In this document: piece after piece, positions 1-64,000 of the stretch
Layout: every line of letters begins with the position of its first letter
Numbering within the stretch: position 1 is the stretch's first letter
Source of the DNA: Candidatus Cryosericum hinesii
GTDB lineage: Bacteria; Caldisericota; Caldisericia; Cryosericales; Cryosericaceae
Assembly: GCF_003570985.1 (NCBI RefSeq)
Contig: NZ_QXIW01000007.1
Coordinates: forward strand, 22,066 to 86,065
Reading direction: 5' to 3'
DNA: 64,000 nt
Notes under the pieces: generated by a model
Seen by the model: the letters and a program-made list of their open reading frames with translations, nothing else
Told to the model about the DNA's origin: nothing
Databases searched by the model: none
Position numbers and translations under genes: made by a program

Positions 1-139
1 GGCAGCCATGCTTGTCACCCAGTGCCACCGTGTGACACAACGACCGGTCACGTCGTCGATTCGGTCATGAACGCCTTTCTGTGCTGATTGGCTCCTGCCT
101 TGGCGGATGAGCCGGGCACATTCATCACCATCTTCCTGC

Positions 140-167
140 TTTACATCAGGTGCCGTTGGCCTAGTAT
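140..167 (+). promoter_or_regulatory. candidate sigma70 promoter for the glycosyltransferase gene
   Basis: TTTACA at 140-145 and TAGTAT at 162-167 are separated by 16 bases, which predicts a transcript start near 174. That gives a leader of about 65 bases to the ATG at 240 and argues against the in-frame TTG at 174 as the start. Nothing else is recognised in the first 239 bases. Confidence 0.35.
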
Positions 168-239
168 CCTGGGTTGTCATGGCAGGAATGTGCGGGAAGG
201 TATCACGCGCCAGGTTCTTCCTGCACTGGAGATGATGGA

Positions 240-1496
240 ATGCATCTAGGACCAGAGTTCATACGACAGCTTGGTTACGTGCTGCTTGCTGTCTTACAGG
301 ACGGTGTCTTCGTCCTGTTTGCGTACCAGTCGGTCATGTCGCTGTTCGCGTTCTTCCAGAGGCGCAAACCACCGCTGAGAGACCCCGTCACGCGGTTCGC
401 CGTGCTCGTTGCGGCGCACAACGAGGCGCATGTCATTAGCGACGTGCTGGATTCCCTGATACGGCAGGCCTATCCACGTGAGCTCTTCGACGTCTACGTC
501 GTCGCGGACAACTGCGCCGACAATACCGCAGACGTGGCCCGTGGGCGCAGAGCCATTGTCTATGAACGCACGGATACGGTCCTGACTGGCAAGGGCCACG
601 CTATCGGCTGGCTTCTCACGCGCATCAAGTCTACGGGCACGTCGTATGACATGATAGCGATATTCGACGCGGACAATTTGGTCAGCGCCAACTTCCTCCG
701 CGAGGTCGACCGCTATGCGCAGGCCGGGTACCGCGCCGTCCAGGGGTATCTCGACATGAAGAACCCCGGAGATACGTGGATCTCGCTGTCGTGTGCCATC
801 GGGTACTGGTGCACCAACCGTTTCTGGGAGCTCGCTCGCAGCAACATTGGTCTTGCCTCGATGCTAGGCGGTACTGGTTCCTGCATGGCCATGTCGCTCA
901 TCGACGAGATCGGCTGGAATCCCCATTCCCTCACCGAGGACCTGGAGTTCACCATCAAGTGCGTCCTGCAGGGCGTTCGCCCGACCTGGGCGTGGAATGC
1001 GCACGTCTACGACGAGAAACCCCTCACTATGCGAGCCTCATGGAATCAGCGCATGCGCTGGATGCGTGGGCATTTCCAGTTGGGCTTCCGCTACAGCGGG
1101 CCTCTGTGGAAGCGCTTCTTCACCCGATTCGACATGGCGGCATTCGACATCCTGGTCTACCTCGGGCAGCCAATCTGGATGGTCTTCTCCTATCTCCTGG
1201 TGCTCGTCAATGTCGTCATACACTTCACCCACATGGCCGTGCCTGTGTGGGCATCCGCCGGTATCGTGCTTCCCTCGGTCTGGGTCGCCCTGTTCACATT
1301 CGAGTGGTTTGCCCCTCCCATGCTCGTCGCGGCCCTGCTGCTCGAGAAGGTCAGGCCGAAGTACTGGTGGGGCGTATTCATGTTCGCCGTGTATGGGCTG
1401 ACGTGGCTTCCGCTGGACTTCATCGCCCTCTTCACGCGCAACGACCAGACCTGGTTCCATACCATCCACAAGCAGGCCGCAGTCTCCAGCAAGTAG
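240..1496 (+). CDS. membrane family 2 glycosyltransferase
   Basis: Predicted processive-type inverting glycosyltransferase of 418 residues that would transfer sugar from a nucleotide donor at the cytoplasmic membrane. An N-terminal hydrophobic segment (about residues 10-38) is followed by the GT-A domain with VAAHNEA, the donor/metal motif DAD (about 143-145), TED (about 232-234) and QRMRW (about 270-274), the QxxRW signature of cellulose/chitin/hyaluronan synthase-like enzymes. At least three hydrophobic helices follow. The reading frame is open from a TTG at 174, but ATG 240 has GGAG eight bases upstream and is preferred. It stands alone. The product polysaccharide or glycolipid cannot be told from sequence. 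Confidence 0.85.
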   Translation: MHLGPEFIRQLGYVLLAVLQDGVFVLFAYQSVMSLFAFFQRRKPPLRDPVTRFAVLVAAHNEAHVISDVLDSLIRQAYPRELFDVYVVADNCADNTADVARGRRAIVYERTDTVLTGKGHAIGWLLTRIKSTGTSYDMIAIFDADNLVSANFLREVDRYAQAGYRAVQGYLDMKNPGDTWISLSCAIGYWCTNRFWELARSNIGLASMLGGTGSCMAMSLIDEIGWNPHSLTEDLEFTIKCVLQGVRPTWAWNAHVYDEKPLTMRASWNQRMRWMRGHFQLGFRYSGPLWKRFFTRFDMAAFDILVYLGQPIWMVFSYLLVLVNVVIHFTHMAVPVWASAGIVLPSVWVALFTFEWFAPPMLVAALLLEKVRPKYWWGVFMFAVYGLTWLPLDFIALFTRNDQTWFHTIHKQAAVSSK

Positions 1497-1530
1497 CGTC
1501 GACAGGCGGTTGCGGCATCCGGTAGCCATT

Positions 1531-1700
1531 GGGGTCAGCTGGTAATTCCGACCCAGGGTGGTAAGTTCACGGGATGACCTCCAACCCGTCCTCGCCAGGC
1601 CTGCCTGCTGTCCTTAGTCCATCATTCCCACTTCCCCTCCGTCATTCCCCCCGAGCCTTTCTGTTCAAGGCAAGGGGTGCTTTCGCGCAGGCGGGAATCT
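1531..1700 (+). repeat. composite intergenic repeat, copy 1
   Basis: The non-coding stretch 1497-1921 starts its repeat with GGGGTCAGCTGGTAATTC (1531-1548), which recurs at 7252. About 90 bases later come CATTCCC-type blocks and a terminal GGCGGGAAT arm near 1690-1698, the family seen between other core genes here. A small palindrome, ATACGC-TTTA-GCGTAT at 1789-1804, lies just before the phosphodiesterase gene and could be an operator. No gene is seen in this gap. Confidence 0.6.
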
Positions 1701-1921
1701 ATCCCTGTTTGTATCCTCTGCACTGCTGGGAGATGATGTTGAACGGATGAGCTCAAGGATACGTTATAGACAGAGACATTTGAGTTATATACGCTTTAGC
1801 GTATGAAAGGGAGATGGAGACCGATGTTGTTCGACAGTATGTGACGCGCCATCGTGGCAATCCCTGCGATGTCCGGTATGCTGGTGCTCATAGAGTGCTC
1901 ATTGTTACCGGAGGTCCCTGC

Positions 1922-2398
1922 ATGCACATCCTGGTAGTCTCTGATTCGCACGGCAACACGTCCAACCTGAAGGAGGCGATGCTTCGGCATCCCGAAGTCA
2001 CCCGCGTGCTCCATTGCGGGGATGGCGAGGCCGACGTCGCTGCTCTCAGCGCAGCGTATCCGTCCGTGCGCTTCGACGCCGTGCGTGGCAACTGCGACCT
2101 CGGTGCATTGCTCCCGCTCCAGCGCCTCCTGCGGATCGCCGGCAGGCGCATCTTCATGACCCACGGTCATAGCTATGGCACCAAGTATGGGATGGAATTG
2201 CTCCTCGAACAGGGGCGCAAGGAAAGGGCCGACGTCGTCCTCTTCGGTCATACGCACCGCCGTCTCATTGAGCGCCAGGACGGCATCCTCCTCGTCAACC
2301 CCGGCAGCATCGGGGGCCGCTTTCCCGCCCGCACGGCCACCTACGTCGTCCTGGACCTGTCAGACGGTGTGGTAACGGCCGAGGGGTATGAACTGTAG
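1922..2398 (+). CDS. YfcE/MJ0936-family metallophosphoesterase
   Basis: Predicted cytoplasmic dinuclear-metal phosphodiesterase of 158 residues, the normal length for the YfcE group. Metal-ligand motifs appear in the family order: SDSHGN at the N-terminus, HCGDG, RGNCD, MTHGHSYGTK, FGHTHRR and NPGS near the C-terminus. The frame is open from 1814, but ATG 1922 has GGAGG seven bases upstream and the protein begins directly with the first beta strand, so this start is chosen. The natural substrate of this group is poorly defined; cyclic or model phosphodiesters are usual in vitro. It stands alone, followed by a short repeat. Confidence 0.9.
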   Translation: MHILVVSDSHGNTSNLKEAMLRHPEVTRVLHCGDGEADVAALSAAYPSVRFDAVRGNCDLGALLPLQRLLRIAGRRIFMTHGHSYGTKYGMELLLEQGRKERADVVLFGHTHRRLIERQDGILLVNPGSIGGRFPARTATYVVLDLSDGVVTAEGYEL

Positions 2399-2413
2399 AA
2401 CAGCGCCTGCTTC

Positions 2414-2440
2414 GTCATTCCCGCGAAGGCGGGAATCCAA
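2414..2440. repeat. short inverted repeat of the CATTCCC family, copy 2
   Basis: GTCATTCCCGCGAAGGCGGG then AATCCAA: an imperfect palindrome with ATTCCCGC and GCGGGAAT arms. It sits between convergent genes and could fold as a hairpin at the 3' ends of both transcripts. It matches the core of copies near 5.3, 7.3, 42.3, 43.3 and 47.7 kb. Confidence 0.75.
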
Positions 2441-2467
2441 CTCTTGTCGTTCCTCCATCCAGTGAAC

Positions 2468-3463
2468 TCACGACCTGACGGGCGTGCATTTGGACCACTC
2501 CATAATAATCGCACCGGAAGTCATTCCAGCACCAAAAGAAACCATAAGCACGTTGTCGCCATTTTTCAGCTTTCCTTCTTGATAAATCTTGTCAAGCGCA
2601 ATAGGGATGGAAGCAGCAGAGGAATTGCCATACTTATCAATAGTAACAACGACCTTTTCCATAGGTATACCCAGTTCTTGAGCTCCAGACTGAATGATTC
2701 TGAGGTTTGCCTGGTGAGGCACGAACCAGTCAACACTCTCAAGGGGAACATGTGCTTTCTCAAGAACTTTCTTTGAAATACGCGAGATCTCACGGACAGA
2801 AAATCTAAATACTGCCTGGCCATCCATTTTAGTGAAGTAACTTCGTTCTTTTAGTACTTCTTTGCTGAAAGGTTTCCTCGAGCCACCAGCAGGTAACGTG
2901 AGGTACTCCGCAAGAGAGCCATCAGCAAACAGTTCAAATGAAAGGAAACCACCATGTTCGACGGTGCTTAGTACAGCAGCGCCTGCTCCGTCACCAAACA
3001 GAACATACGTCCCTCTATCTGTATTATCCATCATCCTGGTGATAACTTCCGCTCCTACGACAAGAACATTCTTGTACATGCCTGATTGAATGAATTGAGC
3101 TCCAACAGTAACTCCATATACCCAACCTGGACAACCTGCCTGAAGGTCAAAAGCAGCTGCATTTTTTGCTCCAATCATTTCTTGCAGCAGGCAAGCCGTA
3201 GCAGGATAATGCATATCAGGAGAGTTTGTTCCAACAATGATCAAATCAATATCATTCGGAGACAGATGTGCATCTTCCAGCGCCCGTTCAGCAGCAATTT
3301 TTGCGAGGTCACTCGTTGCCTGGTCTTTTCTCGCAAAACGCCGTTCCGTAATTCCTGACCTGCTCTTTATCCATCCATCAGTCGTGTCGAGAATCTTCTC
3401 CAGATCAGCGTTGGTAACAATCTGTTCAGGAACATAACTACCCAACCCGACGATTCCTACCAT
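2468..3463 (-). CDS. fabH: 3-oxoacyl-ACP synthase III (FabH)
   Basis: KASIII condenses acyl-CoA with malonyl-ACP to start type II fatty acid synthesis. The 331-residue thiolase-fold protein has the full catalytic triad: Cys111 in QAGCPGW, His250 in PHQAN and Asn280 in KYGNSSAAS, with the C-terminal GFGAG-like loop as SFGAGMTSG. A TTG lies one codon upstream, but ATG 3463 has AGGAG seven bases ahead. It is the last gene of a three-gene minus-strand unit, 15 bases after fabZ. Codon use is clearly more AT-rich than in the flanking genes, as for its two partners, suggesting separate ancestry of the cluster. A role in a specialised acyl pathway instead of the main one is possible. Confidence 0.93.
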   Translation of the reverse strand: MVGIVGLGSYVPEQIVTNADLEKILDTTDGWIKSRSGITERRFARKDQATSDLAKIAAERALEDAHLSPNDIDLIIVGTNSPDMHYPATACLLQEMIGAKNAAAFDLQAGCPGWVYGVTVGAQFIQSGMYKNVLVVGAEVITRMMDNTDRGTYVLFGDGAGAAVLSTVEHGGFLSFELFADGSLAEYLTLPAGGSRKPFSKEVLKERSYFTKMDGQAVFRFSVREISRISKKVLEKAHVPLESVDWFVPHQANLRIIQSGAQELGIPMEKVVVTIDKYGNSSAASIPIALDKIYQEGKLKNGDNVLMVSFGAGMTSGAIIMEWSKCTPVRS

Positions 3464-3478
3464 CAAACAACTCCTGCC

Positions 3479-3940
3479 TTAAAGAGTTTCATTATCAACA
3501 AAAACCGCAACAATGACGCCTTGTGCTACGAGAGAATCACCAGAATAAATCTTGGACTCACTTCTTGCAACGTTATGCCTGAAAGAAAGAAGCGTTGCTT
3601 TTACAGTAAGAGTCTGTCCAGGAAACACCTTCCTCAGAAACCTGAACTTATCCACTCCGGCAAAGAAGCCAAATAAGTTTCTATTCTTTGGAACAGTAAG
3701 GATCAGAAATGTAGATACCTGCCCAGCAAACTCCATCAGAATAACACCAGGAACAATAGGCATCTGTGGAAAATGCCCCTTGAAAAAAAACTCCTTTCCA
3801 GTAAAAGTCTTCTTGCCTGTCACGCTTTCTCCGGGCACAAGATCAGTTATCTCGTCGACAAAGAGGAATGGTTCTCGTTGAGGGAGTATTTGTTCTATAT
3901 CCCCCTTGGACAACTTCAGTTCATGCGTGTTCGTCTTCAA
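3479..3940 (-). CDS. fabZ: 3-hydroxyacyl-ACP dehydratase (FabZ-like)
   Basis: Hot-dog-fold dehydratase of 153 residues that removes water from 3-hydroxyacyl-ACP in the elongation cycle. The active-site segment GHFPQMPIVPGVILMEF carries the catalytic His56 and Glu70 at the FabZ spacing, and ILPQREPFLFVDEI is the typical N-terminal FabZ block. Translation must start at a TTG: there is no nearby in-frame ATG, and AGGAGG lies five bases upstream. It sits 15 bases before fabH and 29 bases after the FabK-like gene, so the three are very probably one operon. Base composition is AT-rich relative to its surroundings. Confidence 0.92.
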   Translation of the reverse strand: MKTNTHELKLSKGDIEQILPQREPFLFVDEITDLVPGESVTGKKTFTGKEFFFKGHFPQMPIVPGVILMEFAGQVSTFLILTVPKNRNLFGFFAGVDKFRFLRKVFPGQTLTVKATLLSFRHNVARSESKIYSGDSLVAQGVIVAVFVDNETL

Positions 3941-3969
3941 CTAGGACCTCCTGCCCAAATTATACGACA

Positions 3970-5079
3970 TCAAGAGGATTTTTCGAATTCATCGCACGGG
4001 ACATCTCTATATTCTTTTTGCAAAGTTTCGATCAGTGCTTTCACGGAAATTATCTCTTTTACACGATACGCATTTGCACCAGCAAAAACAAAACCATACT
4101 CAAGATTTCCTTTCTTGGCGTTCGTTAACGCAAGTGCAATACAATAAGGAGAATTGGCATAATTACACGGCTTTAGACATTTCCAGGGACAGTTCATTGG
4201 TTTCTTGATCCCCTGGTTTACGTCATCCAGGAATTTATTCCTGATCGCCCGTCCTGGCATTCCAACAGGACTATTTATGATGACAATATCTTCTTCTTTG
4301 CTCTTCAGGTAAGCCTCCTTAAATTCCATTGAAGCATCGCACTCGTACGTTCCTACAAACCTTGTTGCCATCTGAACTCCACTTGCTCCCAACTGAAGAA
4401 ACCTGTAAATGTCGGCTCCGGTAAATATACCACCTGCGGCAATGACAGGGATGCTTTCCCCGTAACGTTGCTCGTAAATTTTCATGACAGTAATAACATC
4501 GGGAAGGATCCTTTCCAGGGCATAATCAGGATCGCCAATTTCTTCCTTCTTGAATCCAAGGTGCCCACCAGCCATCGGGCCTTCAACAACTACCGCATCT
4601 GGTACGACACCATACTGCCTCGCCCAATATCTGAAAATAAGTTCTGCCGCTCTTCCTGAGGAAACGATAGGAACAAATTTCGTCCTGTTCTTTTCACTCT
4701 TGCCCTGCAAAATCTTCTCCGGGACTTTGAGAGGAAGCCCCGCTCCTGAAATAATGAGATCAGCACCCTCTTCCACCGAGATATTTACGTGATCATCATA
4801 GTCTGAAAGAGCGACCATTATGTTGACACCGATGATGCCTTTCGTCTCTCTGGCTTTCCTTATTTCTTTTCTAAGAGCTCTTGCGTTTGCCTCTCTGAAA
4901 TCTTTGCCAAAGTCCGGCTCCAACATACCAATCGCTGCAGAAGAAATAACTCCAATAGCTCCTTCCTTTGCAACTGCTGACGCTAAACCCGATAAAGAAA
5001 CACCAACGCCCATGCCTCCCTGAATAATTGGTACACGAGCTTCCAGATCACCGATCTTTAGAAGTGGCATTTCGCTCAT
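3970..5079 (-). CDS. FabK/nitronate monooxygenase-family flavoprotein
   Basis: FMN-dependent TIM-barrel protein of 369 residues. The N-terminal IQGGMGVGVS, central GPMAGGHLGF (flavin/His region) and IPVIAAGGIFTGADI followed by GASGVQMATRF are typical of the NMO/FabK family. The C-terminal part has an unusual cysteine-rich stretch, CPWKCLKPCNYANSPYC (about residues 300-316), seen in one subgroup and perhaps metal- or redox-active. As first gene of a unit with fabZ and fabH, an enoyl-ACP reductase role (FabK-like) is the attractive inference, but family membership alone would equally fit nitronate monooxygenase. ATG 5079 has GGGAG seven bases upstream. Like the other two genes it is AT-rich. 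Confidence 0.8.
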   Translation of the reverse strand: MSEMPLLKIGDLEARVPIIQGGMGVGVSLSGLASAVAKEGAIGVISSAAIGMLEPDFGKDFREANARALRKEIRKARETKGIIGVNIMVALSDYDDHVNISVEEGADLIISGAGLPLKVPEKILQGKSEKNRTKFVPIVSSGRAAELIFRYWARQYGVVPDAVVVEGPMAGGHLGFKKEEIGDPDYALERILPDVITVMKIYEQRYGESIPVIAAGGIFTGADIYRFLQLGASGVQMATRFVGTYECDASMEFKEAYLKSKEEDIVIINSPVGMPGRAIRNKFLDDVNQGIKKPMNCPWKCLKPCNYANSPYCIALALTNAKKGNLEYGFVFAGANAYRVKEIISVKALIETLQKEYRDVPCDEFEKSS

Positions 5080-5245
5080 ATGGTGACTCCCGAAATTTGA
5101 GATGCAATGAGGACCGGGTCAAGACAAAGCTGTCAGGCTCTGCCACGAAAACACTATTTCAAGGTACTATAGTCCCTTTGTTGAAGAAATTTCGAAGATG
5201 CCACATCGACTCATTCAACATGGAGGCGAACAGTGTGCTCGGTCC

Positions 5246-5372
5246 GTCATTCCCCCGTCTCATCCGTCATTCCCCCCCGAGTATTTCTTTTCAATGCCCC
5301 CGAGCACTTTATTCCCATGCGAGGGGCGTTCTGAGGGGTGCTTTCGGCGAAGGCGGGAATCCAGTCTTGTCC
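5246..5372 (+). repeat. composite intergenic repeat, copy 3
   Basis: Within the gene-free stretch 5080-5482 there are two GTCATTCCCCC-type blocks (5246 and about 5263), an internal CCCCCGAGCACTTTATTCCC segment and a terminal GAAGGCGGGAATCCAGTC arm (to about 5372). The CCCGAG...GGGGTGCT part matches copies 1, g and h elsewhere in the window. No gene is recognised in this gap; a promoter for the downstream gene is likely but not clear. Confidence 0.65.
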
Positions 5373-5482
5373 TTAGATCTTTCGTTTCCGTTCCCGGTTC
5401 GTCTCTCAGCGCAGCAATTGGCAGTATACTAATATAATAGAGGGGTGCTCGGTATGCCGCCCCGACCTCGGGAGGAATGACG

Positions 5483-6262
5483 ATGCTGGGAGCAGTAGCA
5501 GGAGACATCATCGGTTCGGTGTATGAGGCTCACGCCATCAAGTCAATGGACTTCCCGTTGTTCAGCCAAGGTTCAGAGTGGACAGACGACACCGTCCTGA
5601 CCATGGCCGTGGCCCAGACGCTACTTACGGGCCGTCCGTACGAAGAGACGCTGCGAGAGTTTGCGCTGGAGCATCCAGATGCTGGGTTTGGTGGGCGGTT
5701 CAGGCATTGGTTCACCACGCCAGGGGCGAAACCGTACGACAGCTTCGGCAACGGGTCGGCCATGCGCGTCAGCCCTGTGGGCTGGGCCTTCGACACCTTG
5801 GAGGAAACGCTGGAGGAAGCGCAGCGTTCAGCCGAGGTGACCCACAACCACCCGGAGGGCATCAAGGGTGCGCAGTCAGTAGCGGCCGCCATTTTCCTTG
5901 CCCGTCAGGGGACCAGTCAGGTTATCATCCGGGACGCGCTCGAGACTCGGTTCGGGTATGACCTGCACCGTGCCTATGAGGACATCCAGCCATCCTGCTC
6001 GTTCGACGAGACGTGCCAACGGTCGGTACCCGAGGCGCTCATCTGCGCGCTGACCTCCATGTCTTTCGAGGGCGCGGTGTGCCGCGCAGTTGCTCTGGGC
6101 GGTGACGCCGACACACAGGCCGCCATCGCAGGCTCGGTGGCCGAGGCACTCTATGGTGGAGTCCCAGAGAGTATTGCCAAGGAAGTACGCGCCCGCCTGA
6201 CCCCGCAGTTCATCGGCATCCTTGACGCTTTCCAGGAGAAGTACCACATCCAGCATTCATAG
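5483..6262 (+). CDS. ADP-ribosylglycohydrolase (DraG/ARH family)
   Basis: Predicted Mg/Mn-dependent hydrolase of 259 residues that removes ADP-ribose from a modified protein or small molecule. It shows the family metal motifs: GDIIGS at the N-terminus, WTDDT (Thr34-Asp35-Asp36), GNGSAMRVSP, the HPEGIKGAQ helix and the C-terminal GGDADTQAAIAG metal-ligand block. Two ATGs are possible; GGAGG (5471-5475) is one base from ATG 5477 but seven from ATG 5483, so the latter is chosen. It is a single gene. No ADP-ribosyltransferase is seen nearby, so the substrate is unknown; a defence or nitrogenase link cannot be argued from context. Confidence 0.88.
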   Translation: MLGAVAGDIIGSVYEAHAIKSMDFPLFSQGSEWTDDTVLTMAVAQTLLTGRPYEETLREFALEHPDAGFGGRFRHWFTTPGAKPYDSFGNGSAMRVSPVGWAFDTLEETLEEAQRSAEVTHNHPEGIKGAQSVAAAIFLARQGTSQVIIRDALETRFGYDLHRAYEDIQPSCSFDETCQRSVPEALICALTSMSFEGAVCRAVALGGDADTQAAIAGSVAEALYGGVPESIAKEVRARLTPQFIGILDAFQEKYHIQHS

Positions 6263-6328
6263 GCTATCCGGCACGTTGCAGTCAAGCGTTACCATTTCCA
6301 AGTGGTATCGCTTGGCTGCAACGAGATA

Positions 6329-6859
6329 TTACTCTATTGCTTCTGTGTCTTCTCCGTTATGTTCTTCCAATTCTTCTGGCTTGGTTTCCTGCAGCAAGCC
6401 TTTTGCTTTGGCCACGTCATCATCTGAACCATGAGCAATAACAAGGTACTTGCCAGCTACCAGCCTGTCCTCATATCTGATGATGTGCCTGTGAGAAACA
6501 CCCAGTCCAGCCAAAGCACCCAGGATGCCTCCTCCTGCCGCACCAAAGGTCGCGCCTTCTGCACCGACGAAAAGCATGGAGGCTAAAGAACCGGCAGCCA
6601 TAAGCGGCCCAAAGCCAGGTACCAGGAAGAATCCTGCACCGACCAGGAGACCAAAAATGCCACCTGCCCACGCGCCTGTTCCTGCACCTGCCTTTGCTAC
6701 ATCACGTGCCGTAACAAAGCCGTGGACTTTCTCTTCAGTCTTCAAGTTCTGAGCCACGATTGACAACTGTTTCGCCGGCAGACCATTTTCAATGACTTTC
6801 TTTATTGCACGTTCTGCAGCTTCCATGGTTCCGTAGACAGCTATTACACTCTTCTCCAT
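6329..6859 (-). CDS. general stress protein 17M-like / DUF1269-like membrane-associated protein
   Basis: A 176-residue protein. The N-terminal 45 residues (SVIAVYGTMEAAERAIKKV) look like the ferredoxin-fold YflT/GSP17M domain. The centre (about 55-120) is a Gly/Ala-rich hydrophobic stretch, AGAGTGAWAGGIFGLLVGAG and a second GAAGGGILGALAGLG, that could form a membrane hairpin. A short alpha/beta block and a very acidic tail (EELEEHNGEDTEAIE) follow. ATG 6859 has a perfect AAAGGAGG upstream. Genes of this type are often stress-induced, but the molecular role is unknown. It lies 45 bases after the small gene that ends at 6905 on the same strand, so the two may be cotranscribed. Confidence 0.7.
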   Translation of the reverse strand: MEKSVIAVYGTMEAAERAIKKVIENGLPAKQLSIVAQNLKTEEKVHGFVTARDVAKAGAGTGAWAGGIFGLLVGAGFFLVPGFGPLMAAGSLASMLFVGAEGATFGAAGGGILGALAGLGVSHRHIIRYEDRLVAGKYLVIAHGSDDDVAKAKGLLQETKPEELEEHNGEDTEAIE

Positions 6860-6904
6860 TGGTACCGCCTCCTTTGATGAATTGAGGGACTGATGAGCTC
6901 TCTG

Positions 6905-7219
6905 TCAAAACCAGCCCGCCTTCTTCATCGCTTCCATTGAGATCTTCGAGCTTGGTCCATCGCCCCGTGCAACGGTGATGCCGACGTTGGGCCCCACGAG
7001 CTCCTGGATCTCCGCGATGTCCTTGTGTGTGAAGCCCGGGCAAAGGATGATAGCCTCGATGCCCTCTTCCTTGACAAGGGTTCTGCAGACTTCCAATGCC
7101 TGAGCCTGACCTTTGACCAGTCGTACGTAGAGTTTGTACTTCTCCGTTCCCAGTAGGCAGGCATCCCTTTCGGGGTCTGCGTCAGGTGCGTGCGCCATGA
7201 ACAACGATGTGAATGCCAT
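6905..7219 (-). CDS. small conserved protein, DUF6506-like
   Basis: A compact 104-residue cytoplasmic alpha/beta protein with alternating strands and helices (FTSLFMAHAPDADPERD, LYVRLVKGQAQAL, EAIILCPGFTHKDIAEIQEL, NVGITVARGDGPSS). The CPGF and ARGDGPSS blocks resemble the DUF6506 group as I remember it; the biochemical role is unknown. ATG 7219 has an ideal AGGAGGT six bases upstream. It lies immediately upstream of, and in the same direction as, the GSP17M-like gene. Confidence 0.65.
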   Translation of the reverse strand: MAFTSLFMAHAPDADPERDACLLGTEKYKLYVRLVKGQAQALEVCRTLVKEEGIEAIILCPGFTHKDIAEIQELVGPNVGITVARGDGPSSKISMEAMKKAGWF

Positions 7220-7251
7220 AATTCACCTCCTATAATATTCTAACTCTTTTT

Positions 7252-7385
7252 GGGGTCAGCTGGTAATTCGAGCACAGTGGTACATGTCAAGAGTGACCGC
7301 CTTTGCCTCTGTCATTCCCGCGCGCCATTGCGTCATTCCCCCGTTCCCCCCTCTGTCATTCCCGCGTATGCGGGAATCCAGTCTT
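7252..7385 (+). repeat. composite intergenic repeat, copy 4
   Basis: Begins with GGGGTCAGCTGGTAATTC (shared with 1531), contains GTGGTACATG (shared with 43.0 and 43.2 kb), then three GTCATTCCC blocks, and ends in the palindrome GTCATTCCCGCGTATGCGGG followed by AATCCAGTC. It lies directly beyond the stop of the giant helicase gene and probably contributes to its 3' end. Confidence 0.7.
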
Positions 7386-7403
7386 GTTTTGGTTGTGTGC
7401 CCG

Positions 7404-10400
7404 TTATTTTGCCGCTGTCAGGGTAGCCAGGACAACGAAGTCCTGCTCGTCGGCGGTCTCGCGGACAAGGATGATGGGTGACTCGACGGCTATGGCAGTC
7501 GGGCTGGAGGGGCACTGGGACGCTGTAGTTGCGCCGCTGTGGGACAAGCGTGCCAGAGGCGTGCAGCTGCTGCACACGAAGTACTGCCCATTTTCCTGCG
7601 TGATGTGCAGGGTCGCTTGGTCCAGGTTGCGGAACATGGCAGGAACGTCCCGGTTGTCAGGCTTGAATTTGCAGAAACTAATGTACGTGTCTCCCGGATC
7701 CAGTTCGTGGCTCCAGACGGACTGCGGCAGGGTCGCGGGGTCCATTACCGGCGTGACGTCCGATGGATACGCCAGGGGCGGGCTGAGCAGTTGTCCCAGC
7801 AGCGGACGCTCGCAGGGTGGCACGAACATCGTGAGCCGCGAGCGGGCCCGTGTGCAGGCGACATACCAGATGCGTCGCTCTTCTTCGTCGATCTTCCACT
7901 GGTCGGTGCCGACCAGGATGACGTCGTCGAACTCAGTGCCCTTGGACTTGTGCATTGTGTCCACAGAGATCTGGGGTCCCTCGCCGAACGCGCGCGTCGA
8001 GGCGGTCGATGGTTCAAACAGCCATCGCACCAAATCGTGCAGGAGGTCCTGTCCGGTCAGCTCCTCGGTGTCGTCGCATACAAGGTCGCGTATCCAGTCA
8101 TGCGCCTCCTGCATCTGCCAGTCGCACAGGCTCTGTGCCTTCTGTAGGCTATCGCACAGGGCTGTCAATGCACTCGGCGTGTACAGGCTGTTGGGGTTGG
8201 CTGTTAGCTCGTTCTTCACCAGCCACATGGACAGCGGCAGGTAGCTGCAGTGGCGCTGGTTGAGGTCACTGAACGCGATGCCCTCGTGGTGCAGCGTCCA
8301 TCGGATGTGCGCGATGTCTTTGTTGGCCTTCCCCAGGATGGCGATCCTGCGGCCTGTTGACTGGCGCACGAGCTCCACGATGGTGGCGGATTCCTCGGCG
8401 CGCGACCGGTACTCTGCCCAAAACACCGAATGTGGCTGGGACGCGGGCTGTGGGTCATTGGCGCGGAGCGTCATGTCCTTCTTCATACGGTCGTGGTTGC
8501 CCTCGATGAGGCGGTTGGCGAACGTCACAATGCCAGGGAGGGACCGGAAGTTGATGCTCAGGCCGTACTGCACGGCGTCGTAATCCTTCTCGAAGGCTTG
8601 GATATGCCGGACGTCGGCCCCGTTGAAGGCATAGATGTTCTGGTCGTCGTCGCCGATGGCAAAGATGTACTGGCGCTCGCCCGACTCACGCAGCCTCCCC
8701 ACCAGCGCGCTGACCATGCGGTACTGGTCGGCCGTGATGTCCTGATACTCGTCGATCAGCACATAGCGGTACGGCAGCGGTATCCGCTCGGTCTCGGCAT
8801 GCCGTTCCAGGATGTTCGCCGCTGCCGTGATGGCGTCGGCAAAGCGCTGGTCCTTGTGCTCGCCGCGCAGGATGTCCATGACGTTAATGTGGCAGACCTC
8901 GCCAAGGGCAAAGGAGTGAAACGTGTGGACAGCGACAGAGAGTGCCGTGTCACCCAGCAGCACGCGCAGGCGCCTGCGGATCTCCTGCCGGGCCGCGTGG
9001 TTGTAGACCAACACCAGGATGGTGGCCGGATTCACCTGCTCGTTGGTGATCAGGGCGACCACCTTGGCCACCAGCAGGCGCGTCTTGCCCGACCCGGGGC
9101 CTGCCAGGACCATCACTGCGTCCTGTTTGCTGTCCAGCACCGCTTTCTGCTCAGGAGACAACTCCTCGAAGTTCTTGTCTGTCGCGACGGATTTCTGCCA
9201 TGTGACCGGCTTGTAGGCGATGGGCTCGACATCCGCCAGGTGCGTCTTGATGAATTCCTTTTCGGACAGGCGGAAGTAGTCGGTGAGGAAGGACGTATTG
9301 GCTTTCCCAAACAGGTTGCCCACGCCGAGGCGCTTGCCTAGGATCAGCAAACAGTACTGTTCCATCGCCCGCACCTTGAAGAACTGCTCATCCTGCATCT
9401 TCCTCAGGTCCTGGCCATGGATGGTGCCAACCTTCTTTGTGACTGTCACGTTCAGGCTCATGACGGGCGAGAACAGGCCGGGCACCTCCAGCAGGGTGAT
9501 GAAGCGGAGCAGCGAGAGGAGTCGTACGCCGGCGTCCAGGATACCGGGTGTCTCCTCACCCAAGTCCAGACGGGCTGTCAGGTCTGCTGCGTCCACGGTA
9601 ATGACCGTGTGAGGAGAGTTTCCTGCCAGTTCCAGGAAGATCTGCATGGCGCGCAACGTCCCCAGACACTGCGCCTCCAGCATGCCCACCGGCAGCGGAT
9701 CATGTGATGCCTCTCCCTCATGCTCCATGAGTGTCACCGAGAATCGGTCCTTCTGCTTCTTGCGGAACTTGAGGAACCGTACGCACGAGAGGCAAGACAG
9801 CAGCTCGTACAGCCGTGAGTGTTCTGTGATGATCGTGGAAGATGCTCGTTCGACGCGGGGCACGATGGTGTCGGCGTCCACCACCAGTGTCAGACCGGGC
9901 GAGGCACCATCAGACGGGTGTTGGGCGTCTTCCCGCAGGAGCGCATACAGGGCTTTCATCTGTGTCGTCAGCTGCTCCAGCTCCGGCAGAATCTCCTTGA
10001 CTTTTTTGGCACGCATGGTTAGCCGCAGCTGCATGCTGTACTCCAGAATGTGGAGTTGGCGCAAGGTCTCCATCGTGTTCCAGACCAGCTGCCTCTCGAC
10101 GCCCAGGGCCACCAGCATGCCATCCGTATTCACCACCCAAGCGCTCGCATCGTCCGTGGAAGTCGCCTCAACGTGGTCGAACAGATAGGTCGCGATCGCA
10201 CGCGTACGGGCGACCATGCAGGCTGACTGCTCCAGCAGGACCAGTGCGGCGTCTTTGCCCATCAGCAGCTTGATCGAAACGGCCTGGCCGTGGTTCAGGC
10301 CACGCTGCGCCGCATCCTGCAGCTCCAGGAAGTGCAAGGCAACCTTGGTACGCGTGTCGTAGTCGCGGTCATCGAGGCCAAAGGAAAGCTCACCGTCATC

Positions 10401-12359
10401 GCCCTGGATGATCTCGCCCGACGTCAGCTCCAGGTGTGTCGAACCCGTCTCCCGTACACGGTTGCGCAGCGAGCTGAAAATGCCGACCAGATCGCGGCGG
10501 CCAATCTGGTGCATCAGCAGCATGTTGTACATGGCGCTGATGTCCTGCTCGCTGTAGATGGCCAGCGTGTCCGAGGGCAATCCATCCCGGCCCGCGCGCC
10601 CAATTTCCTGGACATACGACTCGAGCGAATCCGGTGCGTCCACGAGCACGACCGTGCGCACGTCCTTCTTGTCGATGCCCATGCCGAATGCCGTCGTCGC
10701 GACCATGACGCGGACCTCGCTGTCCTGAAACGCTTGCTGCTTGATCGCGCGCGTCTGGGCATCTAGCCCTGCATGATAGAAATCCGCCTTGATCTCGTTG
10801 TCGCTCAGGAAGGCAGCATACTCCTCGGTCTTGAGGCGTGTCCGGGCGTAGACAATCGCCGGGCCGTCATTCGCCTGCAGGACATGCAGCAGCTCTGGCT
10901 TCTTGCGGTCTTCGGGCAGTTCCTTGATGTGGTAGCTCAGGTTGGTGCGTTCCTCCTCGGGGGTGAAGCGTGTGAATGGCTGGGTCAGGCAAAGGGCGAA
11001 CTGCTGCTCGATCTCCTCCACGACCTCCGCCTTGGCGGTTGCGGTGAAGCAGCTGATGGGCACCACCGTTCCCGTGATGGAAAGGATGGCCGTGGGAATG
11101 TAGGCGTAGTCGACGCGGAAGTTGTGCCCCCACTGCGAGATGCAGTGTGCCTCGTCGACGACCCAGCGCCCGATTTCGCGGGACTCCAGCAGTTCGATCG
11201 TGCTGTGATTGCGTAGCTGCTCCGGGCTGATGAACAGCAGATCGACGTTGCCCAGCCGTACCTGGTCGAACACATCCTTGCGCTCCAGCGGCGACAGCGC
11301 GCCACCCAACAGTGCCACGTTCGTGATCTCGAACCGCTGCCTCAGTCCGGTAACCTGATCTTGCATCAGGGAAACGAGAGGGGACAGTACCACCGTCAGG
11401 GTCTTGCTGCGCTCCGCCTGCATGAGGGCCGGCAGTTGAAAGCACAGTGATTTTCCGCCGCCCGTGGGCAGAACGGTCAGCACATTCTTGCCAGCCAAGG
11501 CCGCCTGGACAATCGCCTCCTGGTTGGGCCTGAAGTCGTCAAAGCCAAACAACTGGCGCAGCTTCTCACGCGGGCTGGAGGACCGGCACCAGGTGCACGA
11601 GGGATCATCGCAGGTGGACTCGCGCAGGTCGTGAAGGAACTGAGGGACCCAGGGCGCCTGCTCGCGCGGCCATTTGCCGATGACCGAGACGCCGTCCTGT
11701 TTGTCGATCCATGCGAGCACGACTGCCAGAGCCCATGCGCCCATCTCGTCGTCCCATGCCTGCTGGACGACAGCGGGCAGGGTGTGTAAACACAGGCGCG
11801 GTCCCCATAGCTGCTTCACAGTTGCCAGCAGCTGCTCCTGCGTGAGTATGGTCCCGTCGCCGATTAACTGGGACGTGATGTCAGCGGTCTTGGCGCATCG
11901 AGCAAGCAGAGTGACCAGGACTGACCGCACGTCAGCTGGGAAGCCGGCAAAGGCCGCGGCCTCCTCATTCATCAGCTGGACAGATGCCTGCGAATCCTTG
12001 ACCGGGTCATTCTGCGCCAGCGGGTATGGCTTGTAGTCCTTGTACAGGTGGTGATAGGGATTGGTGGGGAACGCGACCGGACTCAGGTACAGCGTGTCGA
12101 TGACCGGCTTGTTGCCAACCGCCGGCTGCATCGTAGGGAAGCGCTGTTCCAGAAACGGGATATCGGAGTCAATAATGTTGTGTCCTACCAGGATATCCGC
12201 CAGCTCTATCTGCTCGATCAGGTCTCCGATCTCCTTGGCAGCACGCATACCAGTCTCAGGGCTCACCTGGTCTGCGGTGGTGTACACTGCCCACCCGGCA
12301 CTGATGAGGTGTTCGCCCTTTCGGTCCCTCTCTATGTCAAACGCGCACAGTCGTTTCAT
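7404..12359 (-). CDS. exonuclease-RecQ-UvrD fusion helicase
   Basis: A 1651-residue fusion of three DNA-processing modules. Residues 1 to about 180 form a DnaQ-like DEDD exonuclease (AFDIE, HNIIDSDIPFL). A Cys cluster (CDDPSCTWC) precedes a RecQ helicase with RPNQ, LPTGGGKS (about 290-300), VDEAHCISQWGH (about 400) and EIGRAGRDG (about 590). From about residue 1070 a UvrD/SF1 helicase follows: AGPGSGKT (about 1086), LIDEYQDI (about 1200), GDDDQNIYAFNG, NFRS, HKSKGTEFDD and YVACTRARSRL (about 1500). A short Cys-containing tail ends it. Expected role: 3'-5' unwinding with nuclease trimming in repair or anti-phage defence. ATG 12359 follows AGGATAGG. It is monocistronic. Such fusions are known in scattered bacteria, but the biological role is unsettled. 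Confidence 0.9.
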   Translation of the reverse strand: MKRLCAFDIERDRKGEHLISAGWAVYTTADQVSPETGMRAAKEIGDLIEQIELADILVGHNIIDSDIPFLEQRFPTMQPAVGNKPVIDTLYLSPVAFPTNPYHHLYKDYKPYPLAQNDPVKDSQASVQLMNEEAAAFAGFPADVRSVLVTLLARCAKTADITSQLIGDGTILTQEQLLATVKQLWGPRLCLHTLPAVVQQAWDDEMGAWALAVVLAWIDKQDGVSVIGKWPREQAPWVPQFLHDLRESTCDDPSCTWCRSSSPREKLRQLFGFDDFRPNQEAIVQAALAGKNVLTVLPTGGGKSLCFQLPALMQAERSKTLTVVLSPLVSLMQDQVTGLRQRFEITNVALLGGALSPLERKDVFDQVRLGNVDLLFISPEQLRNHSTIELLESREIGRWVVDEAHCISQWGHNFRVDYAYIPTAILSITGTVVPISCFTATAKAEVVEEIEQQFALCLTQPFTRFTPEEERTNLSYHIKELPEDRKKPELLHVLQANDGPAIVYARTRLKTEEYAAFLSDNEIKADFYHAGLDAQTRAIKQQAFQDSEVRVMVATTAFGMGIDKKDVRTVVLVDAPDSLESYVQEIGRAGRDGLPSDTLAIYSEQDISAMYNMLLMHQIGRRDLVGIFSSLRNRVRETGSTHLELTSGEIIQGDDGELSFGLDDRDYDTRTKVALHFLELQDAAQRGLNHGQAVSIKLLMGKDAALVLLEQSACMVARTRAIATYLFDHVEATSTDDASAWVVNTDGMLVALGVERQLVWNTMETLRQLHILEYSMQLRLTMRAKKVKEILPELEQLTTQMKALYALLREDAQHPSDGASPGLTLVVDADTIVPRVERASSTIITEHSRLYELLSCLSCVRFLKFRKKQKDRFSVTLMEHEGEASHDPLPVGMLEAQCLGTLRAMQIFLELAGNSPHTVITVDAADLTARLDLGEETPGILDAGVRLLSLLRFITLLEVPGLFSPVMSLNVTVTKKVGTIHGQDLRKMQDEQFFKVRAMEQYCLLILGKRLGVGNLFGKANTSFLTDYFRLSEKEFIKTHLADVEPIAYKPVTWQKSVATDKNFEELSPEQKAVLDSKQDAVMVLAGPGSGKTRLLVAKVVALITNEQVNPATILVLVYNHAARQEIRRRLRVLLGDTALSVAVHTFHSFALGEVCHINVMDILRGEHKDQRFADAITAAANILERHAETERIPLPYRYVLIDEYQDITADQYRMVSALVGRLRESGERQYIFAIGDDDQNIYAFNGADVRHIQAFEKDYDAVQYGLSINFRSLPGIVTFANRLIEGNHDRMKKDMTLRANDPQPASQPHSVFWAEYRSRAEESATIVELVRQSTGRRIAILGKANKDIAHIRWTLHHEGIAFSDLNQRHCSYLPLSMWLVKNELTANPNSLYTPSALTALCDSLQKAQSLCDWQMQEAHDWIRDLVCDDTEELTGQDLLHDLVRWLFEPSTASTRAFGEGPQISVDTMHKSKGTEFDDVILVGTDQWKIDEEERRIWYVACTRARSRLTMFVPPCERPLLGQLLSPPLAYPSDVTPVMDPATLPQSVWSHELDPGDTYISFCKFKPDNRDVPAMFRNLDQATLHITQENGQYFVCSSCTPLARLSHSGATTASQCPSSPTAIAVESPIILVRETADEQDFVVLATLTAAK

Positions 12360-12558
12360 CCTATCCTGCTAGTAGCATAGCACACGGACATTTGCATGTC
12401 ACGTGACATTAAGCCAGATGCCCCGCCAGGAAATATTGTTGGTGCCAAATGCAGTCAGGAGATTTACCCCTGACTTTCCTGGTGCACACGTATCATAGAA
12501 GACTGTCTACTGCTCGCAAGGGAGGCGCGTGTATGACTGCGACGCCGCTGTGCGAGAG

Positions 12559-13734
12559 TCAAACATCGGTTAGTTGTTCTGAAGTTCCGTTTTCCACTTC
12601 TTTTTGCTGCACCTCGAGGGCATGGATGTTCTCGAGGATTCCGTCAAGCTTATGTGTTCGCACTCCAGTAAGTTCTTTGAAATCTTCCTCGACGTTCTGG
12701 ATGTGCTTTTCGAGCTTTTCGTACTTATCCGTAAACTGTCCCCACTGTTTATCGAACTCGGTGAACTTCGCCAGGATTTGGCCAACGTTCTGTTGACTGG
12801 AGAACGTGTCGGTTGCTTGATGGATAATGGCAAGCACAGCGAACAACGTTGATGGTGAGCACAAGATGACATGTTGGTTCAAGGCTTTGTCGAGAAGCTG
12901 TGGGTCCTGCTCTTGTGCAAAGGCGAACACCGACTCAACCGGAATAAAGAGGAGGACGCAATCGACTGTTCCATTTCCTGGATCGATATATCCTCGTGAG
13001 TTGATCTCTTTAACACGTTGCTGCACGTCTGATAGAAATTTCTTCGTGAACGAGGATCGTTCTTCCTCTGTGGCAGCACTGATGACACACATATAGTTGT
13101 CCAGCGGGAATTTGACATCCATGTTCAATCGCAGGTTTTTGGGAAGGAAGAATGTGAAATCCGGGCGATTGCCGGAAAGCTCCTCTTTTTGTTTCCGATA
13201 ATTGACGTCTTCCCTAAACCCAGCGGCGCGGAGAATGTCGTCAGCCATGCGCTCACCCCACTGCCCACGCGTTTTGCCGCTGGCAAGGGCTTCCTTGAGA
13301 GCAGTAGTTATATCGGTAAGTCTACTGGTTTGCGAAGACGCATTAGTGAGTTGTTGCGTAAGCCCGCCAAACTGGTTTTCTCCCTTTTCCTTGAGTTCAT
13401 GTATGGCGCTCTGGACCTTAGTAAGTTCGGTGTTCATCGTTCCCAGTGTCTGGTCTATAAGGGCTTTTTTATTGTCCAGGTATTGAGCTGCTTGGCCCTG
13501 TTGCTCTGCCAGTTTACTGCCGGCGATTATTGACAATTGGTTTGTAACGGGGCCAAGAGCGTCCATCGAAAGGCTTTTGAATGATGCGGCAGCTTGACTG
13601 CTGAACGCTTCTCTTGCTTGATCGATTGTCTTCTGATTGTTTGTTGCTTGCGCGTGACGCAGCAGCAAGCCAATAGCGATTCCAATAACAACTCCTATCG
13701 CAATGCCAATGATAAGGAATGACCATGCATTCAT
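12559..13734 (-). CDS. rmuC: DNA recombination protein RmuC
   Basis: A 391-residue protein with an N-terminal membrane anchor (IGIAIGVVIGIAIGLLL, about residues 8-28), a long coiled coil to about residue 130 and a RmuC nuclease-like domain. The domain contains RGQWGERMADDILRAAGF and the core NLRLNMDVKFPLDNY, with the Asp-x-Lys expected of the PD-(D/E)XK superfamily, then LLFIPVESVFAFAQ and CSPSTLFAVL. RmuC limits inversions and processes aberrant DNA. The frame is open upstream, but ATG 13734 has GGGAGG seven bases upstream and begins directly with the membrane helix. It lies between the giant helicase and the defence island, all with DNA-related roles. Confidence 0.93.
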   Translation of the reverse strand: MNAWSFLIIGIAIGVVIGIAIGLLLRHAQATNNQKTIDQAREAFSSQAAASFKSLSMDALGPVTNQLSIIAGSKLAEQQGQAAQYLDNKKALIDQTLGTMNTELTKVQSAIHELKEKGENQFGGLTQQLTNASSQTSRLTDITTALKEALASGKTRGQWGERMADDILRAAGFREDVNYRKQKEELSGNRPDFTFFLPKNLRLNMDVKFPLDNYMCVISAATEEERSSFTKKFLSDVQQRVKEINSRGYIDPGNGTVDCVLLFIPVESVFAFAQEQDPQLLDKALNQHVILCSPSTLFAVLAIIHQATDTFSSQQNVGQILAKFTEFDKQWGQFTDKYEKLEKHIQNVEEDFKELTGVRTHKLDGILENIHALEVQQKEVENGTSEQLTDV

Positions 13735-13943
13735 ATAACTGCCTCCCTTGTGACATGAACAACACACATGTGTAAACTCATTATGGAAGAATTTGCAATG
13801 ATAGCCAGCAGAAGGTTTTGCTGAAAAAGGAGCGGTCCAAGCCGTCCACTGAAACCAGATGATTTGTTTAGGATATGCCGAAGCACATTGACAAACCCGC
13901 CAATCGGCTACAGTAGTACTGTCGACTGTGTTGGAGGGTGGAA

Positions 13944-14861
13944 ATGCTTCCTGCGTTCTTGGGTATCACAGACAACAACTGGTTTGACTCTCTGCGGAGG
14001 AACCAGATCACCGACGAGGTGAATTTCTGGATTCCCAGCGCTCCGGCACGCAGACATGTCGAACCCGGTTCACTCTGGCTCTTCAAGCTCAAGGCACCCC
14101 TGAACTTCATTGCTGGAGCCGGCGTGTTCATGCACTACTCAGTCCTGCCGCTGCAGATGGCTTGGGATGCATTTGGCGTCGGCAACGGTGTGCCGACAGT
14201 GGACGCGTTCCGCGATGCCATCATGCGGTACAAGCACCCCGGTGCAGATTCCTGGAACACGGACGTGGGCTGCGCAGTGCTCGATCAGGTCGTCTATCTG
14301 CCGCGGGAGCTATGGATCCCGTGTTACACGGGCAGTCTCGTGAGTGGGAAGCATATGGTCAGTGCCGATGATCAGGCCATCGTGCGTCAGGTACTCCGCA
14401 ACCTGGAGCTGACCCCATCAACGCCGCAGGTTCATGCACTGCCCTTCTACAGCCCCGACTACACGCCGCAGTACGCTCTACGTGAGGTCCGTCAGGGTCA
14501 GGGGACATTCCGCGTCGAAGTGACCGATGCCTATCATCGTCAGTGTGCCGTCAGCAGGGAGCACTCGCTGCCCGTGCTGGAGGCTGCCCATATTGTGGAG
14601 TGGTCAGACACCCACACCAACGACGTTACCAACGGTATCCTCCTGCGGGCCGACATCCACAAGCTGTTCGATGCCGGCTACGTCACCATCGACCCTGACG
14701 GCTATCGGTTTGTGGTCAGCAAGCGCCTCAAAGAGGACTACGACAATGGCAAAGAGTACTATCAGCTCCACGGCTCGCGCATCCTGTTGCCCGAGGATCC
14801 GAACGCGTGGCCGAATAGGCTGATGCTGATGAAACACAGCGATCTTCTTTACAGCGACTAG
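13944..14861 (+). CDS. HNH endonuclease (restriction-type)
   Basis: A 305-residue protein with a C-terminal HNH domain (about residues 200-260): RQCAVSREHSLPVLEAAHI, then NGILLRADIHKLFDAGYVTI. This is the arrangement of HNH domains fused to DNA-recognition modules in stand-alone restriction enzymes. The N-terminal 180 residues form a separate domain (GSLWLFKLKAPLNFIAGAGVF) that resembles the modified-base or target-recognition part found in such proteins, though this is less certain. A GTG at 13938 is in frame, but GGAGG at 13933-13937 fits ATG 13944 (six bases) best. The next gene starts 15 bases downstream on the same strand and also carries an HNH-like zinc site, so the two probably form a unit. 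Confidence 0.85.
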   Translation: MLPAFLGITDNNWFDSLRRNQITDEVNFWIPSAPARRHVEPGSLWLFKLKAPLNFIAGAGVFMHYSVLPLQMAWDAFGVGNGVPTVDAFRDAIMRYKHPGADSWNTDVGCAVLDQVVYLPRELWIPCYTGSLVSGKHMVSADDQAIVRQVLRNLELTPSTPQVHALPFYSPDYTPQYALREVRQGQGTFRVEVTDAYHRQCAVSREHSLPVLEAAHIVEWSDTHTNDVTNGILLRADIHKLFDAGYVTIDPDGYRFVVSKRLKEDYDNGKEYYQLHGSRILLPEDPNAWPNRLMLMKHSDLLYSD

Positions 14862-14876
14862 GAGAAATAGGGCAGA

Positions 14877-15722
14877 ATGTCCAGGCGGAGACAAGTCGAA
14901 GGGGTCTGCAGCATCTGTGGCAGGGAGGGCCCGCTAACATTTGAACATGTGCCTCCGCAGGCCGCATTCAACAAGAGCAAGGTACTGACTTGCAGTGGAT
15001 TTGACTACCTGAAGAGGGATCCAGAAAACCTCCCGTGGGAGATGAAGGGTGTTCGGGAAACTGTCGAGCAGGGTGGGGCCGGAGGGTATACCTTGTGCGA
15101 ACGCTGCAACAATACAACCGGCGCTTGGTATGCCCGTGACTACGTCCACTTCGTGGAATGCGCCATGCAATCGAGAGAACACTCAAGTCTGGTGTACGTG
15201 GGAGATGTAGCGTTTGTCGTCATGCGCTTTGAGCAAGTGTACCTTCTAAGGATCATTAAGCAGGTTCTGGCCATGTTTGCCTCGGTTTGCGGTCCTGGCC
15301 TAGCCAACGCAAATCCTGAACTGCGGCGTCTAGTCTTGGGCAAGGATGAACGGGGTTTGAACCCCGATCATGTCGGCATCTACTGCTACGCTTGGCAGGG
15401 AGAGATGCAGCGTCGGGCTGGCGTTTCCGGATGGATGGGGCTAACAGGCAGCTCTTGGCGCGAGCGAGTCCTAGCGGAATTCTCGACCATTCCCTTCGGC
15501 TTTGTGCTGGAGTTTGCCCCTCATGGCGGTACCGGATTGTGGGATATCACGGATTTTGCGAACCAGTTTTCGTATGATGATTCTGCCACATTCTCTTGGC
15601 CGGTGCCGATTCGCGAAAACAACACCATCTTCCCTGGCGACTTTCGCACGCGACAACAGGTTCTTGACACCTACCTTGAGAACCAGGCCAAAAAGCAGAC
15701 AGGGCAAGGTGACACGAGTTGA
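14877..15722 (+). CDS. HNH/treble-clef-like protein of unknown function
   Basis: A 281-residue protein whose N-terminus holds a zinc-binding HNH-like knuckle: CSICGREGPLTFEHVPPQAA (Cys11, Cys14, then Glu-His) and, about 55 residues later, LCERCNN. This CxxC...EHVPP...CxxCN layout is seen in a family of bacterial hypothetical proteins often annotated as HNH endonucleases. The remaining 200 residues carry no motif I recognise. It starts 15 bases after the HNH endonuclease; AGGAG at the end of that gene and GGG closer in could serve as its ribosome site. Function as a nuclease is inferred; structural zinc binding alone is possible. A 252-base gap to hsdM follows with no gene seen. Confidence 0.6.
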   Translation: MSRRRQVEGVCSICGREGPLTFEHVPPQAAFNKSKVLTCSGFDYLKRDPENLPWEMKGVRETVEQGGAGGYTLCERCNNTTGAWYARDYVHFVECAMQSREHSSLVYVGDVAFVVMRFEQVYLLRIIKQVLAMFASVCGPGLANANPELRRLVLGKDERGLNPDHVGIYCYAWQGEMQRRAGVSGWMGLTGSSWRERVLAEFSTIPFGFVLEFAPHGGTGLWDITDFANQFSYDDSATFSWPVPIRENNTIFPGDFRTRQQVLDTYLENQAKKQTGQGDTS

Positions 15723-15974
15723 TGCAAAGGCCACCTTGGGATGCCTGTGGCGTCCGGATTGAGGTACTCAGCCTTGACCCATAGGCATAGTCTCTCATGA
15801 TGGAATACAGCGCCTATATTGTTGGGAGTCGCCGGAAGACTGGTTCACGGTACCAAGGAAACTCGAAGACGGTAGTCCCGTGGGCTGTGCGAGCACAAGC
15901 TACTCGCACCTGACTACGCATTGCGCGGTTGGTAAAGCTTTGACGGCAGCACACGTGAGAAGGGGGAACTGATC

Positions 15975-17510
15975 ATGATCACTGGTGAGATTAAGAACAA
16001 GATCGACCGAGTATGGGACGCATTCTGGTCGGGCGGCATCTCAAACCCGTTGGAGGTGATCGAACAGATCACCTACTTGTTGTTCCTGCGCCGGCTTGAC
16101 GATCTCCAAACGCTGGCAGAGAACAAGGCGGCTCGAACCAAGAAATCCATGGAACGACGCATCTTCCCGGAAGGCAAGGATGCAATGGGCTGCCCCTACG
16201 AGAACTACCGCTGGTCACGCTTCAAGAACCTGAGTGCCGCAGAGATGTTTGATGTTGTAGAGAAGCACGTCTTCCCGTTTCTGCAGACTCTAGGTGGCGA
16301 CGACTCCACATACGCAAAACACATGAAGGACGCGCGCTTCAAGATCCCAACAGCAACTTTGCTTTCAAAGGTTGTCGATCTGCTGGCAGACGTGCCGATG
16401 GAAGACCGGGACACCAACGGTGATCTCTATGAATACATGCTCGGCAAGATTGCCACGGCAGGGCAGAACGGCCAATTCCGCACGCCACGCCACATCATCG
16501 GTCTCATGGTGGAGCTCGTTGCGCCAGCGCCCAATGACGTTGTCTGTGACCCAGCCTGTGGTACCTGTGGTTTCCTCGTTGCTACCGGCGAGTATCTGCG
16601 GAGAAACTACCCAGATATGCTGCATGATGCCAAATCCAACAAGCACTTCCACGACGAGATGTTCCATGGCTTCGACTTCGACAGTACCATGCTGCGCATC
16701 GGCAGCATGAACATGTTGCTGCACGGAGTGGAGAATCCTGACGTTCAGTACCGCGACTCGCTGGCACAAGAGCATGCCGGCGAAGAAGAGCGCTACACAC
16801 TCGTCATGGCCAATCCGCCGTTTGCAGGCAGCCTGGACTATGAGAACACGGCCAAGGACTTGCTGCAAATCGTCAAGACGAAGAAGACCGAGTTGCTCTT
16901 CCTTGCCCTGTTCCTCCGCTTGCTCAAGCCGGGAGGCCGTTCGGCAGTCATTGTGCCGGATGGAGTCTTGTTTGGCTCCAGCAAGGCACACAAGGAACTA
17001 CGTCGTATGTTGGTCGAGGATCAGAAGCTTGACGCCGTGATATCGTTGCCCAGTGGAGTGTTCAAACCCTACGCAGGAGTCTCTACTGACGTTCTGCTCT
17101 TCACCAAGACCAACAGCGGCGGCACGGACTACGTCTGGTTCTACGATGTACAGGCAGATGGCTGGAGCCTTGATGACAAGCGCACGCCCCTGCTGCTCGA
17201 AGATAAGCTTGGTGCAGTGCCACGGACCATCCTAACGGAAGGAGACTATGCTAAGAACAACCTGCCCGACGTCGTGGCTCGGTGGCAGCACCGCGACGAT
17301 AGTGAGCGCGAGAGACCACGTACTGCGCAGAGCTTCTGCGTTCCGAAAGACGAAATTGCCGCGCAGGGCTACGATCTTAGCCTCAACCGATATAAAGAGG
17401 CAGTGTACCAGGAGGTTGACCACCGCGCACCCAAGGAGATCCTTGCTGATCTTGCGAAGTTGGAACAGGAAATACAACAGAGTATGACGAAACTGGAGGA
17501 GATGCTGTGA
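15975..17510 (+). CDS. hsdM: type I restriction-modification methyltransferase subunit HsdM
   Basis: N6-adenine methyltransferase subunit of a type I restriction system, 511 residues. The N-terminal HsdM_N helical bundle (residues 1-150, including ISNPLEVIEQITYLLFLRRL) precedes the catalytic domain with SAM motif I, CDPACGTCGFLV (about 192), and the catalytic NPPF (about 280). Motif I carries Cys where DPACGTGG is usual, a mild change. It requires HsdS for specificity and works with HsdR. It is the first gene of a seven-gene operon: its stop overlaps the GTG start of hsdS by four bases. ATG 15975 has AAGGGGGAA upstream. Confidence 0.96.
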   Translation: MITGEIKNKIDRVWDAFWSGGISNPLEVIEQITYLLFLRRLDDLQTLAENKAARTKKSMERRIFPEGKDAMGCPYENYRWSRFKNLSAAEMFDVVEKHVFPFLQTLGGDDSTYAKHMKDARFKIPTATLLSKVVDLLADVPMEDRDTNGDLYEYMLGKIATAGQNGQFRTPRHIIGLMVELVAPAPNDVVCDPACGTCGFLVATGEYLRRNYPDMLHDAKSNKHFHDEMFHGFDFDSTMLRIGSMNMLLHGVENPDVQYRDSLAQEHAGEEERYTLVMANPPFAGSLDYENTAKDLLQIVKTKKTELLFLALFLRLLKPGGRSAVIVPDGVLFGSSKAHKELRRMLVEDQKLDAVISLPSGVFKPYAGVSTDVLLFTKTNSGGTDYVWFYDVQADGWSLDDKRTPLLLEDKLGAVPRTILTEGDYAKNNLPDVVARWQHRDDSERERPRTAQSFCVPKDEIAAQGYDLSLNRYKEAVYQEVDHRAPKEILADLAKLEQEIQQSMTKLEEML

Positions 17511-18682
17511 GAACGGTGCCTATCGCGGACCTGCTTGTCTTGCAGCGAGCCGGCTATTGGGGAGAGGATGCAGGCACCTCAGAGATTGACGTTCCTGTGA
17601 TTCGAAACGGGGACGTGCTTGATTCGGGAGACATTCAGTGGAAGCATTTGCCAACGCGTGGTTTTCGCGAGGACGATGCTGAGAAAGCACGAGTCATGAG
17701 CGGCGATGTTGTGCTTACGGTATCGGGAAACTGCGGCTATGCAGCGTACGTCGCGACGGAGCCCATCACGACGACCTGTGCGTCCAACTTCGTGCGAGTC
17801 CTCCGCTTTGACGCCACACAGGCCAGTTCTCATTATGTGTTTCACTTCATGCACCGCGCTCAGTTTCGAGCTTCTCTTGCTCCCTTCATCAGGGGCACAA
17901 CTATGAAGAACCTAGCGGTGGCGAACGCGCTGGCACAAGTGCGAATACCTCTTCCCTCGATTCGTGAGCAGTGTCGGATCGTGGAGGTGTTGGACGAAGC
18001 AGAAGCGCTGCGGGCAGAGCGCCGAGCATCCCTAGTGCAACTCGATTTGCTCACCCAATCGATCTTCCTGGACATGTTCGGTGGTCCAACTGCTGTGCTC
18101 AGTAGGTGGCCAGTGAGACAGCTGGGACAGTTGCTGGACTTCATGACGAGCGGGTCACGCGGCTGGGCTGAGTACTACGCCGAGTCTGGTGACTTATTCA
18201 TCAGAATACAGAACGTTCAACGAGACGAGTTGGTCTTGGATGACATCACTCACGTAGATGCTCCACATTCTGCCGAGGCGGAGCGGACGCGAGTTCAGGC
18301 GGGCGATGTACTGTTGAGCATTACAGCTGACCTGGGTCGTACGGCCGTCGTGCCTGAAGGACTTGGAGCAGCATTCATCAACCAGCACCTATCGATTCTG
18401 CGGACACGGGCGCTGGTTCCTCGCTTCCTTTCAGCCTACCTGACATCGCCCGCTGGTCAGCGACAGGTGCTTGGCCGCAATCGACAAGGCGTGAAGGCAG
18501 GGCTCAACTTCGATGATATCCGGGCGCTCACCGTGCCCATCCCGCCGCATGAGCTCCAGTGCGAATTCGCCCGACGCGTCGCTGCCGTCGAGAAGCTGAA
18601 GACGACCCACCGTGCCTCGATGGATGAGCTCGACACGCTCTTCGCCTCGCTCCAGAATCGGGCTTTCCGGGGTGAGCTGTAG
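17507..18682 (+). CDS. hsdS: type I restriction specificity subunit HsdS
   Basis: DNA-recognition subunit with two target-recognition domains, 391 residues. Each half ends with the conserved helical spacer: IPLPSIREQCRIVEVLDEAE (residues about 146-165) and, at the C-terminus, IPPHELQCEFARRVAAVEKL followed by SLQNRAFRGEL. Between them GDVVLTVSGNCGY and GDVLLSITADLGR are the paired GDVLLS-type strands of the TRDs. It starts with GTG overlapping the hsdM stop (GTGA), showing translational coupling. Each TRD would read one half of a bipartite site; the sequence of that site cannot be predicted by eye. The next gene begins two bases after its stop. Confidence 0.95.
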   Translation: MRTVPIADLLVLQRAGYWGEDAGTSEIDVPVIRNGDVLDSGDIQWKHLPTRGFREDDAEKARVMSGDVVLTVSGNCGYAAYVATEPITTTCASNFVRVLRFDATQASSHYVFHFMHRAQFRASLAPFIRGTTMKNLAVANALAQVRIPLPSIREQCRIVEVLDEAEALRAERRASLVQLDLLTQSIFLDMFGGPTAVLSRWPVRQLGQLLDFMTSGSRGWAEYYAESGDLFIRIQNVQRDELVLDDITHVDAPHSAEAERTRVQAGDVLLSITADLGRTAVVPEGLGAAFINQHLSILRTRALVPRFLSAYLTSPAGQRQVLGRNRQGVKAGLNFDDIRALTVPIPPHELQCEFARRVAAVEKLKTTHRASMDELDTLFASLQNRAFRGEL

Positions 18683-18684
18683 CC

Positions 18685-19791
18685 ATGGATGGTCAGTTCA
18701 TTGACGTCTGGTGCGAGACCTGGCAGGAAATCTGGACTCCGTTGACTGACCGGGAGGATGTTCCGGACGACATTTTCTGTGAGCTCTACCGTGAGTTGAC
18801 GTGTGCACTCAAAGAGCCTGTGGCTGAGGCTGCAACAGCACTAGTGATCAATGATGCAGTCCAACGGCGGGAGATGTTTGACCGAGCACTCCAGCTTGCT
18901 GGGGCTAAGGTCGATCGAGCGACGTATGACGAGATCCTCAACAAGGTGCTCCAGGAGACTGTTTCTGGCTTATCGCCGAACATTGGTTCGCTGGAAGCTG
19001 CATTGGACGAGGTCATCAGTGATGTGTCCATAAGCAGAAGAGTGCTGGAACAAGCACTGTCGGAACTGGTCAACGATCCGAAGAAGCGTGCCGAAGCACT
19101 GGAGCGGGCAAACGACATCATCATCAACGACAAATCGAGAAGTCTTGATGCGTTCGAGAAAGTAGAAGCCAGTAGCATCGCAAGTGAGGCAGCGCTTATC
19201 GGGTTTCTCGAGGCCGCTCACGCTATCATGGGCGACTATGGTGGCAACTCCTTGGCGAGTGCCTACGTTGGCCTGTTGACAGACTTCATTGAGAAGTACA
19301 GTCTTCGGTATGACATATGCCCCCCGTGTATGTTGTGTCCAACACTGCCTGGTATCTTCACGAGCCTCTTCCGCGATGCATGCCGGCTTGGATCGGTCAA
19401 TGGCAACATAGCCGAGCGCCTCGAGGATTTCCAGGAGGCTGTTCATGGCCTGCGACTCGGTCAGACAAAGGGTCGCATCGCTACCTGCATATCGAAGCAG
19501 GTGATGCTGCTTGAGGCTATTGGAGCAGCCACAAACAACGTGAAGGGAACCGAATTGGGGGCAATAAGCGATCAGATGCGGCAGTGGCCACACCCCGCCG
19601 TGAAGTTGTCGCTGCAGAACCTGTATGGCTTCACATCTGACTTTCCTGGTCTCAGACACGGGACTCCCTCGGCAGGCATGCTTCGTGATTTGGATATGCG
19701 TGACTTGGTCGCAATGTCAATCTTGCTTACGGGGTTCACTCCGTACTTCAGTGACCAGATCAACGCGGACAGCGTCTATCGACGTGGCTGA
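18685..19791 (+). CDS. unknown protein encoded inside the type I restriction operon
   Basis: A 368-residue, soluble, mainly alpha-helical protein I do not recognise. ATG 18685 lies two bases after the hsdS stop, and its last codons overlap the GTG start of hsdR, so it is made in step with the restriction complex. The middle (about 60-170) is heptad-like and charged (EALERANDIIINDKSRSLDA). One cysteine-rich spot, ICPPCMLCP, lies near residue 213. The C-terminus has GFTSDFPGLRHGTPSAGMLR then LDMRDLVAMSILLTGFTPYF, reminiscent of the RHG-containing C-terminal helices of abortive-infection/HEPN-like proteins; this is only an impression. It could be an immunity, regulatory or accessory defence factor. 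Confidence 0.85.
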   Translation: MDGQFIDVWCETWQEIWTPLTDREDVPDDIFCELYRELTCALKEPVAEAATALVINDAVQRREMFDRALQLAGAKVDRATYDEILNKVLQETVSGLSPNIGSLEAALDEVISDVSISRRVLEQALSELVNDPKKRAEALERANDIIINDKSRSLDAFEKVEASSIASEAALIGFLEAAHAIMGDYGGNSLASAYVGLLTDFIEKYSLRYDICPPCMLCPTLPGIFTSLFRDACRLGSVNGNIAERLEDFQEAVHGLRLGQTKGRIATCISKQVMLLEAIGAATNNVKGTELGAISDQMRQWPHPAVKLSLQNLYGFTSDFPGLRHGTPSAGMLRDLDMRDLVAMSILLTGFTPYFSDQINADSVYRRG

Positions 19792-22700
19792 TACGGACAA
19801 CTTCAGCTTCCTTCGGACAGAGTGGCCTGAGGTCTATGAGGCGGCGAGCAAGGCCGCCGCAGCAGCCTATCCAGATCCTCGGACGGCATGCTTCTACGCG
19901 CGTCGTGCTCTGGAGCTTGCTGTCAAATGGGTCTACAAACATGACAGTTCCCTGCAACTGCCGTACCAGGACAACCTGGGGGCTCTGATTCATGATCCAA
20001 CGTTCAAGGCTGTAGCTGGCGAGGCGATTTTTACCAAGGTATGTGTGATCACACGACTTGGCAATCAAGCGGTTCACAGTCATCACCAGATTCTGGAATC
20101 AGATTCACTCGAGGCAGTGCGAGAGCTCTTCCATGTGTCGTACTGGCTGGCCCGTACCTATGGACGAGTGGCACCTCCGGATTCGGGGTTGATGCTCGCT
20201 TCTGAGTTGTTGCCACGCACGTCGCCCGTTCCTCGGCAGACGCTGGATCAACTGCAGTCGATGGAGATAGCACTCAGCGAGCGCGATGAGAAACTGTCAG
20301 TCGTGCTTGCAGACAAGGCTGCGCTGAGCGAAGAGCTCGCGCGTCTCCGCGTCGAAGTGGCAGAAGCCAAGAAAGCAGCTGCCACTCGTCCAGACACACA
20401 CGACTATGCTGAGGCGGAAACCCGTGACTACTTCATCGATTTGCTGTTGAAGGAGGCTGGGTGGCAGCTCGACCAGGCGCGCGACCGTGAGTTCGAAGTG
20501 TCTGGGATGCCCAACAGCGAGAATAAGGGTTTCGTAGACTACGTGCTGTGGGGTGATGACGGCAAACCGCTTGGGCTCGTAGAAGCTAAGCGCACGCAGC
20601 GCGATGCACGTGTAGGCCAGCAGCAAGCGAAGTTGTATGCTGACTGCCTCGAAAGGCAGTTTGGCCAACGGCCTGTCATCTTCTATACCAACGGGTACGA
20701 GCACTGGTTGTGGGACGACATCAACTATCCGCCACGGCGAGTGCAAGGATTCTACGAGAAGCCGGAGCTGGAACTCCTGATTCAACGGCGCACCAGTCGC
20801 AGGCTACTTGGTCAAGCCAACATCAATGAGGAGATTGTCAACCGCTTCTACGAGACGCGCTGCGTTCGACGAATAGGTGAGGCGTTTGAACGCGATCACG
20901 ACCGCAAGGCGCTAGCAGTGATGGCCACAGGTGCGGGCAAAACGCGCACAGTGATTGCACTCTGTGACGTGCTCATGCGATGCAACTGGGTCAAGCGCGT
21001 GCTGTTCCTGGCCGATCGAACTGCACTAGTGAACCAGGCCGTAGGTGCGTTCAAGCGCCACCTGCCCGATGCTGAGCCGGTGAATCTGGTCACAGACAGA
21101 GACACCGAGGGTCGTGTGTTTGTGTCCACCTACCAAACCATGATGGGATTGATTGATGAGACACAGGACGGCCATAGGCGTTTTGGTGTGGGGCACTTCG
21201 ATCTGGTCATCATCGACGAAGCCCACCGCTCAGTCTTCCAGAAATACCGCAGCATTCTTGACTACTTTGATTCGCTGCTTGTCGGATTGACCGCTACGCC
21301 AAAGGATGAGGTAGACCACAACACCTACGGCCTGTTCGACCTGGAGGACGGCGTACCCACGGACTCGTACTCACTGGAAGATGCTGTTCAGGACGGATTC
21401 CTCGTTCCTCCCAGGGCCGTATCTGTGCCGTTGAAGTTCCAGCGCGAAGGCATCAAGTACAACGATCTCTCCGAGGATGAGAAGGATCGGTGGGATGCAC
21501 TCGAGTGGAACGAAGACGGGGACGTTCCTGACCAGGTGGAAGCTGCAGCCGTCAACGCCTGGCTGTTCAACCAGGACACCGTGGACAAGGTGCTTGCTCA
21601 CCTGATGACCCGCGGGCAGAAGGTGGCTGGCGGTGACCGGTTGGGCAAGACGATCATCTTCGCCAAGAATCAGGCCCATGCCGACTTCATCGCGGAGCGG
21701 TTCAATGCGAACTACCCTCACTTCAACGGTGAGTTTGCCCGCGTGATCACATGCAAGACTGAATATGCCCAGAGCCTGATCGACGACTTTTCGAAGAAGG
21801 ACGCAGCTCCCTACATCGCAATGTCTGTGGACATGCTGGACACTGGCATCGACATACCGGAGGTCTTGAACCTGGTGTTCTTCAAGCTCGTGCGCTCCAA
21901 GACCAAGTTCTGGCAGATGGTGGGACGTGGCACACGGCTCTGTCCAGACCTGTTTGCCCCGGGGCAGAACAAGGCATTCTTCTACCTGTTTGACTACTGT
22001 CAGAACCTGGAGTACTTCAGCCAGAATCCCGAGACGACTGACGGAGCGGTCCCGAATTCGCTGAGCAAGCGCCTGTTTCTGGCCCGGCTGGAGATGATCA
22101 GGGAATTGGACAAGGCTGCCGGTGATGCGGGCAGCGGTGTCAGGGAGACCGTAATCCCTGGCGGTGACCCGTCGAATGACGTAGAGATGCGGTCCTCACT
22201 CGTGGAACTCCTGCATGGAGAAGTGGCGACAATGAACCTGGACAACTTCGTCGTCAGACCCAAACGGCGTGTAGTCGAGAGGTATGCCAAGTCTGATACA
22301 TGGACGGTTCTCTCGGACGAAGCCGTGGATGAGCTGTCTCACCAAGTGGCAGGACTGCCTTCGGAATTGGAGGCGGAGCCAGAGGAGGCAAAGCGGTTTG
22401 ATCTGCTCATGCTCAGACTGCAGTTGGCATTGTTGTGCTCAGAGCCTGTGTTTGAGCAGCTCAGGGAACAGGTCAAGGCGATCGCTGGACTCCTGGAGGA
22501 GAAGACGGCTATTCCAATGGTGATGGCGCAAATGCCGCTCATCCAGTCTGTGGCGACCGACGAATGGTGGCAGGACGTGACCGTGACCATGCTTGAACAG
22601 GTACGACGACATCTGAGGGCACTCGTCGGGTTGATCGAGAAGCAGAGACGGAGGTTCATCTACACCGACTTCGAGGATGAACTGGGTACGGAGGCTGGCA

Positions 22701-23200
22701 TGCTACTGCCTGGCCTAACACCTGGCCAGGACTTCGAGAAGTTCCGCGCGAAAGCCGAGGTCTTCCTGCGTTCGCGCCAAGACAACGATGCAATCCGGAA
22801 ACTGCGCAGCAACAGGGCCCTGACAGCATCGGACTTGAAGGAGCTGGAGCACTTGTTGGGCGAATGCGGGGGCACTGCTGGCGATCTAGAACGCGCCAAG
22901 AAGGAGGCTCAAGGGCTTGGGCTGTTCGCTCGGTCGCTGGTGGGCATGGACCGCGAGGCGGCCAAACAGGCAATGGACGGCTTCCTGGCAGGCAAGACTC
23001 TCAATGCCAACCAGATCCAGTTCGTGAACATGGTTGTGGAGCACCTGACCGAGCATGGTTTGTTGGATACGGCTCTGTTGTATGGGTCTCCCTTCACGGA
23101 TATTGCCCCGCGCGGGCCCGATGGATTGTTCGATGCAGCACAGGTCAGTGAGCTGCTGGCAGCTCTTGAGAGAGTGAGAGAGACGGCAGTTGCGGCATAA
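19784..23200 (+). CDS. hsdR: type I restriction endonuclease subunit HsdR
   Basis: Translocase/nuclease subunit of 1138 residues. The N-terminal domain (about 1-130, RTACFYARRALELAVKWVYK) looks like DUF4145 and is followed by a short coiled coil. The PD-(D/E)XK nuclease has FVDYVLW (Asp about 252) and GLVEAKRT (Glu-x-Lys about 267). The SF2 motor has MATGAGKT (about 385), IIDEAHRS, LVGLTATP, DMLDTGIDIPEV and QMVGRGTRL (about 711). A long helical C-terminal domain contacts HsdM/HsdS. The frame is open from 19625, but GTG 19784 gives a natural N-terminus and an eight-base overlap with the preceding gene. All key residues are present, so the enzyme looks functional. Confidence 0.93.
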   Translation: MADTDNFSFLRTEWPEVYEAASKAAAAAYPDPRTACFYARRALELAVKWVYKHDSSLQLPYQDNLGALIHDPTFKAVAGEAIFTKVCVITRLGNQAVHSHHQILESDSLEAVRELFHVSYWLARTYGRVAPPDSGLMLASELLPRTSPVPRQTLDQLQSMEIALSERDEKLSVVLADKAALSEELARLRVEVAEAKKAAATRPDTHDYAEAETRDYFIDLLLKEAGWQLDQARDREFEVSGMPNSENKGFVDYVLWGDDGKPLGLVEAKRTQRDARVGQQQAKLYADCLERQFGQRPVIFYTNGYEHWLWDDINYPPRRVQGFYEKPELELLIQRRTSRRLLGQANINEEIVNRFYETRCVRRIGEAFERDHDRKALAVMATGAGKTRTVIALCDVLMRCNWVKRVLFLADRTALVNQAVGAFKRHLPDAEPVNLVTDRDTEGRVFVSTYQTMMGLIDETQDGHRRFGVGHFDLVIIDEAHRSVFQKYRSILDYFDSLLVGLTATPKDEVDHNTYGLFDLEDGVPTDSYSLEDAVQDGFLVPPRAVSVPLKFQREGIKYNDLSEDEKDRWDALEWNEDGDVPDQVEAAAVNAWLFNQDTVDKVLAHLMTRGQKVAGGDRLGKTIIFAKNQAHADFIAERFNANYPHFNGEFARVITCKTEYAQSLIDDFSKKDAAPYIAMSVDMLDTGIDIPEVLNLVFFKLVRSKTKFWQMVGRGTRLCPDLFAPGQNKAFFYLFDYCQNLEYFSQNPETTDGAVPNSLSKRLFLARLEMIRELDKAAGDAGSGVRETVIPGGDPSNDVEMRSSLVELLHGEVATMNLDNFVVRPKRRVVERYAKSDTWTVLSDEAVDELSHQVAGLPSELEAEPEEAKRFDLLMLRLQLALLCSEPVFEQLREQVKAIAGLLEEKTAIPMVMAQMPLIQSVATDEWWQDVTVTMLEQVRRHLRALVGLIEKQRRRFIYTDFEDELGTEAGMLLPGLTPGQDFEKFRAKAEVFLRSRQDNDAIRKLRSNRALTASDLKELEHLLGECGGTAGDLERAKKEAQGLGLFARSLVGMDREAAKQAMDGFLAGKTLNANQIQFVNMVVEHLTEHGLLDTALLYGSPFTDIAPRGPDGLFDAAQVSELLAALERVRETAVAA

Positions 23201-23253
23201 CATTCGAGACGTCGTTGTGCCTGAGAAGTGGATGGAATCACGAGGAGGAACTC

Positions 23254-24309
23254 ATGGCAGTATGGGTAGTACGTGGAGGTAAATACGGAGAGCAGGAAGG
23301 TATTGCGCTTGACAATGGCGTCTCGGAGATCCGTTGGCTCGAACTTCCGGACCTGTCTCCGGTCGCTCGGGACAGCGATGAGGATTCAGCGCGGGCCAAG
23401 TTGGAGCATATGTACGCTGAGGTGTATCCTCAGAATTCACCTGGCTCGCAGGCGGTCAACCGTGGACAAATCTGGTCATTCGTACGCCTCATCAAGAAGG
23501 GTGACCTTATCCTCTTGCCTCTCAAGTCAACCCATGCTATCGCTGCCGGAACAGTCATAGGTGACTATGAATACCGCACCGATTTAGGAGACATGGTCCG
23601 TCACGTGCACCAGGTGAAGTGGCTCAAAACAGACATCTCCCGGGCTGCCATTCAGCAGGACCTTCTCTATTCGCTTGGATCCGTACTGACGGTATTCAAA
23701 CCCACTCGGAACGATGCCCAACATCGGCTGCAGGTCATCGCCGAGAAGGGGAGAGATCCAGGACCCGGATATACTCCACTTGGCAAGCCTGATGCTGGCG
23801 ATGGGCCGCCGGAGGCCATGCCTGATCTCGAGGAAGTCGCAATGGAGGACATTCGAGCGCGCATCAACGCCAAGATGAAGGGGCATGGGTTCGCCCGTCT
23901 TGTTGAGGCCATTCTGATTGCAGAGGGCTATACAACGTTCACCTCGCCACCTGGAGCCGATGGTGGTGTCGACATCCTTGCCGGTCGAGGTGCCTTCGGG
24001 TTCGATGAACCAAGGATCTGCGTTCAGGTCAAATCACAGGACTCGCCTGTGGACGCTCCTACCGTCTCACAACTCCTTGGAGTCATGTCCGGATTCAACG
24101 TCCACGAAGGACTATTCGTCTCCTGGGGAGGATATACGAAGGGTGTCGAGCAGCAGCACAAGAAGAACAGCTTCTTCAGGGTACGTCTATGGGGCGCAGA
24201 GGAGGTCATCGAGAAGGTCTTCGAGCACTATGAGGAGCTCCCTGCCGATATCAGGGCAGACTTGCCGTTGAAGCGCATTTGGATGCTGGTTCCCGACGAG
24301 GACGCATGA
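23254..24309 (+). CDS. Mrr-family restriction endonuclease-like protein
   Basis: A 351-residue protein. The N-terminal half (AVWVVRGGKYGEQEGIALDN ... GQIWSFVRLIKKGDLILLPL) resembles the small-domain module that precedes Mrr nucleases in several hypothetical restriction proteins. The C-terminal half (about 210-320) is an Mrr catalytic domain with PPGADGGVDIL (Asp about 240) and ICVQVKSQ (Gln-x-Lys about 257), then GLFVSWGGYTKGV. Mrr enzymes cut modified DNA. ATG 23254 has GAGGAGGAA directly upstream and lies 53 bases after hsdR. Its stop overlaps the next start as ATGA. Sitting within the type I operon it may act as a second, modification-dependent layer of restriction. Confidence 0.85.
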   Translation: MAVWVVRGGKYGEQEGIALDNGVSEIRWLELPDLSPVARDSDEDSARAKLEHMYAEVYPQNSPGSQAVNRGQIWSFVRLIKKGDLILLPLKSTHAIAAGTVIGDYEYRTDLGDMVRHVHQVKWLKTDISRAAIQQDLLYSLGSVLTVFKPTRNDAQHRLQVIAEKGRDPGPGYTPLGKPDAGDGPPEAMPDLEEVAMEDIRARINAKMKGHGFARLVEAILIAEGYTTFTSPPGADGGVDILAGRGAFGFDEPRICVQVKSQDSPVDAPTVSQLLGVMSGFNVHEGLFVSWGGYTKGVEQQHKKNSFFRVRLWGAEEVIEKVFEHYEELPADIRADLPLKRIWMLVPDEDA

Positions 24310-25445
24310 AACATCACATTTTCCTGTTGCACGAAGGGGAGAAGTTGACATCTATGGAGGAACGGGCGTACGATTCGGAGGACCGCCTGCAAGCACTACT
24401 GGCCAACTATCCTGAGTTGCTGGGTGGTGACCAAATGGACGAGACCTATCCGCGTCGGTGGCTGCTCGTTGAACGCGAGATCAGCATTCCCGGTGACGAA
24501 TCAGGAGCCGGCCGATGGCACCTTGATCATCTCTTCATCGACCAGGATGGCGTGCCAACGCTGGTCGAGGTGAAGAGGGCGACTGACACGCGCATCCGGA
24601 GGGAGGTCGTCGGGCAGATGCTGGACTATGCTGCCAACGGAGTTCGTTACTGGCCGATCGAGCACATCATGGAGCAATTTGAACATACGTGCGTCGCACG
24701 CAAGCGTGACAGCACGGAGGAGCTCGGCGCTTTTCTGGCAGGTTCACAGGAGCCAGAGAAATTCTGGGGAACCGTCAAGGAGAACCTTCGGAATGGCAAC
24801 GTCCGGATGCTGTTTGTTGCCGATCAGATTCCTGAGGAACTCAAACGCATCGTCGAATTTCTCAATGAGCAGATGGATCCGGCAGAGGTACTGGCTGTAG
24901 AAATCAAGCAATTCGCCGAAGGTTCTACCCAAGCGCTCGTGCCAAAAGTCATCGGTCAGACGTCAGAAGCTACTGCGCGCAAGCAGGTGTTGTCCGGACG
25001 CAGGTGGGACGAGCCATCGTTCTTCGAAGTGCTGAAGGCGGGTCATACCGGAGAAGTGGGTACGGCGAAACGCCTGCTAACATGGTTTCAGGAATATCCC
25101 ACGGTTGAGGTTCGGTGGGGGCGCGGGTCTACCGCGGGGTCGTTCATCCCCATGCTCTTCACAGCTGGACAGAAGAACCAATTGTGCGCTGTATGGACCA
25201 ATGGGACGGTGGAGCTGTACCTGCAGTGGATGGTTCAGAAGCCTCCATTCTCTGATCCAGAAGCGTACGAACAACTCCGTCAGCATGCTGAGAAGTTGCT
25301 GAACAAGAAGGTCACCGACGACATGATGCAGAAACGGCCGAACATTCGGCTGACGGAAGTTGCATCTGAAGCATCGTTTGCGCGCCTTACTGACTTCTTT
25401 GGTTGGCTCATTGGCCGCATCAATCAGACGGAGGAGAAGCAATGA
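24306..25445 (+). CDS. PD-(D/E)XK nuclease-like protein (DUF91/NucS-like core)
   Basis: A 379-residue protein. Residues about 25-130 show a nuclease-like core: WLLVEREISIP, WHLDHLFIDQDGVPTLVEVK (Asp about 75, Glu-x-Lys about 88), and a following VVGQMLDYAANGVRYWP helix. This spacing is that of the PD-(D/E)XK superfamily, DUF91/NucS-like type. The rest has no motif I recognise, but FWGTVKENLRNGNVRMLFVA is common downstream of this core in hypothetical proteins. It starts at the ATG overlapping the mrr-like stop and ends overlapping the next start, each by four bases. It is therefore an integral part of the extended type I operon, with DNA cleavage or binding as probable activity. Confidence 0.75.
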   Translation: MKHHIFLLHEGEKLTSMEERAYDSEDRLQALLANYPELLGGDQMDETYPRRWLLVEREISIPGDESGAGRWHLDHLFIDQDGVPTLVEVKRATDTRIRREVVGQMLDYAANGVRYWPIEHIMEQFEHTCVARKRDSTEELGAFLAGSQEPEKFWGTVKENLRNGNVRMLFVADQIPEELKRIVEFLNEQMDPAEVLAVEIKQFAEGSTQALVPKVIGQTSEATARKQVLSGRRWDEPSFFEVLKAGHTGEVGTAKRLLTWFQEYPTVEVRWGRGSTAGSFIPMLFTAGQKNQLCAVWTNGTVELYLQWMVQKPPFSDPEAYEQLRQHAEKLLNKKVTDDMMQKRPNIRLTEVASEASFARLTDFFGWLIGRINQTEEKQ

Positions 25446-26086
25446 GAGGTGGATCGTCCGTACGGCATGTAGTTTCTGTGAGCGATTGGGATGACTTTGT
25501 GGCCGTGTGCTACTTCGGGCGCGAGGGCGACTGGCTTGACCGTTGCATACGGCGTGCCTACCTGGACATGAACCGTACACTCCACGGCATGAGCAAACTT
25601 GGAGAGCTTCATTCGGATTGGAGGACGGCGATGCTCCGCGTCCTGAAGGATCGCCTGACGATACTCCCTGGCGTGCACGCTTGGACTCAGGCGTCGTTTG
25701 ACGCATGGCACCACGAATCGGTGGACATGCTGAAGAGAATCTCCTCAGAACATGGGTTCTCCTCGTTGTCGGTCGGCCAGGCTCAGAAGTGGATCAACAT
25801 AAGTGTCAAGTACGCGATTGCTCTTGGAGAGCGTCGAGTGCCAGGGTTCTTCCGCGTGTATGACGTCGCTCATGTGGCTCTGGACAACATCGTGCTGGAA
25901 CGCCTGACGGAACTCGGGATGTCACCTCTTGGCTGTGCCTGGAGCAGGCTTGATGACTATGGTCAGTATATGGCGGTCCAAGAATGGGTCCGTAAGAACT
26001 TTCCCACGGTGCCTGTCGAGGCAGAATACGACCTATGGCTCAGACCGCGGGTAGACGTAGATGCAGAGGAGTCACGAGAATCCTAG
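25442..26086 (+). CDS. unknown protein, last gene of the extended type I restriction operon
   Basis: A 214-residue soluble protein I cannot name. Recognisable blocks are SVGQAQKWINISVKYAIALG near the middle and LGCAWSRLDDYGQYMAVQEW near the C-terminus, both of which I have seen only in hypothetical proteins of bacterial accessory regions. It is Trp-rich and has no membrane segment, Cys cluster or nuclease motif. ATG 25442 overlaps the preceding stop as ATGA, so it is co-translated with the PD-(D/E)XK protein and probably acts with it. A frame-disrupted DUF6884-like gene follows 120 bases later. Confidence 0.8.
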   Translation: MRGGSSVRHVVSVSDWDDFVAVCYFGREGDWLDRCIRRAYLDMNRTLHGMSKLGELHSDWRTAMLRVLKDRLTILPGVHAWTQASFDAWHHESVDMLKRISSEHGFSSLSVGQAQKWINISVKYAIALGERRVPGFFRVYDVAHVALDNIVLERLTELGMSPLGCAWSRLDDYGQYMAVQEWVRKNFPTVPVEAEYDLWLRPRVDVDAEESRES

Positions 26087-26208
26087 CAACAGGTCCGATT
26101 GGTCATTGTGCCATAGTCCGGAAGTGATAGCTTGGAGCGGAACGAGACGGTCATTCTTAACGGAGGAACACACGGAGCATCAGCATGACGAATGAATGGG
26201 AGGCCTGC

Positions 26209-26663
26209 ATGAAACTTGTTGTTATTCCTTGTGGTAAGAGCAAGATCTGGAAGAAGAACCCTAGAGCTGGTCCACAGAAGGCGCGTGACGCATACACAGG
26301 TCCCCCTTTGTAGTCAACCGAGAGTATGCTGAGAGTCGAGGCTGTGATTGGATGATACTATCACCCAAGTACGGCTTCATGCGGCCAGATTTCGTCATCC
26401 CTGGCAACTACGATGTCACTTTCGAGAGTCCTGACGCTCTCCTGGGGCCAGAGCTGAAACAACAGGTGGAGAGACAAGGGTTGGGCAAGTACGCCAACGT
26501 AACCGTTCTGGGCGGTACTGAGTACGTGCAGATCGTCAAAGACTCATTCTCCAGCTCGAAGTCGAAGCTGGAGGCACCCTTCGTGGGTCCCCGCTTCGGT
26601 ACTCAAATGGGACTGATTAAGAAGTTTCTGCGCGACGAGAGCAGCCAGGGCAGAAGAAAATAG
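26209..26663 (+). pseudogene. frameshifted DUF6884-like gene
   Basis: Two reading frames together encode one DUF6884/YaaA-like protein of about 150 residues. Frame 1 from ATG 26209 (GGGAGG five bases upstream) reads MKLVVIPCGKSKIWKKNPRA and runs to AYTGPPL, stopping at 26311. Frame 3 picks up at 26307 with FVVNREYAESRGCDWMILSP, then KYGFMRP. The break falls at C5T3 (26302-26309): one extra base would restore the frame. This is either a real disabling mutation or a homopolymer sequencing error. The family's CGKSK and ILSPKYGF motifs are intact across the two pieces. Such proteins often lie in defence islands; their activity is not established. Confidence 0.7.
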
Positions 26664-26734
26664 GGACAAGGCTTGCTGCTTGGCAAGCCCATGGGCTTGC
26701 CAAGCGCAATTGGCGTCGCGCTGCTTTCTCTAGA

Positions 26735-27199
26735 TCACCTGCGTCGCTTGTCCCATAGCTCGCCAATGTACTCAGCGTGTTTGACGTCCAGCTTGTAGTT
26801 GGTCAGCAATGCGAACCTCAGTATGAGCATGGAGTTCACGTTAGGGTCGTGCAACAATTCCACCCTGGCAATCATGCCCTGCTCTTCCGTCAGCCTGACC
26901 TCGTCTAGCGATATGCGGACCCTTGGCATCGAGAGCGGTACCTCCGGCTGCATCCAGAGATCAGGGGCATCATCGAGCATGTCCTCAGGGGCCGAGGTTA
27001 TCGTTCCCTTTGCCACAATACCTCCTGTTCCTGGGTTATGCCCATTGGCCCGCCATATGTAGACCTCATCTCCGATAGTGATGTCTTTGATAAAATGCTT
27101 CTGCCTAATGGCCCAGACAATTTGTTGGTGTTGTCGGGAACTCAGATACTCGTCAATGTGAAACAGATTTGGATTGCCTTGAAATATCCAAGTTAACAT
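26735..27199 (-). CDS. EVE-domain protein
   Basis: A 154-residue stand-alone EVE domain (PUA-like fold). It begins MLTWIFQGNPNLFHIDEYL and has the family's IKDITIGDEVYIWRANG and GGIVAKGTI strands. EVE domains form an aromatic cage that reads modified bases and are found next to, or fused to, modification-dependent restriction enzymes. The frame is open to 27364, but ATG 27199 with AGGAGG nine bases upstream begins exactly at the domain. It is the last gene of a minus-strand group that also has a GIY-YIG protein, which suggests a reader/nuclease pair acting on modified DNA; that pairing is inference. Confidence 0.85.
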   Translation of the reverse strand: MLTWIFQGNPNLFHIDEYLSSRQHQQIVWAIRQKHFIKDITIGDEVYIWRANGHNPGTGGIVAKGTITSAPEDMLDDAPDLWMQPEVPLSMPRVRISLDEVRLTEEQGMIARVELLHDPNVNSMLILRFALLTNYKLDVKHAEYIGELWDKRRR

Positions 27200-27350
27200 G
27201 TTCTCATACCTCCTTGAGCTCGTATTCGTGAGTGAGGCGCACGTGAAATCGCTTTGAGAGCAGGACTCCGGCGAAGCGGGGAGACCGCTCAAGAATGCCG
27301 CAGCCTCCTCGTTGTGTATTGCGCGCCGCGTTAGTTGTCTTCTTCCCAAT

Positions 27351-27953
27351 CTAGGCGTCGCCATAGAGCCGAATATTCCATTCAGGTTCGTATGACTTGA
27401 TCAGAAGTCTCTCCAATCGGTCAATCTCCGAATCATCGTCAATGGAACAGACATAGAACGACACGACGTCATGAACCTCGGCGATCAGCGAATTGACATG
27501 ACAGTTTGTTGATTGACCATCCAGATAACAGTTCTTGGGCGAAATGTGGCCATACCCTTGATTGAGCCTTCTTTCAAACGGGTCATGGCTTCGACCAGCA
27601 TACTTGATTCCCTCACCGGTTGTGAAGCAGTAGATACCTTTTGTCTTGCTCGGGACTGTTTTTTCGATGGAGAAGTCGCAGAAGACCTTATCTCCATGCT
27701 CGTTCAAGAAACGCAGATAGAGGCTGTCGTCAAGTATCTTGAGCCTGTAGAGAAACTCGCCGAGCTTTTCATTCAGAGAACTGGGGTAGCGACGTTGAAC
27801 TTCTTCCGACAGCCTTGTATACCGTCTGGCGGATAGTGTCTCAGTCAATGTCTTGTTGTTCTTCTGCGCGAAGAGATTGACAATGCTGCGTTCATGGAAT
27901 CTCATCGGAACCTGAACGAATTCCAGTTGATATCCCTGAACGAGGACTTTCAT
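27351..27953 (-). CDS. GIY-YIG nuclease-family protein
   Basis: A 200-residue protein with a C-terminal GIY-YIG domain. The sequence GIYCF (106-110), YAGRS (118-122, with Ala in place of Ile in YIG), Arg128/129, Glu181 in DRLERLLI and Asn193 in PEWNI supplies each residue of the family's catalytic set. The N-terminal 100 residues are helical and unassigned and may bind DNA. No strong ribosome site is seen before ATG 27953 (AGGA lies about 12 bases upstream). It lies upstream of the EVE gene and downstream of a gene of unknown function on the same strand. Endonuclease activity is likely; the target is unknown. Confidence 0.8.
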   Translation of the reverse strand: MKVLVQGYQLEFVQVPMRFHERSIVNLFAQKNNKTLTETLSARRYTRLSEEVQRRYPSSLNEKLGEFLYRLKILDDSLYLRFLNEHGDKVFCDFSIEKTVPSKTKGIYCFTTGEGIKYAGRSHDPFERRLNQGYGHISPKNCYLDGQSTNCHVNSLIAEVHDVVSFYVCSIDDDSEIDRLERLLIKSYEPEWNIRLYGDA

Positions 27954-28112
27954 GGCTCGTGCCGTCCTGATCTGACGAACGAGAGTCTTCGCTCATGAAG
28001 GCAGGCGACCAACGGTTTGCATCGGCCGGCCGGAACGTGCCGTAGAGAATGCCCTCGGAGCTGACTCGCCGCAATCAGAAGAATCCGGCCTGCTGCCCGT
28101 TGAACCGCTTGG

Positions 28113-28994
28113 CTAGATTGTATCATGTTGACCAATGTCGAAGATTAGCGCGGTGATCTCCAGACTCTTGACAGGTAGATCGTACAGGCACTCTATTGAG
28201 CAGTAGGTACAGTAATCGTCTTTGGGGTTCCACTGCAAGTTGTTTCTAAAAGGGTGGAGCAGGTTGGTTCTCCCGAAAAGGGCATGGTTGCCGTCTTCCA
28301 ATAATGATCTTACCAGGGCGTCATTGGACAACCCCAGATTCTTGCCAAGTTGCCCGCTGACATAGTCAATATTCGAACCATCGTGGCAGTGGAGGGCAGA
28401 AGTGATACCGTCTATAAGTGGTTTTACAATCGTGGAACAGGCTATACGGAGAGAAGAAGGGCTGTTTATGACTATCGATATGCCCCACGGCTTTGCCACG
28501 TGGCACCTTTGCCTCAAAGTGATGTTTCCCATTTTGGCAGCATACCAGACGCTTGCACAACTATGAAGAGCAAAAGTGGTCAGTTCAAACGACAAAGACG
28601 CCAAGGGTCTGTTGTCTTGCCCTTCGATAGATAAGAACCTATCGTCTAGCAGCAAGTACTCATATTGATGTAGAACAGGGGAGGACAACTGCACCGGGCA
28701 GTCCCGAGAAATCTGGTAAGAGCGTTTGAAGACCAACCCTTTCGTAGTCGCATTTGACAATTGGGCGGGACCAATGTTGTAGATCAGTAGATTCTCGACA
28801 TCTGCATACTTGCTAATCGGGGATCCATATGCTGCATAGAGGATCCTACCATCCACTGAAGGAAGTCCCGCTACAGCCGACCTCAGTTGATTCCTGAACT
28901 CAAGAAGCCAGCCCTTCGGTTCAAAGGGTATGCGTGCGACGCTCCATGCTGTCACAGACGAGGTACCTGTCTCAATGTAGTAGTTGGAACTCAT
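28113..28994 (-). CDS. hypothetical protein in the EVE/GIY-YIG cassette
   Basis: A 293-residue soluble protein with no family I recognise. It begins SSNYYIETGTSSVTAWSVAR and ends with a possible zinc site, YCTYCSIECL (three Cys in eight residues), before a hydrophobic LEITALIFDIG. The frame extends to 29018, but ATG 28994 has GGGAGGG five bases upstream. A minus-strand TACAAT (complement of 28117-28122) after its end region may be the promoter of the GIY-YIG gene. Its position between a small HTH-like gene and the GIY-YIG gene on one strand suggests one functional group. Confidence 0.65.
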   Translation of the reverse strand: MSSNYYIETGTSSVTAWSVARIPFEPKGWLLEFRNQLRSAVAGLPSVDGRILYAAYGSPISKYADVENLLIYNIGPAQLSNATTKGLVFKRSYQISRDCPVQLSSPVLHQYEYLLLDDRFLSIEGQDNRPLASLSFELTTFALHSCASVWYAAKMGNITLRQRCHVAKPWGISIVINSPSSLRIACSTIVKPLIDGITSALHCHDGSNIDYVSGQLGKNLGLSNDALVRSLLEDGNHALFGRTNLLHPFRNNLQWNPKDDYCTYCSIECLYDLPVKSLEITALIFDIGQHDTI

Positions 28995-29073
28995 GACGCC
29001 CTCCCTGCCAGCCGCCAAAACCTAATGCCAATTGAACAGCTTGGTGAGTACTATGTGCGGGAATCTCCAGGCC

Positions 29074-29337
29074 TCACTTCTTCTGCGACATTAGGGTCTC
29101 TCTTAAGGATTCCCTATAGTCCAGGTACGCGTTGGCGATCTCTGCCCCCACGCCATCACCGGACCGCTCGTCGATTGCTCGAACGAATGACTTGGGCAGG
29201 ATGCGGCTACGGGCCTTTCTCGCGCTGTAGACATCCACGTAGTCGACCCGTGCCATGATCGCGAAGTCAGCAGGGGTAATCTCCAGACGGGTCAGATAGG
29301 CGACAAATGGGTTGTTCAAATCATCTTTGTTGATCAT
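29074..29337 (-). CDS. small HTH-like protein
   Basis: An 87-residue protein. ATG 29337 has GGAGG eight bases upstream. TRLEITPADFAIMARVDYVD followed by YSARKARSRILPKSFVRAI has the pattern of a helix-turn-helix of the Xre type: a turn after ADFA and a second helix rich in Arg/Lys. This is weak evidence, and no close family is recalled. As the first gene of the minus-strand cassette it could regulate it. Upstream, from about 29440, lies an unusually AT-rich segment with a minus-strand TATAAT that may hold the cassette promoter. Confidence 0.55.
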   Translation of the reverse strand: MINKDDLNNPFVAYLTRLEITPADFAIMARVDYVDVYSARKARSRILPKSFVRAIDERSGDGVGAEIANAYLDYRESLRETLMSQKK

Positions 29338-29439
29338 GTCTCATTCCTCCATGTCTGTCAGACTCATGCCATATGTATCGCTCGGACTGTGTTTGCCTGG
29401 TCACTTTCCGGCTCGTCGACCAAGCCATTTCGTCATCTG

Positions 29440-29525
29440 CTGGGACTTCTTTGTATATCTCTTTCTCTACTGTATATATTTTCCTTTCTTCTATTATATA
29501 CCTATTTTAATATATTTCTGCCAGA
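29440..29525. other. AT-rich segment in the 757-base gene-free stretch 29338-30094
   Basis: From 29450 to about 29520 the sequence changes to pyrimidine/AT-rich DNA with several TATATA and TTTAATATATT runs, unlike anything else in the window. On the minus strand it contains TATAAT (complement of 29493-29498), a good -10 for the cassette starting at 29337, although no clear -35 is seen. The rest of the gap holds direct-repeat copy 1 (29762-29990) and no gene that I can support; reading frames overlapping the repeat are not conserved between its copies. Confidence 0.5.
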
Positions 29526-29761
29526 AGACTATGAACTGAGACCGAACCCACGAAAAAGCCGGCAACCCTACCCACTTCCGAATTGTTCAAGTTTCGTATG
29601 TCCTTCGTGTCTTTCGGCGTGCTGGGGGTCTAACCCACGGAGGTACGAGAAATGCCACTCCGTAGTACGGGTGGCTAGACGTACGATCTCATCGGCATGT
29701 ACGGACAGGCAACAATCGGACATCTCAAGAATACGTTCGCCAGTGGCGAACTGGCATGGGA

Positions 29762-29990
29762 GGCAGCTGTTTCCAAAATGGAAATGGTTCAACCTGAAAG
29801 ATGGCGTCGGACGTCTCGAGAGGTTGAGTTCAATAGCATGGATGCAATCTTGGCTCGCTGAGTGGTGTCTGACCATGTTGTTGACGCCAACAAAATGGTC
29901 GGTCTTGGCTCTGGTCATCGGGGGGAGTTGAGTATGTGGTGCGGACACGACACGCCGGACCATTTCGCTGCGATTCTTTGATGATGCAAC
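29762..29990 (+). repeat. long direct repeat, copy 1 (about 229 bp)
   Basis: Runs from GGCAGCTGTTTCCAAAATGG to ATGATGCAAC and matches 35518-35741 in the same orientation over its whole length, with scattered substitutions and small indels. Shared stretches include AAATGGTTCAACCTGAAAGA and GGTCGGTCTTGGCTCTGGTC. Single-base length differences shift the reading frame between copies, so coding is unlikely. No terminal inverted repeats were noticed. It flanks the left side of the zinc-ribbon/RecQ helicase module. Confidence 0.85.
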
Positions 29991-30094
29991 TCGACGATTC
30001 ATCCTGGCGACGTGGAAAGGTTCGTGGATCCACCCGGTACTCCTATCCCCGTGGATTCCACTATCAATGCAAGTGACCACCTGAGCAGGAGTTA

Positions 30095-30379
30095 GTGCTT
30101 GCTCATCCGCTAACGAGAAGCCTGTGGCTCATTGAGGTACCCACCCTGAAGCTGGCATCCAAGGAGGATGCTGGCAGAACAAAGTGGTATGTCGAATTCA
30201 GGCACGAAAGCATCGACTACCGACTGAGCATGACCGATGATTACTTCTTGCAGCGCCTACGGGGGCAGGGCAAGCTTCACGACGGCCCACGACCAGAAAA
30301 GTATGTCTGTATCAGCATCGGCGTATACTTTGAACCCAGGGACGCCCACTACAAGCTGGCTGCTGCAGTCCTACCGTAG
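30095..30379 (+). pseudogene. probable remnant of a dual-OB-domain protein
   Basis: A 94-residue frame (GTG start, no clear ribosome site) reading PLTRSLWLIEVPTLKLASKE, YRLSMTDDYFLQRLR and YVCISIGVYFE, ending AHYKLAAAVLP. These blocks resemble the C-terminal half of the dual-OB defence-associated family, whose proteins are two to three times longer. Just upstream, in another frame, FVDPPGTPIPVDSTINASDH (about 30020-30079) could be the preceding segment, which would mean a frameshift. The remnant begins right after direct-repeat copy 1, so insertion of that element may have truncated the gene. The family assignment is from memory and tentative. Confidence 0.4.
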
Positions 30380-30506
30380 ACGGGTTCTGACGATACAGAC
30401 GGTCTGGCTGGTCGGCGTCAGACAGCATTTGTGTGAGCCCGCGCTTGGGCTGTGTCTCTGTTGCGCTTAGTCGCCAGTTGTGGTCTGCATGGCCTCACGC
30501 GCTTCG

Positions 30507-30534
30507 TTGACAGTGGGAACCGAGTTCCTACACT
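30507..30534 (+). promoter_or_regulatory. candidate promoter of the RecQ-fusion gene
   Basis: A consensus TTGACA at 30507-30512 and TACACT at 30529-30534, spaced 16 bases, lie about 70 bases before the chosen start at 30604. A second -10-like TATGCT (30534-30539) would need a 21-base spacer and is less likely. Within 30380-30603 no gene is seen. Confidence 0.4.
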
Positions 30535-30603
30535 ATGCTCAGAGTTGACGCAGCGTCGTCAGCGGTATCAGAAACGGGGCTGGTTGCAGTTGCGGAGGGC
30601 GCA

Positions 30604-33600
30604 ATGGGGAAAGTCTGTCCGATTTGTGGCGCAGAGATGGTGGTGCGCACGGCAAAGAGCGGCCCGTATGCCGGGCAACGGTTCTGGGGATGCACGGGGT
30701 ATCCTCACTGCAGAGGGATTCTGCCGTATGACGGAAACGGAGACGATACGCCGGTGAGCATGGCAGGAGATGTCTATCGCAACGCCGAGCCGATCGATCT
30801 GCCAAGGTCCGTCGTCTGCAAAGCGAGAACTACTTCTCAGCAGGTCACTGTGTTCGAGTCGATGGCTGTGCCGGCATCACTGCTCAAGTCGATATGCGAC
30901 GAAGACCTTTCGCTGGACCCGGCAGTGTGGCAGTACCTCGCCCAGTGGCGGGTCGACTTCCCTGCCAACAATCGCGCGCCTTCACTGGATACCGCCGCCC
31001 AACGTGTTCTCGCCGTGCTTGAGAAACTGGTGTTCCGAGGGCGGTTGACGCTGCTGTCTGAGTCGCTTGAGCAAAGGATAGCCCTGTTGTTTGGCATCAG
31101 ACTACCGAGTGCATTCTCGGTGGAAGATATCACTGGGCTGGTCGAACAATGGCCACTCGAGCTGCCACGTGTTGCGCTGGACAGTCCTACCGAGACAGCC
31201 TTCTATGACTCTGTTCTCCGAGTAGCGTCACAGCGCGATCCATGGCTCACCGTGGTCCCTCAAATAGAGATCGCGAGCCTGGTGGAATCTGCCGAATTGT
31301 CACCGGACAATACCAGGAGACGCGTGGACTTCATGGTATGGCATCTTGGCAACAAGCGCAAGTTCATTATTGAGATTGACGGAGCTCAACATTCCGACCA
31401 GCTGGCTGCCGATGCCGATCGCGATCGGGTCTTGAAAGAGGCAGGCTATGAAGTGCTGCGTATTCCTGCACATCAGGTCATGGCAGGGGCAGGGCCTGAG
31501 CAGGAGAACGTGCGAGACCTTCTATTTCAGATGTCGACACCTTTGGTTGAGAAGCCACGATCGGTGCAGACTGTGTACCTCAAGGCGGTCACGGTGGCAC
31601 ACCAAATCCAGGTACTCCTCGTACAAGGGATGAAATACGGACGCCTGTCGCTGACGGAACCAAAGTCCTGGTCTATCAGTACAGACCTGGATCGTCTTGC
31701 ATGGTTCGATCCAGAAATCACGCACCTGCTCGTCGCTGCGGCGATTGAAGACTTCGTCCGGCTTCTGCGGGCGGTTGCCAGCGTACATGGCTGCACTGTC
31801 GGGAAAGGCATGCCGACATGTGCGTTCGAGAATTCTGGTAAGGATGGTTTCACTGGAAGCGCGATGACCATCCTATTTGACCCTCGGTCCGAATCTGGGG
31901 AGTCATGCTTTCAACTCCTACCCTGTGCGTTGCCATTCCACGCCTCCATGGCATTCTACTCGCCCGTCGAGCAAGTGACTCCAGCGCTGTCTCCCGCCGA
32001 CAAAACCCTGCAGTTTCTCCTCCAGTACCTCTTTCGCTTTGAGAAGTTCGGTGACGAACAGCGGGATGCAGTCAAGCGTGTCTTGGCCGGCAAGGACACA
32101 TTGGCCCTTCTTCCCACCGGAGCAGGCAAGTCCCTGATCTACCAATTCGCATCGTTGCTGCTGCCGGGGAGAACAATCGTCATCGACCCACTTGTCTCAC
32201 TGATGGATGATCAGGTCGAGGGCCTGAGAGCAAAGGGTATTGACCGTATCACCGCCATCAATAGCAGCACATCGACAACAGTGCGCACCCAATTGATTCA
32301 GCTCCTGGGGCAGGGAGAGTATCTCTTTGCCTTCGTGTCGCCTGAACGCTTCCAGATCAAGGAGTTTCGATCAGCGCTGACTTCCCTGACCAGCCACACG
32401 TGTGTCTCCGTCATCGTCATCGACGAGGTACACTGCGTCTCTGAGTGGGGACACGACTTTCGTCCGGCGTATCTCAATCTGGGCCGCACTGCCCGCAGGT
32501 ACTGTGCTGCAGAAGACGGACATGTTCCTCCGATACTGGGACTTACCGGCACTGCGTCCCGAGCCGTCCTGCGCGATGTCCAGCGTGAACTACAGCTGCA
32601 AGATTTCGACTCGGTCATTACGCCCAAGACGTTCGACCGGGAGAATCTGCATTTCATGGTCTTCTCGGCGAAGTCATCCGAAAAGTGGGGCCGCCTGGAG
32701 GGGCTTCTTGGCCAACGCCTTCCTTCGTTGTTCGGCGTCACAACGGGTCAGTTCTTTGGCGCAAATGGCGACAATACCTACGCAGGTCTGGTGTTTTGCC
32801 CGCACGTCAATGGGTCCTTCGGCGTTGTCGAGATCGCCACAAAGCTGAACCAAGACCTCAGGATCCCCGTCAACTTCTACAGCGGGAAGGCCCCAGATGG
32901 GCATGGATCGGGAGAATACACGCGAGAGAAAACTGAGGTGGCGAAGAAGTTCAAGCGGAACAAGATTCCGGTGCTCGCCTGTACAAGTGCGTTTGGCATG
33001 GGCATCGACAAGCCGAACATCCGATATACGGTCCACTATGGAATACCAGGGTCGATCGAGTCCTTCTATCAGGAGGCCGGCCGTGCTGGTCGGGCAAGGA
33101 CTGAGCCACTGGAGCCAGCATACTGCTGCATTATTGTTTCCAACGACGATGCCGGCCGAGCAGAGAGATTGCTCTCGATGAGGACTTCTGTCGAAGAAGT
33201 GGCGCAGGTCGTCAAAGACACGAAGTACGCTGATTCTGACGACACGATTCGGAGGCTCTTCTTCCATGTGACGGCATTTCGCGGTGCTTCGACTGAACTT
33301 GATGAAGTTGCGCGCGTGCTTGAGCGTGTGGGGGCTGTAAGCATGAGGCATGACGCAGTTGCTGTACCGTTTGCCACCGCTCGGGCAGGTGGAGCCAGAG
33401 GTGACGCACGAATGCCAACCGAGAAGGCACTGCACCGGCTGCTTATCGTCGGTGTGATCAGCGACTACACTCTTGACTATTCCAAACAGCAATTCGAGGT
33501 CGACATCACGGGTGCCACAAGAACCGACATGGTCGCCTCCTACACCAAGTACGTTGAAAGCTATTTGGCCAGCATGCGTGCCCCGGAGCAGGCAAAGGCG

Positions 33601-34272
33601 GAGGCTCTTACGTCGCCTGATGGCAAGCCGTTTATTCTTGACCTGGTGCGCCTGCTGCTGGACTTCGTCTATCACGAGATCGAACAGTCTCGCCGCCGCA
33701 ATCTTGCTGAGATGCTCCGTGCTTGTCAGCATTCTGGCGAGGATGCCTTGCGCCAGAGTATCTTGCGCTACCTGGAGCGAACCCAGTTTTCAGACCAGCT
33801 GGACGCCGTTGTTGCGGACGCGCAAGCGGGAATCCGTCTCGTCCAGGACGTCGCAGGGTTGGTCGCGTCGCCGAACGAGGCCGCCGAACTCCGAGGCCAG
33901 GTGTCGCGCTATCTCAGCAGCTATGCAACACATCCCGGACTTCTGATGTTGCGGGCCGTCGCGGAAGCGATGTGTCGCGATGCGGATGCGGACATCGTTC
34001 ATCGTGAGTTCACCAATGCCATCGAGTCTGCTTTCACCGGGTTTGGTCTCGATCGCACGCAGGTGCTATACGAATTTGCCACATGGGGTGTTTCTACGAT
34101 CGGGGAACGGGACGGCCAATTGGGGTCCGAAATTGCCGAAGAATTGCTACGCCTGAGTCCCGATCGCGATTTCGCACGTCATCTCGTCAAGGCGGCACCG
34201 TCCATACGACACGTGCCTGCATGGTTCCTGATTGAACAGGCAAGCAGTCTGGCTGACAAGACTACGTCATAG
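30604..34272 (+). CDS. zinc ribbon - DUF559-like nuclease - RecQ helicase fusion
   Basis: A 1222-residue fusion. Residues 5-40 form a topoisomerase-type zinc ribbon (CPICGAEM...FWGCTGYPHCRG; Cys5, 8, 30, 36). Around 245-290 RRVDFMVW, FIIEIDGAQHSDQ, DADRDRVLKEAGYEVLRIP resembles the DUF559/Vsr-like nuclease fold. A RecQ-like motor follows: DEQRDAV, LPTGAGKSLIYQ (about 505), VIDEVHCVSEWGHDF (about 610, DEVH for DEAH), AFGMGIDKPNIRY and YQEAGRAGRAR (about 830). The last 350 residues are helical and unassigned. Probably unwinds and cuts DNA in defence. The frame opens at 30535, but ATG 30604 has GGAGGG five bases upstream and starts just before the ribbon. A small membrane protein gene follows 14 bases downstream. 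Confidence 0.9.
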   Translation: MGKVCPICGAEMVVRTAKSGPYAGQRFWGCTGYPHCRGILPYDGNGDDTPVSMAGDVYRNAEPIDLPRSVVCKARTTSQQVTVFESMAVPASLLKSICDEDLSLDPAVWQYLAQWRVDFPANNRAPSLDTAAQRVLAVLEKLVFRGRLTLLSESLEQRIALLFGIRLPSAFSVEDITGLVEQWPLELPRVALDSPTETAFYDSVLRVASQRDPWLTVVPQIEIASLVESAELSPDNTRRRVDFMVWHLGNKRKFIIEIDGAQHSDQLAADADRDRVLKEAGYEVLRIPAHQVMAGAGPEQENVRDLLFQMSTPLVEKPRSVQTVYLKAVTVAHQIQVLLVQGMKYGRLSLTEPKSWSISTDLDRLAWFDPEITHLLVAAAIEDFVRLLRAVASVHGCTVGKGMPTCAFENSGKDGFTGSAMTILFDPRSESGESCFQLLPCALPFHASMAFYSPVEQVTPALSPADKTLQFLLQYLFRFEKFGDEQRDAVKRVLAGKDTLALLPTGAGKSLIYQFASLLLPGRTIVIDPLVSLMDDQVEGLRAKGIDRITAINSSTSTTVRTQLIQLLGQGEYLFAFVSPERFQIKEFRSALTSLTSHTCVSVIVIDEVHCVSEWGHDFRPAYLNLGRTARRYCAAEDGHVPPILGLTGTASRAVLRDVQRELQLQDFDSVITPKTFDRENLHFMVFSAKSSEKWGRLEGLLGQRLPSLFGVTTGQFFGANGDNTYAGLVFCPHVNGSFGVVEIATKLNQDLRIPVNFYSGKAPDGHGSGEYTREKTEVAKKFKRNKIPVLACTSAFGMGIDKPNIRYTVHYGIPGSIESFYQEAGRAGRARTEPLEPAYCCIIVSNDDAGRAERLLSMRTSVEEVAQVVKDTKYADSDDTIRRLFFHVTAFRGASTELDEVARVLERVGAVSMRHDAVAVPFATARAGGARGDARMPTEKALHRLLIVGVISDYTLDYSKQQFEVDITGATRTDMVASYTKYVESYLASMRAPEQAKAEALTSPDGKPFILDLVRLLLDFVYHEIEQSRRRNLAEMLRACQHSGEDALRQSILRYLERTQFSDQLDAVVADAQAGIRLVQDVAGLVASPNEAAELRGQVSRYLSSYATHPGLLMLRAVAEAMCRDADADIVHREFTNAIESAFTGFGLDRTQVLYEFATWGVSTIGERDGQLGSEIAEELLRLSPDRDFARHLVKAAPSIRHVPAWFLIEQASSLADKTTS

Positions 34273-34286
34273 GGAGGGGGAGCGAC

Positions 34287-34751
34287 ATGACAGATGAAGA
34301 GAGATTCTTGAAAGCAGAGGAGGCAGCGACCCGGCTCGCTGAATCGCTGACGCGTCTCAAGGAAGAAATGGGGTCCTACCGCGAAGCGGCTGGTCGGCTC
34401 GACGGAGCAGTGGCAGCAGTTTCCGGGCTTTCTGACCAGGTCGTGAACGTGGCTCAAAGCGCCCAACAGGGGCTGGACGCGATTCGCAGTGCGGGTGGCC
34501 CTGAACTACTAACGCGCATCGACGCTGCCAGACAGGATATTGGTCATGTGCAATCTGACATGAACAGGCAACTGGAGCCACTGCCGGGTATGGGGGGTGA
34601 CATCACCGGGCTTGATCAGGCCGTTCATGCCGTCTCAGAGAAGGTGATAGCTGTCGGCAAGAACGTCCAGGCACTTCTGTGGCTCACCATCTCGGCACTT
34701 GTCATTTCCGTGGCCGCTCTCGTCATGGTCATTGTCGCGCGCTTGCCCTAG
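34287..34751 (+). CDS. tail-anchored coiled-coil protein
   Basis: A 154-residue protein, helical through residues 1-125 with heptad-like Ala/Leu spacing (ATRLAESLTRLKEEMGSYRE, VVNVAQSAQQGLDAI). It ends in a single membrane helix, LLWLTISALVISVAALVMVI, and only four residues after it, so it is a C-tail anchor or short-tail inner-membrane protein. ATG 34287 has GGGAGGGGGAG upstream and lies 14 bases after the helicase stop, indicating cotranscription. It resembles the signalling helices of chemoreceptors in composition only. In a defence module it could couple DNA sensing to the membrane; that is speculation. Confidence 0.8.
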   Translation: MTDEERFLKAEEAATRLAESLTRLKEEMGSYREAAGRLDGAVAAVSGLSDQVVNVAQSAQQGLDAIRSAGGPELLTRIDAARQDIGHVQSDMNRQLEPLPGMGGDITGLDQAVHAVSEKVIAVGKNVQALLWLTISALVISVAALVMVIVARLP

Positions 34752-34809
34752 GTAGCTGCAGTGAGGGGTCCCAAACCAGGGGCTCCTCATACGTCTTTAC
34801 GTGACGGGA

Positions 34810-35346
34810 TCAGGAGGCCTGCTGCTGTCTGTTGATCGCTTCGCCGATCGATGCAGCGAGCTGCTTCGGATCATAGGCGGCCTGCGCCCTGACGTGTAGG
34901 AGAGGCAATCCAGCTTTTGCCAGGACTCCGTCCACGAACGCGTCACGTTCTTGCCGGTCTTCGCGGTCATGTGAGGAATCGTCCAGTTCTATGGCGAGGA
35001 CAGGTGAGATCGTACTCTTCTCAAAGAGCGCAAAATCGACGGACTTGCGGTCCACCTTGTTGTGAAATGCCAGGTAAGATCCAGTTCCGTTCTTGACAGT
35101 CACGAGGTTGTTGAGTGATACTTGTGGGAAGATGTAGTACTTGGAACTGTCGGTCACCTGTTCCAGCACGCCGAAGAACGAGCGCTCCGCCCTGGACATC
35201 AGGTACCGCTTGAGGACGTAGGGCAGGTCCCCAAGTTTCTCCGAAGGTGTTCCCTTGTTTCGAGAGCCTTTAGTAGACTGAAGTACGAGAAGAGCCACGA
35301 CAATCAGGATGATCCACCAATACTGTTTGAGAAGCGTCAGCAACAT
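34810..35346 (-). CDS. membrane-anchored DUF2726 protein
   Basis: A 178-residue protein with an N-terminal membrane helix (YWWIILIVVALLVL, about 10-23) and a DUF2726 domain: LMSRAERSFFGVLEQV, YYIFPQVSLNNLV, VDFALFEKSTISPVLAIELD, DSSHDREDRQERDAFVDGVL and AGLPLLHVRA. DUF2726 belongs to the restriction-endonuclease-like fold group; the Asp of VDFALF and the Glu-Leu-Asp of AIELDD could be nuclease residues. ATG 35346 follows AAGGGGG at a good distance; an upstream in-frame start exists but would lack a site. It is convergent with the tail-anchored gene and lies within the long direct repeats, so it may belong to the same module. Confidence 0.8.
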   Translation of the reverse strand: MLLTLLKQYWWIILIVVALLVLQSTKGSRNKGTPSEKLGDLPYVLKRYLMSRAERSFFGVLEQVTDSSKYYIFPQVSLNNLVTVKNGTGSYLAFHNKVDRKSVDFALFEKSTISPVLAIELDDSSHDREDRQERDAFVDGVLAKAGLPLLHVRAQAAYDPKQLAASIGEAINRQQQAS

Positions 35347-35517
35347 GCTTACACCCCCTTCAGGAATCTGCAACAATCACATGATACCACATCTACCATA
35401 TGGACAGCATACTGGAATCGTCTGGCTAGACGGATCATTTGGGGTAGACCGGCAATTTCAAGAGCGCGAGGGTGACGGGAAGGTCTTGTGCCAGACCTCG
35501 CATTGAAGCCATCACAC

Positions 35518-35741
35518 GGCAGTTGTTTCCAAAATGGAAATGGTTCAACCTGAAAGATGACGTCGGACGTCTCGACAGATCGAGTCCAACAGCATGGGTG
35601 CAATCCTGGCTCGCTGAGCGGGGTTGACCATTCTGTTGACGCCAACAAGATGGTCGGTCTTGGCTCTGGTCATCAGGGGGTGAGGATGTAGTGCTGGCAC
35701 GACACGCCAGACCATTTCGCTACGATTCTTCATAATGCAAC
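35518..35741 (+). repeat. long direct repeat, copy 2 (about 224 bp)
   Basis: Second copy of the element at 29762-29990, same orientation, from GGCAGTTGTTTCCAAAATGG to CATAATGCAAC. The gene-free stretch 35347-35797 consists of about 170 bases without recognised features, this repeat, and the AbiE promoter/operator that starts eight bases after the repeat. The two copies bound a segment of about 5.5 kb with three genes. Confidence 0.85.
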
Positions 35742-35748
35742 TTAGCTC

Positions 35749-35786
35749 TTGCCATGACGTGACCATTTTGATACAATAATGGTCAC
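35749..35786 (+). promoter_or_regulatory. AbiE promoter with embedded palindromic operator
   Basis: TTGCCA (35749-35754) and TACAAT (35772-35777) are spaced by 17 bases, an excellent sigma70 promoter. A perfect inverted repeat, GTGACCATT (35759-35767) and AATGGTCAC (35778-35786), brackets the -10 box. Binding there would block RNA polymerase. AbiEi antitoxins are known to repress their own operons through inverted repeats, so this is its likely operator. Confidence 0.8.
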
Positions 35787-35797
35787 GAGGTGATGAG

Positions 35798-36418
35798 ATG
35801 AAACCAGATACGATCAAGCAAAGAATTGAAGAGCACATAAAACACGGTCACAAGAACAGCATCTACATGCTGACAGATTTCACTGACCTTGGGAACTACT
35901 CAGGCGTGAAAGAGGCCGTTTCAAAACTGACGGCAGAAGGCAAACTGCTTCGGGTGAAGAGGGGTATCTATGAGAGCCCATACTACAGCTCCTTTTTGCA
36001 GGAAGAGGTGGAAGCATCGCCTCTCGATGTTGCGAAGAAGATAGCGAGGAAGAACCGGTGGACGATCGCGCCAAGTGGAAATACCGCATTGAACGCGTTG
36101 GGACTCTCAACGCAGGTCCCGGCGGAGTATCACTTTGTGAGCAGCGGGACAAACAAGGAAGTAGACCTAGGAGGGATCAAGCTCTATTTCAAGCACGTTC
36201 CGCCGAAGGAAATAGCGGGGATTTCCGCCAAGAGCGCATTGATCATCGAAGCCATCAAGGCTCTCGGCAGGACAGGAATGGATGATTCTGTGAGAGCCAA
36301 AATCGCTGGGGTGTTGTCTAGTACCGAGAAGGAAAGACTGGCCCGTGAATCCAAGACGAGCAGAGTGTGGGTGGCCGAAGAAATCAGGAAGATCTTGGCG
36401 GCGACATGTACCAAATAG
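35798..36418 (+). CDS. AbiEi-type antitoxin / transcriptional repressor (type IV TA, DUF6088-like)
   Basis: A 206-residue protein with an N-terminal winged HTH (NSIYMLTDFTDLGNYSGVKE, AVSKLTAEGKLLRVKRGIYE) and a C-terminal AbiEi-like domain (TIAPSGNTALNALGLSTQVP, KSALIIEAIKALG). In the AbiE family the antitoxin counteracts the nucleotidyltransferase toxin without binding it and represses the operon. ATG 35798 is preceded by GAGGTGAT. The following toxin gene overlaps its 3' end by 13 bases. A perfect operator covers the promoter. The pair stands immediately outside the right copy of the long direct repeat. Confidence 0.88.
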   Translation: MKPDTIKQRIEEHIKHGHKNSIYMLTDFTDLGNYSGVKEAVSKLTAEGKLLRVKRGIYESPYYSSFLQEEVEASPLDVAKKIARKNRWTIAPSGNTALNALGLSTQVPAEYHFVSSGTNKEVDLGGIKLYFKHVPPKEIAGISAKSALIIEAIKALGRTGMDDSVRAKIAGVLSSTEKERLARESKTSRVWVAEEIRKILAATCTK

Positions 36419-37422
36419 CAAACGAGGACGCCAACAATAGGGGCGAACTCTTTAATAGAACGGCTCGCAGAATGGGCGTCAGCGAGACGATTGTGGAGAA
36501 GGACTTCTGGGTATGCTTTCTCCTGGATCTGCTTTTCCATCATAGCCAGGATGCGATGCACTTCTGTTTCAAAGGGGGCACGAGTCTATCCAAGGGATAT
36601 GGCGTCATACGACGCTTCTCGGAGGACATCGATCTGATCCTGGACTGGCGGCTGCTGGGATATTCCAGAGATGAACCATGGGCTGAGAGAACGAACAACC
36701 AGCAAGATCATCTTAGCGAGGAAATGGGTGAAAGGACAAACAAGTACTTGACTGAAGTGCTCATGCCAGAAATCGACGGTCTGGCCGGAACATACGTCAG
36801 AGAACAGGTACAACTTCATGTCGAAGGAAACGGCGAGCAGACCATCTGTTTCGCCTACCCGCACCTCTTCCATGATTCATACGTCATGCCGGAAGTACGA
36901 TTAGAGATCGGGGCTTTGGCAGCATGGACTCCATGTGGAGATAAGATGGTTCACCCATATGCTGCCGACTACTACCCTGATTTGTTCAAGCAAGCCAATA
37001 CCGCTATTCGGACAGTGGAAGCCAGGAGAACGTTTTGGGAGAAGGCGACCATTCTTCACAGAGAAGCGCACCGGACGGATGGGAGACTGCCGGAACGGTA
37101 CTCACGGCATTACTATGACCTGTATATGCTGTCGCAAACACCCATTAAGGAAGAGGCACTTGAGGATCTGGCATTACTGAAAACGGTAGTCTGCTTCAAT
37201 GAGAAATTTTATCGTTCATCGTGGGCACGGTACGAGGACGCGACGCCGGAGAAGATCAGACTCGTGCCGTCAGATGCAACAATCGCAATGCTTGCGGAGG
37301 ATTACCGCAACATGCAGGAAATGCTCTTTGGAGACAAAATCCCATTTGGCACAATCATGCAAGGATTAGGAAAACTCGAGTCAGAAATGCATCAGTTGGA
37401 CGCGACAACTGGAGTTGTGTAA
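36406..37422 (+). CDS. AbiEii-type nucleotidyltransferase toxin
   Basis: A 338-residue toxin of the DNA polymerase beta-like nucleotidyltransferase fold. Key motifs: FKGGTSLSKGYGVIRRFSED then IDLIL, giving the GGTSLSK nucleotide site and the Asp-x-Asp metal pair (EDIDL), and later EVRLEIGA and SRHYYDLYML. Relatives modify tRNA 3' ends and halt growth during phage infection. The frame opens at 36367, but ATG 36406 matches the usual N-terminus and overlaps the antitoxin stop; its ribosome site is poor, so it is probably translated by coupling, which would keep toxin low. It is the second of two AbiE pairs' toxins in the window to carry this motif set. Confidence 0.9.
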   Translation: MYQIANEDANNRGELFNRTARRMGVSETIVEKDFWVCFLLDLLFHHSQDAMHFCFKGGTSLSKGYGVIRRFSEDIDLILDWRLLGYSRDEPWAERTNNQQDHLSEEMGERTNKYLTEVLMPEIDGLAGTYVREQVQLHVEGNGEQTICFAYPHLFHDSYVMPEVRLEIGALAAWTPCGDKMVHPYAADYYPDLFKQANTAIRTVEARRTFWEKATILHREAHRTDGRLPERYSRHYYDLYMLSQTPIKEEALEDLALLKTVVCFNEKFYRSSWARYEDATPEKIRLVPSDATIAMLAEDYRNMQEMLFGDKIPFGTIMQGLGKLESEMHQLDATTGVV

Positions 37423-37634
37423 TTGAGAACACCCAAGTCTTGGCAGAGGCACAAGGCTGCTTCCTCGATGTCGCTTCTGGCGAGTTGTATCGCGGCCGTA
37501 TGGGCAGGGACTACGCAGTGGCCCCGCGATGCAATGTCATGCTGGCGGCCATGCAAAACGGTGATACGGTACCAGCTGCACTTCCAAAAGGGAGAAGGGC
37601 AACACTCACGATCCGGTATCTCTTACCGAGATAA
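37423..37634 (+). other. unassigned open frame in the 474-base gap 37423-37896
   Basis: One frame through 37423-37634 reads AEAQGCFLDVASGELYRGRM, then DYAVAPRCNVMLAAMQNGDT and RRATLTIRYLLPR before a stop. The composition looks protein-like, and the end resembles a domain terminus, but there is no convincing start codon or ribosome site and the toxin stop lies immediately before it. It may be a fragment of an older gene. A TATACT at 37771-37776 could be the -10 of the DegV gene; no -35 fits. Nothing else is seen in this gap. Confidence 0.25.
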
Positions 37635-37896
37635 AGCTGGTTTCGCGAATCACTCCAGCCAAGAGAGGAAGGTCATAGCACGGTCTGATAATTGCCGGCA
37701 ACTGTTGTGAGAAGTCATCACGTAGTCTGAGTTCATTGACGGGAGAGGCAACAGGAGAGGCACACGGTGCTATACTACACTGTGATTGGTGGCTGACGCG
37801 CCCTCTGTCACGGGAGTGTCAGTTGATGAGATCGTCACCCGGGGTATGCTGCTGTGGGCAAGGGAACGGATGCACAAGCGGAGAAAGGAGCCGGCA

Positions 37897-38745
37897 ATGG
37901 CTGTCCACATAGTAACAGACAGCACGGCATGTCTGCCGCAAGCGTATGTTGAAGAGCACGGCGTCACCGTCGTTCCCCTCAGGGTCTCGCTTGACGGCGA
38001 GTACTTTCGCGACGGCATCGACATTACGAACGACGAGTTCTACCGCCGTCTCGTGGCGGGCGCGAAAGGGGGCAGTACGCAGCCGTCGCCTGATGAATTC
38101 GCTTCGTCATATCGTGCCATTCTGGACAAGGACCCTGCAGGAGACATCGTGTCGCTTCACGTCAGTTCACGCCTTTCGGGGACGCTCAATGCGGCTCTCA
38201 CCGGGCGCAACCAGCTGGACACGGTTCACGTGCAGCTGGTAGATACCTGGAATGTTGGTCTCGGTCTCGGATTTCCGGTGATGCGAGCAGTGGAGCTCGC
38301 CGAAGCCGGGGCGCCGCTGTGGCAGGTCGTCGCTGAGGCGGAGGCGCTGTGTCTGCGGACCCATACCTACTTCGTGCTCGACTCTCTCACGTATATCGAG
38401 AGGGGCGGGCGCATTGGAAAGGCTGCTGCCATCACTGCCAACATCCTGAAGATCAAGCCCATTCTTACCTTTACCCAGGGAGTCACGGATGTCGAGGACC
38501 GTCCCCGCACCAAGAAGGTTGCGCTGGAACATCTGTGGGCAATCATCGACAAGCATGTGCAGAAGGGGATCGAATACATCGGGTTCCACTACGGCACCAA
38601 CCGGGCCGAGGTTGAGGGGTTCCAGCATGAGTTCACCTCCAGGTACAACCTGCCGAGCATTCTGGTCCAGCTTGGACCTGTTCTCGGAAACCAGGTGGGG
38701 CCCGATATCCTCGGAGTCATCATCTCGGACAAGAAGCCGCAATAG
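37897..38745 (+). CDS. DegV family fatty-acid-binding protein
   Basis: A 282-residue, two-domain DegV protein that would bind a fatty acid for phosphorylation by the FakA kinase. It begins VHIVTDSTACLPQAYVEEHG (strand plus the TDST lipid-head motif), with GGSTQPSPDEF, VSLHVSSRLSGTLNAAL and the C-terminal SLTYIERGGRIGKAAA and YIGFHYGTN blocks, all diagnostic. The frame extends to 37786, but ATG 37897 has AAAGGAG six bases upstream. No fakA gene is nearby in this window. It is followed by the PQQ-propeller gene on the same strand. Confidence 0.93.
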   Translation: MAVHIVTDSTACLPQAYVEEHGVTVVPLRVSLDGEYFRDGIDITNDEFYRRLVAGAKGGSTQPSPDEFASSYRAILDKDPAGDIVSLHVSSRLSGTLNAALTGRNQLDTVHVQLVDTWNVGLGLGFPVMRAVELAEAGAPLWQVVAEAEALCLRTHTYFVLDSLTYIERGGRIGKAAAITANILKIKPILTFTQGVTDVEDRPRTKKVALEHLWAIIDKHVQKGIEYIGFHYGTNRAEVEGFQHEFTSRYNLPSILVQLGPVLGNQVGPDILGVIISDKKPQ

Positions 38746-38773
38746 CACCGTCACTGCACGGGCCCCTGGCTCG

Positions 38774-40057
38774 ATGAAGACAGAGAACACGACAAGAACG
38801 CAAAGAAAGAAGGAGATCCCTGTCAAGAGATCCGTCGCAGTATTCTTGATAGCCTTGGTTTTGTTTTCTGTCGTTCAGGGGACAAGAGGAGTAGAAATCT
38901 TGAAAGCAGAAACCCAGCCAATATGGCCAATGGAAGGGTACAATACAAAGCATACGGGGCAATGCCCGTATGATACATCAGAGAACAATGGGAATCTCAA
39001 GTGGAAGTTCAAGACAGGCGAGAAGATCTGGTCCTCCCAAGCCATTAGTTCAGATGGAACGATTTATACTGGTTCAAGGGACCGCTACCTCTATGCGCTG
39101 AACCCTGACGGCACGCTCAGGTGGAAGTTCAAGACAGGTGGCTGGATTGTCTCCTCACCTGCTGTTGCTGCAGATGGAACAGTTTACGTAGGTTCAAGAG
39201 ACGAGTATCTCTATGCAATTAACCCTGACGGCACGCTTAAGTGGAAGTTTGAAACAGGCGACGTGATTTACTCTTCCCCTGCTATTGCCTCAGATGGAAC
39301 GATCTACGTGGGAGCAAATATCAACCACCTTGACATCTTCAACTTTTTGCAAAGCTACCTCTACGCACTTAATCCTGATGGAACGCTTAAGTGGAAGTTT
39401 AAAGCAGGTAGAAGGATCCAGACTTCCCCAGCCATTTCTCCAGATGGAACAGTTTATGTAGGGTCCAATGACCGCTATCTCTATGCACTTCATCCTGATG
39501 GTACGCTCAGGTGGAAGTATAAGACAAATGGCAGGATCTGGTCTTCCCCTGCTATTGCAGGAGATGGAACAATCTACGTAGGATCAAATGATCGCTACCT
39601 CTATGCACTTCATCCTGATGGTACGCTCAGGTGGAAATATGAGACAGGCCACTGGATTATCTCTGCGTCTGTCTCTTCTCCAGCCATTTCTTTGGACGGA
39701 ACAATCTATGTAGCGTCATGGGACGGCTACCTGTCTGCAATAAGCCCTGACGGCAATCTTAAGTGGACATTCAAGACAGGTTGGCCCAGTGCTGGTCCAT
39801 TCCAGAGCCTTCTAAAGAAAATGCCTTCCTGGTCGACGGCAGGTCTTGATGAGATTACCTCTTCACCAGTCATTTCTTTGGAGGGAACAATCTACATAGG
39901 GTCAAACAACAACTACCTCTACGCACTGAATGCTGATGGCACACTCAAGTGGAAATTCAAGACAGGCGACGGGATTTTCTCTTCACCAAGAATTTCCTCC
40001 GACGGCACCGTCTATGTAGGGTCTTGGGACGGTTACCTTTATGCAATTGGCGGCTAG
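38774..40057 (+). CDS. exported PQQ-like beta-propeller protein with eight near-identical repeats
   Basis: About 427 residues. A Lys/Arg-rich start and hydrophobic stretch (SVAVFLIALVLFSVVQG) look like a signal peptide or anchor. The rest is eight PQQ-like blades of about 40 residues, each following LKWKFKTG..I.SSPAIS.DGTIYVGS..RYLYALNPDGT; blades 3, 6 and 7 carry insertions. Such propellers act as assembly scaffolds (BamB-like) or enzymes; no quinoprotein active-site residues are evident. The start is unsettled: ATG 38774 lacks a ribosome site, whereas AAAGGAG near 38813 has no usable start codon at the right distance. Blades are similar also in DNA, pointing to recent duplication or ongoing homogenisation. 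Confidence 0.8.
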   Translation: MKTENTTRTQRKKEIPVKRSVAVFLIALVLFSVVQGTRGVEILKAETQPIWPMEGYNTKHTGQCPYDTSENNGNLKWKFKTGEKIWSSQAISSDGTIYTGSRDRYLYALNPDGTLRWKFKTGGWIVSSPAVAADGTVYVGSRDEYLYAINPDGTLKWKFETGDVIYSSPAIASDGTIYVGANINHLDIFNFLQSYLYALNPDGTLKWKFKAGRRIQTSPAISPDGTVYVGSNDRYLYALHPDGTLRWKYKTNGRIWSSPAIAGDGTIYVGSNDRYLYALHPDGTLRWKYETGHWIISASVSSPAISLDGTIYVASWDGYLSAISPDGNLKWTFKTGWPSAGPFQSLLKKMPSWSTAGLDEITSSPVISLEGTIYIGSNNNYLYALNADGTLKWKFKTGDGIFSSPRISSDGTVYVGSWDGYLYAIGG

Positions 40058-40101
40058 TCATCATCTCAGTCGCTCCGGAAAGAAGGCGAAAGGAATTGAA
40101 C

Positions 40102-40818
40102 GTGAGCAATGAAGTGTTGTTCTTTTCGATTGTCATTCCTGCTTACAATGAAGAAAACTATATCGGCAAGACACTCTCTGCGCTGAAGGAGCTGGACTAT
40201 CAGCCCAGCAGGCTTGAGGTCATCATCGTGGAGAATGGTTCCACGGACCGGACGGACAGCGTTGTCGCAGCAAACGCGCCTGTGTCCGCGAAGGTCGTCA
40301 GGATTGCAGAGACAGGGGTTTCACACGCACGAAATCTGGGTGCAGATCTCGTCTCCCAGGCGAGCGACTGGGTCATGTTTCTTGACGCCGATACCTATTT
40401 TGCTCCGACCTTTCTCAGGGAACTTGACCGTTTCCTGAGGGTGAACGCTGGCAGAAACCTGGGGACTGGCATGGTCTCGCTCCGCCCCGTTCCTGACTCG
40501 AGGGTCGCCAGAGGATGGTATCACTTCTACAATTTCATCAGCTATGCCACCCGAACGACCAAGTCTATCCAGTTTATACGCCGGGACCTCCTGAACGACA
40601 TCCGGTACGATGAGAGCCTGACATTCGGAGAGGATGAACAACTGCTCAAGGAATGCCGCCCCCATGTTCGTCACTTCTACTTGAAGACCAGGAGCGTCTT
40701 TTCGTCAACAAGAAGATTCCTGCGGAACGGATGGATACGGGAGCTTTTCACCTCAATTCATCTGATCGTCCTTCCGTATAGGAAAAAGCAATCAATTGAC
40801 TACACGGCTCCCCGCTAG
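40102..40818 (+). CDS. family 2 glycosyltransferase
   Basis: A 238-residue soluble GT-A enzyme with no membrane helices. Motifs: FSIVIPAYNEENYIGKTLSA at the N-terminus, IVENGSTDRT, GVSHARNLGADL and VMFLDADTYF (the metal-binding DAD), then GEDEQLLKEC with the catalytic-base-type ED. Starting at GTG 40102, with AAGGAA about six bases upstream, the protein begins directly at the first strand; the open frame to 39949 overlaps the propeller gene and is not expected to be used. It transfers a sugar to an unknown acceptor. Only 44 bases separate it from the propeller gene, so cotranscription is likely. Confidence 0.85.
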   Translation: MSNEVLFFSIVIPAYNEENYIGKTLSALKELDYQPSRLEVIIVENGSTDRTDSVVAANAPVSAKVVRIAETGVSHARNLGADLVSQASDWVMFLDADTYFAPTFLRELDRFLRVNAGRNLGTGMVSLRPVPDSRVARGWYHFYNFISYATRTTKSIQFIRRDLLNDIRYDESLTFGEDEQLLKECRPHVRHFYLKTRSVFSSTRRFLRNGWIRELFTSIHLIVLPYRKKQSIDYTAPR

Positions 40819-40915
40819 GCAACCATACCAGTATTCACGCAGTCATGTCACCGATCGCGGAGGCACGTACGGAAGGCAGCTGGATTCCCGCCTGCGCCGA
40901 ATGTTCGTGGCGTCT

Positions 40916-42124
40916 CTACAGCATGGTCCAGGGCACCGCGACGATGTTCCTGGCCAGGTGCAGGACGCGCGTGCCGGTATAGATGATGGCGGCCGCGGGG
41001 CATGCCGGCTCCTGTCCCATGTACCAACGCAGGTGCTCCGTGTCGGACCAGGAGACATGGTCACTCAGTTTCACCTCGATGGCAGTCTTCTTCTGGTCGC
41101 GTTCGACGACGAAGTCGACCTCGTGCAGGGGCCCGCGGCGCGTGCGTACAAACCAGATCGAAAGACTGTCCAGGTCCGCGAGCGCTTGGATGCTCGTGCA
41201 GACCAGCGCCTCGAACAGGTGTCCAGCCAGTGTGTCATCAATGGATTCTGGTGTTCTCTTGCCCAGCAGGGAGCAGATGAGCCCGGCGTCGAACAGGTAG
41301 GACTTCCAGTTGCGCCGGACAGATGTCACGCTGGCGAGAGGAGCAGGGGGGACCAGATCCAGCAGGTGAGCTGTCTTTAGTGTCTCCACGTACCTCGCGA
41401 CAGTCGAGGCGCTGACATGGGCGTTGCTCGCAACCGAGGAGTACTCCAGCAGCGATCCGGTCGTGATGGCGATCATGCGCATGACCGCCTGATAGTCGAT
41501 CATCGAGGCGACTGCCGATATGCCGGGCAAGTCACGCTCAATGTATGTCTGGATGTAGCTTTCCCAGAAGAGAGCAGCTTGGGCGGGCATGGCGTCGCGG
41601 ATGCCGGGCAGACAGCCGGTGAACAACACTGTCTTGATATCGGGGACGGCTGACGTGTCCTCCTCTGGCGGCAAGGTACCGTTCAATAGGCCGAGTAACC
41701 AGGACGGCTTGTTTGCACCGCGCCACTCGCTCCACGTGGGCTGGCGCAGGACACTGTACCCCGCACGTCCTGCCAGGCTCTCGTGGATTTGCCGGAGCAG
41801 CAGGAAGTTCGCAGAGCCGCTGAGGACGAAGCGACGCGACCGATCGTCGTCGACTGCTTTCTTGACGGTGATGAAGAGGTCCGGGACACGTTGGGCCTCG
41901 TCGATAACCATACGATCGGCCTGGTTGACGAAACCCTGCGGATCGTTATGGGCCTGGGTCATGGTGGTCAGGTCATCCAGGTTGACGTGCAGGTAATCGG
42001 CGAACATTGGTTCGTTGGACAGAAGGGTACTCTTGCCGGTCTGCCGGGCGCCCGTGAGGGCAAGGACGGGGAAGACATGGTCTGAAAGCTGCAATCGATC
42101 TGCCATCCAGCGTGTTCTGTACAT
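40916..42124 (-). CDS. AAA-type ATPase with DUF4143 domain
   Basis: A 402-residue protein of the large AAA_14-DUF4143 family. It has Walker A LTGARQTGKSTLL (about 25-37), Walker B MVIDEAQRVPDLF, sensor-like FVLSGSANFLLL, then a DUF4143 nuclease-like C-terminal domain ending in SYLFDAGLICSLLGKR, IWFVRTRRGPLHEVDFVVER and KKTAIEVKLSD (Asp, Glu-x-Lys). GTG 42133 lies against the ribosome site, so ATG 42124, eight bases after AGGAGG, is preferred. Function is unknown; some members have been proposed in defence, but this is unproven. It stands alone. Confidence 0.88.
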   Translation of the reverse strand: MYRTRWMADRLQLSDHVFPVLALTGARQTGKSTLLSNEPMFADYLHVNLDDLTTMTQAHNDPQGFVNQADRMVIDEAQRVPDLFITVKKAVDDDRSRRFVLSGSANFLLLRQIHESLAGRAGYSVLRQPTWSEWRGANKPSWLLGLLNGTLPPEEDTSAVPDIKTVLFTGCLPGIRDAMPAQAALFWESYIQTYIERDLPGISAVASMIDYQAVMRMIAITTGSLLEYSSVASNAHVSASTVARYVETLKTAHLLDLVPPAPLASVTSVRRNWKSYLFDAGLICSLLGKRTPESIDDTLAGHLFEALVCTSIQALADLDSLSIWFVRTRRGPLHEVDFVVERDQKKTAIEVKLSDHVSWSDTEHLRWYMGQEPACPAAAIIYTGTRVLHLARNIVAVPWTML

Positions 42125-42263
42125 TGGCGTCACCTCCTGATGCTATTGGCATCATCTCATGGCGGTATTGTACACAATAGCCTCAACAATGCAAGTGAAG
42201 CGTGGTACGGGGGGCACCCATGCATGCGAACATGGCTGGCCAACAGATGCATGGCAGAGAGAC

Positions 42264-42330
42264 TGGATTCCCACCTTCGTCGAGAAATACCCCTCGTATT
42301 GAACTGAAATACTCGGGGGGAATGACGACA
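42264..42330 (-). repeat. composite repeat in the gap 42125-42619, reversed orientation
   Basis: CTGGATTCCCACCTTCGTCG then AAATACCCCTCGTATTG...ATACTCGGGGGGAATGACG: the same element as near 5.3 kb but inverted relative to copies 1-4. A partial copy (CTGGATTCCCGCCTGCGCCG) lies at 40880-40899. The rest of the 495-base gap, including the sequence before csbD, shows no gene I can support; a promoter for the CsbD gene is expected but not clear. Confidence 0.65.
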
Positions 42331-42619
42331 CTGCAGGCAGGCTGTCTTTCTGTCTCAGTCCTTCCCGTGATGGATTTGCTTCGGTATCCGCTCCCATCAG
42401 CCATTGACGCGCATCGCCGATTCTGCTACAACTTAGTAAGGGTATGGCAATGAATGGCGTGGTGCCACCAACCTTATCAGAGAAGGGGTTTGTTGGTGGC
42501 CTGTCTTTGGCATGTGAGATGCAGCTCAGACACGAGGATACGCCATCAACCGGCAGCACGGTCCGGGGTATTGATAAGCGACCGACAAGGGGTTACAGAT
42601 AGCTCAAGGAGGAATTGAC

Positions 42620-42823
42620 ATGGATGCAACCAATGACATTTTGCTTGGCAAGTGGCATGAACTTAAGGGCCACGTGCGAGAGCAGTGGGGAAAACTCACT
42701 GACGATGATCTTACCCAACTGAGTGGCAAGACCGAAGAACTTGCCGGTGTCTTGCAGCAGCGGTATGGCTACGACAAGGCCAAGGCGGAAACTGAGATCA
42801 ACGACTGGCTGAGCAAGCACTGA
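42620..42823 (+). CDS. CsbD-family stress protein
   Basis: A complete 67-residue CsbD protein: LLGKWHELKGHVREQWGKLT, then TDDDLTQLSGKTEELAGVLQ and QQRYGYDKAKAETEINDWL match the family throughout. Usually an abundant small soluble protein of general stress responses with no known enzymatic role. ATG 42620 is preceded by AAGGAGGAATTGAC, a strong ribosome site. It is monocistronic; a stable hairpin lies 85 bases downstream. Confidence 0.93.
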   Translation: MDATNDILLGKWHELKGHVREQWGKLTDDDLTQLSGKTEELAGVLQQRYGYDKAKAETEINDWLSKH

Positions 42824-42907
42824 CCTGACCTCGGGAGCCAAGAAGTAGTATCGGCCTCGTACGCCGTTTGCGTTGGCTTGACGACCCAAAAATAGGGAGA
42901 AAGAAAA

Positions 42908-42933
42908 ACGCCCCCTCAAGGGAGGGGGCGTTT
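42908..42933. terminator. hairpin after csbD
   Basis: AACGCCCCCTC (42908-42918) and GAGGGGGCGTT (42923-42933) are perfect 11-base arms with a four-base loop. On the minus strand the stem runs into TTTTTCTTTC; on the plus strand only three T follow. It and the sequence next to it are near-duplicated at 43382-43403. Confidence 0.6.
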
Positions 42934-42974
42934 GCATCTGGCGTGAGGGAGGCGCTCTCAGTTCTCTGCTCGTT

Positions 42975-43372
42975 GCCGATATGTGATACGCTGCTCAATA
43001 GGTCCGAGTGGTACATGCTCCCGGTTCCCACCTGCGCGGAGAAGCACCCCTCGTATTGGACAAAAGGGCTCGGGGGTATGACGGACCAGGGGCAATCTCT
43101 CCTTCGTCGTTCCTGCGAGTATGGACGACCAAATGACGAGGGCCCTCGTCATTTGGTCGGCTGCTCACCGACAGGCGCTGTTGGAGGGAGTGTCGGGGTT
43201 GGCCGATATGTGATACGCTGCTCATTAGACGCCCAGTGGTACATGCTCCTGGTCAGGGTGGGCTGGCCTTCAACAGCTCACAGCCAAGGACAAGTCTGGA
43301 TTCCCGCATACGCCGAGAGCACCCCTCGCATTAGAAAGAAATGCTCGGGGGGGAATGACGGACCAGGGATAG
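42975..43372. repeat. two-copy intergenic repeat block in the gap 42824-43410
   Basis: GCCGATATGTGATACGCTGC plus TCA occurs at 42975-42997 and 43202-43224, each followed after 17-19 bases by GTGGTACATGCTCC. Both are followed by a reversed composite repeat (about 43030-43090 and 43296-43372) with CACCCCTCG and GGGCTCGGGGG/ATGCTCGGGGGG. A CCAAATGACGA/TCGTCATTTGG palindrome lies near 43128-43160. The gap holds no credible gene: a long plus-strand frame through it is antisense to the BsuPI gene. Confidence 0.75.
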
Positions 43373-43381
43373 GGAAGAAAG

Positions 43382-43403
43382 CGCCCCCTCAGGTGAGGGG
43401 GCG
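43382..43403 (-). terminator. terminator of the BsuPI-domain gene
   Basis: CGCCCCCTC (43382-43390), loop AGGT, GAGGGGGCG (43395-43403), just past the stop at 43411 on the minus strand. A CTTTCTTCC tract follows in that direction. Confidence 0.65.
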
Positions 43404-43410
43404 TCTGCGT

Positions 43411-44262
43411 CTAGAGTGGAGGGGGCGTGCTGCCCATGAGGACGGCACATCGCTGCGTTTTCAGAACGCCGAGGCTGTCATCCAGCACGGTGAAATAAAT
43501 GTAGAAGCCATTGGGCTTGAGGTCGCGCGGGATGTCCCACGAACTTTCGAAGCTATTGCTGGCCCCAACAGGAATGGTGAGGTGCGTGACGCCCGCCGCA
43601 AATTTCTTGTTGGCCATCCACTGGTAGAAGAGATTACCTTTGGCATCGGTGATGGTCCAGTCATACTGCTGGGTGTTGGGAAAGGTCAGGACGAGTGGTT
43701 TGCTGGTCAGGTTCGTGATTGTGTACTTGACCGTGATGGTTGTTCCCACGCGGTAGATGAGTTTGTCCGTCGTAAAGCTGACGCTCAGGTCTCGGGTGCT
43801 TGTCTGGCCGACTGCGAACTGCGTCTTCGTACCGGTCGGTTCGGTTGTTGTACTGGTCAGCACGAACTCTAGTTCATATGTTCCGGAAGCGAGCTTCCCG
43901 GGCACTTGCCACGAGCCATTGAGCTCCATGGTCTCGCCCATCATGACGGTGCGGCTGGTCACGATGTCTGCGAACATCTGGCCGGTCGACCACCGGGCAA
44001 TCACCTTGCCGCCCTGTCGCAGAATAAGGTCGTAGACCTGGGACGTCATAAAGGTCAGGACAAGAGGCTGGTCGTTGCCGTTGTAGAGGGTGTAGCGCCA
44101 GTCGATGGCCTCGCCCGGCATGTACGACAGCTTGCCCGTCGCCAGTGTCACCGTTGGCGGCGCGTAGCGGATACCAACGGGCGGGCTGGCCGCGTTCACC
44201 TGGCGCACGCTTAGCGTAACTGCCAGAGCAGCTATCAGGAGCACGATCAGTAGTCTCTTCAT
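43411..44262 (-). CDS. secreted protein with two BsuPI-like domains
   Basis: A 283-residue exported protein. The signal peptide KRLLIVLLIAALAVTLSVRQ is followed by likely cleavage at VNA-AS. Two immunoglobulin-like BsuPI domains follow: first about 55-165 (LVLTFMTSQVYDLILRQGGK, ARWSTGQMFAD), second about 175-275 (LVLTFPNTQQYDWTITDAKG, YQWMANKKFAAGV). Both carry the YD.....G...W strand pattern of this proteinase-inhibitor-type fold. ATG 44262 has GAGGTGAT; the frame extends further but lacks such a site. Protease inhibition is a family-name inference only; many members are of unknown role. Confidence 0.85.
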   Translation of the reverse strand: MKRLLIVLLIAALAVTLSVRQVNAASPPVGIRYAPPTVTLATGKLSYMPGEAIDWRYTLYNGNDQPLVLTFMTSQVYDLILRQGGKVIARWSTGQMFADIVTSRTVMMGETMELNGSWQVPGKLASGTYELEFVLTSTTTEPTGTKTQFAVGQTSTRDLSVSFTTDKLIYRVGTTITVKYTITNLTSKPLVLTFPNTQQYDWTITDAKGNLFYQWMANKKFAAGVTHLTIPVGASNSFESSWDIPRDLKPNGFYIYFTVLDDSLGVLKTQRCAVLMGSTPPPL

Positions 44263-44462
44263 CGGTATCACCTCTATCTGGCGGCCCTTGCGGGTCACCA
44301 TCCTTCTGCCAGTTTGACGAGAGCCGGCGGATTCTGGTTCCCGCACGTCATCACAGCTTTGTGCGGTGTGACGTGAATGTCAAGGATGGCATTGCATGGT
44401 GCAGGGCGTGGAGTATGGTTGGGTTAGAGGCCTAGGAGGCCTGGGACTACAGGAGGTGTGAC

Positions 44463-44861
44463 ATGTCACGACCGATTCATTTTGACCTGGGGGCAACAGA
44501 CCCGGCGCGTGCGATCGCATTCTACAAGGCGGCGTTTGGCTGGACCGTGGAGAAGTGGAACGGACCGACCGAGTACTACCTCATCACGACGGGCGCTCCC
44601 CGCGAACCCGGCATCGACGGGGGTCTTGCACCGTCCAAGGACGAGGGCATCGACACGAACCTGACCTTGGGTGTCGCGTCGCTGGAAGATGCCATGGCGC
44701 GTGTCACTGTTGCCGGAGGTACGATCGTGGGCGACATCCACACGATCCCCGGGGTGGGACGCATGGTGACCTGCAAGGACACTGAAGGCAACAGCTTTGG
44801 TCTGATAGAGGAGCAGCGGCCCGACCGGCACGTTGAACTGGGCGAGCTGTCAGGCGTCTAG
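44463..44861 (+). CDS. VOC (glyoxalase/bleomycin-resistance fold) protein
   Basis: A 132-residue single-domain VOC protein: HFDLGATDPARAIAFYKAAF (first beta-alpha unit), TVEKWNGPTEYYLI, a Gly-rich GIDGGLAPSKDEG loop and the second unit MARVTVAGGTIVGDIHTIPG, GRMVTCKDTEGNSFGLIEE. The His4/Glu-type metal ligands are partly present, but the substrate cannot be inferred. ATG 44463 has an ideal AGGAGGTG. It is alone, convergent with the SHOCT gene across a terminator. The 200 bases upstream (44263-44462) separate it from the divergent BsuPI gene and must hold both promoters. Confidence 0.88.
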   Translation: MSRPIHFDLGATDPARAIAFYKAAFGWTVEKWNGPTEYYLITTGAPREPGIDGGLAPSKDEGIDTNLTLGVASLEDAMARVTVAGGTIVGDIHTIPGVGRMVTCKDTEGNSFGLIEEQRPDRHVELGELSGV

Positions 44862-44901
44862 GGAGCTGAGGTCAGGGTCGGCTTGACCGGGACATGCAAA
44901 A

Positions 44902-44930
44902 ACCCCTGTGCTGCAAACGGGCACAGGGGT
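44902..44930. terminator. bidirectional terminator between VOC and SHOCT genes
   Basis: ACCCCTGTGC (44902-44911), nine-base loop, GCACAGGGGT (44921-44930). On the minus strand it is followed by TTTTTGC, a good intrinsic terminator for the SHOCT gene; on the plus strand a weaker T-rich tract follows at 44936-44942. Confidence 0.8.
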
Positions 44931-44949
44931 GAGTGGTTCTTTGTGACGG

Positions 44950-45276
44950 CTACTTCTCGCCGTTCAGGGCCTTCAGTCGCTCGTCGTACTCTTCCTTGGT
45001 GATATCGCCTCCGGCGAACCTCTTCCTGAGGATAACCAGAGCTTCGTCCTGCATGCCGTGCATCGGGCCGTGATCGTCATACATACCATACATCCCGTGC
45101 ATGCCATGCATACCGCAACCCATACCGTGTCGTCTCCACGTCACCATACGAATGATCCAGACAATGAGCGCGATGAAAAAAATCAGGCAAAGCAAGCCTA
45201 TAAACAGACCTCCGAAACCAAAACCCATCATACCTCGTCCACCACTATATCCGCCAAATCTCATCATAGATATCAT
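44950..45276 (-). CDS. SHOCT-domain membrane protein with a His/Met-rich linker
   Basis: A 108-residue protein. A Gly/Phe-rich start leads to one membrane helix (FIGLLCLIFFIALIVWII, about 25-43). Then comes a linker with nine Met and five His (RRHGMGCGMHGMHGMYGMYD) and a C-terminal SHOCT motif (ILRKRFAGGDITKEEYDERL). SHOCT is a short oligomerisation domain; the Met/His linker suggests soft-metal (copper, nickel or similar) binding, which is inference. Translation may begin at ATG 45276 (AAAGGAG two bases away) or at ATG 45267/45264, which have better spacing. It is convergent with the VOC gene. Confidence 0.85.
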   Translation of the reverse strand: MISMMRFGGYSGGRGMMGFGFGGLFIGLLCLIFFIALIVWIIRMVTWRRHGMGCGMHGMHGMYGMYDDHGPMHGMQDEALVILRKRFAGGDITKEEYDERLKALNGEK

Positions 45277-45426
45277 TTCTCCTTTCCGTGGGGCGCCTTC
45301 GCGTCCCTGTACTTTCTATACGCAGCATACAGAGGTTTCGTACACACGATTGTGAAGGTAGAACGGCTGACAACCACGGGCTGGCCCACGGGGCTGTTGA
45401 GGAGTTCGTTAATCAATCTGACGAGC

Positions 45427-46389
45427 TTAGGTCAGGATCCTGCAGACGTCGGCGATCTGCTGGACCGATACCAGCGAGGGACCGTACTGGACGTATGCGA
45501 GCAGGCGTGCAGTGGGCATGATGGCGACATGGGCTCCACCCGACCGGGTGGGCGGAGCACCTCCACAGGCAACAACAGAGCGGACAATCTGGTTGCATCC
45601 CGCGTCTTTCAGGATGCGGGAGCAGAGGAAGGACGCCCTCGTCACCTGCAGCACGGGGTCCGCTTCGTCACCGTCTGCGGCGACAGTACTGCTCCAGTTC
45701 CTGGTCTCGATGGCATAGAGACCCGTGGGACCGACGAGAAGGTGGTCCAGCTGCGCTGTTTTCAGGTAACTGTCTTCGAACGGAATGTCCTGGTTGGTGC
45801 TGAGGTGCAGGTCGTTGATCAGGACGAAGTCGTCCGGAAGGGTACTGAGCGTCCTGATGACCGCACGTTCTGCGATGGCATTGGCCAGGACACCAGAATG
45901 GGCGAGGGCTTCGACGCCCTTGACGATGCGGCGGGCGCCTTCGACACGCCTCGCGACCTCGGTGTTGCGGTCGGCGATGAAGTCTTCGAGGGCGCGTTCA
46001 GCGGGAAGGACGGCACGTGACCTCACACGTACCTGCGCGCGTTCCTGGGACTGCCGACCTAGACGGGACAACCCGACCCACAGGCGGGTCGTCGCCGAGG
46101 GTGAGCTGCCGAGGCGGGCAGACAGGCGTGTCAGATCCTGCTCGGAGCGAGCATGAATGTGCGCAATGTCCTTGGCAGAGGCGATGCGCTTTTCTGCCAG
46201 ATCGCGTTCCAGTGCGGCTTCCTGCAGTGCGAGATCGTCGCGCGCCAGCGTGTCCTGCTGATACAGGACCTTCTGGGCACGAGCCAGCTGAATGCCAACG
46301 TCGGACGGTTCGTCCACGACGATACCGGCCGTGCGTGCCATGACCAGTACGTCCTTCCATGCCCCACTTGCACCGATGACTATTGCCAC
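45427..46389 (-). CDS. NERD-domain (nuclease-related) protein
   Basis: A 320-residue protein. The first 180 residues are helical and Arg/Ala-rich with coiled-coil character (LARAQKVLYQQDTLARDDLA). The C-terminal part contains a NERD-like core: IAERAVIRTLSTLPDDFVLI, then TAQLDHLLVGPTGLYAIETR (Asp, Glu-x-Arg where Glu-x-Lys is more usual) and WSS. The frame continues to 46446 with an ATG, but GTG 46389 after GACGGGGG starts a cleaner N-terminus (VAIVIGASGAWKDVL). NERD domains belong to the restriction-endonuclease-like fold; the missing Lys may mean no cleavage. It stands alone. Confidence 0.65.
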   Translation of the reverse strand: MAIVIGASGAWKDVLVMARTAGIVVDEPSDVGIQLARAQKVLYQQDTLARDDLALQEAALERDLAEKRIASAKDIAHIHARSEQDLTRLSARLGSSPSATTRLWVGLSRLGRQSQERAQVRVRSRAVLPAERALEDFIADRNTEVARRVEGARRIVKGVEALAHSGVLANAIAERAVIRTLSTLPDDFVLINDLHLSTNQDIPFEDSYLKTAQLDHLLVGPTGLYAIETRNWSSTVAADGDEADPVLQVTRASFLCSRILKDAGCNQIVRSVVACGGAPPTRSGGAHVAIMPTARLLAYVQYGPSLVSVQQIADVCRILT

Positions 46390-46491
46390 GTTTCTGCCCC
46401 CGTCCCTAGTGACAGTATAGGCGCAGGGCGGCCTTGTGCTCGTCAACCGCCCGACGTCGTCTTGCTCATACGACTATGACATTTATGCGGG

Positions 46492-47031
46492 TCAGTGGTG
46501 GTGCTCTTCGGCTCCCTCGCCGTGTCCGCCGGCGTGATGGATGAAGACATGGAGCTTGTTGGAATAAGTCAGCAGGTCGAGCATGGCCCCTACGTACTTG
46601 CGTGCAGCGGCGACATCATCCGGGTCGTAGGAGCGGGTGGCTCGGACCTGGGCGAACCGCTTGCCAATCTCTTCCTCGACGGCGCCGGTCAGGAAGGCGA
46701 TGAGCCCGGCGGTGTCGTTGCCCTCGATCGCCCGCTCGGCGCGGGGAATAACAGGTCCCTCGTCGAGTCCAGCGGGCTTGACCCCGGTATAGGGCTCGCC
46801 TTCGCCAGTACGGTGCAGCCGTACGGCGGTCTCGAAGAACCACTGATCCGCCAGCAGGAGCGCGTCGGCGCCCTTGTCGCGCACAGCCATGGTCCTCCGG
46901 AAGGCTTCACTGAGTTCCGCTTCAGCGTCCTGGGGAGCCCAGGGAAGGATGAGCTTGACGTTGCCTGCGGCCAAGGCCTGTCGGGCGGCCTTGACGACCG
47001 GTCCGTCCATTGTGTCACAATGTGGAGGCAT
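46492..47031 (-). CDS. DUF6448-like protein with His-rich tail
   Basis: A 179-residue protein that begins MPPHCDTMDGPVVKAARQAL, with KLILPWAPQDAEAELSEAF, DQWFFETAVRLHRTGEG and YTGVKPAGLDEGPVIPRAE, the sequence blocks of DUF6448. It is mostly helical and ends HHAGGHGEGAEEHHH, a tail suited to metal binding. ATG 47031 is chosen because AAAGGAG lies nine bases upstream; the ATG at 47040 overlaps that site. The family's function is unknown; its members often lie near haem or metal genes, but no such gene is evident here. Confidence 0.8.
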   Translation of the reverse strand: MPPHCDTMDGPVVKAARQALAAGNVKLILPWAPQDAEAELSEAFRRTMAVRDKGADALLLADQWFFETAVRLHRTGEGEPYTGVKPAGLDEGPVIPRAERAIEGNDTAGLIAFLTGAVEEEIGKRFAQVRATRSYDPDDVAAARKYVGAMLDLLTYSNKLHVFIHHAGGHGEGAEEHHH

Positions 47032-47163
47032 AGAAATCATCTCCTTTGTCGTGTAGTGATCGGTGATATGTGCGATACGACCAGACCCGGGCGGTGCCCG
47101 TCAGGTGCTGTCTCCAGCCGCAAAGGAACATCTTTGTCCTTTGGCGACAGGAGGGCGCTCCGT

Positions 47164-47646
47164 TCAGCTGATGCCGTACCAGTTGCCGCTGTTCAGGTCC
47201 CCCTCAAAGATCTGTCGGTCTTCTGCGTTGGTGATGCGTGTACCGGCCTCGCGTGCAAGTTCGAGATAGCGGGTCGCCTCGGGCTCGTCGCCTGCCAGAG
47301 CACTTGCTCGGGCGATGGCCTCGCAGGCGTAGGCGAGGTCGAACGGCGCCATCTCACCCGGAGAGGTCTCCGTGAGCTCCAGGCAGCGCCTGGCGTGCGC
47401 AATGGCCGCCGGTGCGTCTCCCAGCACGGTGTACACGCGCGAGAGCATCCACTCGGCGCGTTGGTGATGGACGGCGGTCCCTGCCAGCAACCAGTGGTAC
47501 GCGGACGCCCAGGCGGCATACAGCATCCGTTCGTCGTCAGCGCTCGAGCGGTCTGTCGTGTCCAGCAGTTCCCAGACCTCGCCGTTCAACTGCCTGGCGA
47601 ATTCGCCGTGTGCTTCGACAAGCGTGTACAGCTTTTCGTCGTCCAT
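47164..47646 (-). CDS. TPR-like helical-repeat protein
   Basis: A 160-residue helical protein with TPR-like repeats: YAAWASAYHWLLAGTAVHHQ, RAEWMLSRVYTVLGDAPAAI, AHARRCLELTE and FDLAYACEAIARASALAGDE, PEATRYLELAREAG. Such repeats mediate protein contact; no enzymatic residues are seen. The frame extends to 47742, but ATG 47646 has GGAGGTGAT at a good distance, and the preceding sequence is repeat-like. It lies 132 bases before the DUF6448 gene on the same strand and may be cotranscribed. Confidence 0.7.
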   Translation of the reverse strand: MDDEKLYTLVEAHGEFARQLNGEVWELLDTTDRSSADDERMLYAAWASAYHWLLAGTAVHHQRAEWMLSRVYTVLGDAPAAIAHARRCLELTETSPGEMAPFDLAYACEAIARASALAGDEPEATRYLELAREAGTRITNAEDRQIFEGDLNSGNWYGIS

Positions 47647-47743
47647 GCAATCACCTCCGCAGAGCCCTCCATGACGCGGGAACCCTGCTTGCACTGTAGC
47701 CCATCTGGGACTGCGGGTCAAGTTCCTGCGTGATCCTGACAAG

Positions 47744-47835
47744 ACTGGATTCCCGCCTTCGCGGGAATGACAGAGGGGAAACAGGAATGACAGAAGGGAA
47801 ACGGGAATGACAGAAGGGAAACGGGAATGACGGGG
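47744..47835. repeat. CATTCCC-family palindrome followed by a 20-bp tandem array
   Basis: The palindrome CTGGATTCCCGCCTTCGCGG then GAATGACAG is directly followed by three 20-bp units GGAATGACAGAAGGGAAACG (47764-47783, first unit slightly different; 47784-47803; 47804-47823) and a partial fourth. The repeat unit is derived from the GGGAATGACAG end of the palindrome. There is no spacer diversity, so it is not a CRISPR. Confidence 0.85.
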
Positions 47836-47871
47836 ACGTGTAGCGATGGCATGTTACGTGAACTGGCCATC

Positions 47872-48738
47872 CTATCTTGTGAGTAATGCTTCCTCCAGTG
47901 CCTTCAGTTGTGCAGGGAGGACCTCGTGCACGTTTGTGCTGAAGGCTTCAAGTGCCTGTTCAGTCTCGATGAAGGGCCGCAGGTCAGCGGCGACTTGCTG
48001 GGCATCGAGAGATGCTGCCTTGTCTGCTGCGCTCCGGACGACGCTGACTGCGCTGTCTGCTCCAAGCAGAGCAAGAACTCGTGGCCAGAGCGGCTGGAGC
48101 TTCCATTCCTGCTGTTGCGCTTTCTGAAGAAACCACATGAGGTCAAAGACATCACGCCCTTTGAATGGTTGTGTCTGGGAGGATCCTCTCGTGTAGTCCC
48201 GTCCAAGGAAGGCAGCCAGCTTGCTGGCGAAGAGCGTGGGGAGGTCGTACGCCCGGACGAAGAACATCGTCTTGGCTGTGCTGACAGGGCTCACCTGTGT
48301 GCCGTAGATACCGGTTGACTCAGCTGCAATGTCACAGCGAAGCAGGAGGTTGGGGGTGTCAGCAGACGAGTGGACCAGTCCCAGCTGGCGCAGGACCGGG
48401 AAGACCAGTGTGACCGACGTTCCGTTTCCGCTCACTCTCGTGGTCATGTGACGATACTGGAGCGCTTTGCTGACGTATTCCCGGAGATCTGCCACGAACG
48501 ACACAACGTCTGGCTGCCCAGGGACATCGAAGTCCAGGTCTTCAGACAACCGGGGGAGTCCATATAGCTTGCGCAGACACGTGCCACCGGTGAACAGGTA
48601 GTTTCGATACTGCGGATGGTTGTAGACGAAGGCCAGGACCTCATCCTGCAGAACCTCTTTCAATCTGATGCGCAGGAAGAGAGGGTTGAGATTCTTGCCT
48701 GACTGAGCCATGATGGACGCAAGTCGTTCCTCGATCAT
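47872..48738 (-). CDS. AbiEii-family nucleotidyltransferase toxin
   Basis: A 288-residue nucleotidyltransferase: YLFTGGTCLRKLYGLPRLSE followed by DLDFDV supplies the GGT(S/C)LxK nucleotide site and the DxDxD metal cluster. PTLFASKLAAFLGR and FKGRDVFDLMWFL are the C-terminal conserved blocks of the AbiEii/DUF1814 family. It starts at the ATG overlapping the stop of the upstream antitoxin by four bases (ATGA). In comparison with the toxin at 36406 it is shorter and only distantly alike, so the two are separate acquisitions, not a duplication. Expected effect: growth arrest when not neutralised, as in abortive infection. Confidence 0.92.
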   Translation of the reverse strand: MIEERLASIMAQSGKNLNPLFLRIRLKEVLQDEVLAFVYNHPQYRNYLFTGGTCLRKLYGLPRLSEDLDFDVPGQPDVVSFVADLREYVSKALQYRHMTTRVSGNGTSVTLVFPVLRQLGLVHSSADTPNLLLRCDIAAESTGIYGTQVSPVSTAKTMFFVRAYDLPTLFASKLAAFLGRDYTRGSSQTQPFKGRDVFDLMWFLQKAQQQEWKLQPLWPRVLALLGADSAVSVVRSAADKAASLDAQQVAADLRPFIETEQALEAFSTNVHEVLPAQLKALEEALLTR

Positions 48739-49391
48739 ACGATTCCCTCCGCGGTCAGAATCGACAGGATGCGCTTCATCTTTGGGACGCCGCTGGTGCG
48801 GATAATCGCGACAAGCCTCTTCTTCTCCGACGGGCGCAACGCATCCCAGTTGAGCCGCCCGGTCTCGAGCAGGTAGGAACGCATCGCGCTCGACGTGCTG
48901 AACGGCCGTAGATAGAGCATGTCGAACAGCGCCTTGGCGGGAGAAGCAATGCGGACTTCGAGGCCACGATATGCCTCAAGACCATATCCTGTGAACAGAT
49001 CGCTTCGGATGCTCCGGTAGACAAACCTCCCGAGGGATGTCGCGTACATGCGAGGAGTCTTGGTCGTGATGCAGGTCAGGGCAAACGGCGATTCGGGGAT
49101 CATGCCTGCTTTCTCCAGGACATACTCAAGCGACAGGTAGGAGGGAGCGCGCACGATGCTCGAGAGATATTCAAGGTACTGCCGTGTCTGCTCGGGGCTG
49201 GACTGCGCTGCTCGCCAGGCCGCTGTCGGTGCATAGAGACCGCTGCGCAGTCTGAGGAGATCCCCCGTGGTCTGCATGCGCTGGACGCGATAGTCAAGCA
49301 TGGCGGGGGAGACACCCAGGAGGACACCAAGGTTCTGCTTGGTGACGACGGGCATTGTTGCAATTGTTTCCAGTGTACGAGAGCCAATCAT
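48735..49391 (-). CDS. AbiEi-family antitoxin / repressor
   Basis: A 218-residue protein with a winged HTH at the N-terminus (ATMPVVTKQNLGVLLGVSPA, YRVQRMQTTGDLLRLRSGLY) and an AbiEi C-terminal domain containing SPFALTCITTKTPRM, LEVRIASPAKALFDMLYLRP. The frame is open to 49493, but ATG 49391 has GGAG six bases upstream and a full promoter and operator just before it. It overlaps the toxin start as ATGA. It neutralises the nucleotidyltransferase and should repress the operon by binding the inverted repeat at 49392-49439. Confidence 0.9.
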   Translation of the reverse strand: MIGSRTLETIATMPVVTKQNLGVLLGVSPAMLDYRVQRMQTTGDLLRLRSGLYAPTAAWRAAQSSPEQTRQYLEYLSSIVRAPSYLSLEYVLEKAGMIPESPFALTCITTKTPRMYATSLGRFVYRSIRSDLFTGYGLEAYRGLEVRIASPAKALFDMLYLRPFSTSSAMRSYLLETGRLNWDALRPSEKKRLVAIIRTSGVPKMKRILSILTAEGIV

Positions 49392-49453
49392 GTTCTGCTC
49401 CAGTATTACTAAACTTCTTTCATAATAATGGAGCAGAACGTTACTCCTGTCAA
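49392..49453 (-). promoter_or_regulatory. promoter and palindromic operator of the second AbiE operon
   Basis: On the minus strand TTGACA (complement of 49448-49453) and CATTAT (49425-49430) are 17 bases apart. Perfect 11-base arms GTTCTGCTCCA (49392-49402) and TGGAGCAGAAC (49429-49439) flank the start region; allowing mismatches they extend to about 20 bases each, with a centre between them. The right arm overlaps the spacer and the left arm covers the ribosome site, so a bound AbiEi would block both initiation and elongation. Confidence 0.8.
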
Positions 49454-49480
49454 GAAGGTTGTGACACCTGCCAAAGCAGC

Positions 49481-49510
49481 ACGCCCCGGCCATTGTCCTG
49501 ACCGGGGCGT
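49481..49510. terminator. hairpin downstream of hsp20
   Basis: ACGCCCCGG (49481-49489) and CCGGGGCGT (49502-49510), separated by 12 bases, lie just beyond the hsp20 stop on the minus strand and upstream of the AbiE promoter. There is no strong T run, so it is a probable but not certain terminator. Confidence 0.55.
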
Positions 49511-49537
49511 CGTGTTGGTAGTACAGACCAGCGCGTG

Positions 49538-49981
49538 CTAGTCTACGTGGATCGTCTTGATGTCCGTGTTCTGGGCCTTCTTGGGTACCGTCAGCTCGAG
49601 TACCCCGTTTTCCATATGGGCAGTGACATTCTCGATGTCGACAGGTTCCTCGAAGTGGAACTTGCGCTCGTAGATTCCGCCCATGCGCTCACGGTACACG
49701 GTCTTCAGGGTCTCGTCCTCCTTCTTCTCCTCTGTGGTCGTCTGGATGCTGAGGCCATTGTCCTCGGCTGTGATGGCGACGCGTTCCTTGGCCACGCCCG
49801 GCATGTTCATGAGGATAACATACTTGGTGGCGTCTTGCTTGATGTCTGTGGCAGGCAGGCGCCCTGACCGTCCAGCTGCGCGCAGCATGGCATTCATGCG
49901 GTAGGGAAACAGGTTGGTTAAGGTCGGGGTGGAACAGCAATCACTCATCATGACAGGGTTCGTATTGATATCGCAGTACAT
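49538..49981 (-). CDS. Hsp20/alpha-crystallin small heat-shock protein
   Basis: A 147-residue small heat-shock protein that binds unfolding proteins. The alpha-crystallin domain (about 50-140) has DATKYVILMNMPGVAKERVA, then AEDNGLSIQTTTEEKKEDET and YERKFHFEEPVDIENVTAHM, ending with the signature AHMENGVLELTVPKK. The N-terminus is Cys-containing (SDCCSTPTLTNL), a less usual feature. ATG 49981 has GAGGAGG upstream; the frame extends 13 codons further. A CIRCE-like operator overlaps the promoter at 50084-50121, pointing to HrcA control. Confidence 0.92.
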   Translation of the reverse strand: MYCDINTNPVMMSDCCSTPTLTNLFPYRMNAMLRAAGRSGRLPATDIKQDATKYVILMNMPGVAKERVAITAEDNGLSIQTTTEEKKEDETLKTVYRERMGGIYERKFHFEEPVDIENVTAHMENGVLELTVPKKAQNTDIKTIHVD

Positions 49982-50083
49982 CGTGGTGCCTCCTCTGTTG
50001 TTGTCATTTCTCTCCGGCATACACCGGTCATCGTTTCATATACAGTCGCCGGCTGCCGTTCAGGGCTTCCGGTTACATCTAAT

Positions 50084-50121
50084 GGTATACGCATTAGCAG
50101 TCTCATGACAAGACTGCTAAT
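50084..50121 (-). promoter_or_regulatory. CIRCE-like HrcA operator with hsp20 promoter
   Basis: TTAGCAGTC (50094-50102) and GACTGCTAA (50112-50120) form a perfect 9-9-9 inverted repeat, matching CIRCE (TTAGCACTC-N9-GAGTGCTAA) except for one base in each arm. The minus-strand promoter TTGTCA (complement of 50106-50111) and TATACC (50084-50089), 16 bases apart, overlaps it. Between 49982 and 50271 no gene is seen. Confidence 0.8.
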
Positions 50122-50271
50122 CTTGAACGACCGTCATGATTCTGCAGTGGCTCTCATGCAAGTATTGGTGACGTATGAGGAGTTTTCTACGTTATCTCTC
50201 TAACGAGGGTGTGCCGACAACAGAGATGAGCGGCAGGAAGCAGGGGATGTGAGGTGTGGAGCGAGCTTGTG

Positions 50272-50991
50272 TCAGCCGGTCGTCGAGGGTCGAGCGGGAC
50301 GGCTCCTGAGCAGCAGGACACAGTCGCGGATCAGCAGGACCGCTCCGATGCTCATGGCGGCTCCGATCAACAACGACGCGGCAGGATCGGCCCATGTGTG
50401 ACCCGCAGCCGCAAGCGCGATGCCTACGATACCAGCGGCATAGCAGACCTCGTCCTTGATGAGTGACAGGAGGCGCAGACGTATCGATGAGCCCTCTCTA
50501 GCACTTCGGACGATGTCGAACAGGGGAACATTGACCAGCAGCATGCCTACCGCCAGTACCGCGATGGCGAGGGCAGGGCTGACCGTCCTGAACGCGCCGC
50601 CGCGGATCAGGGTCGCTAGGGCCTTCCAGAGGGTGCCCACACTCAGGAACAGGATGATGAACGTCGCGGAGATAAGTGCGACAGCGTTGCGCCTGCGGCC
50701 CCTCCTCCATCTCAGGTACATGTCGACCGGCTTCTGTGACCAGGCCAGGGCGAGGAGGACGACAACAGCCACTACGGCGTTGGCGAGCGTCGCAAACGCC
50801 TGTGCGAGGACGGCCAGCATGTGAGTGATGAAGTAGCTGGTCAGCTGGACGATGAAGATGGTGATGTAGCCCACAACCGCAAATGCGAGTCCGCGGCTTG
50901 CACGTCGAATCTCGTGCATCATATCCAGCCCGAGCGTCGAGCCGGGCACAGTGATTGCATCTGGTCTATGTCTGGCACTGCCACGTCGCAC
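50272..50991 (-). CDS. cation diffusion facilitator-like membrane protein lacking usual metal ligands
   Basis: A 239-residue protein with about six membrane helices: AFAVVGYITIFIVQLTSYFI, TLANAVVAVVVLLALAW, NAVALISATFIILFLSVGTL, ALAIAVLAVGMLLVNVPLF, VCYAAGIVGIALAAAG, LLIGAAMSIGAVLLI. The order, the TLANAVV and ADPAASLLIG blocks recall CDF transporters, but the expected HxxxD and second-helix Asp pairs are not intact. GTG 50991 after AAGGAGAAG is the likely start; an internal Met is possible. It may be a non-zinc or inactive CDF relative. No C-terminal cytoplasmic domain is present. Confidence 0.6.
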   Translation of the reverse strand: MRRGSARHRPDAITVPGSTLGLDMMHEIRRASRGLAFAVVGYITIFIVQLTSYFITHMLAVLAQAFATLANAVVAVVVLLALAWSQKPVDMYLRWRRGRRRNAVALISATFIILFLSVGTLWKALATLIRGGAFRTVSPALAIAVLAVGMLLVNVPLFDIVRSAREGSSIRLRLLSLIKDEVCYAAGIVGIALAAAGHTWADPAASLLIGAAMSIGAVLLIRDCVLLLRSRPARPSTTG

Positions 50992-51198
50992 GATTGTCTT
51001 CTCCTTACCAACGTATCTTTTTTTGCTCCGATGATATGGTGCCACAGTGAGACGATATTTCAAGAGTGCAAGCGGCAGGGCCAGTGTGAATGCGCGTGGG
51101 AGTTCACGATGGATGGAGATGATGCAATGTGACTGTGGCATGAGTCGCGTGCTGCGCTATACTAAAAACTACGCCAGTTGGCGCTGAGGAGGTAACAT

Positions 51199-51603
51199 AT
51201 GGACCCGTTGTGGGTACTCGTCATATTGATCGGCGGCGCATCGTTGTGTGTTGCAGGCGCTTTCATCTTCATGGCTGTCAAGGTAGCGAGCGTGGCGCGT
51301 CAGGTTGCCCCCAAGGTGACCGAGATGCAGGAGCAGCTGACTGCCGCCAGTGTCGAGATTGCCAAGGTCTCCGAAGCTGTCCAGTCCGCTGAAGCGCAGT
51401 TCAACCATCTTGCCGACAAGGCTTCCATAGCCTCCAGTCGAGTAGCGAAGGTTGTGAACGTGGTGCCGCGCGTCATGCACAAGGTCCGCGACGCCGATAT
51501 CAAGGCGGAGGCAACCGTGCGCGCCGTAGGAATCGTAGCTGCCAAAGCGATCAGGGATATCCGTAAGCGATCCTCGTCTTCGCAAGAGATCACACTGAAA
51601 TAG
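51199..51603 (+). CDS. DUF948-like membrane-anchored helical protein
   Basis: A 134-residue protein with an N-terminal membrane helix (WVLVILIGGASLCVAGAFIF) and a long amphipathic helix/coiled coil (VAPKVTEMQEQLTAASVEIA, KVSEAVQSAEAQFNHLADKA), the architecture of DUF948. ATG 51199 has an ideal GAGGAGGT upstream. A TATACT element (51162-51167) may be its -10. The diguanylate cyclase gene starts 20 bases downstream, so both are probably in one transcript. Confidence 0.75.
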   Translation: MDPLWVLVILIGGASLCVAGAFIFMAVKVASVARQVAPKVTEMQEQLTAASVEIAKVSEAVQSAEAQFNHLADKASIASSRVAKVVNVVPRVMHKVRDADIKAEATVRAVGIVAAKAIRDIRKRSSSSQEITLK

Positions 51604-51623
51604 GTCTTACACCAAGTTAACGT

Positions 51624-53105
51624 ATGAACAATACCACACTGATCCGGACCGATGAACTGGAGCGGATACTGCTGGAAACGACGCCGCGAAAGGCGGTCCA
51701 GCGGGCCGTGGATCTCATCGCCCAGTCGATACCATCCGCCTCGGTGACGGTCATGGGCGTGGACATCGACCAGCGGGTGCACTTCGACGCCGCCAACGGC
51801 ATCCCGTGGAGCGTGCTTCGAACAGTCGAGGCCAGCTTCAACCAGGAACTGCCGCAGAACGTCATGGGCATCATCCGTGGGCGTGAGACGTGCTTCATCG
51901 AGGATGTCGGGGCGTACCCCGACTGGAGGAAGAGGCCGGCCAGCGACATCGTCAGCTATGTTGGCTTTCCTATTATCATTGATCGGCGCGTGGTCAGCAT
52001 CATCAACGTACAGACATCACGCCAAAGGCTGAAGCCCGGAGATATCGAGGCCCTGCGGCCCTTTATCCACCTCATCAGCCTGATTATCGCCCGGTACCTG
52101 AAGGAACAGCAGTCTGCGAACCGCGAGAACTTCCTGTCCCTGCTGCACGAGACGACGCTCGACGGCATGCGCGCGACAAGCGCAGTGGAATTCATGAATA
52201 CAGTCGTCAAACGCATCGCGCGGCGTCTTGGCTACCAGTACATTGCGCTCTTACTGTACGACGACGAGACAGAGTCCCTCGTCCTGCGGGCGCAGAAGGG
52301 ATACACGAGCGAGTACGATGGGTTTGCACTGTCGGTCCATAGCCATGTAGGCGTGGTCGTACGGGCGTTCCGTTTACGGCATGCCGTCAACGTTGCTGAT
52401 GTGCGTACCTGTTCGTTCTACCTGCGCGCTGTACCGGGTGGGCGCTCTGACCTGGCTCTCCCATTGATGGTGGGAGATAAGGTCATTGGCGTCCTGAACC
52501 TCGAAAGCAAGAAGGTGGGCGCGTTCTCCCGCGAGGATATCCGAAACCTGACGCCCCTGGCGGCTGGTGTCGGCTTGATGCTGGCAAGCATGCAGATCAA
52601 GCAGCTCCTGCGCGAACAGGCTTTGCTGGACGGCCTTACGGGAGCACACAACCGTCACGCCATGGGTGACATCGTTGTGGAGGAGTTGGAACGGGCCCGG
52701 CGGCACGGTCATGACGTGTCGTTTGTCATGCTGGATATCGATGAGTTCAAGTCCATCAACGACCGGCTGGGTCACGCCGAAGGTGACCGGGTCCTCGAGA
52801 CGCTGGTGGCAGTATTGCGAAAGTCTCTGCGCACCATCGACAAGGTCATCCGCTATGGTGGGGACGAGTTCCTTCTCGTCCTGCCAGAGACCTCACAGCG
52901 GGAGACCGAGCTTACGCTCGAACGACTGCGTGCAAGTATCGAGGCGCAAGTCCTGACAGCAATGGGGGCAGTGCATTGTTCTGCAGGGATCGCTACGGTG
53001 CGGGGTGACCCTAAGGAAGGGGACCTGGTGCAGCTTGCAGACAAGCGCATGTACCAGGCCAAGGCCAGGTACCGCGCACAACTCGAGGAAGACCCGGGCT
53101 ATTGA
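51624..53105 (+). CDS. GAF-GAF-GGDEF diguanylate cyclase
   Basis: A 493-residue cyclic-di-GMP synthase: two GAF sensory domains (about 10-150 and 170-310, the second with HSHVGVVVRAF and DLALPLMVGDKVIGVLNLES) followed by GGDEF (about 330-490). The active site YGGDEFLLVLPE (GGDEF at about 412-416) is intact, and RTID five residues before it is the RxxD inhibitory site, so product feedback is expected. DGLTGAHNRHAM is the domain's start signature. No membrane helix is present; the GAF ligand is unknown. No clear ribosome site lies before ATG 51624. A GNAT gene starts one base after its stop. Confidence 0.94.
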   Translation: MNNTTLIRTDELERILLETTPRKAVQRAVDLIAQSIPSASVTVMGVDIDQRVHFDAANGIPWSVLRTVEASFNQELPQNVMGIIRGRETCFIEDVGAYPDWRKRPASDIVSYVGFPIIIDRRVVSIINVQTSRQRLKPGDIEALRPFIHLISLIIARYLKEQQSANRENFLSLLHETTLDGMRATSAVEFMNTVVKRIARRLGYQYIALLLYDDETESLVLRAQKGYTSEYDGFALSVHSHVGVVVRAFRLRHAVNVADVRTCSFYLRAVPGGRSDLALPLMVGDKVIGVLNLESKKVGAFSREDIRNLTPLAAGVGLMLASMQIKQLLREQALLDGLTGAHNRHAMGDIVVEELERARRHGHDVSFVMLDIDEFKSINDRLGHAEGDRVLETLVAVLRKSLRTIDKVIRYGGDEFLLVLPETSQRETELTLERLRASIEAQVLTAMGAVHCSAGIATVRGDPKEGDLVQLADKRMYQAKARYRAQLEEDPGY

Positions 53106-53106
53106 G

Positions 53107-53679
53107 ATGACTGCAATGGACATGCTGCCACGTGTGATCGAGGGGAAACTCGTCTTTCTGGCTCCTGAACGGCGTGACAACGTTCCATTCTACTGGAAGT
53201 GGGCCAACGACCGCGAAGTGACGCGCTTGACGCAAGGGTACGGCAGAGCCCCCAGTCTCGAAACGATGCAGGCCTCCTACGACAAATCCGCCGTAGCTGA
53301 TGACGTCCGGCGGTTTGGCATTCATCTGATGTCGACCGGGGACCTTATCGGGAGGTGTGCGCTCAAGAACCTCAACCTCATCGTGGGGAGGGGAGAAGCG
53401 AGCATCCTCATCGGGGACGTCAAGTACCGTGGCCATGGGTACGGCACGGAAGCGATGCGCCTCCTGTGTACCGTGGGGTTCGACATGCTGGAGCTGCATA
53501 CGATTTTTCTGACAGTGCTTGCCTGTAACCCTGGTGCAGTTGCGTCGTACCACAAGGTGGGCTTCAGGGACGCCGGCTGTCTGCGCGAGGCGAGCGCCCG
53601 CGACGGGAAGCGTGTCGATATCCTCTATATGGACCTGCTGCGCGGCGATCTGGTGCCAGACGCCAAATCAGGAGCCTGA
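53107..53679 (+). CDS. RimJ/RimL-type GNAT acetyltransferase
   Basis: A 190-residue acetyltransferase: YWKWANDREVTRLTQG (substrate-side start), FGIHLMSTGDLIGRCALKNL, the acetyl-CoA loop ILIGDVKYRGHGYGTEAMRL and NPGAVASYHKVGFRDAGCLR near the C-terminus form the Acetyltransf_3 fold. The target amine (protein N-terminus, sugar or antibiotic) cannot be told. ATG 53107 lies one base after the diguanylate cyclase stop; ATG 53116 or 53122 are possible alternatives. No ribosome site is obvious, so coupling to the upstream gene is likely. Confidence 0.88.
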   Translation: MTAMDMLPRVIEGKLVFLAPERRDNVPFYWKWANDREVTRLTQGYGRAPSLETMQASYDKSAVADDVRRFGIHLMSTGDLIGRCALKNLNLIVGRGEASILIGDVKYRGHGYGTEAMRLLCTVGFDMLELHTIFLTVLACNPGAVASYHKVGFRDAGCLREASARDGKRVDILYMDLLRGDLVPDAKSGA

Positions 53680-53700
53680 CACCAGAACGACGGACTGTCG

Positions 53701-55530
53701 CTACAGTTCCTGTACCCTGCGGACGATAGCTGCGGCGTCGATGTCTTCGTAGGCCAGCAGTTCCTCCGGCTTGCCGCTCATCGGCAGCTTGCGCACCGCG
53801 AGTGAGAACACCGGCGTTGCGACATCGGACAGTGCTGCGGCGACGGCTTCGCCGATACCACCCTCGGCGTAGTGGTCCTCGATCGTTATGATGGCTGCGG
53901 TCTCGGCGGCTGCCTTGTGCAGTGTCACCAAGTCCAGCGGCTTGACGCTGTAGAGGTCGATCACCCGGGCGTGGATGTCCGCGGCAGCCAGCGTGTCTGC
54001 CGCCTTGAGGGCTTCATGGAGGGTGATCCCCCCGCCCACCAGGGTCACGCGGTCGTCGTCACTGTGGCGGAGGGTCTTGCTCCCGCCGATGGGGAACTCT
54101 TCCCCAGTCTTGTAGAGGCGTGGCAGCTCCTGCCGGGTCGTCCGCATGTAACAGATGCCATGGTGGTCGGCCATCTGCCGGACGAGCGCTGCTGTGGTGG
54201 TGTCGTCGGCTGGGTACAACACGACGCTGCCGACCAGCGTGCGGAACAGGGCGATGTCTTCCAGCCCCATCTGTGAGGGGCCATCCGGCCCGATGGAGAC
54301 GCCGACGTGTGAACCCACGAACTTGATGTTGGCCCGGTCCAGGGCGTACTGTGCCATGCGGATCTGGTCGAATGCGCGGGAGAAGAACGCTGCAAACGTC
54401 GACACAAAGGGTATCTTGCCCCGGGTGCTGAATCCAAGCGCTGCAGAGATCATGTTCTGCTCGGCGATGTACATCTCAAAGAACCGTTCAGGATAGGCGT
54501 CCCGGAAGGTGATGGCAAATGTCGAGTTGCTGACCTCGGCGTCCAGCACCACCATCCCGGGGTGTGTCGGCGCGATGTCCACGAGGGCGCGCCCATACGC
54601 TTCGCGTGGTGACAGCGTTTTGGCGCTCACAGGCTGGTCAACCGGCACAGGAGCCCACACTGCCGGCACGGCCTCGACTGGTGGTTCGATGGTGCCGTGA
54701 AGGTTCAGGTCGACCGGTCCCAGTTCGAGGACCGCACGGTCAAACTGCTCGCGGTTCAGCGTCTTGCCATGCCATCCGTCCTGGTTCTCGAGGAACGAGA
54801 CACCTTTGCCCTTGATGGTCCGGGCGATGAGGACCGTGGGACGGCCGCAGGCGTGATCGATCTCACCATAGGCCGCCTGGACCGCGTCGATGTTGTGCCC
54901 GTCTTCGAGGACGATCGTGTGCCAGCCGAAGGCGGCGAAGCGCGCCTCGTACGTTTCCAGCTCCCAGTCCAGCATGGTTTCGCCGCGCTGGCCCAGCCGG
55001 TTGACGTCCAGGATGCCCACCAGGTTGTCCAACTGGTAGTGCGACGCCAGCTCCGCAGCTTCCCAGACCGAGCCTTCGGCGACTTCGCTGTCGCCCATGA
55101 GCACGTAGGTGTTGTATAGCAGCTTGTCGACGTATCGGCCGTTCATGGCGATGCCGACACCGATGCCCAGCCCCTGGCCGAGCGAGCCGGTCGCCGCTTC
55201 GGCGTAAGCGAAGCGCGGGGTAGGATGTCCCTCGAGGGGCGAGCCCATCCTGCGATATGTGAGTAGTTCCTCCTGCGACAGGACGCCGGCGGCTGCGTAC
55301 AACGCATAGAACAGCGGTGAGGCGTGCCCCTTGGAGAAGATGATGCGGTCGTTACATGGGTTCTGTGGGTGGTTCAGGTCGAAGCGGAACGTGCCGCCAA
55401 AGAACAGACCGGTCAACAGATCGGTCGCGGACAGCGAGGATGTCGGATGGCCGGACCCTGCTTCTGTCGTCATGTGCAGGATGTCGTAGCGGACTCGTGT
55501 TGCAAGCTTTGTAAGTGTCGATGTAGCCAT
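53701..55530 (-). CDS. tkt: transketolase (short, full-domain type)
   Basis: Thiamine-diphosphate enzyme of the pentose phosphate pathway, 609 residues with all three domains. TEAGSGHPTSSLSATDLL carries the phosphate-site His, SKGHASPLFYALYAAAG a second His, and MGDSEVAEGSVWEAAELASH begins the GDS...N ThDP/Mg motif ending DVNRLGQRG. The middle domain has SNSTFAITFRDAYPERFFEM and EQNMISAALG with the catalytic Glu; the C-terminal domain ends YAEGGIGEAVAAAL. ATG 55530 has GGGAGG seven bases upstream. It is divergent from the APH-like gene. At about 610 residues it is shorter than the E. coli type, as in several anaerobes and animals. Confidence 0.95.
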   Translation of the reverse strand: MATSTLTKLATRVRYDILHMTTEAGSGHPTSSLSATDLLTGLFFGGTFRFDLNHPQNPCNDRIIFSKGHASPLFYALYAAAGVLSQEELLTYRRMGSPLEGHPTPRFAYAEAATGSLGQGLGIGVGIAMNGRYVDKLLYNTYVLMGDSEVAEGSVWEAAELASHYQLDNLVGILDVNRLGQRGETMLDWELETYEARFAAFGWHTIVLEDGHNIDAVQAAYGEIDHACGRPTVLIARTIKGKGVSFLENQDGWHGKTLNREQFDRAVLELGPVDLNLHGTIEPPVEAVPAVWAPVPVDQPVSAKTLSPREAYGRALVDIAPTHPGMVVLDAEVSNSTFAITFRDAYPERFFEMYIAEQNMISAALGFSTRGKIPFVSTFAAFFSRAFDQIRMAQYALDRANIKFVGSHVGVSIGPDGPSQMGLEDIALFRTLVGSVVLYPADDTTTAALVRQMADHHGICYMRTTRQELPRLYKTGEEFPIGGSKTLRHSDDDRVTLVGGGITLHEALKAADTLAAADIHARVIDLYSVKPLDLVTLHKAAAETAAIITIEDHYAEGGIGEAVAAALSDVATPVFSLAVRKLPMSGKPEELLAYEDIDAAAIVRRVQEL

Positions 55531-55677
55531 TTTTTTGCCTCCCAGGCCGGACGAACCGGTTGCTGCTATCAGTGTGACGCATACCGGACTGGATGCAACA
55601 ACATGCTGCGTGGCAGTCGGAAGCGTTGTACAATGAGCATGCCGGCGCTGCGGTGCCAAATACCCTGGAGGACGAAC

Positions 55678-56619
55678 ATGGACGATTGCTGGGAACGATC
55701 GCTGGAGTTTATCGAACTGGACCGGGACGCGGCTTCCCGTCTGGTCCATCAGTGCGATCTTCGTCTGACCGTGGAAGCCGTCACACCGATACGGGAGGGC
55801 TGTCGGGGATCCATCTACCGTGTCCAGGTTGCCGGCGGAACGCGGTTTCTCTTGAAGCTATTCTCCACAGAGGACAACCCTTGCGCAGGTGAACGGCAAC
55901 TGCAGCACCTCCTGCAGGACGAGGTGCCGATGCCGGAGTTGTATTACGAGGGTAATGACGAGGTTCTTCATAGTTCGTTCGCGCTGTATGAGTTAGTCTG
56001 CGGCATGTCGTTGCGGGATGCTCTGCATGCCGGAGTTCGTCCAGGCGACGAATTGATCGAGCATATGGGGCGTATTGCCGCTACCATTCATGGGCACTTG
56101 TACAGTACGGTGGGATTCCTGGATGCCGGCTTGAACGTGAAACAACAGCTTCCTCCAGCAACCGAGTGGTATTCGCTGTTCCTCGGCCCGCGGGCGACGG
56201 TCCGGCTGGGACCGGAGCTGACGGCGGCTGTCCGCAAAATGGTAGATGCCGGCAGATGGGAGCTCGAAGACATGGACAGCCATCCGGCGCTGGTCCACGG
56301 CGATTTCCGTCCGACCAACATCATGGTCGACCATCAGCGTCTCGCGGGCATCGTGGACTGGGAATTTGCGATGGCGGGTCATCCCTTGTCCGACGTAGCG
56401 CAGTTCTTTCGCTATGGCGAGGACTTCGGTGAGCGTGAGCGGCGGACGTTTGAGCGCGGCTACCGGAGTATTCCCGGCATGCAGTTGCCACGGGAGTGGG
56501 AGCGCGCCGGCAGATTGCGGGATCTTGCTAATCTGCTCCAGATGATCGACGCCGAGGGAGAACGTCCCCGGAAGAATGAGGACCTGAGGCGCCTCATCGT
56601 GGGCATCGTCGTGTCATAA
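55678..56619 (+). CDS. aminoglycoside phosphotransferase-family kinase
   Basis: A 313-residue APH/choline-kinase-like protein. N-lobe: REGCRGSIYRVQVAGGTRFL, LLKLFSTED with the ATP-binding Lys. C-lobe: LVHGDFRPTNIMVD (catalytic loop, HGDFxxxN) and GIVDWEFAMAGHPLSDVAQF (metal Asp). These are complete, so phosphotransfer is expected, but members act on many small molecules and resistance should not be assumed. ATG 55678 has GGAGG eight bases upstream; longer frames exist but overlap the divergent transketolase. A perfect 30-base palindrome ends the gene. Confidence 0.85.
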   Translation: MDDCWERSLEFIELDRDAASRLVHQCDLRLTVEAVTPIREGCRGSIYRVQVAGGTRFLLKLFSTEDNPCAGERQLQHLLQDEVPMPELYYEGNDEVLHSSFALYELVCGMSLRDALHAGVRPGDELIEHMGRIAATIHGHLYSTVGFLDAGLNVKQQLPPATEWYSLFLGPRATVRLGPELTAAVRKMVDAGRWELEDMDSHPALVHGDFRPTNIMVDHQRLAGIVDWEFAMAGHPLSDVAQFFRYGEDFGERERRTFERGYRSIPGMQLPREWERAGRLRDLANLLQMIDAEGERPRKNEDLRRLIVGIVVS

Positions 56620-56624
56620 CAGAA

Positions 56625-56654
56625 GAAGCAGGTGAGGGATCCCTCACCTGCTTC
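56625..56654. terminator. 30-bp perfect palindrome between convergent genes
   Basis: GAAGCAGGTGAGGGA (56625-56639) followed at once by its exact complement TCCCTCACCTGCTTC. Located between the APH-like gene (+) and the P-type ATPase (-); serves both as hairpin. T runs are weak, but stem strength is very high. Confidence 0.75.
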
Positions 56655-56692
56655 GTTCAGACAATGCGCATCCAGTTCTGTGGGATGGGACG

Positions 56693-59257
56693 TTACTCCA
56701 GCGCTTTGGGTTTCAGCGCTTTGAAGAGTTCGAACCAGAGGATGGTACTGATGCCGACTGCTGCCGAGATGAGGATGTCGATGGGGTGCTGCGCCGCCAT
56801 CTTGAAGAGGCGCGAGGCAACCGGGACATAGAGGGTGACCGCCAGCAGGCTGAGTGCTCCAGCGATAACCCACCACAGTGATTTATTGGGCGTGCGCAGG
56901 GTATGGATGATGCTGTGTGTCCAGGACCTGTTGGTCAGGATGAGCGCCACGTTGGCGAAGATCAGAGTCGTGAATGCCAATGCGCGCGCGTCGGGTTCGG
57001 TCAGGCCGTGTACGTAGAAGCCCAGGCCAAAGACAATCAAGACGGCGACGAGGATGCCGAGGCCCTGCAGAAGGCTCGTCAGCACCAGTCTGCTGCTGAA
57101 CGTCGGTTTCGAAGGGTCACGTGGTGGCCGGTCCATGATGTCGGACTCCTCTGGTTCTCCTTCGAAGACGATGGAACACGTCGGGTCGATGATGAGTTCG
57201 AGGAACACGATGTGCACCGGCTGCAAGATGAGGGGCCAGCGCAGCAGCACAGGAATCAGACACAGGCCCGCGATCGGGACGTGGACAGCGAGGATGTAGC
57301 CCATAGCCTTGCGAATGTTGTCAAAGATGCGGCGGCCCATGCGCACTGCTGCGACGATGCTGTTGAAGTCGTCCTTCAGCAGAACGATGGCGGCGGACTC
57401 GCGGGCGACGTCGGTTCCCCGTTCGCCCATGGCGATGCCGATATGGGCGTTCTTGAGTGCTGGCGCATCGTTGACACCGTCGCCGGTCATGGCGACGATC
57501 TCGCCGTTTGCCTTGAGCGCCTGGACCAGGCGAAGCTTCTGCTCAGGGACCATGCGAGCAAACACACTGACGTCGCGGATCTTATTGCTGACCTCTTCTT
57601 CGGACATGGCTTCAAGTTCTGACCCGGTAACGATGCGGTCGGGGTGTTGGAGACCGATCTCTCTCGCGATGGATAGTGCCGTGCCGGGGTAGTCGCCCGT
57701 GATCATGACGACGCGCACACCTGCACGGCGGCACTGGGCGACGGCGGCGGGCACGGTCGCGCGAATGGGATCGGCGAGACCGATCAGGCCGATGAATTTG
57801 AAATCGAAGTCGTGCTGATTGTCCGGCAGATCGTCGTTGTCACAGGAAGCGCGGGCAACTCCAAGGACGCGCAGGCCGTCGTTCGCCATGTCCAGGACCT
57901 GCTTCATGATCAGTTGCTGCTGTGCCTGTGGCATGTGGCACAGATCGAGAATCGCCTCTGGCGCACCCTTGGCGGCTACGCGGCCACCGCCGGAGTGCAT
58001 CTGCCACGCATGCGACAGGGCCAGCATATGGCGCGAGAGCGGATACTCGCGCTCCAGCTGCCAGTCTTCGTGAAGGTGTTCAGTTCCCTTGAGGGCGCCC
58101 TGCCCCATGTCCAGGATGGCACGCTCCATGGGGTCGAAGGGGTCGGCTTCACAGGCCAGAATCGAGTACTCGACCAGTTCATGAAACCGTTCAGGAAGGA
58201 CTCTGGACAGTCCTGTCGCGGGGATGTGAATGTACTCGCCGCCGGCCGCCAGTTTGCGGACGGTCATCTTGTTCATCGTGAGGGTGCCAGTCTTGTCGAC
58301 GCACAGGACGGTCGCCGATCCCAGGGTCTCGATGGCCGGCACGCGGCGGGTCAGGACCTGGTTCTGAGACATGCGCCAGGCGCCCATGGCCATGAAGATG
58401 GTCAGGACCACGGGGAACTCCTCGGGCAGGACGCCCATGGCCATGGCCAGACCGGACAAGAAGCCTCGTTGCCAGGCGATGAGATTGTTGCCACGAGTGA
58501 GGCTGAACACGATCGTGACGATGATGCACATACCGACGCCGACCAGACCCATGTCACGCACGAGATTGGCCACCTCGTGCTGGAGGGGTGGTTTTTCGGT
58601 GTCCACGGTCTGAAGTGCTTTGCCAATCTTCCCCAGTTCGGTCCGGAGTCCAGTGCCTCGTACTTCGGCGACGCCCTGTCCGGAAACGACCAGCGTGCCG
58701 GAGTAGACAGTCGGAAGGTCCTCGCCTCCCGGACGCTCCATTTCGGACTTGCCATCCCACTCTTCCTTGCGGACCGGGACAGACTCACCGGTCAGGAGTG
58801 ATTCGTCGACGTGCAGGTTGGTGCACTGCAGCACCATGGCATCGGCGGGGACACGATCTCCCTCCGACAGCATTATGATGTCGCCGCGAGCGACGTCGCG
58901 GCCGGCGATGCGGATCCACTCACCGTCACGCCTGACCAGGGCGCGGGGGCTGGACAAGTCGCGCAGCGCGTCCAGCGCGTTCTCGGTCCTCTTCTCCTGA
59001 TAGTAGGTGATGCCGATGACGACACCAACGAAACCCAGCAGCATCAGGGCTTCTTCGCGGTCACCGAGGAAGAGGTACAGCGTGCCGCATGCGAGGAGCA
59101 GGAGGAACATGGGCTCCCTGACGATCTCGAGCAGGATGCGAACCCATCCCCGCCTGCTTGCGCTGGGCAGTTCGTTGAGCCCTTCGTCCTTAAGGCGCTG
59201 TTGTGCCTCTGCGGTTGTCAAACCTTGTGGTTGTTCTGCGTTCGGTGTACTTGTCAT
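56693..59257 (-). CDS. cation-transporting P-type ATPase
   Basis: An 854-residue P2-type ATPase. The N-terminal cation-ATPase domain (LTTAEAQQRLKDEGLNELPS) is followed by the A-domain with LLTGESVPV, the P-domain phosphorylation site CVDKTGTLTMNKM (about 319), MITGDYPGTAL and MTGDGVNDAPALKNAHIGIA (about 589), and the N-domain KGAPEAI. TM4 has PEEFPVV where Ca pumps have PEGLP, so the transported ion is not certainly Ca2+; Mg2+, Mn2+ or Na+ are alternatives. Four C-terminal helices with HIVFLELIIDPTCS complete it. ATG 59257 follows GGAGG by eight bases. No regulator is adjacent. Confidence 0.93.
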   Translation of the reverse strand: MTSTPNAEQPQGLTTAEAQQRLKDEGLNELPSASRRGWVRILLEIVREPMFLLLLACGTLYLFLGDREEALMLLGFVGVVIGITYYQEKRTENALDALRDLSSPRALVRRDGEWIRIAGRDVARGDIIMLSEGDRVPADAMVLQCTNLHVDESLLTGESVPVRKEEWDGKSEMERPGGEDLPTVYSGTLVVSGQGVAEVRGTGLRTELGKIGKALQTVDTEKPPLQHEVANLVRDMGLVGVGMCIIVTIVFSLTRGNNLIAWQRGFLSGLAMAMGVLPEEFPVVLTIFMAMGAWRMSQNQVLTRRVPAIETLGSATVLCVDKTGTLTMNKMTVRKLAAGGEYIHIPATGLSRVLPERFHELVEYSILACEADPFDPMERAILDMGQGALKGTEHLHEDWQLEREYPLSRHMLALSHAWQMHSGGGRVAAKGAPEAILDLCHMPQAQQQLIMKQVLDMANDGLRVLGVARASCDNDDLPDNQHDFDFKFIGLIGLADPIRATVPAAVAQCRRAGVRVVMITGDYPGTALSIAREIGLQHPDRIVTGSELEAMSEEEVSNKIRDVSVFARMVPEQKLRLVQALKANGEIVAMTGDGVNDAPALKNAHIGIAMGERGTDVARESAAIVLLKDDFNSIVAAVRMGRRIFDNIRKAMGYILAVHVPIAGLCLIPVLLRWPLILQPVHIVFLELIIDPTCSIVFEGEPEESDIMDRPPRDPSKPTFSSRLVLTSLLQGLGILVAVLIVFGLGFYVHGLTEPDARALAFTTLIFANVALILTNRSWTHSIIHTLRTPNKSLWWVIAGALSLLAVTLYVPVASRLFKMAAQHPIDILISAAVGISTILWFELFKALKPKALE

Positions 59258-59511
59258 GACAAAAACCTCCATGCAAATGGTGTGGTGGGTTCCCGACCTT
59301 GACAAGGATTGACTCTGGCAAGCCCTACGTCCAGCTGCAGTTGCGCAGTGACTGGCAGGCGACCTGTCAGGAACATCATCATGCTAAGGCCAAAGTCCGG
59401 CGACGTCAAGATGATGGCAGCGCATAACGACGAACGGGATGAATGCCCGCTCTACGGGCGACGTCATCGCTAATCGTGAAGAAGCCGGCCGGCAGTGGAT
59501 GGTCTCTGGCG

Positions 59512-60321
59512 CTACCTCTGCAGGGTGGGCCGTGTATACGCGACCCTGAAGCCGGCCCTTTCCAGGTTGCGATGCGATACGCTCCCCGGTGTTGCCAGCA
59601 CGGAGGCGGTCGTACAGCCGGCGGAAGCTGCTGCTTTCAGGCGCATGGTGACGAGACCGTTCTGGATGCCTCGTCCGCGGAACGGCAACCTCGTGCTGGA
59701 GGAGAAGAGAGCTGCAAGATGGTCGTGCAGGACCATAGCTCCTCCACCGGCAGGCTGTCCTCCGACCGTAGCCAGGTAACAAACGACGCCGGGACTGTGT
59801 GCGGCGGCGCGTGCAAGGACGACATTGGCGTCCGACTCGTCGAGTCCATCGGTCGCCGCAAAACCGGAAGCGACCGCTTGTACCCATAGCTCAGTCTCGT
59901 CGGCGACGATCGTACGGATCTCGACGCCAAGCGGCACGGCAGGCAGGGAATCCTGGGGCGGCAGGTCCATGGACAGGACATCGAGGAACCGGATGACATG
60001 GTAGCCGCGTTCTGCAGCGAGCTCCAGCAGGGAGGGATCGGCCAGGGGACAGAGGTCGAACTGTGCCGGCATCTCGCGATCGGCGAAGAAGCGTTCAATC
60101 TCCTGCATCTGACCGGCGGTGACAGGACTGTGCAGTCCCATGCCGGCAGCCCTGTTGACAGGGAGATCCGGCGACGTGTAGACACAGACGCCGTCACCGA
60201 TTGATTCTGTGGTGGCAGACGGGCTCAGACCCAGTCGCTTGAGCGTCTCGGCATAGTTGACCAGTTCCAGTGTCCACACACCTTCCAGCTGAGTGGCAAC
60301 GTCTTGGTCGACGAACGGCAT
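59512..60321 (-). CDS. GNAT family acetyltransferase
   Basis: A 269-residue protein of two GNAT-like halves. The N-terminal half lacks a clear acetyl-CoA loop (VWTLELVNYAETLKRLGLSP, AERGYHVIRFLDVLSMDLP). The C-terminal half has the full fold: GVVCYLATVGGQPAGGGAM, LFSSSTRLPFRGRGIQNGLV (RGRGI loop) and TPGSVSHRNLERAGFRVAYT. Proteins of this double type often acetylate amino acids or toxins; the substrate here is unknown. ATG 60321 has GGGAGGTC directly upstream. It lies downstream of the ABC-exporter/TetR operon on the same strand, with a hairpin between, so it may be transcribed separately. Confidence 0.85.
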   Translation of the reverse strand: MPFVDQDVATQLEGVWTLELVNYAETLKRLGLSPSATTESIGDGVCVYTSPDLPVNRAAGMGLHSPVTAGQMQEIERFFADREMPAQFDLCPLADPSLLELAAERGYHVIRFLDVLSMDLPPQDSLPAVPLGVEIRTIVADETELWVQAVASGFAATDGLDESDANVVLARAAAHSPGVVCYLATVGGQPAGGGAMVLHDHLAALFSSSTRLPFRGRGIQNGLVTMRLKAAASAGCTTASVLATPGSVSHRNLERAGFRVAYTRPTLQR

Positions 60322-60392
60322 GATGACCTCCCATCCTGTGCTGCCCGGTCGGCGGGGGCCGACACTTCACCGCCCGGGCTGGCGGCGTTCAC

Positions 60393-60414
60393 CCCTCGTC
60401 AAGGTTGACGAGGG
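60393..60414. terminator. hairpin after the ABC/TetR operon
   Basis: CCCTCGTCAA (60393-60402) and TTGACGAGGG (60405-60414) are ten-base perfect arms with only two bases between them. Lying after the TetR stop on the minus strand, it could end the operon, but there is no T run and a cruciform or regulatory role is possible. Confidence 0.45.
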
Positions 60415-60481
60415 TCAGATGTCTCGTTGCTTCGCGTTCTTCTCCAAGTATAGATAAATTGAGTCGTTCAGGAAAGGGCAA

Positions 60482-61120
60482 TCAGGAGGGGTCTGTTTCG
60501 ATGCCGTGGCGCAGCAGGGCAACATAGGTGTCTACCTCCGCGAACATGACACTCCGCACACTTGCGAGGTCAAGTGGTTGTTGCCTGAGGATAGTCGTAT
60601 ACTGCTTCCCCAGTCCGTCGAATGTCCAGGAGAGCAGGAGCATAGCCCGTTCGACGGTCACGCCCGGTCTGAAGGCACTCGTATCGATATCCTGGAAGAG
60701 CCGCTGGTAGGTCGAGGCCGTGATCTCGGCGGTGGAGGCCAGCAGGGCGTCACGCAGCTCAGCCGGAGGGTCGGTCATGGCTTCCTGAAGGAATGCGAAT
60801 GTCGTTGGATCTTTTTCGATCAGGGACCATTTGGCCAGGGTGTACTGGCTGAGACGCTCGAACAGGTCGGGGCTGGTCGGTCCCAGGCGTTCGTCGAAGC
60901 GGCGCATCACTTCGGTGATGCACGCCTGAACAGCCTCTATGTAGAGACCCTTCTTGTCGCCGAAATAATGAAACAGCAGCCCCTTGCTGACACCGGCTGC
61001 CTCGACGATATGATTCGTCGAGGCAGCCAAGTAGCCGGCGGTGGCGAATTCACTGATCGCGGCAGTGATCAGGGCAGTCCGCCTGTCGTCGGCGACGGAC
61101 CGGTGCGGTGATGCCTGCAT
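60482..61120 (-). CDS. TetR-family transcriptional regulator
   Basis: A 212-residue repressor with the TetR N-terminal HTH (RRTALITAAISEFATAGYLA, STNHIVEAAGVSKGLLFHYF, GDKKGLYIEAV) and a variable ligand-binding helical domain. Its ATG overlaps the permease stop as TAATG, so it is the last gene of the ABC-exporter operon and is translationally coupled. In such arrangements the regulator usually controls the transporter operon in response to a drug or lipid; the ligand cannot be predicted. No operator is visible since the operon start lies beyond the window end. Confidence 0.93.
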   Translation of the reverse strand: MQASPHRSVADDRRTALITAAISEFATAGYLAASTNHIVEAAGVSKGLLFHYFGDKKGLYIEAVQACITEVMRRFDERLGPTSPDLFERLSQYTLAKWSLIEKDPTTFAFLQEAMTDPPAELRDALLASTAEITASTYQRLFQDIDTSAFRPGVTVERAMLLLSWTFDGLGKQYTTILRQQPLDLASVRSVMFAEVDTYVALLRHGIETDPS

Positions 61121-63351
61121 TACTCTCGCGCAGCCTTGAGGCTGACAGCCATTTGCACGCCCAGTACCTTGCGTCGTGCCGCTCTCAACGATACCAGGTA
61201 CGTGGCCAGCATGATGACGGCACAGACCAGGATCGACAGTGGTGAGAGCCGTATGGGCAGACTGAAACTGATGCCACTCGTTGTCGTGGAAAGCAGCTTC
61301 CCGAGGGAGGCCAGCAGCAGGGGTATGCCGAGAATGAAGCCGGTTGCTACTGCGACGATCCCTGACCCAAGGACCATCCGGTTCAGCTCCTCTGGCCGGT
61401 AGCCAAGGACCTTGAGCAACGAGATGGTGAAACGCTCTTCCTCCACGGTCAGCGTCGTGACGATCGACAGAGCCAGCAGCGCAATGAAGACTGCTATGAC
61501 CGCTACTGACCCGAGTGCCACCCATAGTGGCATAATGGCAGAGTTGAAGGCAGCACGGCTCTGTGCCATGGAGAGCGTCGTCAGTACGTCCTGGGTGGGG
61601 ATCTGCAGGCTTGTCGCGCTGAGGACGGCGTTGAAACTGCCGAGTGGTGCCCCGACGATGCTGTTCAACCGCTCCTGGGGCATGATGACAGTTGCTGTCG
61701 TATACATCTCAGCCACGGCGTCGACGGGCAGTGTGACCTCCTGTCCGGTGGCTGCCTGCTGCATCGTCAAGCTGTCTCCTATTTTCAAGTTGAGCTTCTG
61801 CGCAAGCGCACGCGTGATGATAATGCGGTCGATGGGGATGGCCTGACCTTTACTGTCATGAGGGACGAACAGCGTCGACGTGGCGGGCAGTCCAACCACC
61901 TGGAAGGTCAGCCGGCCGTCAGTGGTCGTAAATCGCTCGGACGTCAGCGCCTCTCCACCCCACGGGTTCTCGAGCCTCGGTGCCGTCAGCACGTACGTGT
62001 AGTTGTACTGCGTGTCCTGGAACGCACCACGTACCAGCGTGCTCATCGAGTCGCGCATGGCGCCGCCGAACAGGAGCAGGTAGCCTGCGAGCATTGCCCC
62101 GAGCATCAGAAGTGTCAGCCGTGTCAGCCCTCGGATGGCCGCCCTCACGGCGAACCGGTTCTGGAACGAGCCGCGTTTCAGGTGAAGAGACCTCTCCAGG
62201 AGACCGGGGCGGGTGCTGAGGGCGGTCGCCTGCATCAGCTTGACTGGTGCCTGGCCTAGAAGACGCGCCGCAACCACTGCAACAGCTGGAACGGTGAAGA
62301 ACACGGGAGCCACGATGCCGATGATGGCGACTCTCCACGGGACGGTCGCCACGTACAGTGGAACGCTGAAGTAGCTGAGCATAAAGTTCAGCATGGGGCG
62401 CATCGTAAGAATCGACGAGAGGACACCCAGCACCGACCCCGACAACGCGATGAGCGCCGGGAGTGCCAGTTCCTGCAGAACGAGTTCCCACGTCGAGTAG
62501 CCCATTGCCTTGAGCGTGCCAAGCTGGGCCCGCTGCATGCGGACCATGCGGCCTTGTGCCGCAGCCAGCAGCAGACAGGCCAGCAGGAGGATGACCAGTG
62601 GCATGCTGGTGGATACCGATGCTGCTCCCTCGAGTTTGACTATGGCCAGGGTATAGCGCAGGTTCGTCGTGATGTCCTGCCAGTATGTGAGGCCAACCGT
62701 CTCGTTCAGCGCCTGTCGTGCGGTGGCGGTTGTCCCGTCGACGGTCCTGATGTGCCAGGTGGCAAGAGCTTTGGGAGCGCAGGTGTCCATCGCAGCAGGT
62801 GTGATGACGGCAATGCCAAAGGCCTTGGGGTCGAGAATGATGCCGGCGTCGTCTGTTGTCCTGATGGGATACATGTAGTCCGGGACTGCTGCGAACCCGA
62901 CAACGGTGAACGAATGTCCCAGCAGGGTCATCTTCGTCCCCAGCGGGATCTTGAGCGCGGTGGCGACCGTCTGACCAAGGAGCATCTCATCATCTGTCTG
63001 CACGTCACGGCCCGCGGTGATGGCGGGAATGTCCACACGTGTCGTTCGTTCGAACACCCGCAGCGTGAGGCTGCTGTTGACCGAAGCATCGACTTCCCGG
63101 CGGCGTTCGATGACAAGCCCGTTGTCGTGTTCGAAGCTCGACAGGTCTGCAAAGGGCTTCTGCGGCAGGAACGTGGCCGATTCGATCCGTGACTCGCTTT
63201 CGAACCGCGATCTGCTCTCGTGGATATCGACTATCATCGCGTTGAGGCTGGCATACAGCATGCAGGCAAGCATGACCAGCGTGATACTGCCGTAGACGAG
63301 CCACTGGTTGGAGCGGATTGTGCGGGGAAGGCGTTTCAGCAGGGTGTTCAC
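61120..63351 (-). CDS. ABC transporter permease, FtsX/MacB-like, double-FtsX
   Basis: A 743-residue membrane protein of the FtsX superfamily. The N-terminal helix (WLVYGSITLVMLACMLYASL) leads to a large extracytoplasmic MacB_PCD-type domain (about 45-245), then three helices with LGTLKAMGYSTWELVLQELA, a central helix, a second extracytoplasmic domain and a final FtsX block of three helices (FTISLLKVLGYRPEELNRMV). It thus carries two FtsX cores in one chain, unlike the single-core MacB. It exports a hydrophobic substrate or peptide with the ATPase that precedes it; start and ATPase stop overlap as ATGA. Confidence 0.92.
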   Translation of the reverse strand: MNTLLKRLPRTIRSNQWLVYGSITLVMLACMLYASLNAMIVDIHESRSRFESESRIESATFLPQKPFADLSSFEHDNGLVIERRREVDASVNSSLTLRVFERTTRVDIPAITAGRDVQTDDEMLLGQTVATALKIPLGTKMTLLGHSFTVVGFAAVPDYMYPIRTTDDAGIILDPKAFGIAVITPAAMDTCAPKALATWHIRTVDGTTATARQALNETVGLTYWQDITTNLRYTLAIVKLEGAASVSTSMPLVILLLACLLLAAAQGRMVRMQRAQLGTLKAMGYSTWELVLQELALPALIALSGSVLGVLSSILTMRPMLNFMLSYFSVPLYVATVPWRVAIIGIVAPVFFTVPAVAVVAARLLGQAPVKLMQATALSTRPGLLERSLHLKRGSFQNRFAVRAAIRGLTRLTLLMLGAMLAGYLLLFGGAMRDSMSTLVRGAFQDTQYNYTYVLTAPRLENPWGGEALTSERFTTTDGRLTFQVVGLPATSTLFVPHDSKGQAIPIDRIIITRALAQKLNLKIGDSLTMQQAATGQEVTLPVDAVAEMYTTATVIMPQERLNSIVGAPLGSFNAVLSATSLQIPTQDVLTTLSMAQSRAAFNSAIMPLWVALGSVAVIAVFIALLALSIVTTLTVEEERFTISLLKVLGYRPEELNRMVLGSGIVAVATGFILGIPLLLASLGKLLSTTTSGISFSLPIRLSPLSILVCAVIMLATYLVSLRAARRKVLGVQMAVSLKAARE

Positions 63352-64000
63352 CAGGTCACTTCCTCTGCCTTGATGAGGCGACCGACCAGACGGTCCTCCT
63401 CGACCTCGCCACTGCGCAGCCGGATGACGCGGTCCGTCATGTCGGCGATGGCAGCATTATGCGTGACCAGCACGATGGTGGTGTGGTAGATCTCGTTGAC
63501 CTGGACCAGGAGCCGCAAGATGTCCCGCGACGTGGCGAAGTCGAGCGAACCGGTCGGCTCGTCGGCAAGCAGCAGGGAGGGGTTCTTGATGACTGCCCGG
63601 GCAAGCGACACGCGCTGCTGTTCGCCGCCGGAGAGCTCAGATGGGAACCGATCTGCCATGGGGAGAAGCCCGACAGCGTCGAGCACCTCATCGATGAACA
63701 GGGGCTTCTTCGCGATGTCTGCCGTCACCTCGACGTTTTCGCGGACCGTCAGGTTGGGAATGAGGTTGAAGAACTGGAACACGAAACCCACCGTGTCGCG
63801 TCGGAATTGTGTGAGGTCGCGTTCCGATGCATGAGAGAGGTCGACCCCGGTGACGCGGACGGTGCCGGTATCAGCGTGGTCGATGCCTCCCATGATGTTC
63901 AGCAGCGTCGATTTGCCAGAGCCGGACGGACCCAGAATGGTCACCAGCTGGCCCTCCGGGATACTCAATGTGACGTTCTTCAACGCCCAAAACTCACCCT
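63348..64000 (-). CDS. ABC transporter ATP-binding protein (MacB/LolD type), 5' end outside window
   Basis: The visible part of 217 residues carries the whole nucleotide-binding core: [20 protein letters not shown], Walker [11 protein letters not shown]-loop [18 protein letters not shown], signature [15 protein letters not shown], Walker [13 protein letters not shown] and switch His VTHNAA. The frame runs through the last base, reading GEFWALKNV, so the start lies outside; the TTG at 63983 is not a likely start. Its stop overlaps the permease start by four bases. It powers the FtsX-type permease; the regulator downstream suggests inducible export. Confidence 0.92.

What the first reader, a model, noticed from the sequence alone, without database searches (positions are those of the whole stretch)
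30604..35346. Repeat-bounded module: zinc-ribbon/DUF559-like/RecQ helicase, tail-anchored protein and membrane DUF2726 protein
A 1222-residue helicase with its own nuclease-like domain and zinc ribbon is cotranscribed with a tail-anchored coiled-coil protein and faces a convergent membrane-anchored DUF2726 nuclease-like protein; all three are enclosed by long direct repeats next to an AbiE pair. Helicase plus nuclease plus membrane effectors is the logic of many anti-phage systems, and I know of no named system with these three together.
Basis: partly seen in the sequence, partly recalled or inferred. Interest (0 to 1): 0.75.

Follow-up and report, generated by a model that had tools for sequence, protein, structure and literature searches.

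The report
Membrane-tethered nuclease-helicase defence gene pair
Two of the three genes form an undescribed but widespread bacterial and archaeal gene pair, a DNA-cutting helicase and a rod-like protein that probably ties it to the cell membrane, most likely used against invading DNA such as phages; the third gene is an unrelated neighbour.

Summary
A 1222-aa Zn-ribbon/DUF559-nuclease/RecQ helicase (P0001), a 154-aa tail-anchored coiled-coil protein (P0002) and a convergent membrane DUF2726 protein (P0003) lie between two 217-bp direct repeats (88% identical) beside an AbiE pair. The three-gene reading fails: P0003 sits at the same variable site in three congeners that lack the helicase, and no other helicase locus has it nearby. 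Genes 1 and 2 are the real unit. I recovered 86 related loci from more than 15 bacterial phyla, two archaea and plasmids. All 81 whose downstream region could be read have a small coiled-coil gene, nearly always directly after the helicase; 48 of 81 are tail-anchored (background 6 of 478, p about 1e-40). Nuclease and helicase catalytic residues are conserved. Neighbours are rich in defence genes; the pair is in 1 of 15 congeners. The helicase C-terminal domain resembles no solved structure, and no paper in the searched library describes the pair. Best explanation: an anti-invader system in which the coiled-coil protein tethers a nuclease-helicase to the inner membrane (inferred, untested). An enteric version with an added DprA/HAD-PRTase part links it to ShosTA and PsyrTA/RqlHI and offers a test bed.

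The parts
30507..30534 (+). sigma-70-like promoter (TTGACA-16-TACACT) before the helicase gene
   Evidence: 10 of 12 matches; 5 promoter-like sites found in the region vs 2.6 expected, so suggestive only
30604..34272 (+). Helicase-nuclease gene P0001, 1222 aa: Zn ribbon - DUF559 (Vsr-like PD-(D/E)XK) nuclease - middle domain - RecQ core - helical C-terminal domain
30610..30720 (+). Topoisomerase-type zinc ribbon, residues 3-39
   Evidence: PF01396, 32.9 bits; a Cys4 pattern occurs in the first 120 aa of 33 of 65 family members
31183..31494 (+). DUF559 nuclease domain, residues about 194-297; motif D242...E257-x-D259-G-x-x-H263
   Evidence: D 95%, E 98%, D 94%, H 95% of 65 members; DUF559 in 52 of 53; best match 3hrl, putative endonuclease
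32011..33213 (+). RecQ-family helicase core, residues about 470-870; Walker A LLPTGAGKS with K509
   Evidence: Walker A G506/G508/K509/S510 in 100% of 65
33214..34269 (+). Helicase C-terminal domain, residues 871-1222, no close fold in the PDB
   Evidence: pLDDT 94.4 for residues 833-1222; no match at E<=0.001
34287..34751 (+). P0002: coiled-coil partner with C-terminal membrane anchor, 154 aa
   Evidence: HMM of 15 other partners finds it at E=1e-20; hydrophobic periodicity 3.39, 0 of 2000 shuffles as strong
34683..34739 (+). Predicted transmembrane segment of P0002 (residues 133-151)
   Evidence: mean Kyte-Doolittle 2.77, ends 3 residues from the C-terminus
34810..35346 (-). P0003: membrane DUF2726 protein; judged NOT part of the system
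29762..29978 (.). Left direct repeat, the extra copy
35518..35730 (.). Right direct repeat, the copy shared with congeners beside P0003 and DegV

Best explanation
P0001 and P0002 are one operon and one functional unit: a two-gene anti-invader system carried by horizontal transfer in defence islands. P0001 would bind incoming DNA (zinc ribbon, RecQ core), unwind it with ATP, and cut it with its own DUF559/Vsr-like nuclease. P0002 would bind P0001 with its conserved N-terminal ~75 residues and hold it at the inner membrane through a coiled-coil rod of variable length ending in a membrane anchor, so that DNA is met where it enters the cell. Shown by computation: the pair, its conservation, the intact catalytic motifs, the C-terminal anchor, the defence neighbourhood and the patchy distribution. 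Inferred: defence function, nuclease activity, P0001-P0002 binding, membrane tethering, and acting at DNA entry.
For: Coupling: in all 81 loci with a readable downstream region a small coiled-coil ORF follows the helicase; in 74 it is called directly after it, mostly with overlap or under 20 bp gap, and the 7 exceptions are resolved by an HMM hit, by reading, or by a broken helicase frame. An HMM of 15 partners without the window's finds P0002 at 1e-20; among 1034 ORFs of the loci it hits partner genes, plus one second copy next to the Rhodothermus pair, and none of 1243 control ORFs. In 72,556 plasmids P0002's only matches are the Rhodothermus genes beside this helicase. Membrane: 48 of 81 partners are tail-anchored against 6 of 478 background ORFs, p=1e-40. 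Catalysis: nuclease D/E/D/H in 94-98% and Walker A in 100% of 65 members. Mobility: mixed phyla in the tree, plasmid copies, 1 of 15 congeners, insertion beside P0003. Defence context: 140 flanking genes match 98 PADLOC models at 1e-15 (Gabija, type I/III/IIG restriction, CARF-RelE, DRT, HEC-09, PDC, SoFic), 140 control genes match 6. The window itself holds type I restriction, Mrr, HNH and AbiE genes. Tether rather than pore: non-anchored partners mostly end in short basic tails, several amphipathic-looking (e.g. FDRIFGRYRSI, WEGIFGRRKG), and anchor type changes at least 9 times on the tree.
Against: No experiment. About a third of partners have no transmembrane segment, and in Actinomycetota the tail (e.g. 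LPERIRSKHGL) need not be a membrane binder, so the tether could bind something else. Defence neighbourhood is guilt by association; the control genes came from other genomes, and PADLOC models overlap, so 98 vs 6 counts models, not proteins. No complex of P0001 and P0002 could be modelled here.
Confidence: 0.55

Rival explanations
1. Abortive infection: P0001 senses phage DNA and the tail-anchored P0002 oligomerises to damage the membrane and kill the cell.
For: Small single-span membrane effectors occur in several defence systems (general knowledge); 48 of 81 partners have a terminal membrane span.
Against: About a third of partners have no span; the anchor changes type at least 9 times and partner length varies about fourfold (116 to 500 aa) while the pair persists. 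A pore former would not tolerate this easily. The helicase keeps an intact nuclease site, so a killer partner is not needed.
Confidence: 0.18
2. Toxin-antitoxin pair of the RqlHI/PsyrTA type: the helicase-nuclease is toxic and P0002 restrains it.
For: RqlH, a RecQ-like helicase, is genotoxic unless RqlI is present (PMC4670107). The enteric version of this family has a DprA/ShosA-like neighbour and a fused HAD-PRTase part.
Against: In RqlH the toxic part is the PRTase domain, which P0001 lacks; no DprA gene lies beside P0001; in the enteric version the DprA and the coiled-coil protein are both present, so the coiled-coil protein is not simply replacing the antitoxin.
Confidence: 0.1
3. Housekeeping or accessory DNA repair, competence or plasmid maintenance rather than defence.
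For: RecQ helicases normally act in recombination and repair; some copies are on plasmids.
Against: Full length in 1 of 15 congeners; scattered over phyla; flanked by defence genes far more than control genes; NCBIfam housekeeping recQ cut-off not reached (275 vs 640 bits).
Confidence: 0.14
4. The first reader's three-gene module including the DUF2726 protein.
For: All three lie between the two repeats; P0003 and the nuclease domain of P0001 belong to related families (DUF2726 scores 23.6 bits on P0001).
Against: P0003 is present without the helicase in G002, G006 and G008 and at the same site; absent from every other helicase locus.
Confidence: 0.03

Closest known systems
RqlHI / PsyrTA (RecQ-PRTase helicase with DprA-like antitoxin)
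   Same: RecQ-family helicase in defence context; PADLOC PsyrT model matches the helicase core (212 bits); the enteric members of the new family carry a DprA neighbour and a PRTase-like part.
   Different: P0001 has no PRTase and no DprA neighbour but a DUF559 nuclease and a coiled-coil membrane partner, which are not described for RqlHI in the passages read (PMC4670107).
DpdF of the Dpd (7-deazapurine) system
   Same: RecQ-like helicase; PADLOC DpdF models give the best scores (291 bits), and model PDLC02868 aligns along most of the enteric homologue including its nuclease part.
   Different: NCBIfam DpdF equivalog cut-off missed (158 vs 550 bits); the scanned neighbours and the ORF list show no other recognisable Dpd gene.
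Housekeeping RecQ / BLM-family helicases
   Same: Same catalytic core; best solved relatives E. coli RecQ 1oyw and human RECQ5.
   Different: Extra Zn ribbon, DUF559 nuclease and a different C-terminal domain; a coiled-coil partner in every locus.
ShosTA (PRTase-type toxin with DprA-like antitoxin)
   Same: The enteric homologue's DprA matches ShosA (227 bits) and its N-terminus weakly ShosT.
   Different: That part is absent from the window's system.
[quoted passage not shown]
   Same: Coiled-coil plus nuclease logic (PMC11090510, title and abstract).
   Different: Those are McrBC-type type IV restriction systems predicted to target RNA; this is a RecQ/DUF559 pair.

Membership tests
RecQ helicase family (TIGR00614) | Score above curated cut-off 219.8 bits | tested here: met
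   259.3 bits
Housekeeping RecQ (TIGR01389 equivalog) | Score above curated cut-off 640.2 bits | tested here: not met
   275.3 bits
DpdF / Dpd system | NF041063 cut-off 550 bits | tested here: not met
   158.3 bits
DpdF / Dpd system | Accompanied by DpdA and other Dpd genes | tested here: inconclusive
   None among the nine neighbours scanned with PADLOC and none recognised by eye in the window ORF list, but not every ORF was searched with Dpd models
PsyrTA / RqlHI | PRTase domain in the helicase protein | tested here: not met
   No Pribosyltran match in P0001 at E<=0.1
PsyrTA / RqlHI | DprA-like partner gene adjacent | tested here: not met
   Neighbours are a coiled-coil protein and a DUF2726 protein
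DUF559 / Vsr-like PD-(D/E)XK nuclease | Profile match and D...E-x-D-G-x-x-H motif | tested here: met
   39.9 bits vs cut-off 20.6; motif conserved in 94-98%; 3hrl as best structural match
DUF559 / Vsr-like PD-(D/E)XK nuclease | DNA cleavage activity | not testable with these tools
   Needs purified protein
New two-gene family (nuclease-RecQ + coiled-coil anchor) | Coiled-coil gene directly downstream, homologous to that of other members | tested here: met
   HMM built without the window: E=1e-20
New two-gene family (nuclease-RecQ + coiled-coil anchor) | Anti-phage or anti-plasmid activity | not testable with these tools
   Only guilt by association

The most novel reading that the evidence does not exclude
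A widespread, undescribed class of immunity in which a single-protein nuclease-helicase is tied to the inner membrane by a coiled-coil tether, so that invading DNA is unwound and cut at its point of entry; in enteric bacteria the same chassis has been fused with a ShosTA/PsyrTA-type toxin-antitoxin part.
Probability: 0.4. Interest if true: 0.82.

Novelty: new variant of a known kind. Interest (0 to 1): 0.66.

Why it matters
Helicase-nuclease defence systems are known, but a dedicated membrane-anchored coiled-coil partner for a RecQ-nuclease, present in every locus examined, is not something I found described. If right, it gives a compact (about 4.2 kb) system spread over bacteria and archaea and makes directly testable the idea that some immune nucleases wait at the membrane for DNA being injected or conjugated. 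It also suggests that stand-alone 'DpdF' and 'RecQ' annotations in defence islands hide a separate system.

Tried and rejected
Three-gene module: rejected. Housekeeping RecQ: rejected. DpdF membership: rejected on the NCBIfam cut-off. Repeats as a multi-copy element: only two copies in the assembly, partial copies in a few congeners. Structured RNA in 26-39 kb: no Rfam match. Phage origin: phage records give only helicase-core matches, and viral contigs gave no relative. First genome scan with P0001 alone found nothing and a four-sequence alignment was too divergent; the two-sequence alignment worked. CTD fold search: no significant match; profile search of the PDB likewise. Literature searches did not find the pair; the library lacks most subscription papers, so novelty is provisional.

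Full report
OBSERVATION. Every element in the finding is present at the stated place. P0001 (30604-34272, +) has a topoisomerase-type zinc ribbon, a DUF559 domain and a RecQ core. P0002 (34287-34751, +) begins 14 bp later behind a strong ribosome-binding site and ends in a hydrophobic segment. P0003 (34810-35346, -) is an N-terminally anchored DUF2726 protein. The direct repeats are 217 bp and 88% identical, with only these two copies in the assembly. AbiE genes follow. The window as a whole is a defence island with a type I restriction locus, Mrr, HNH and NERD proteins and a second AbiE-like pair.

THE THIRD GENE IS A NEIGHBOUR. P0003 occurs at 78-90% identity in congeners G002, G006 and G008, none of which has more than helicase-core matches to P0001. 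In G006 and G008 it lies beside a single repeat copy and the same DegV gene; the AbiE pair and the helicase pair are both missing there. In G002 a NERD-like gene lies between P0003 and the same 28.1-29.0 kb gene, and in G008 an ATPase-like gene and glycosyltransferase-like genes follow P0003 (named by eye). So this is a variable site, and P0001+P0002 are one of its cargoes in the genome studied. Around 86 other helicase loci no DUF2726 gene was found (phmmer over 1034 ORFs).

THE PAIR IS REAL AND WIDESPREAD. Plasmid relatives in Rhodothermus, Salinibacter, Haliscomenobacter, E. coli and Raoultella each carry a small coiled-coil gene right after the helicase. A scan of one genome per species with two short motifs (so a lower bound) returned 80 loci from many phyla, including two archaea. 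In the 81 loci where downstream sequence is available there is always a coiled-coil ORF: 74 called directly, seven resolved individually. Of the seven, four were found by HMM (L035 about 1 kb further on, with another ORF between; L049, L079 and L083 with a broken helicase frame), L092 and L104 were recognised by reading, and L031 is a 391-aa coiled-coil protein without anchor. Gaps are mostly overlaps of a few bp or under 20 bp. An HMM from 15 partners, leaving the window's out, finds P0002 at 1e-20, finds the partners of other loci, one extra copy beside the Rhodothermus pair, and nothing in 1243 control ORFs. Sequence conservation lies in the N-terminal ~75 residues (FLxAEE..A..L...L..L..E..SY), followed by a rod whose length varies (partners of 116 to 500 aa) and the C-terminal anchor.

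ANCHOR. 48 of 81 downstream genes are tail-anchored by a simple hydropathy rule, against 6 of 478 other ORFs of 100-350 aa in the same loci (Fisher p about 1e-40). Two more (L091, L100) narrowly miss the rule. Most others end in short basic tails, several of them amphipathic-looking. On the helicase tree the anchor state changes at least 9 times. I read this as selection for attachment rather than for a particular membrane span; the reading is inference, and the Actinomycetota tails are ambiguous.

ENZYME. In 65 full-length members the nuclease motif D242, E257-x-D259-G-x-x-H263 is kept in 94-98% and Walker A in 100%; 52 of 53 N-terminal regions match DUF559. AlphaFold models are confident: residues 40-480 at pLDDT 89.6, best PDB match 3hrl, a putative endonuclease (also by profile); residues 833-1222 at pLDDT 94.4 with no significant PDB match. 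The C-terminal domain is thus conserved, well folded by prediction and of unknown type; it is a candidate site for binding P0002 (inference).

CONTEXT AND SPREAD. The helicase tree mixes phyla (30 changes for 21 phylum labels, minimum 20), and the full-length gene is in 1 of 15 genomes of the host genus. 140 genes flanking the pair match 98 PADLOC models at 1e-15, including Gabija, type I, III and IIG restriction, CARF-RelE, DRT, HEC-09 and SoFic; 140 control genes from 15 stretches of other genomes match 6. The control is not matched by genome and models overlap, so this is a strong contrast but not a measured enrichment.

LINK TO KNOWN SYSTEMS. The E. coli/Klebsiella/Raoultella version is a DprA-like gene matching ShosA (227 bits) plus a 1558-aa protein with HAD and a weak ShosT-like PRTase part fused before DUF559-RecQ-CTD, plus a tail-anchored coiled-coil gene. 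It is in 7 of 5426 complete E. coli genomes, on plasmids and chromosomes. RqlH toxicity maps to its PRTase domain (PMC4670107), and a DprA-PRTase pair protects against T7 and lambda (PMC9122126). The nuclease-RecQ-tether unit may therefore be a chassis that sometimes carries that toxin part. PADLOC labels the helicase DpdF, but the NCBIfam DpdF cut-off is missed by far.

VERDICT. A real, undescribed (as far as the searched library shows) two-gene family, most probably a defence system; the proposed mechanism, a membrane-tethered nuclease-helicase, is the best fit to the anatomy but untested. Library limits (few subscription papers) keep the novelty claim provisional.

Noticed in passing
window 7404-12359 (-): A 1651-aa protein joins an N-terminal region without a Pfam match (it reads like a DEDD-type exonuclease by eye), a RecQ-type DEAD/Helicase_C core and a UvrD/Rep helicase in one chain; ORFs of similar length with a RecQ core are in congeners G011 and G013.
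   Followed up: partly
L027:5678-11801 (E. coli pXJW9B263-1), L029 (Raoultella): DprA/ShosA-like gene + HAD/PRTase-DUF559-RecQ protein + tail-anchored coiled-coil gene: an apparent fusion of a ShosTA-type part with the new pair.
   Followed up: partly
PADLOC model PDLC02868: A 1078-aa 'DpdF' model aligns along 1000 residues of the enteric nuclease-RecQ protein, including its DUF559 part; the model may describe this family rather than true DpdF.
   Followed up: no
L026:12110-15593 (-) (Rhodothermus marinus pRMAR01): A second coiled-coil tail-anchored gene, homologous to the partner (1.3e-11), lies convergently beside the pair and next to a 987-aa weakly AAA-like protein: perhaps a second user of the same tether.
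   Followed up: no
L031:2788-11692 (Deinococcus wulumuqiensis pDrdI): Helicase with MZB and PRTase domains, then a RecQ protein, then a long coiled-coil protein without anchor: a distant variant.
   Followed up: no
window 28100-38800 and L128, L129, L130: The region between the DegV gene and the 28.1-29.0 kb gene is an insertion hotspot in this genus: AbiE, nuclease-RecQ pair, NERD-like, ATPase-like and glycosyltransferase-like genes alternate there.
   Followed up: partly
C-termini of partners in L055, L061, L067, L068, L092, L105, L108-L111: Non-anchored partners, mostly of Actinomycetota, share a short basic C-terminal motif of the type LPERIRSKHGL of unknown role.
   Followed up: no
window 47872-49493 (-): A second AbiEii-type nucleotidyltransferase gene with an upstream regulator-like gene.
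   Followed up: no
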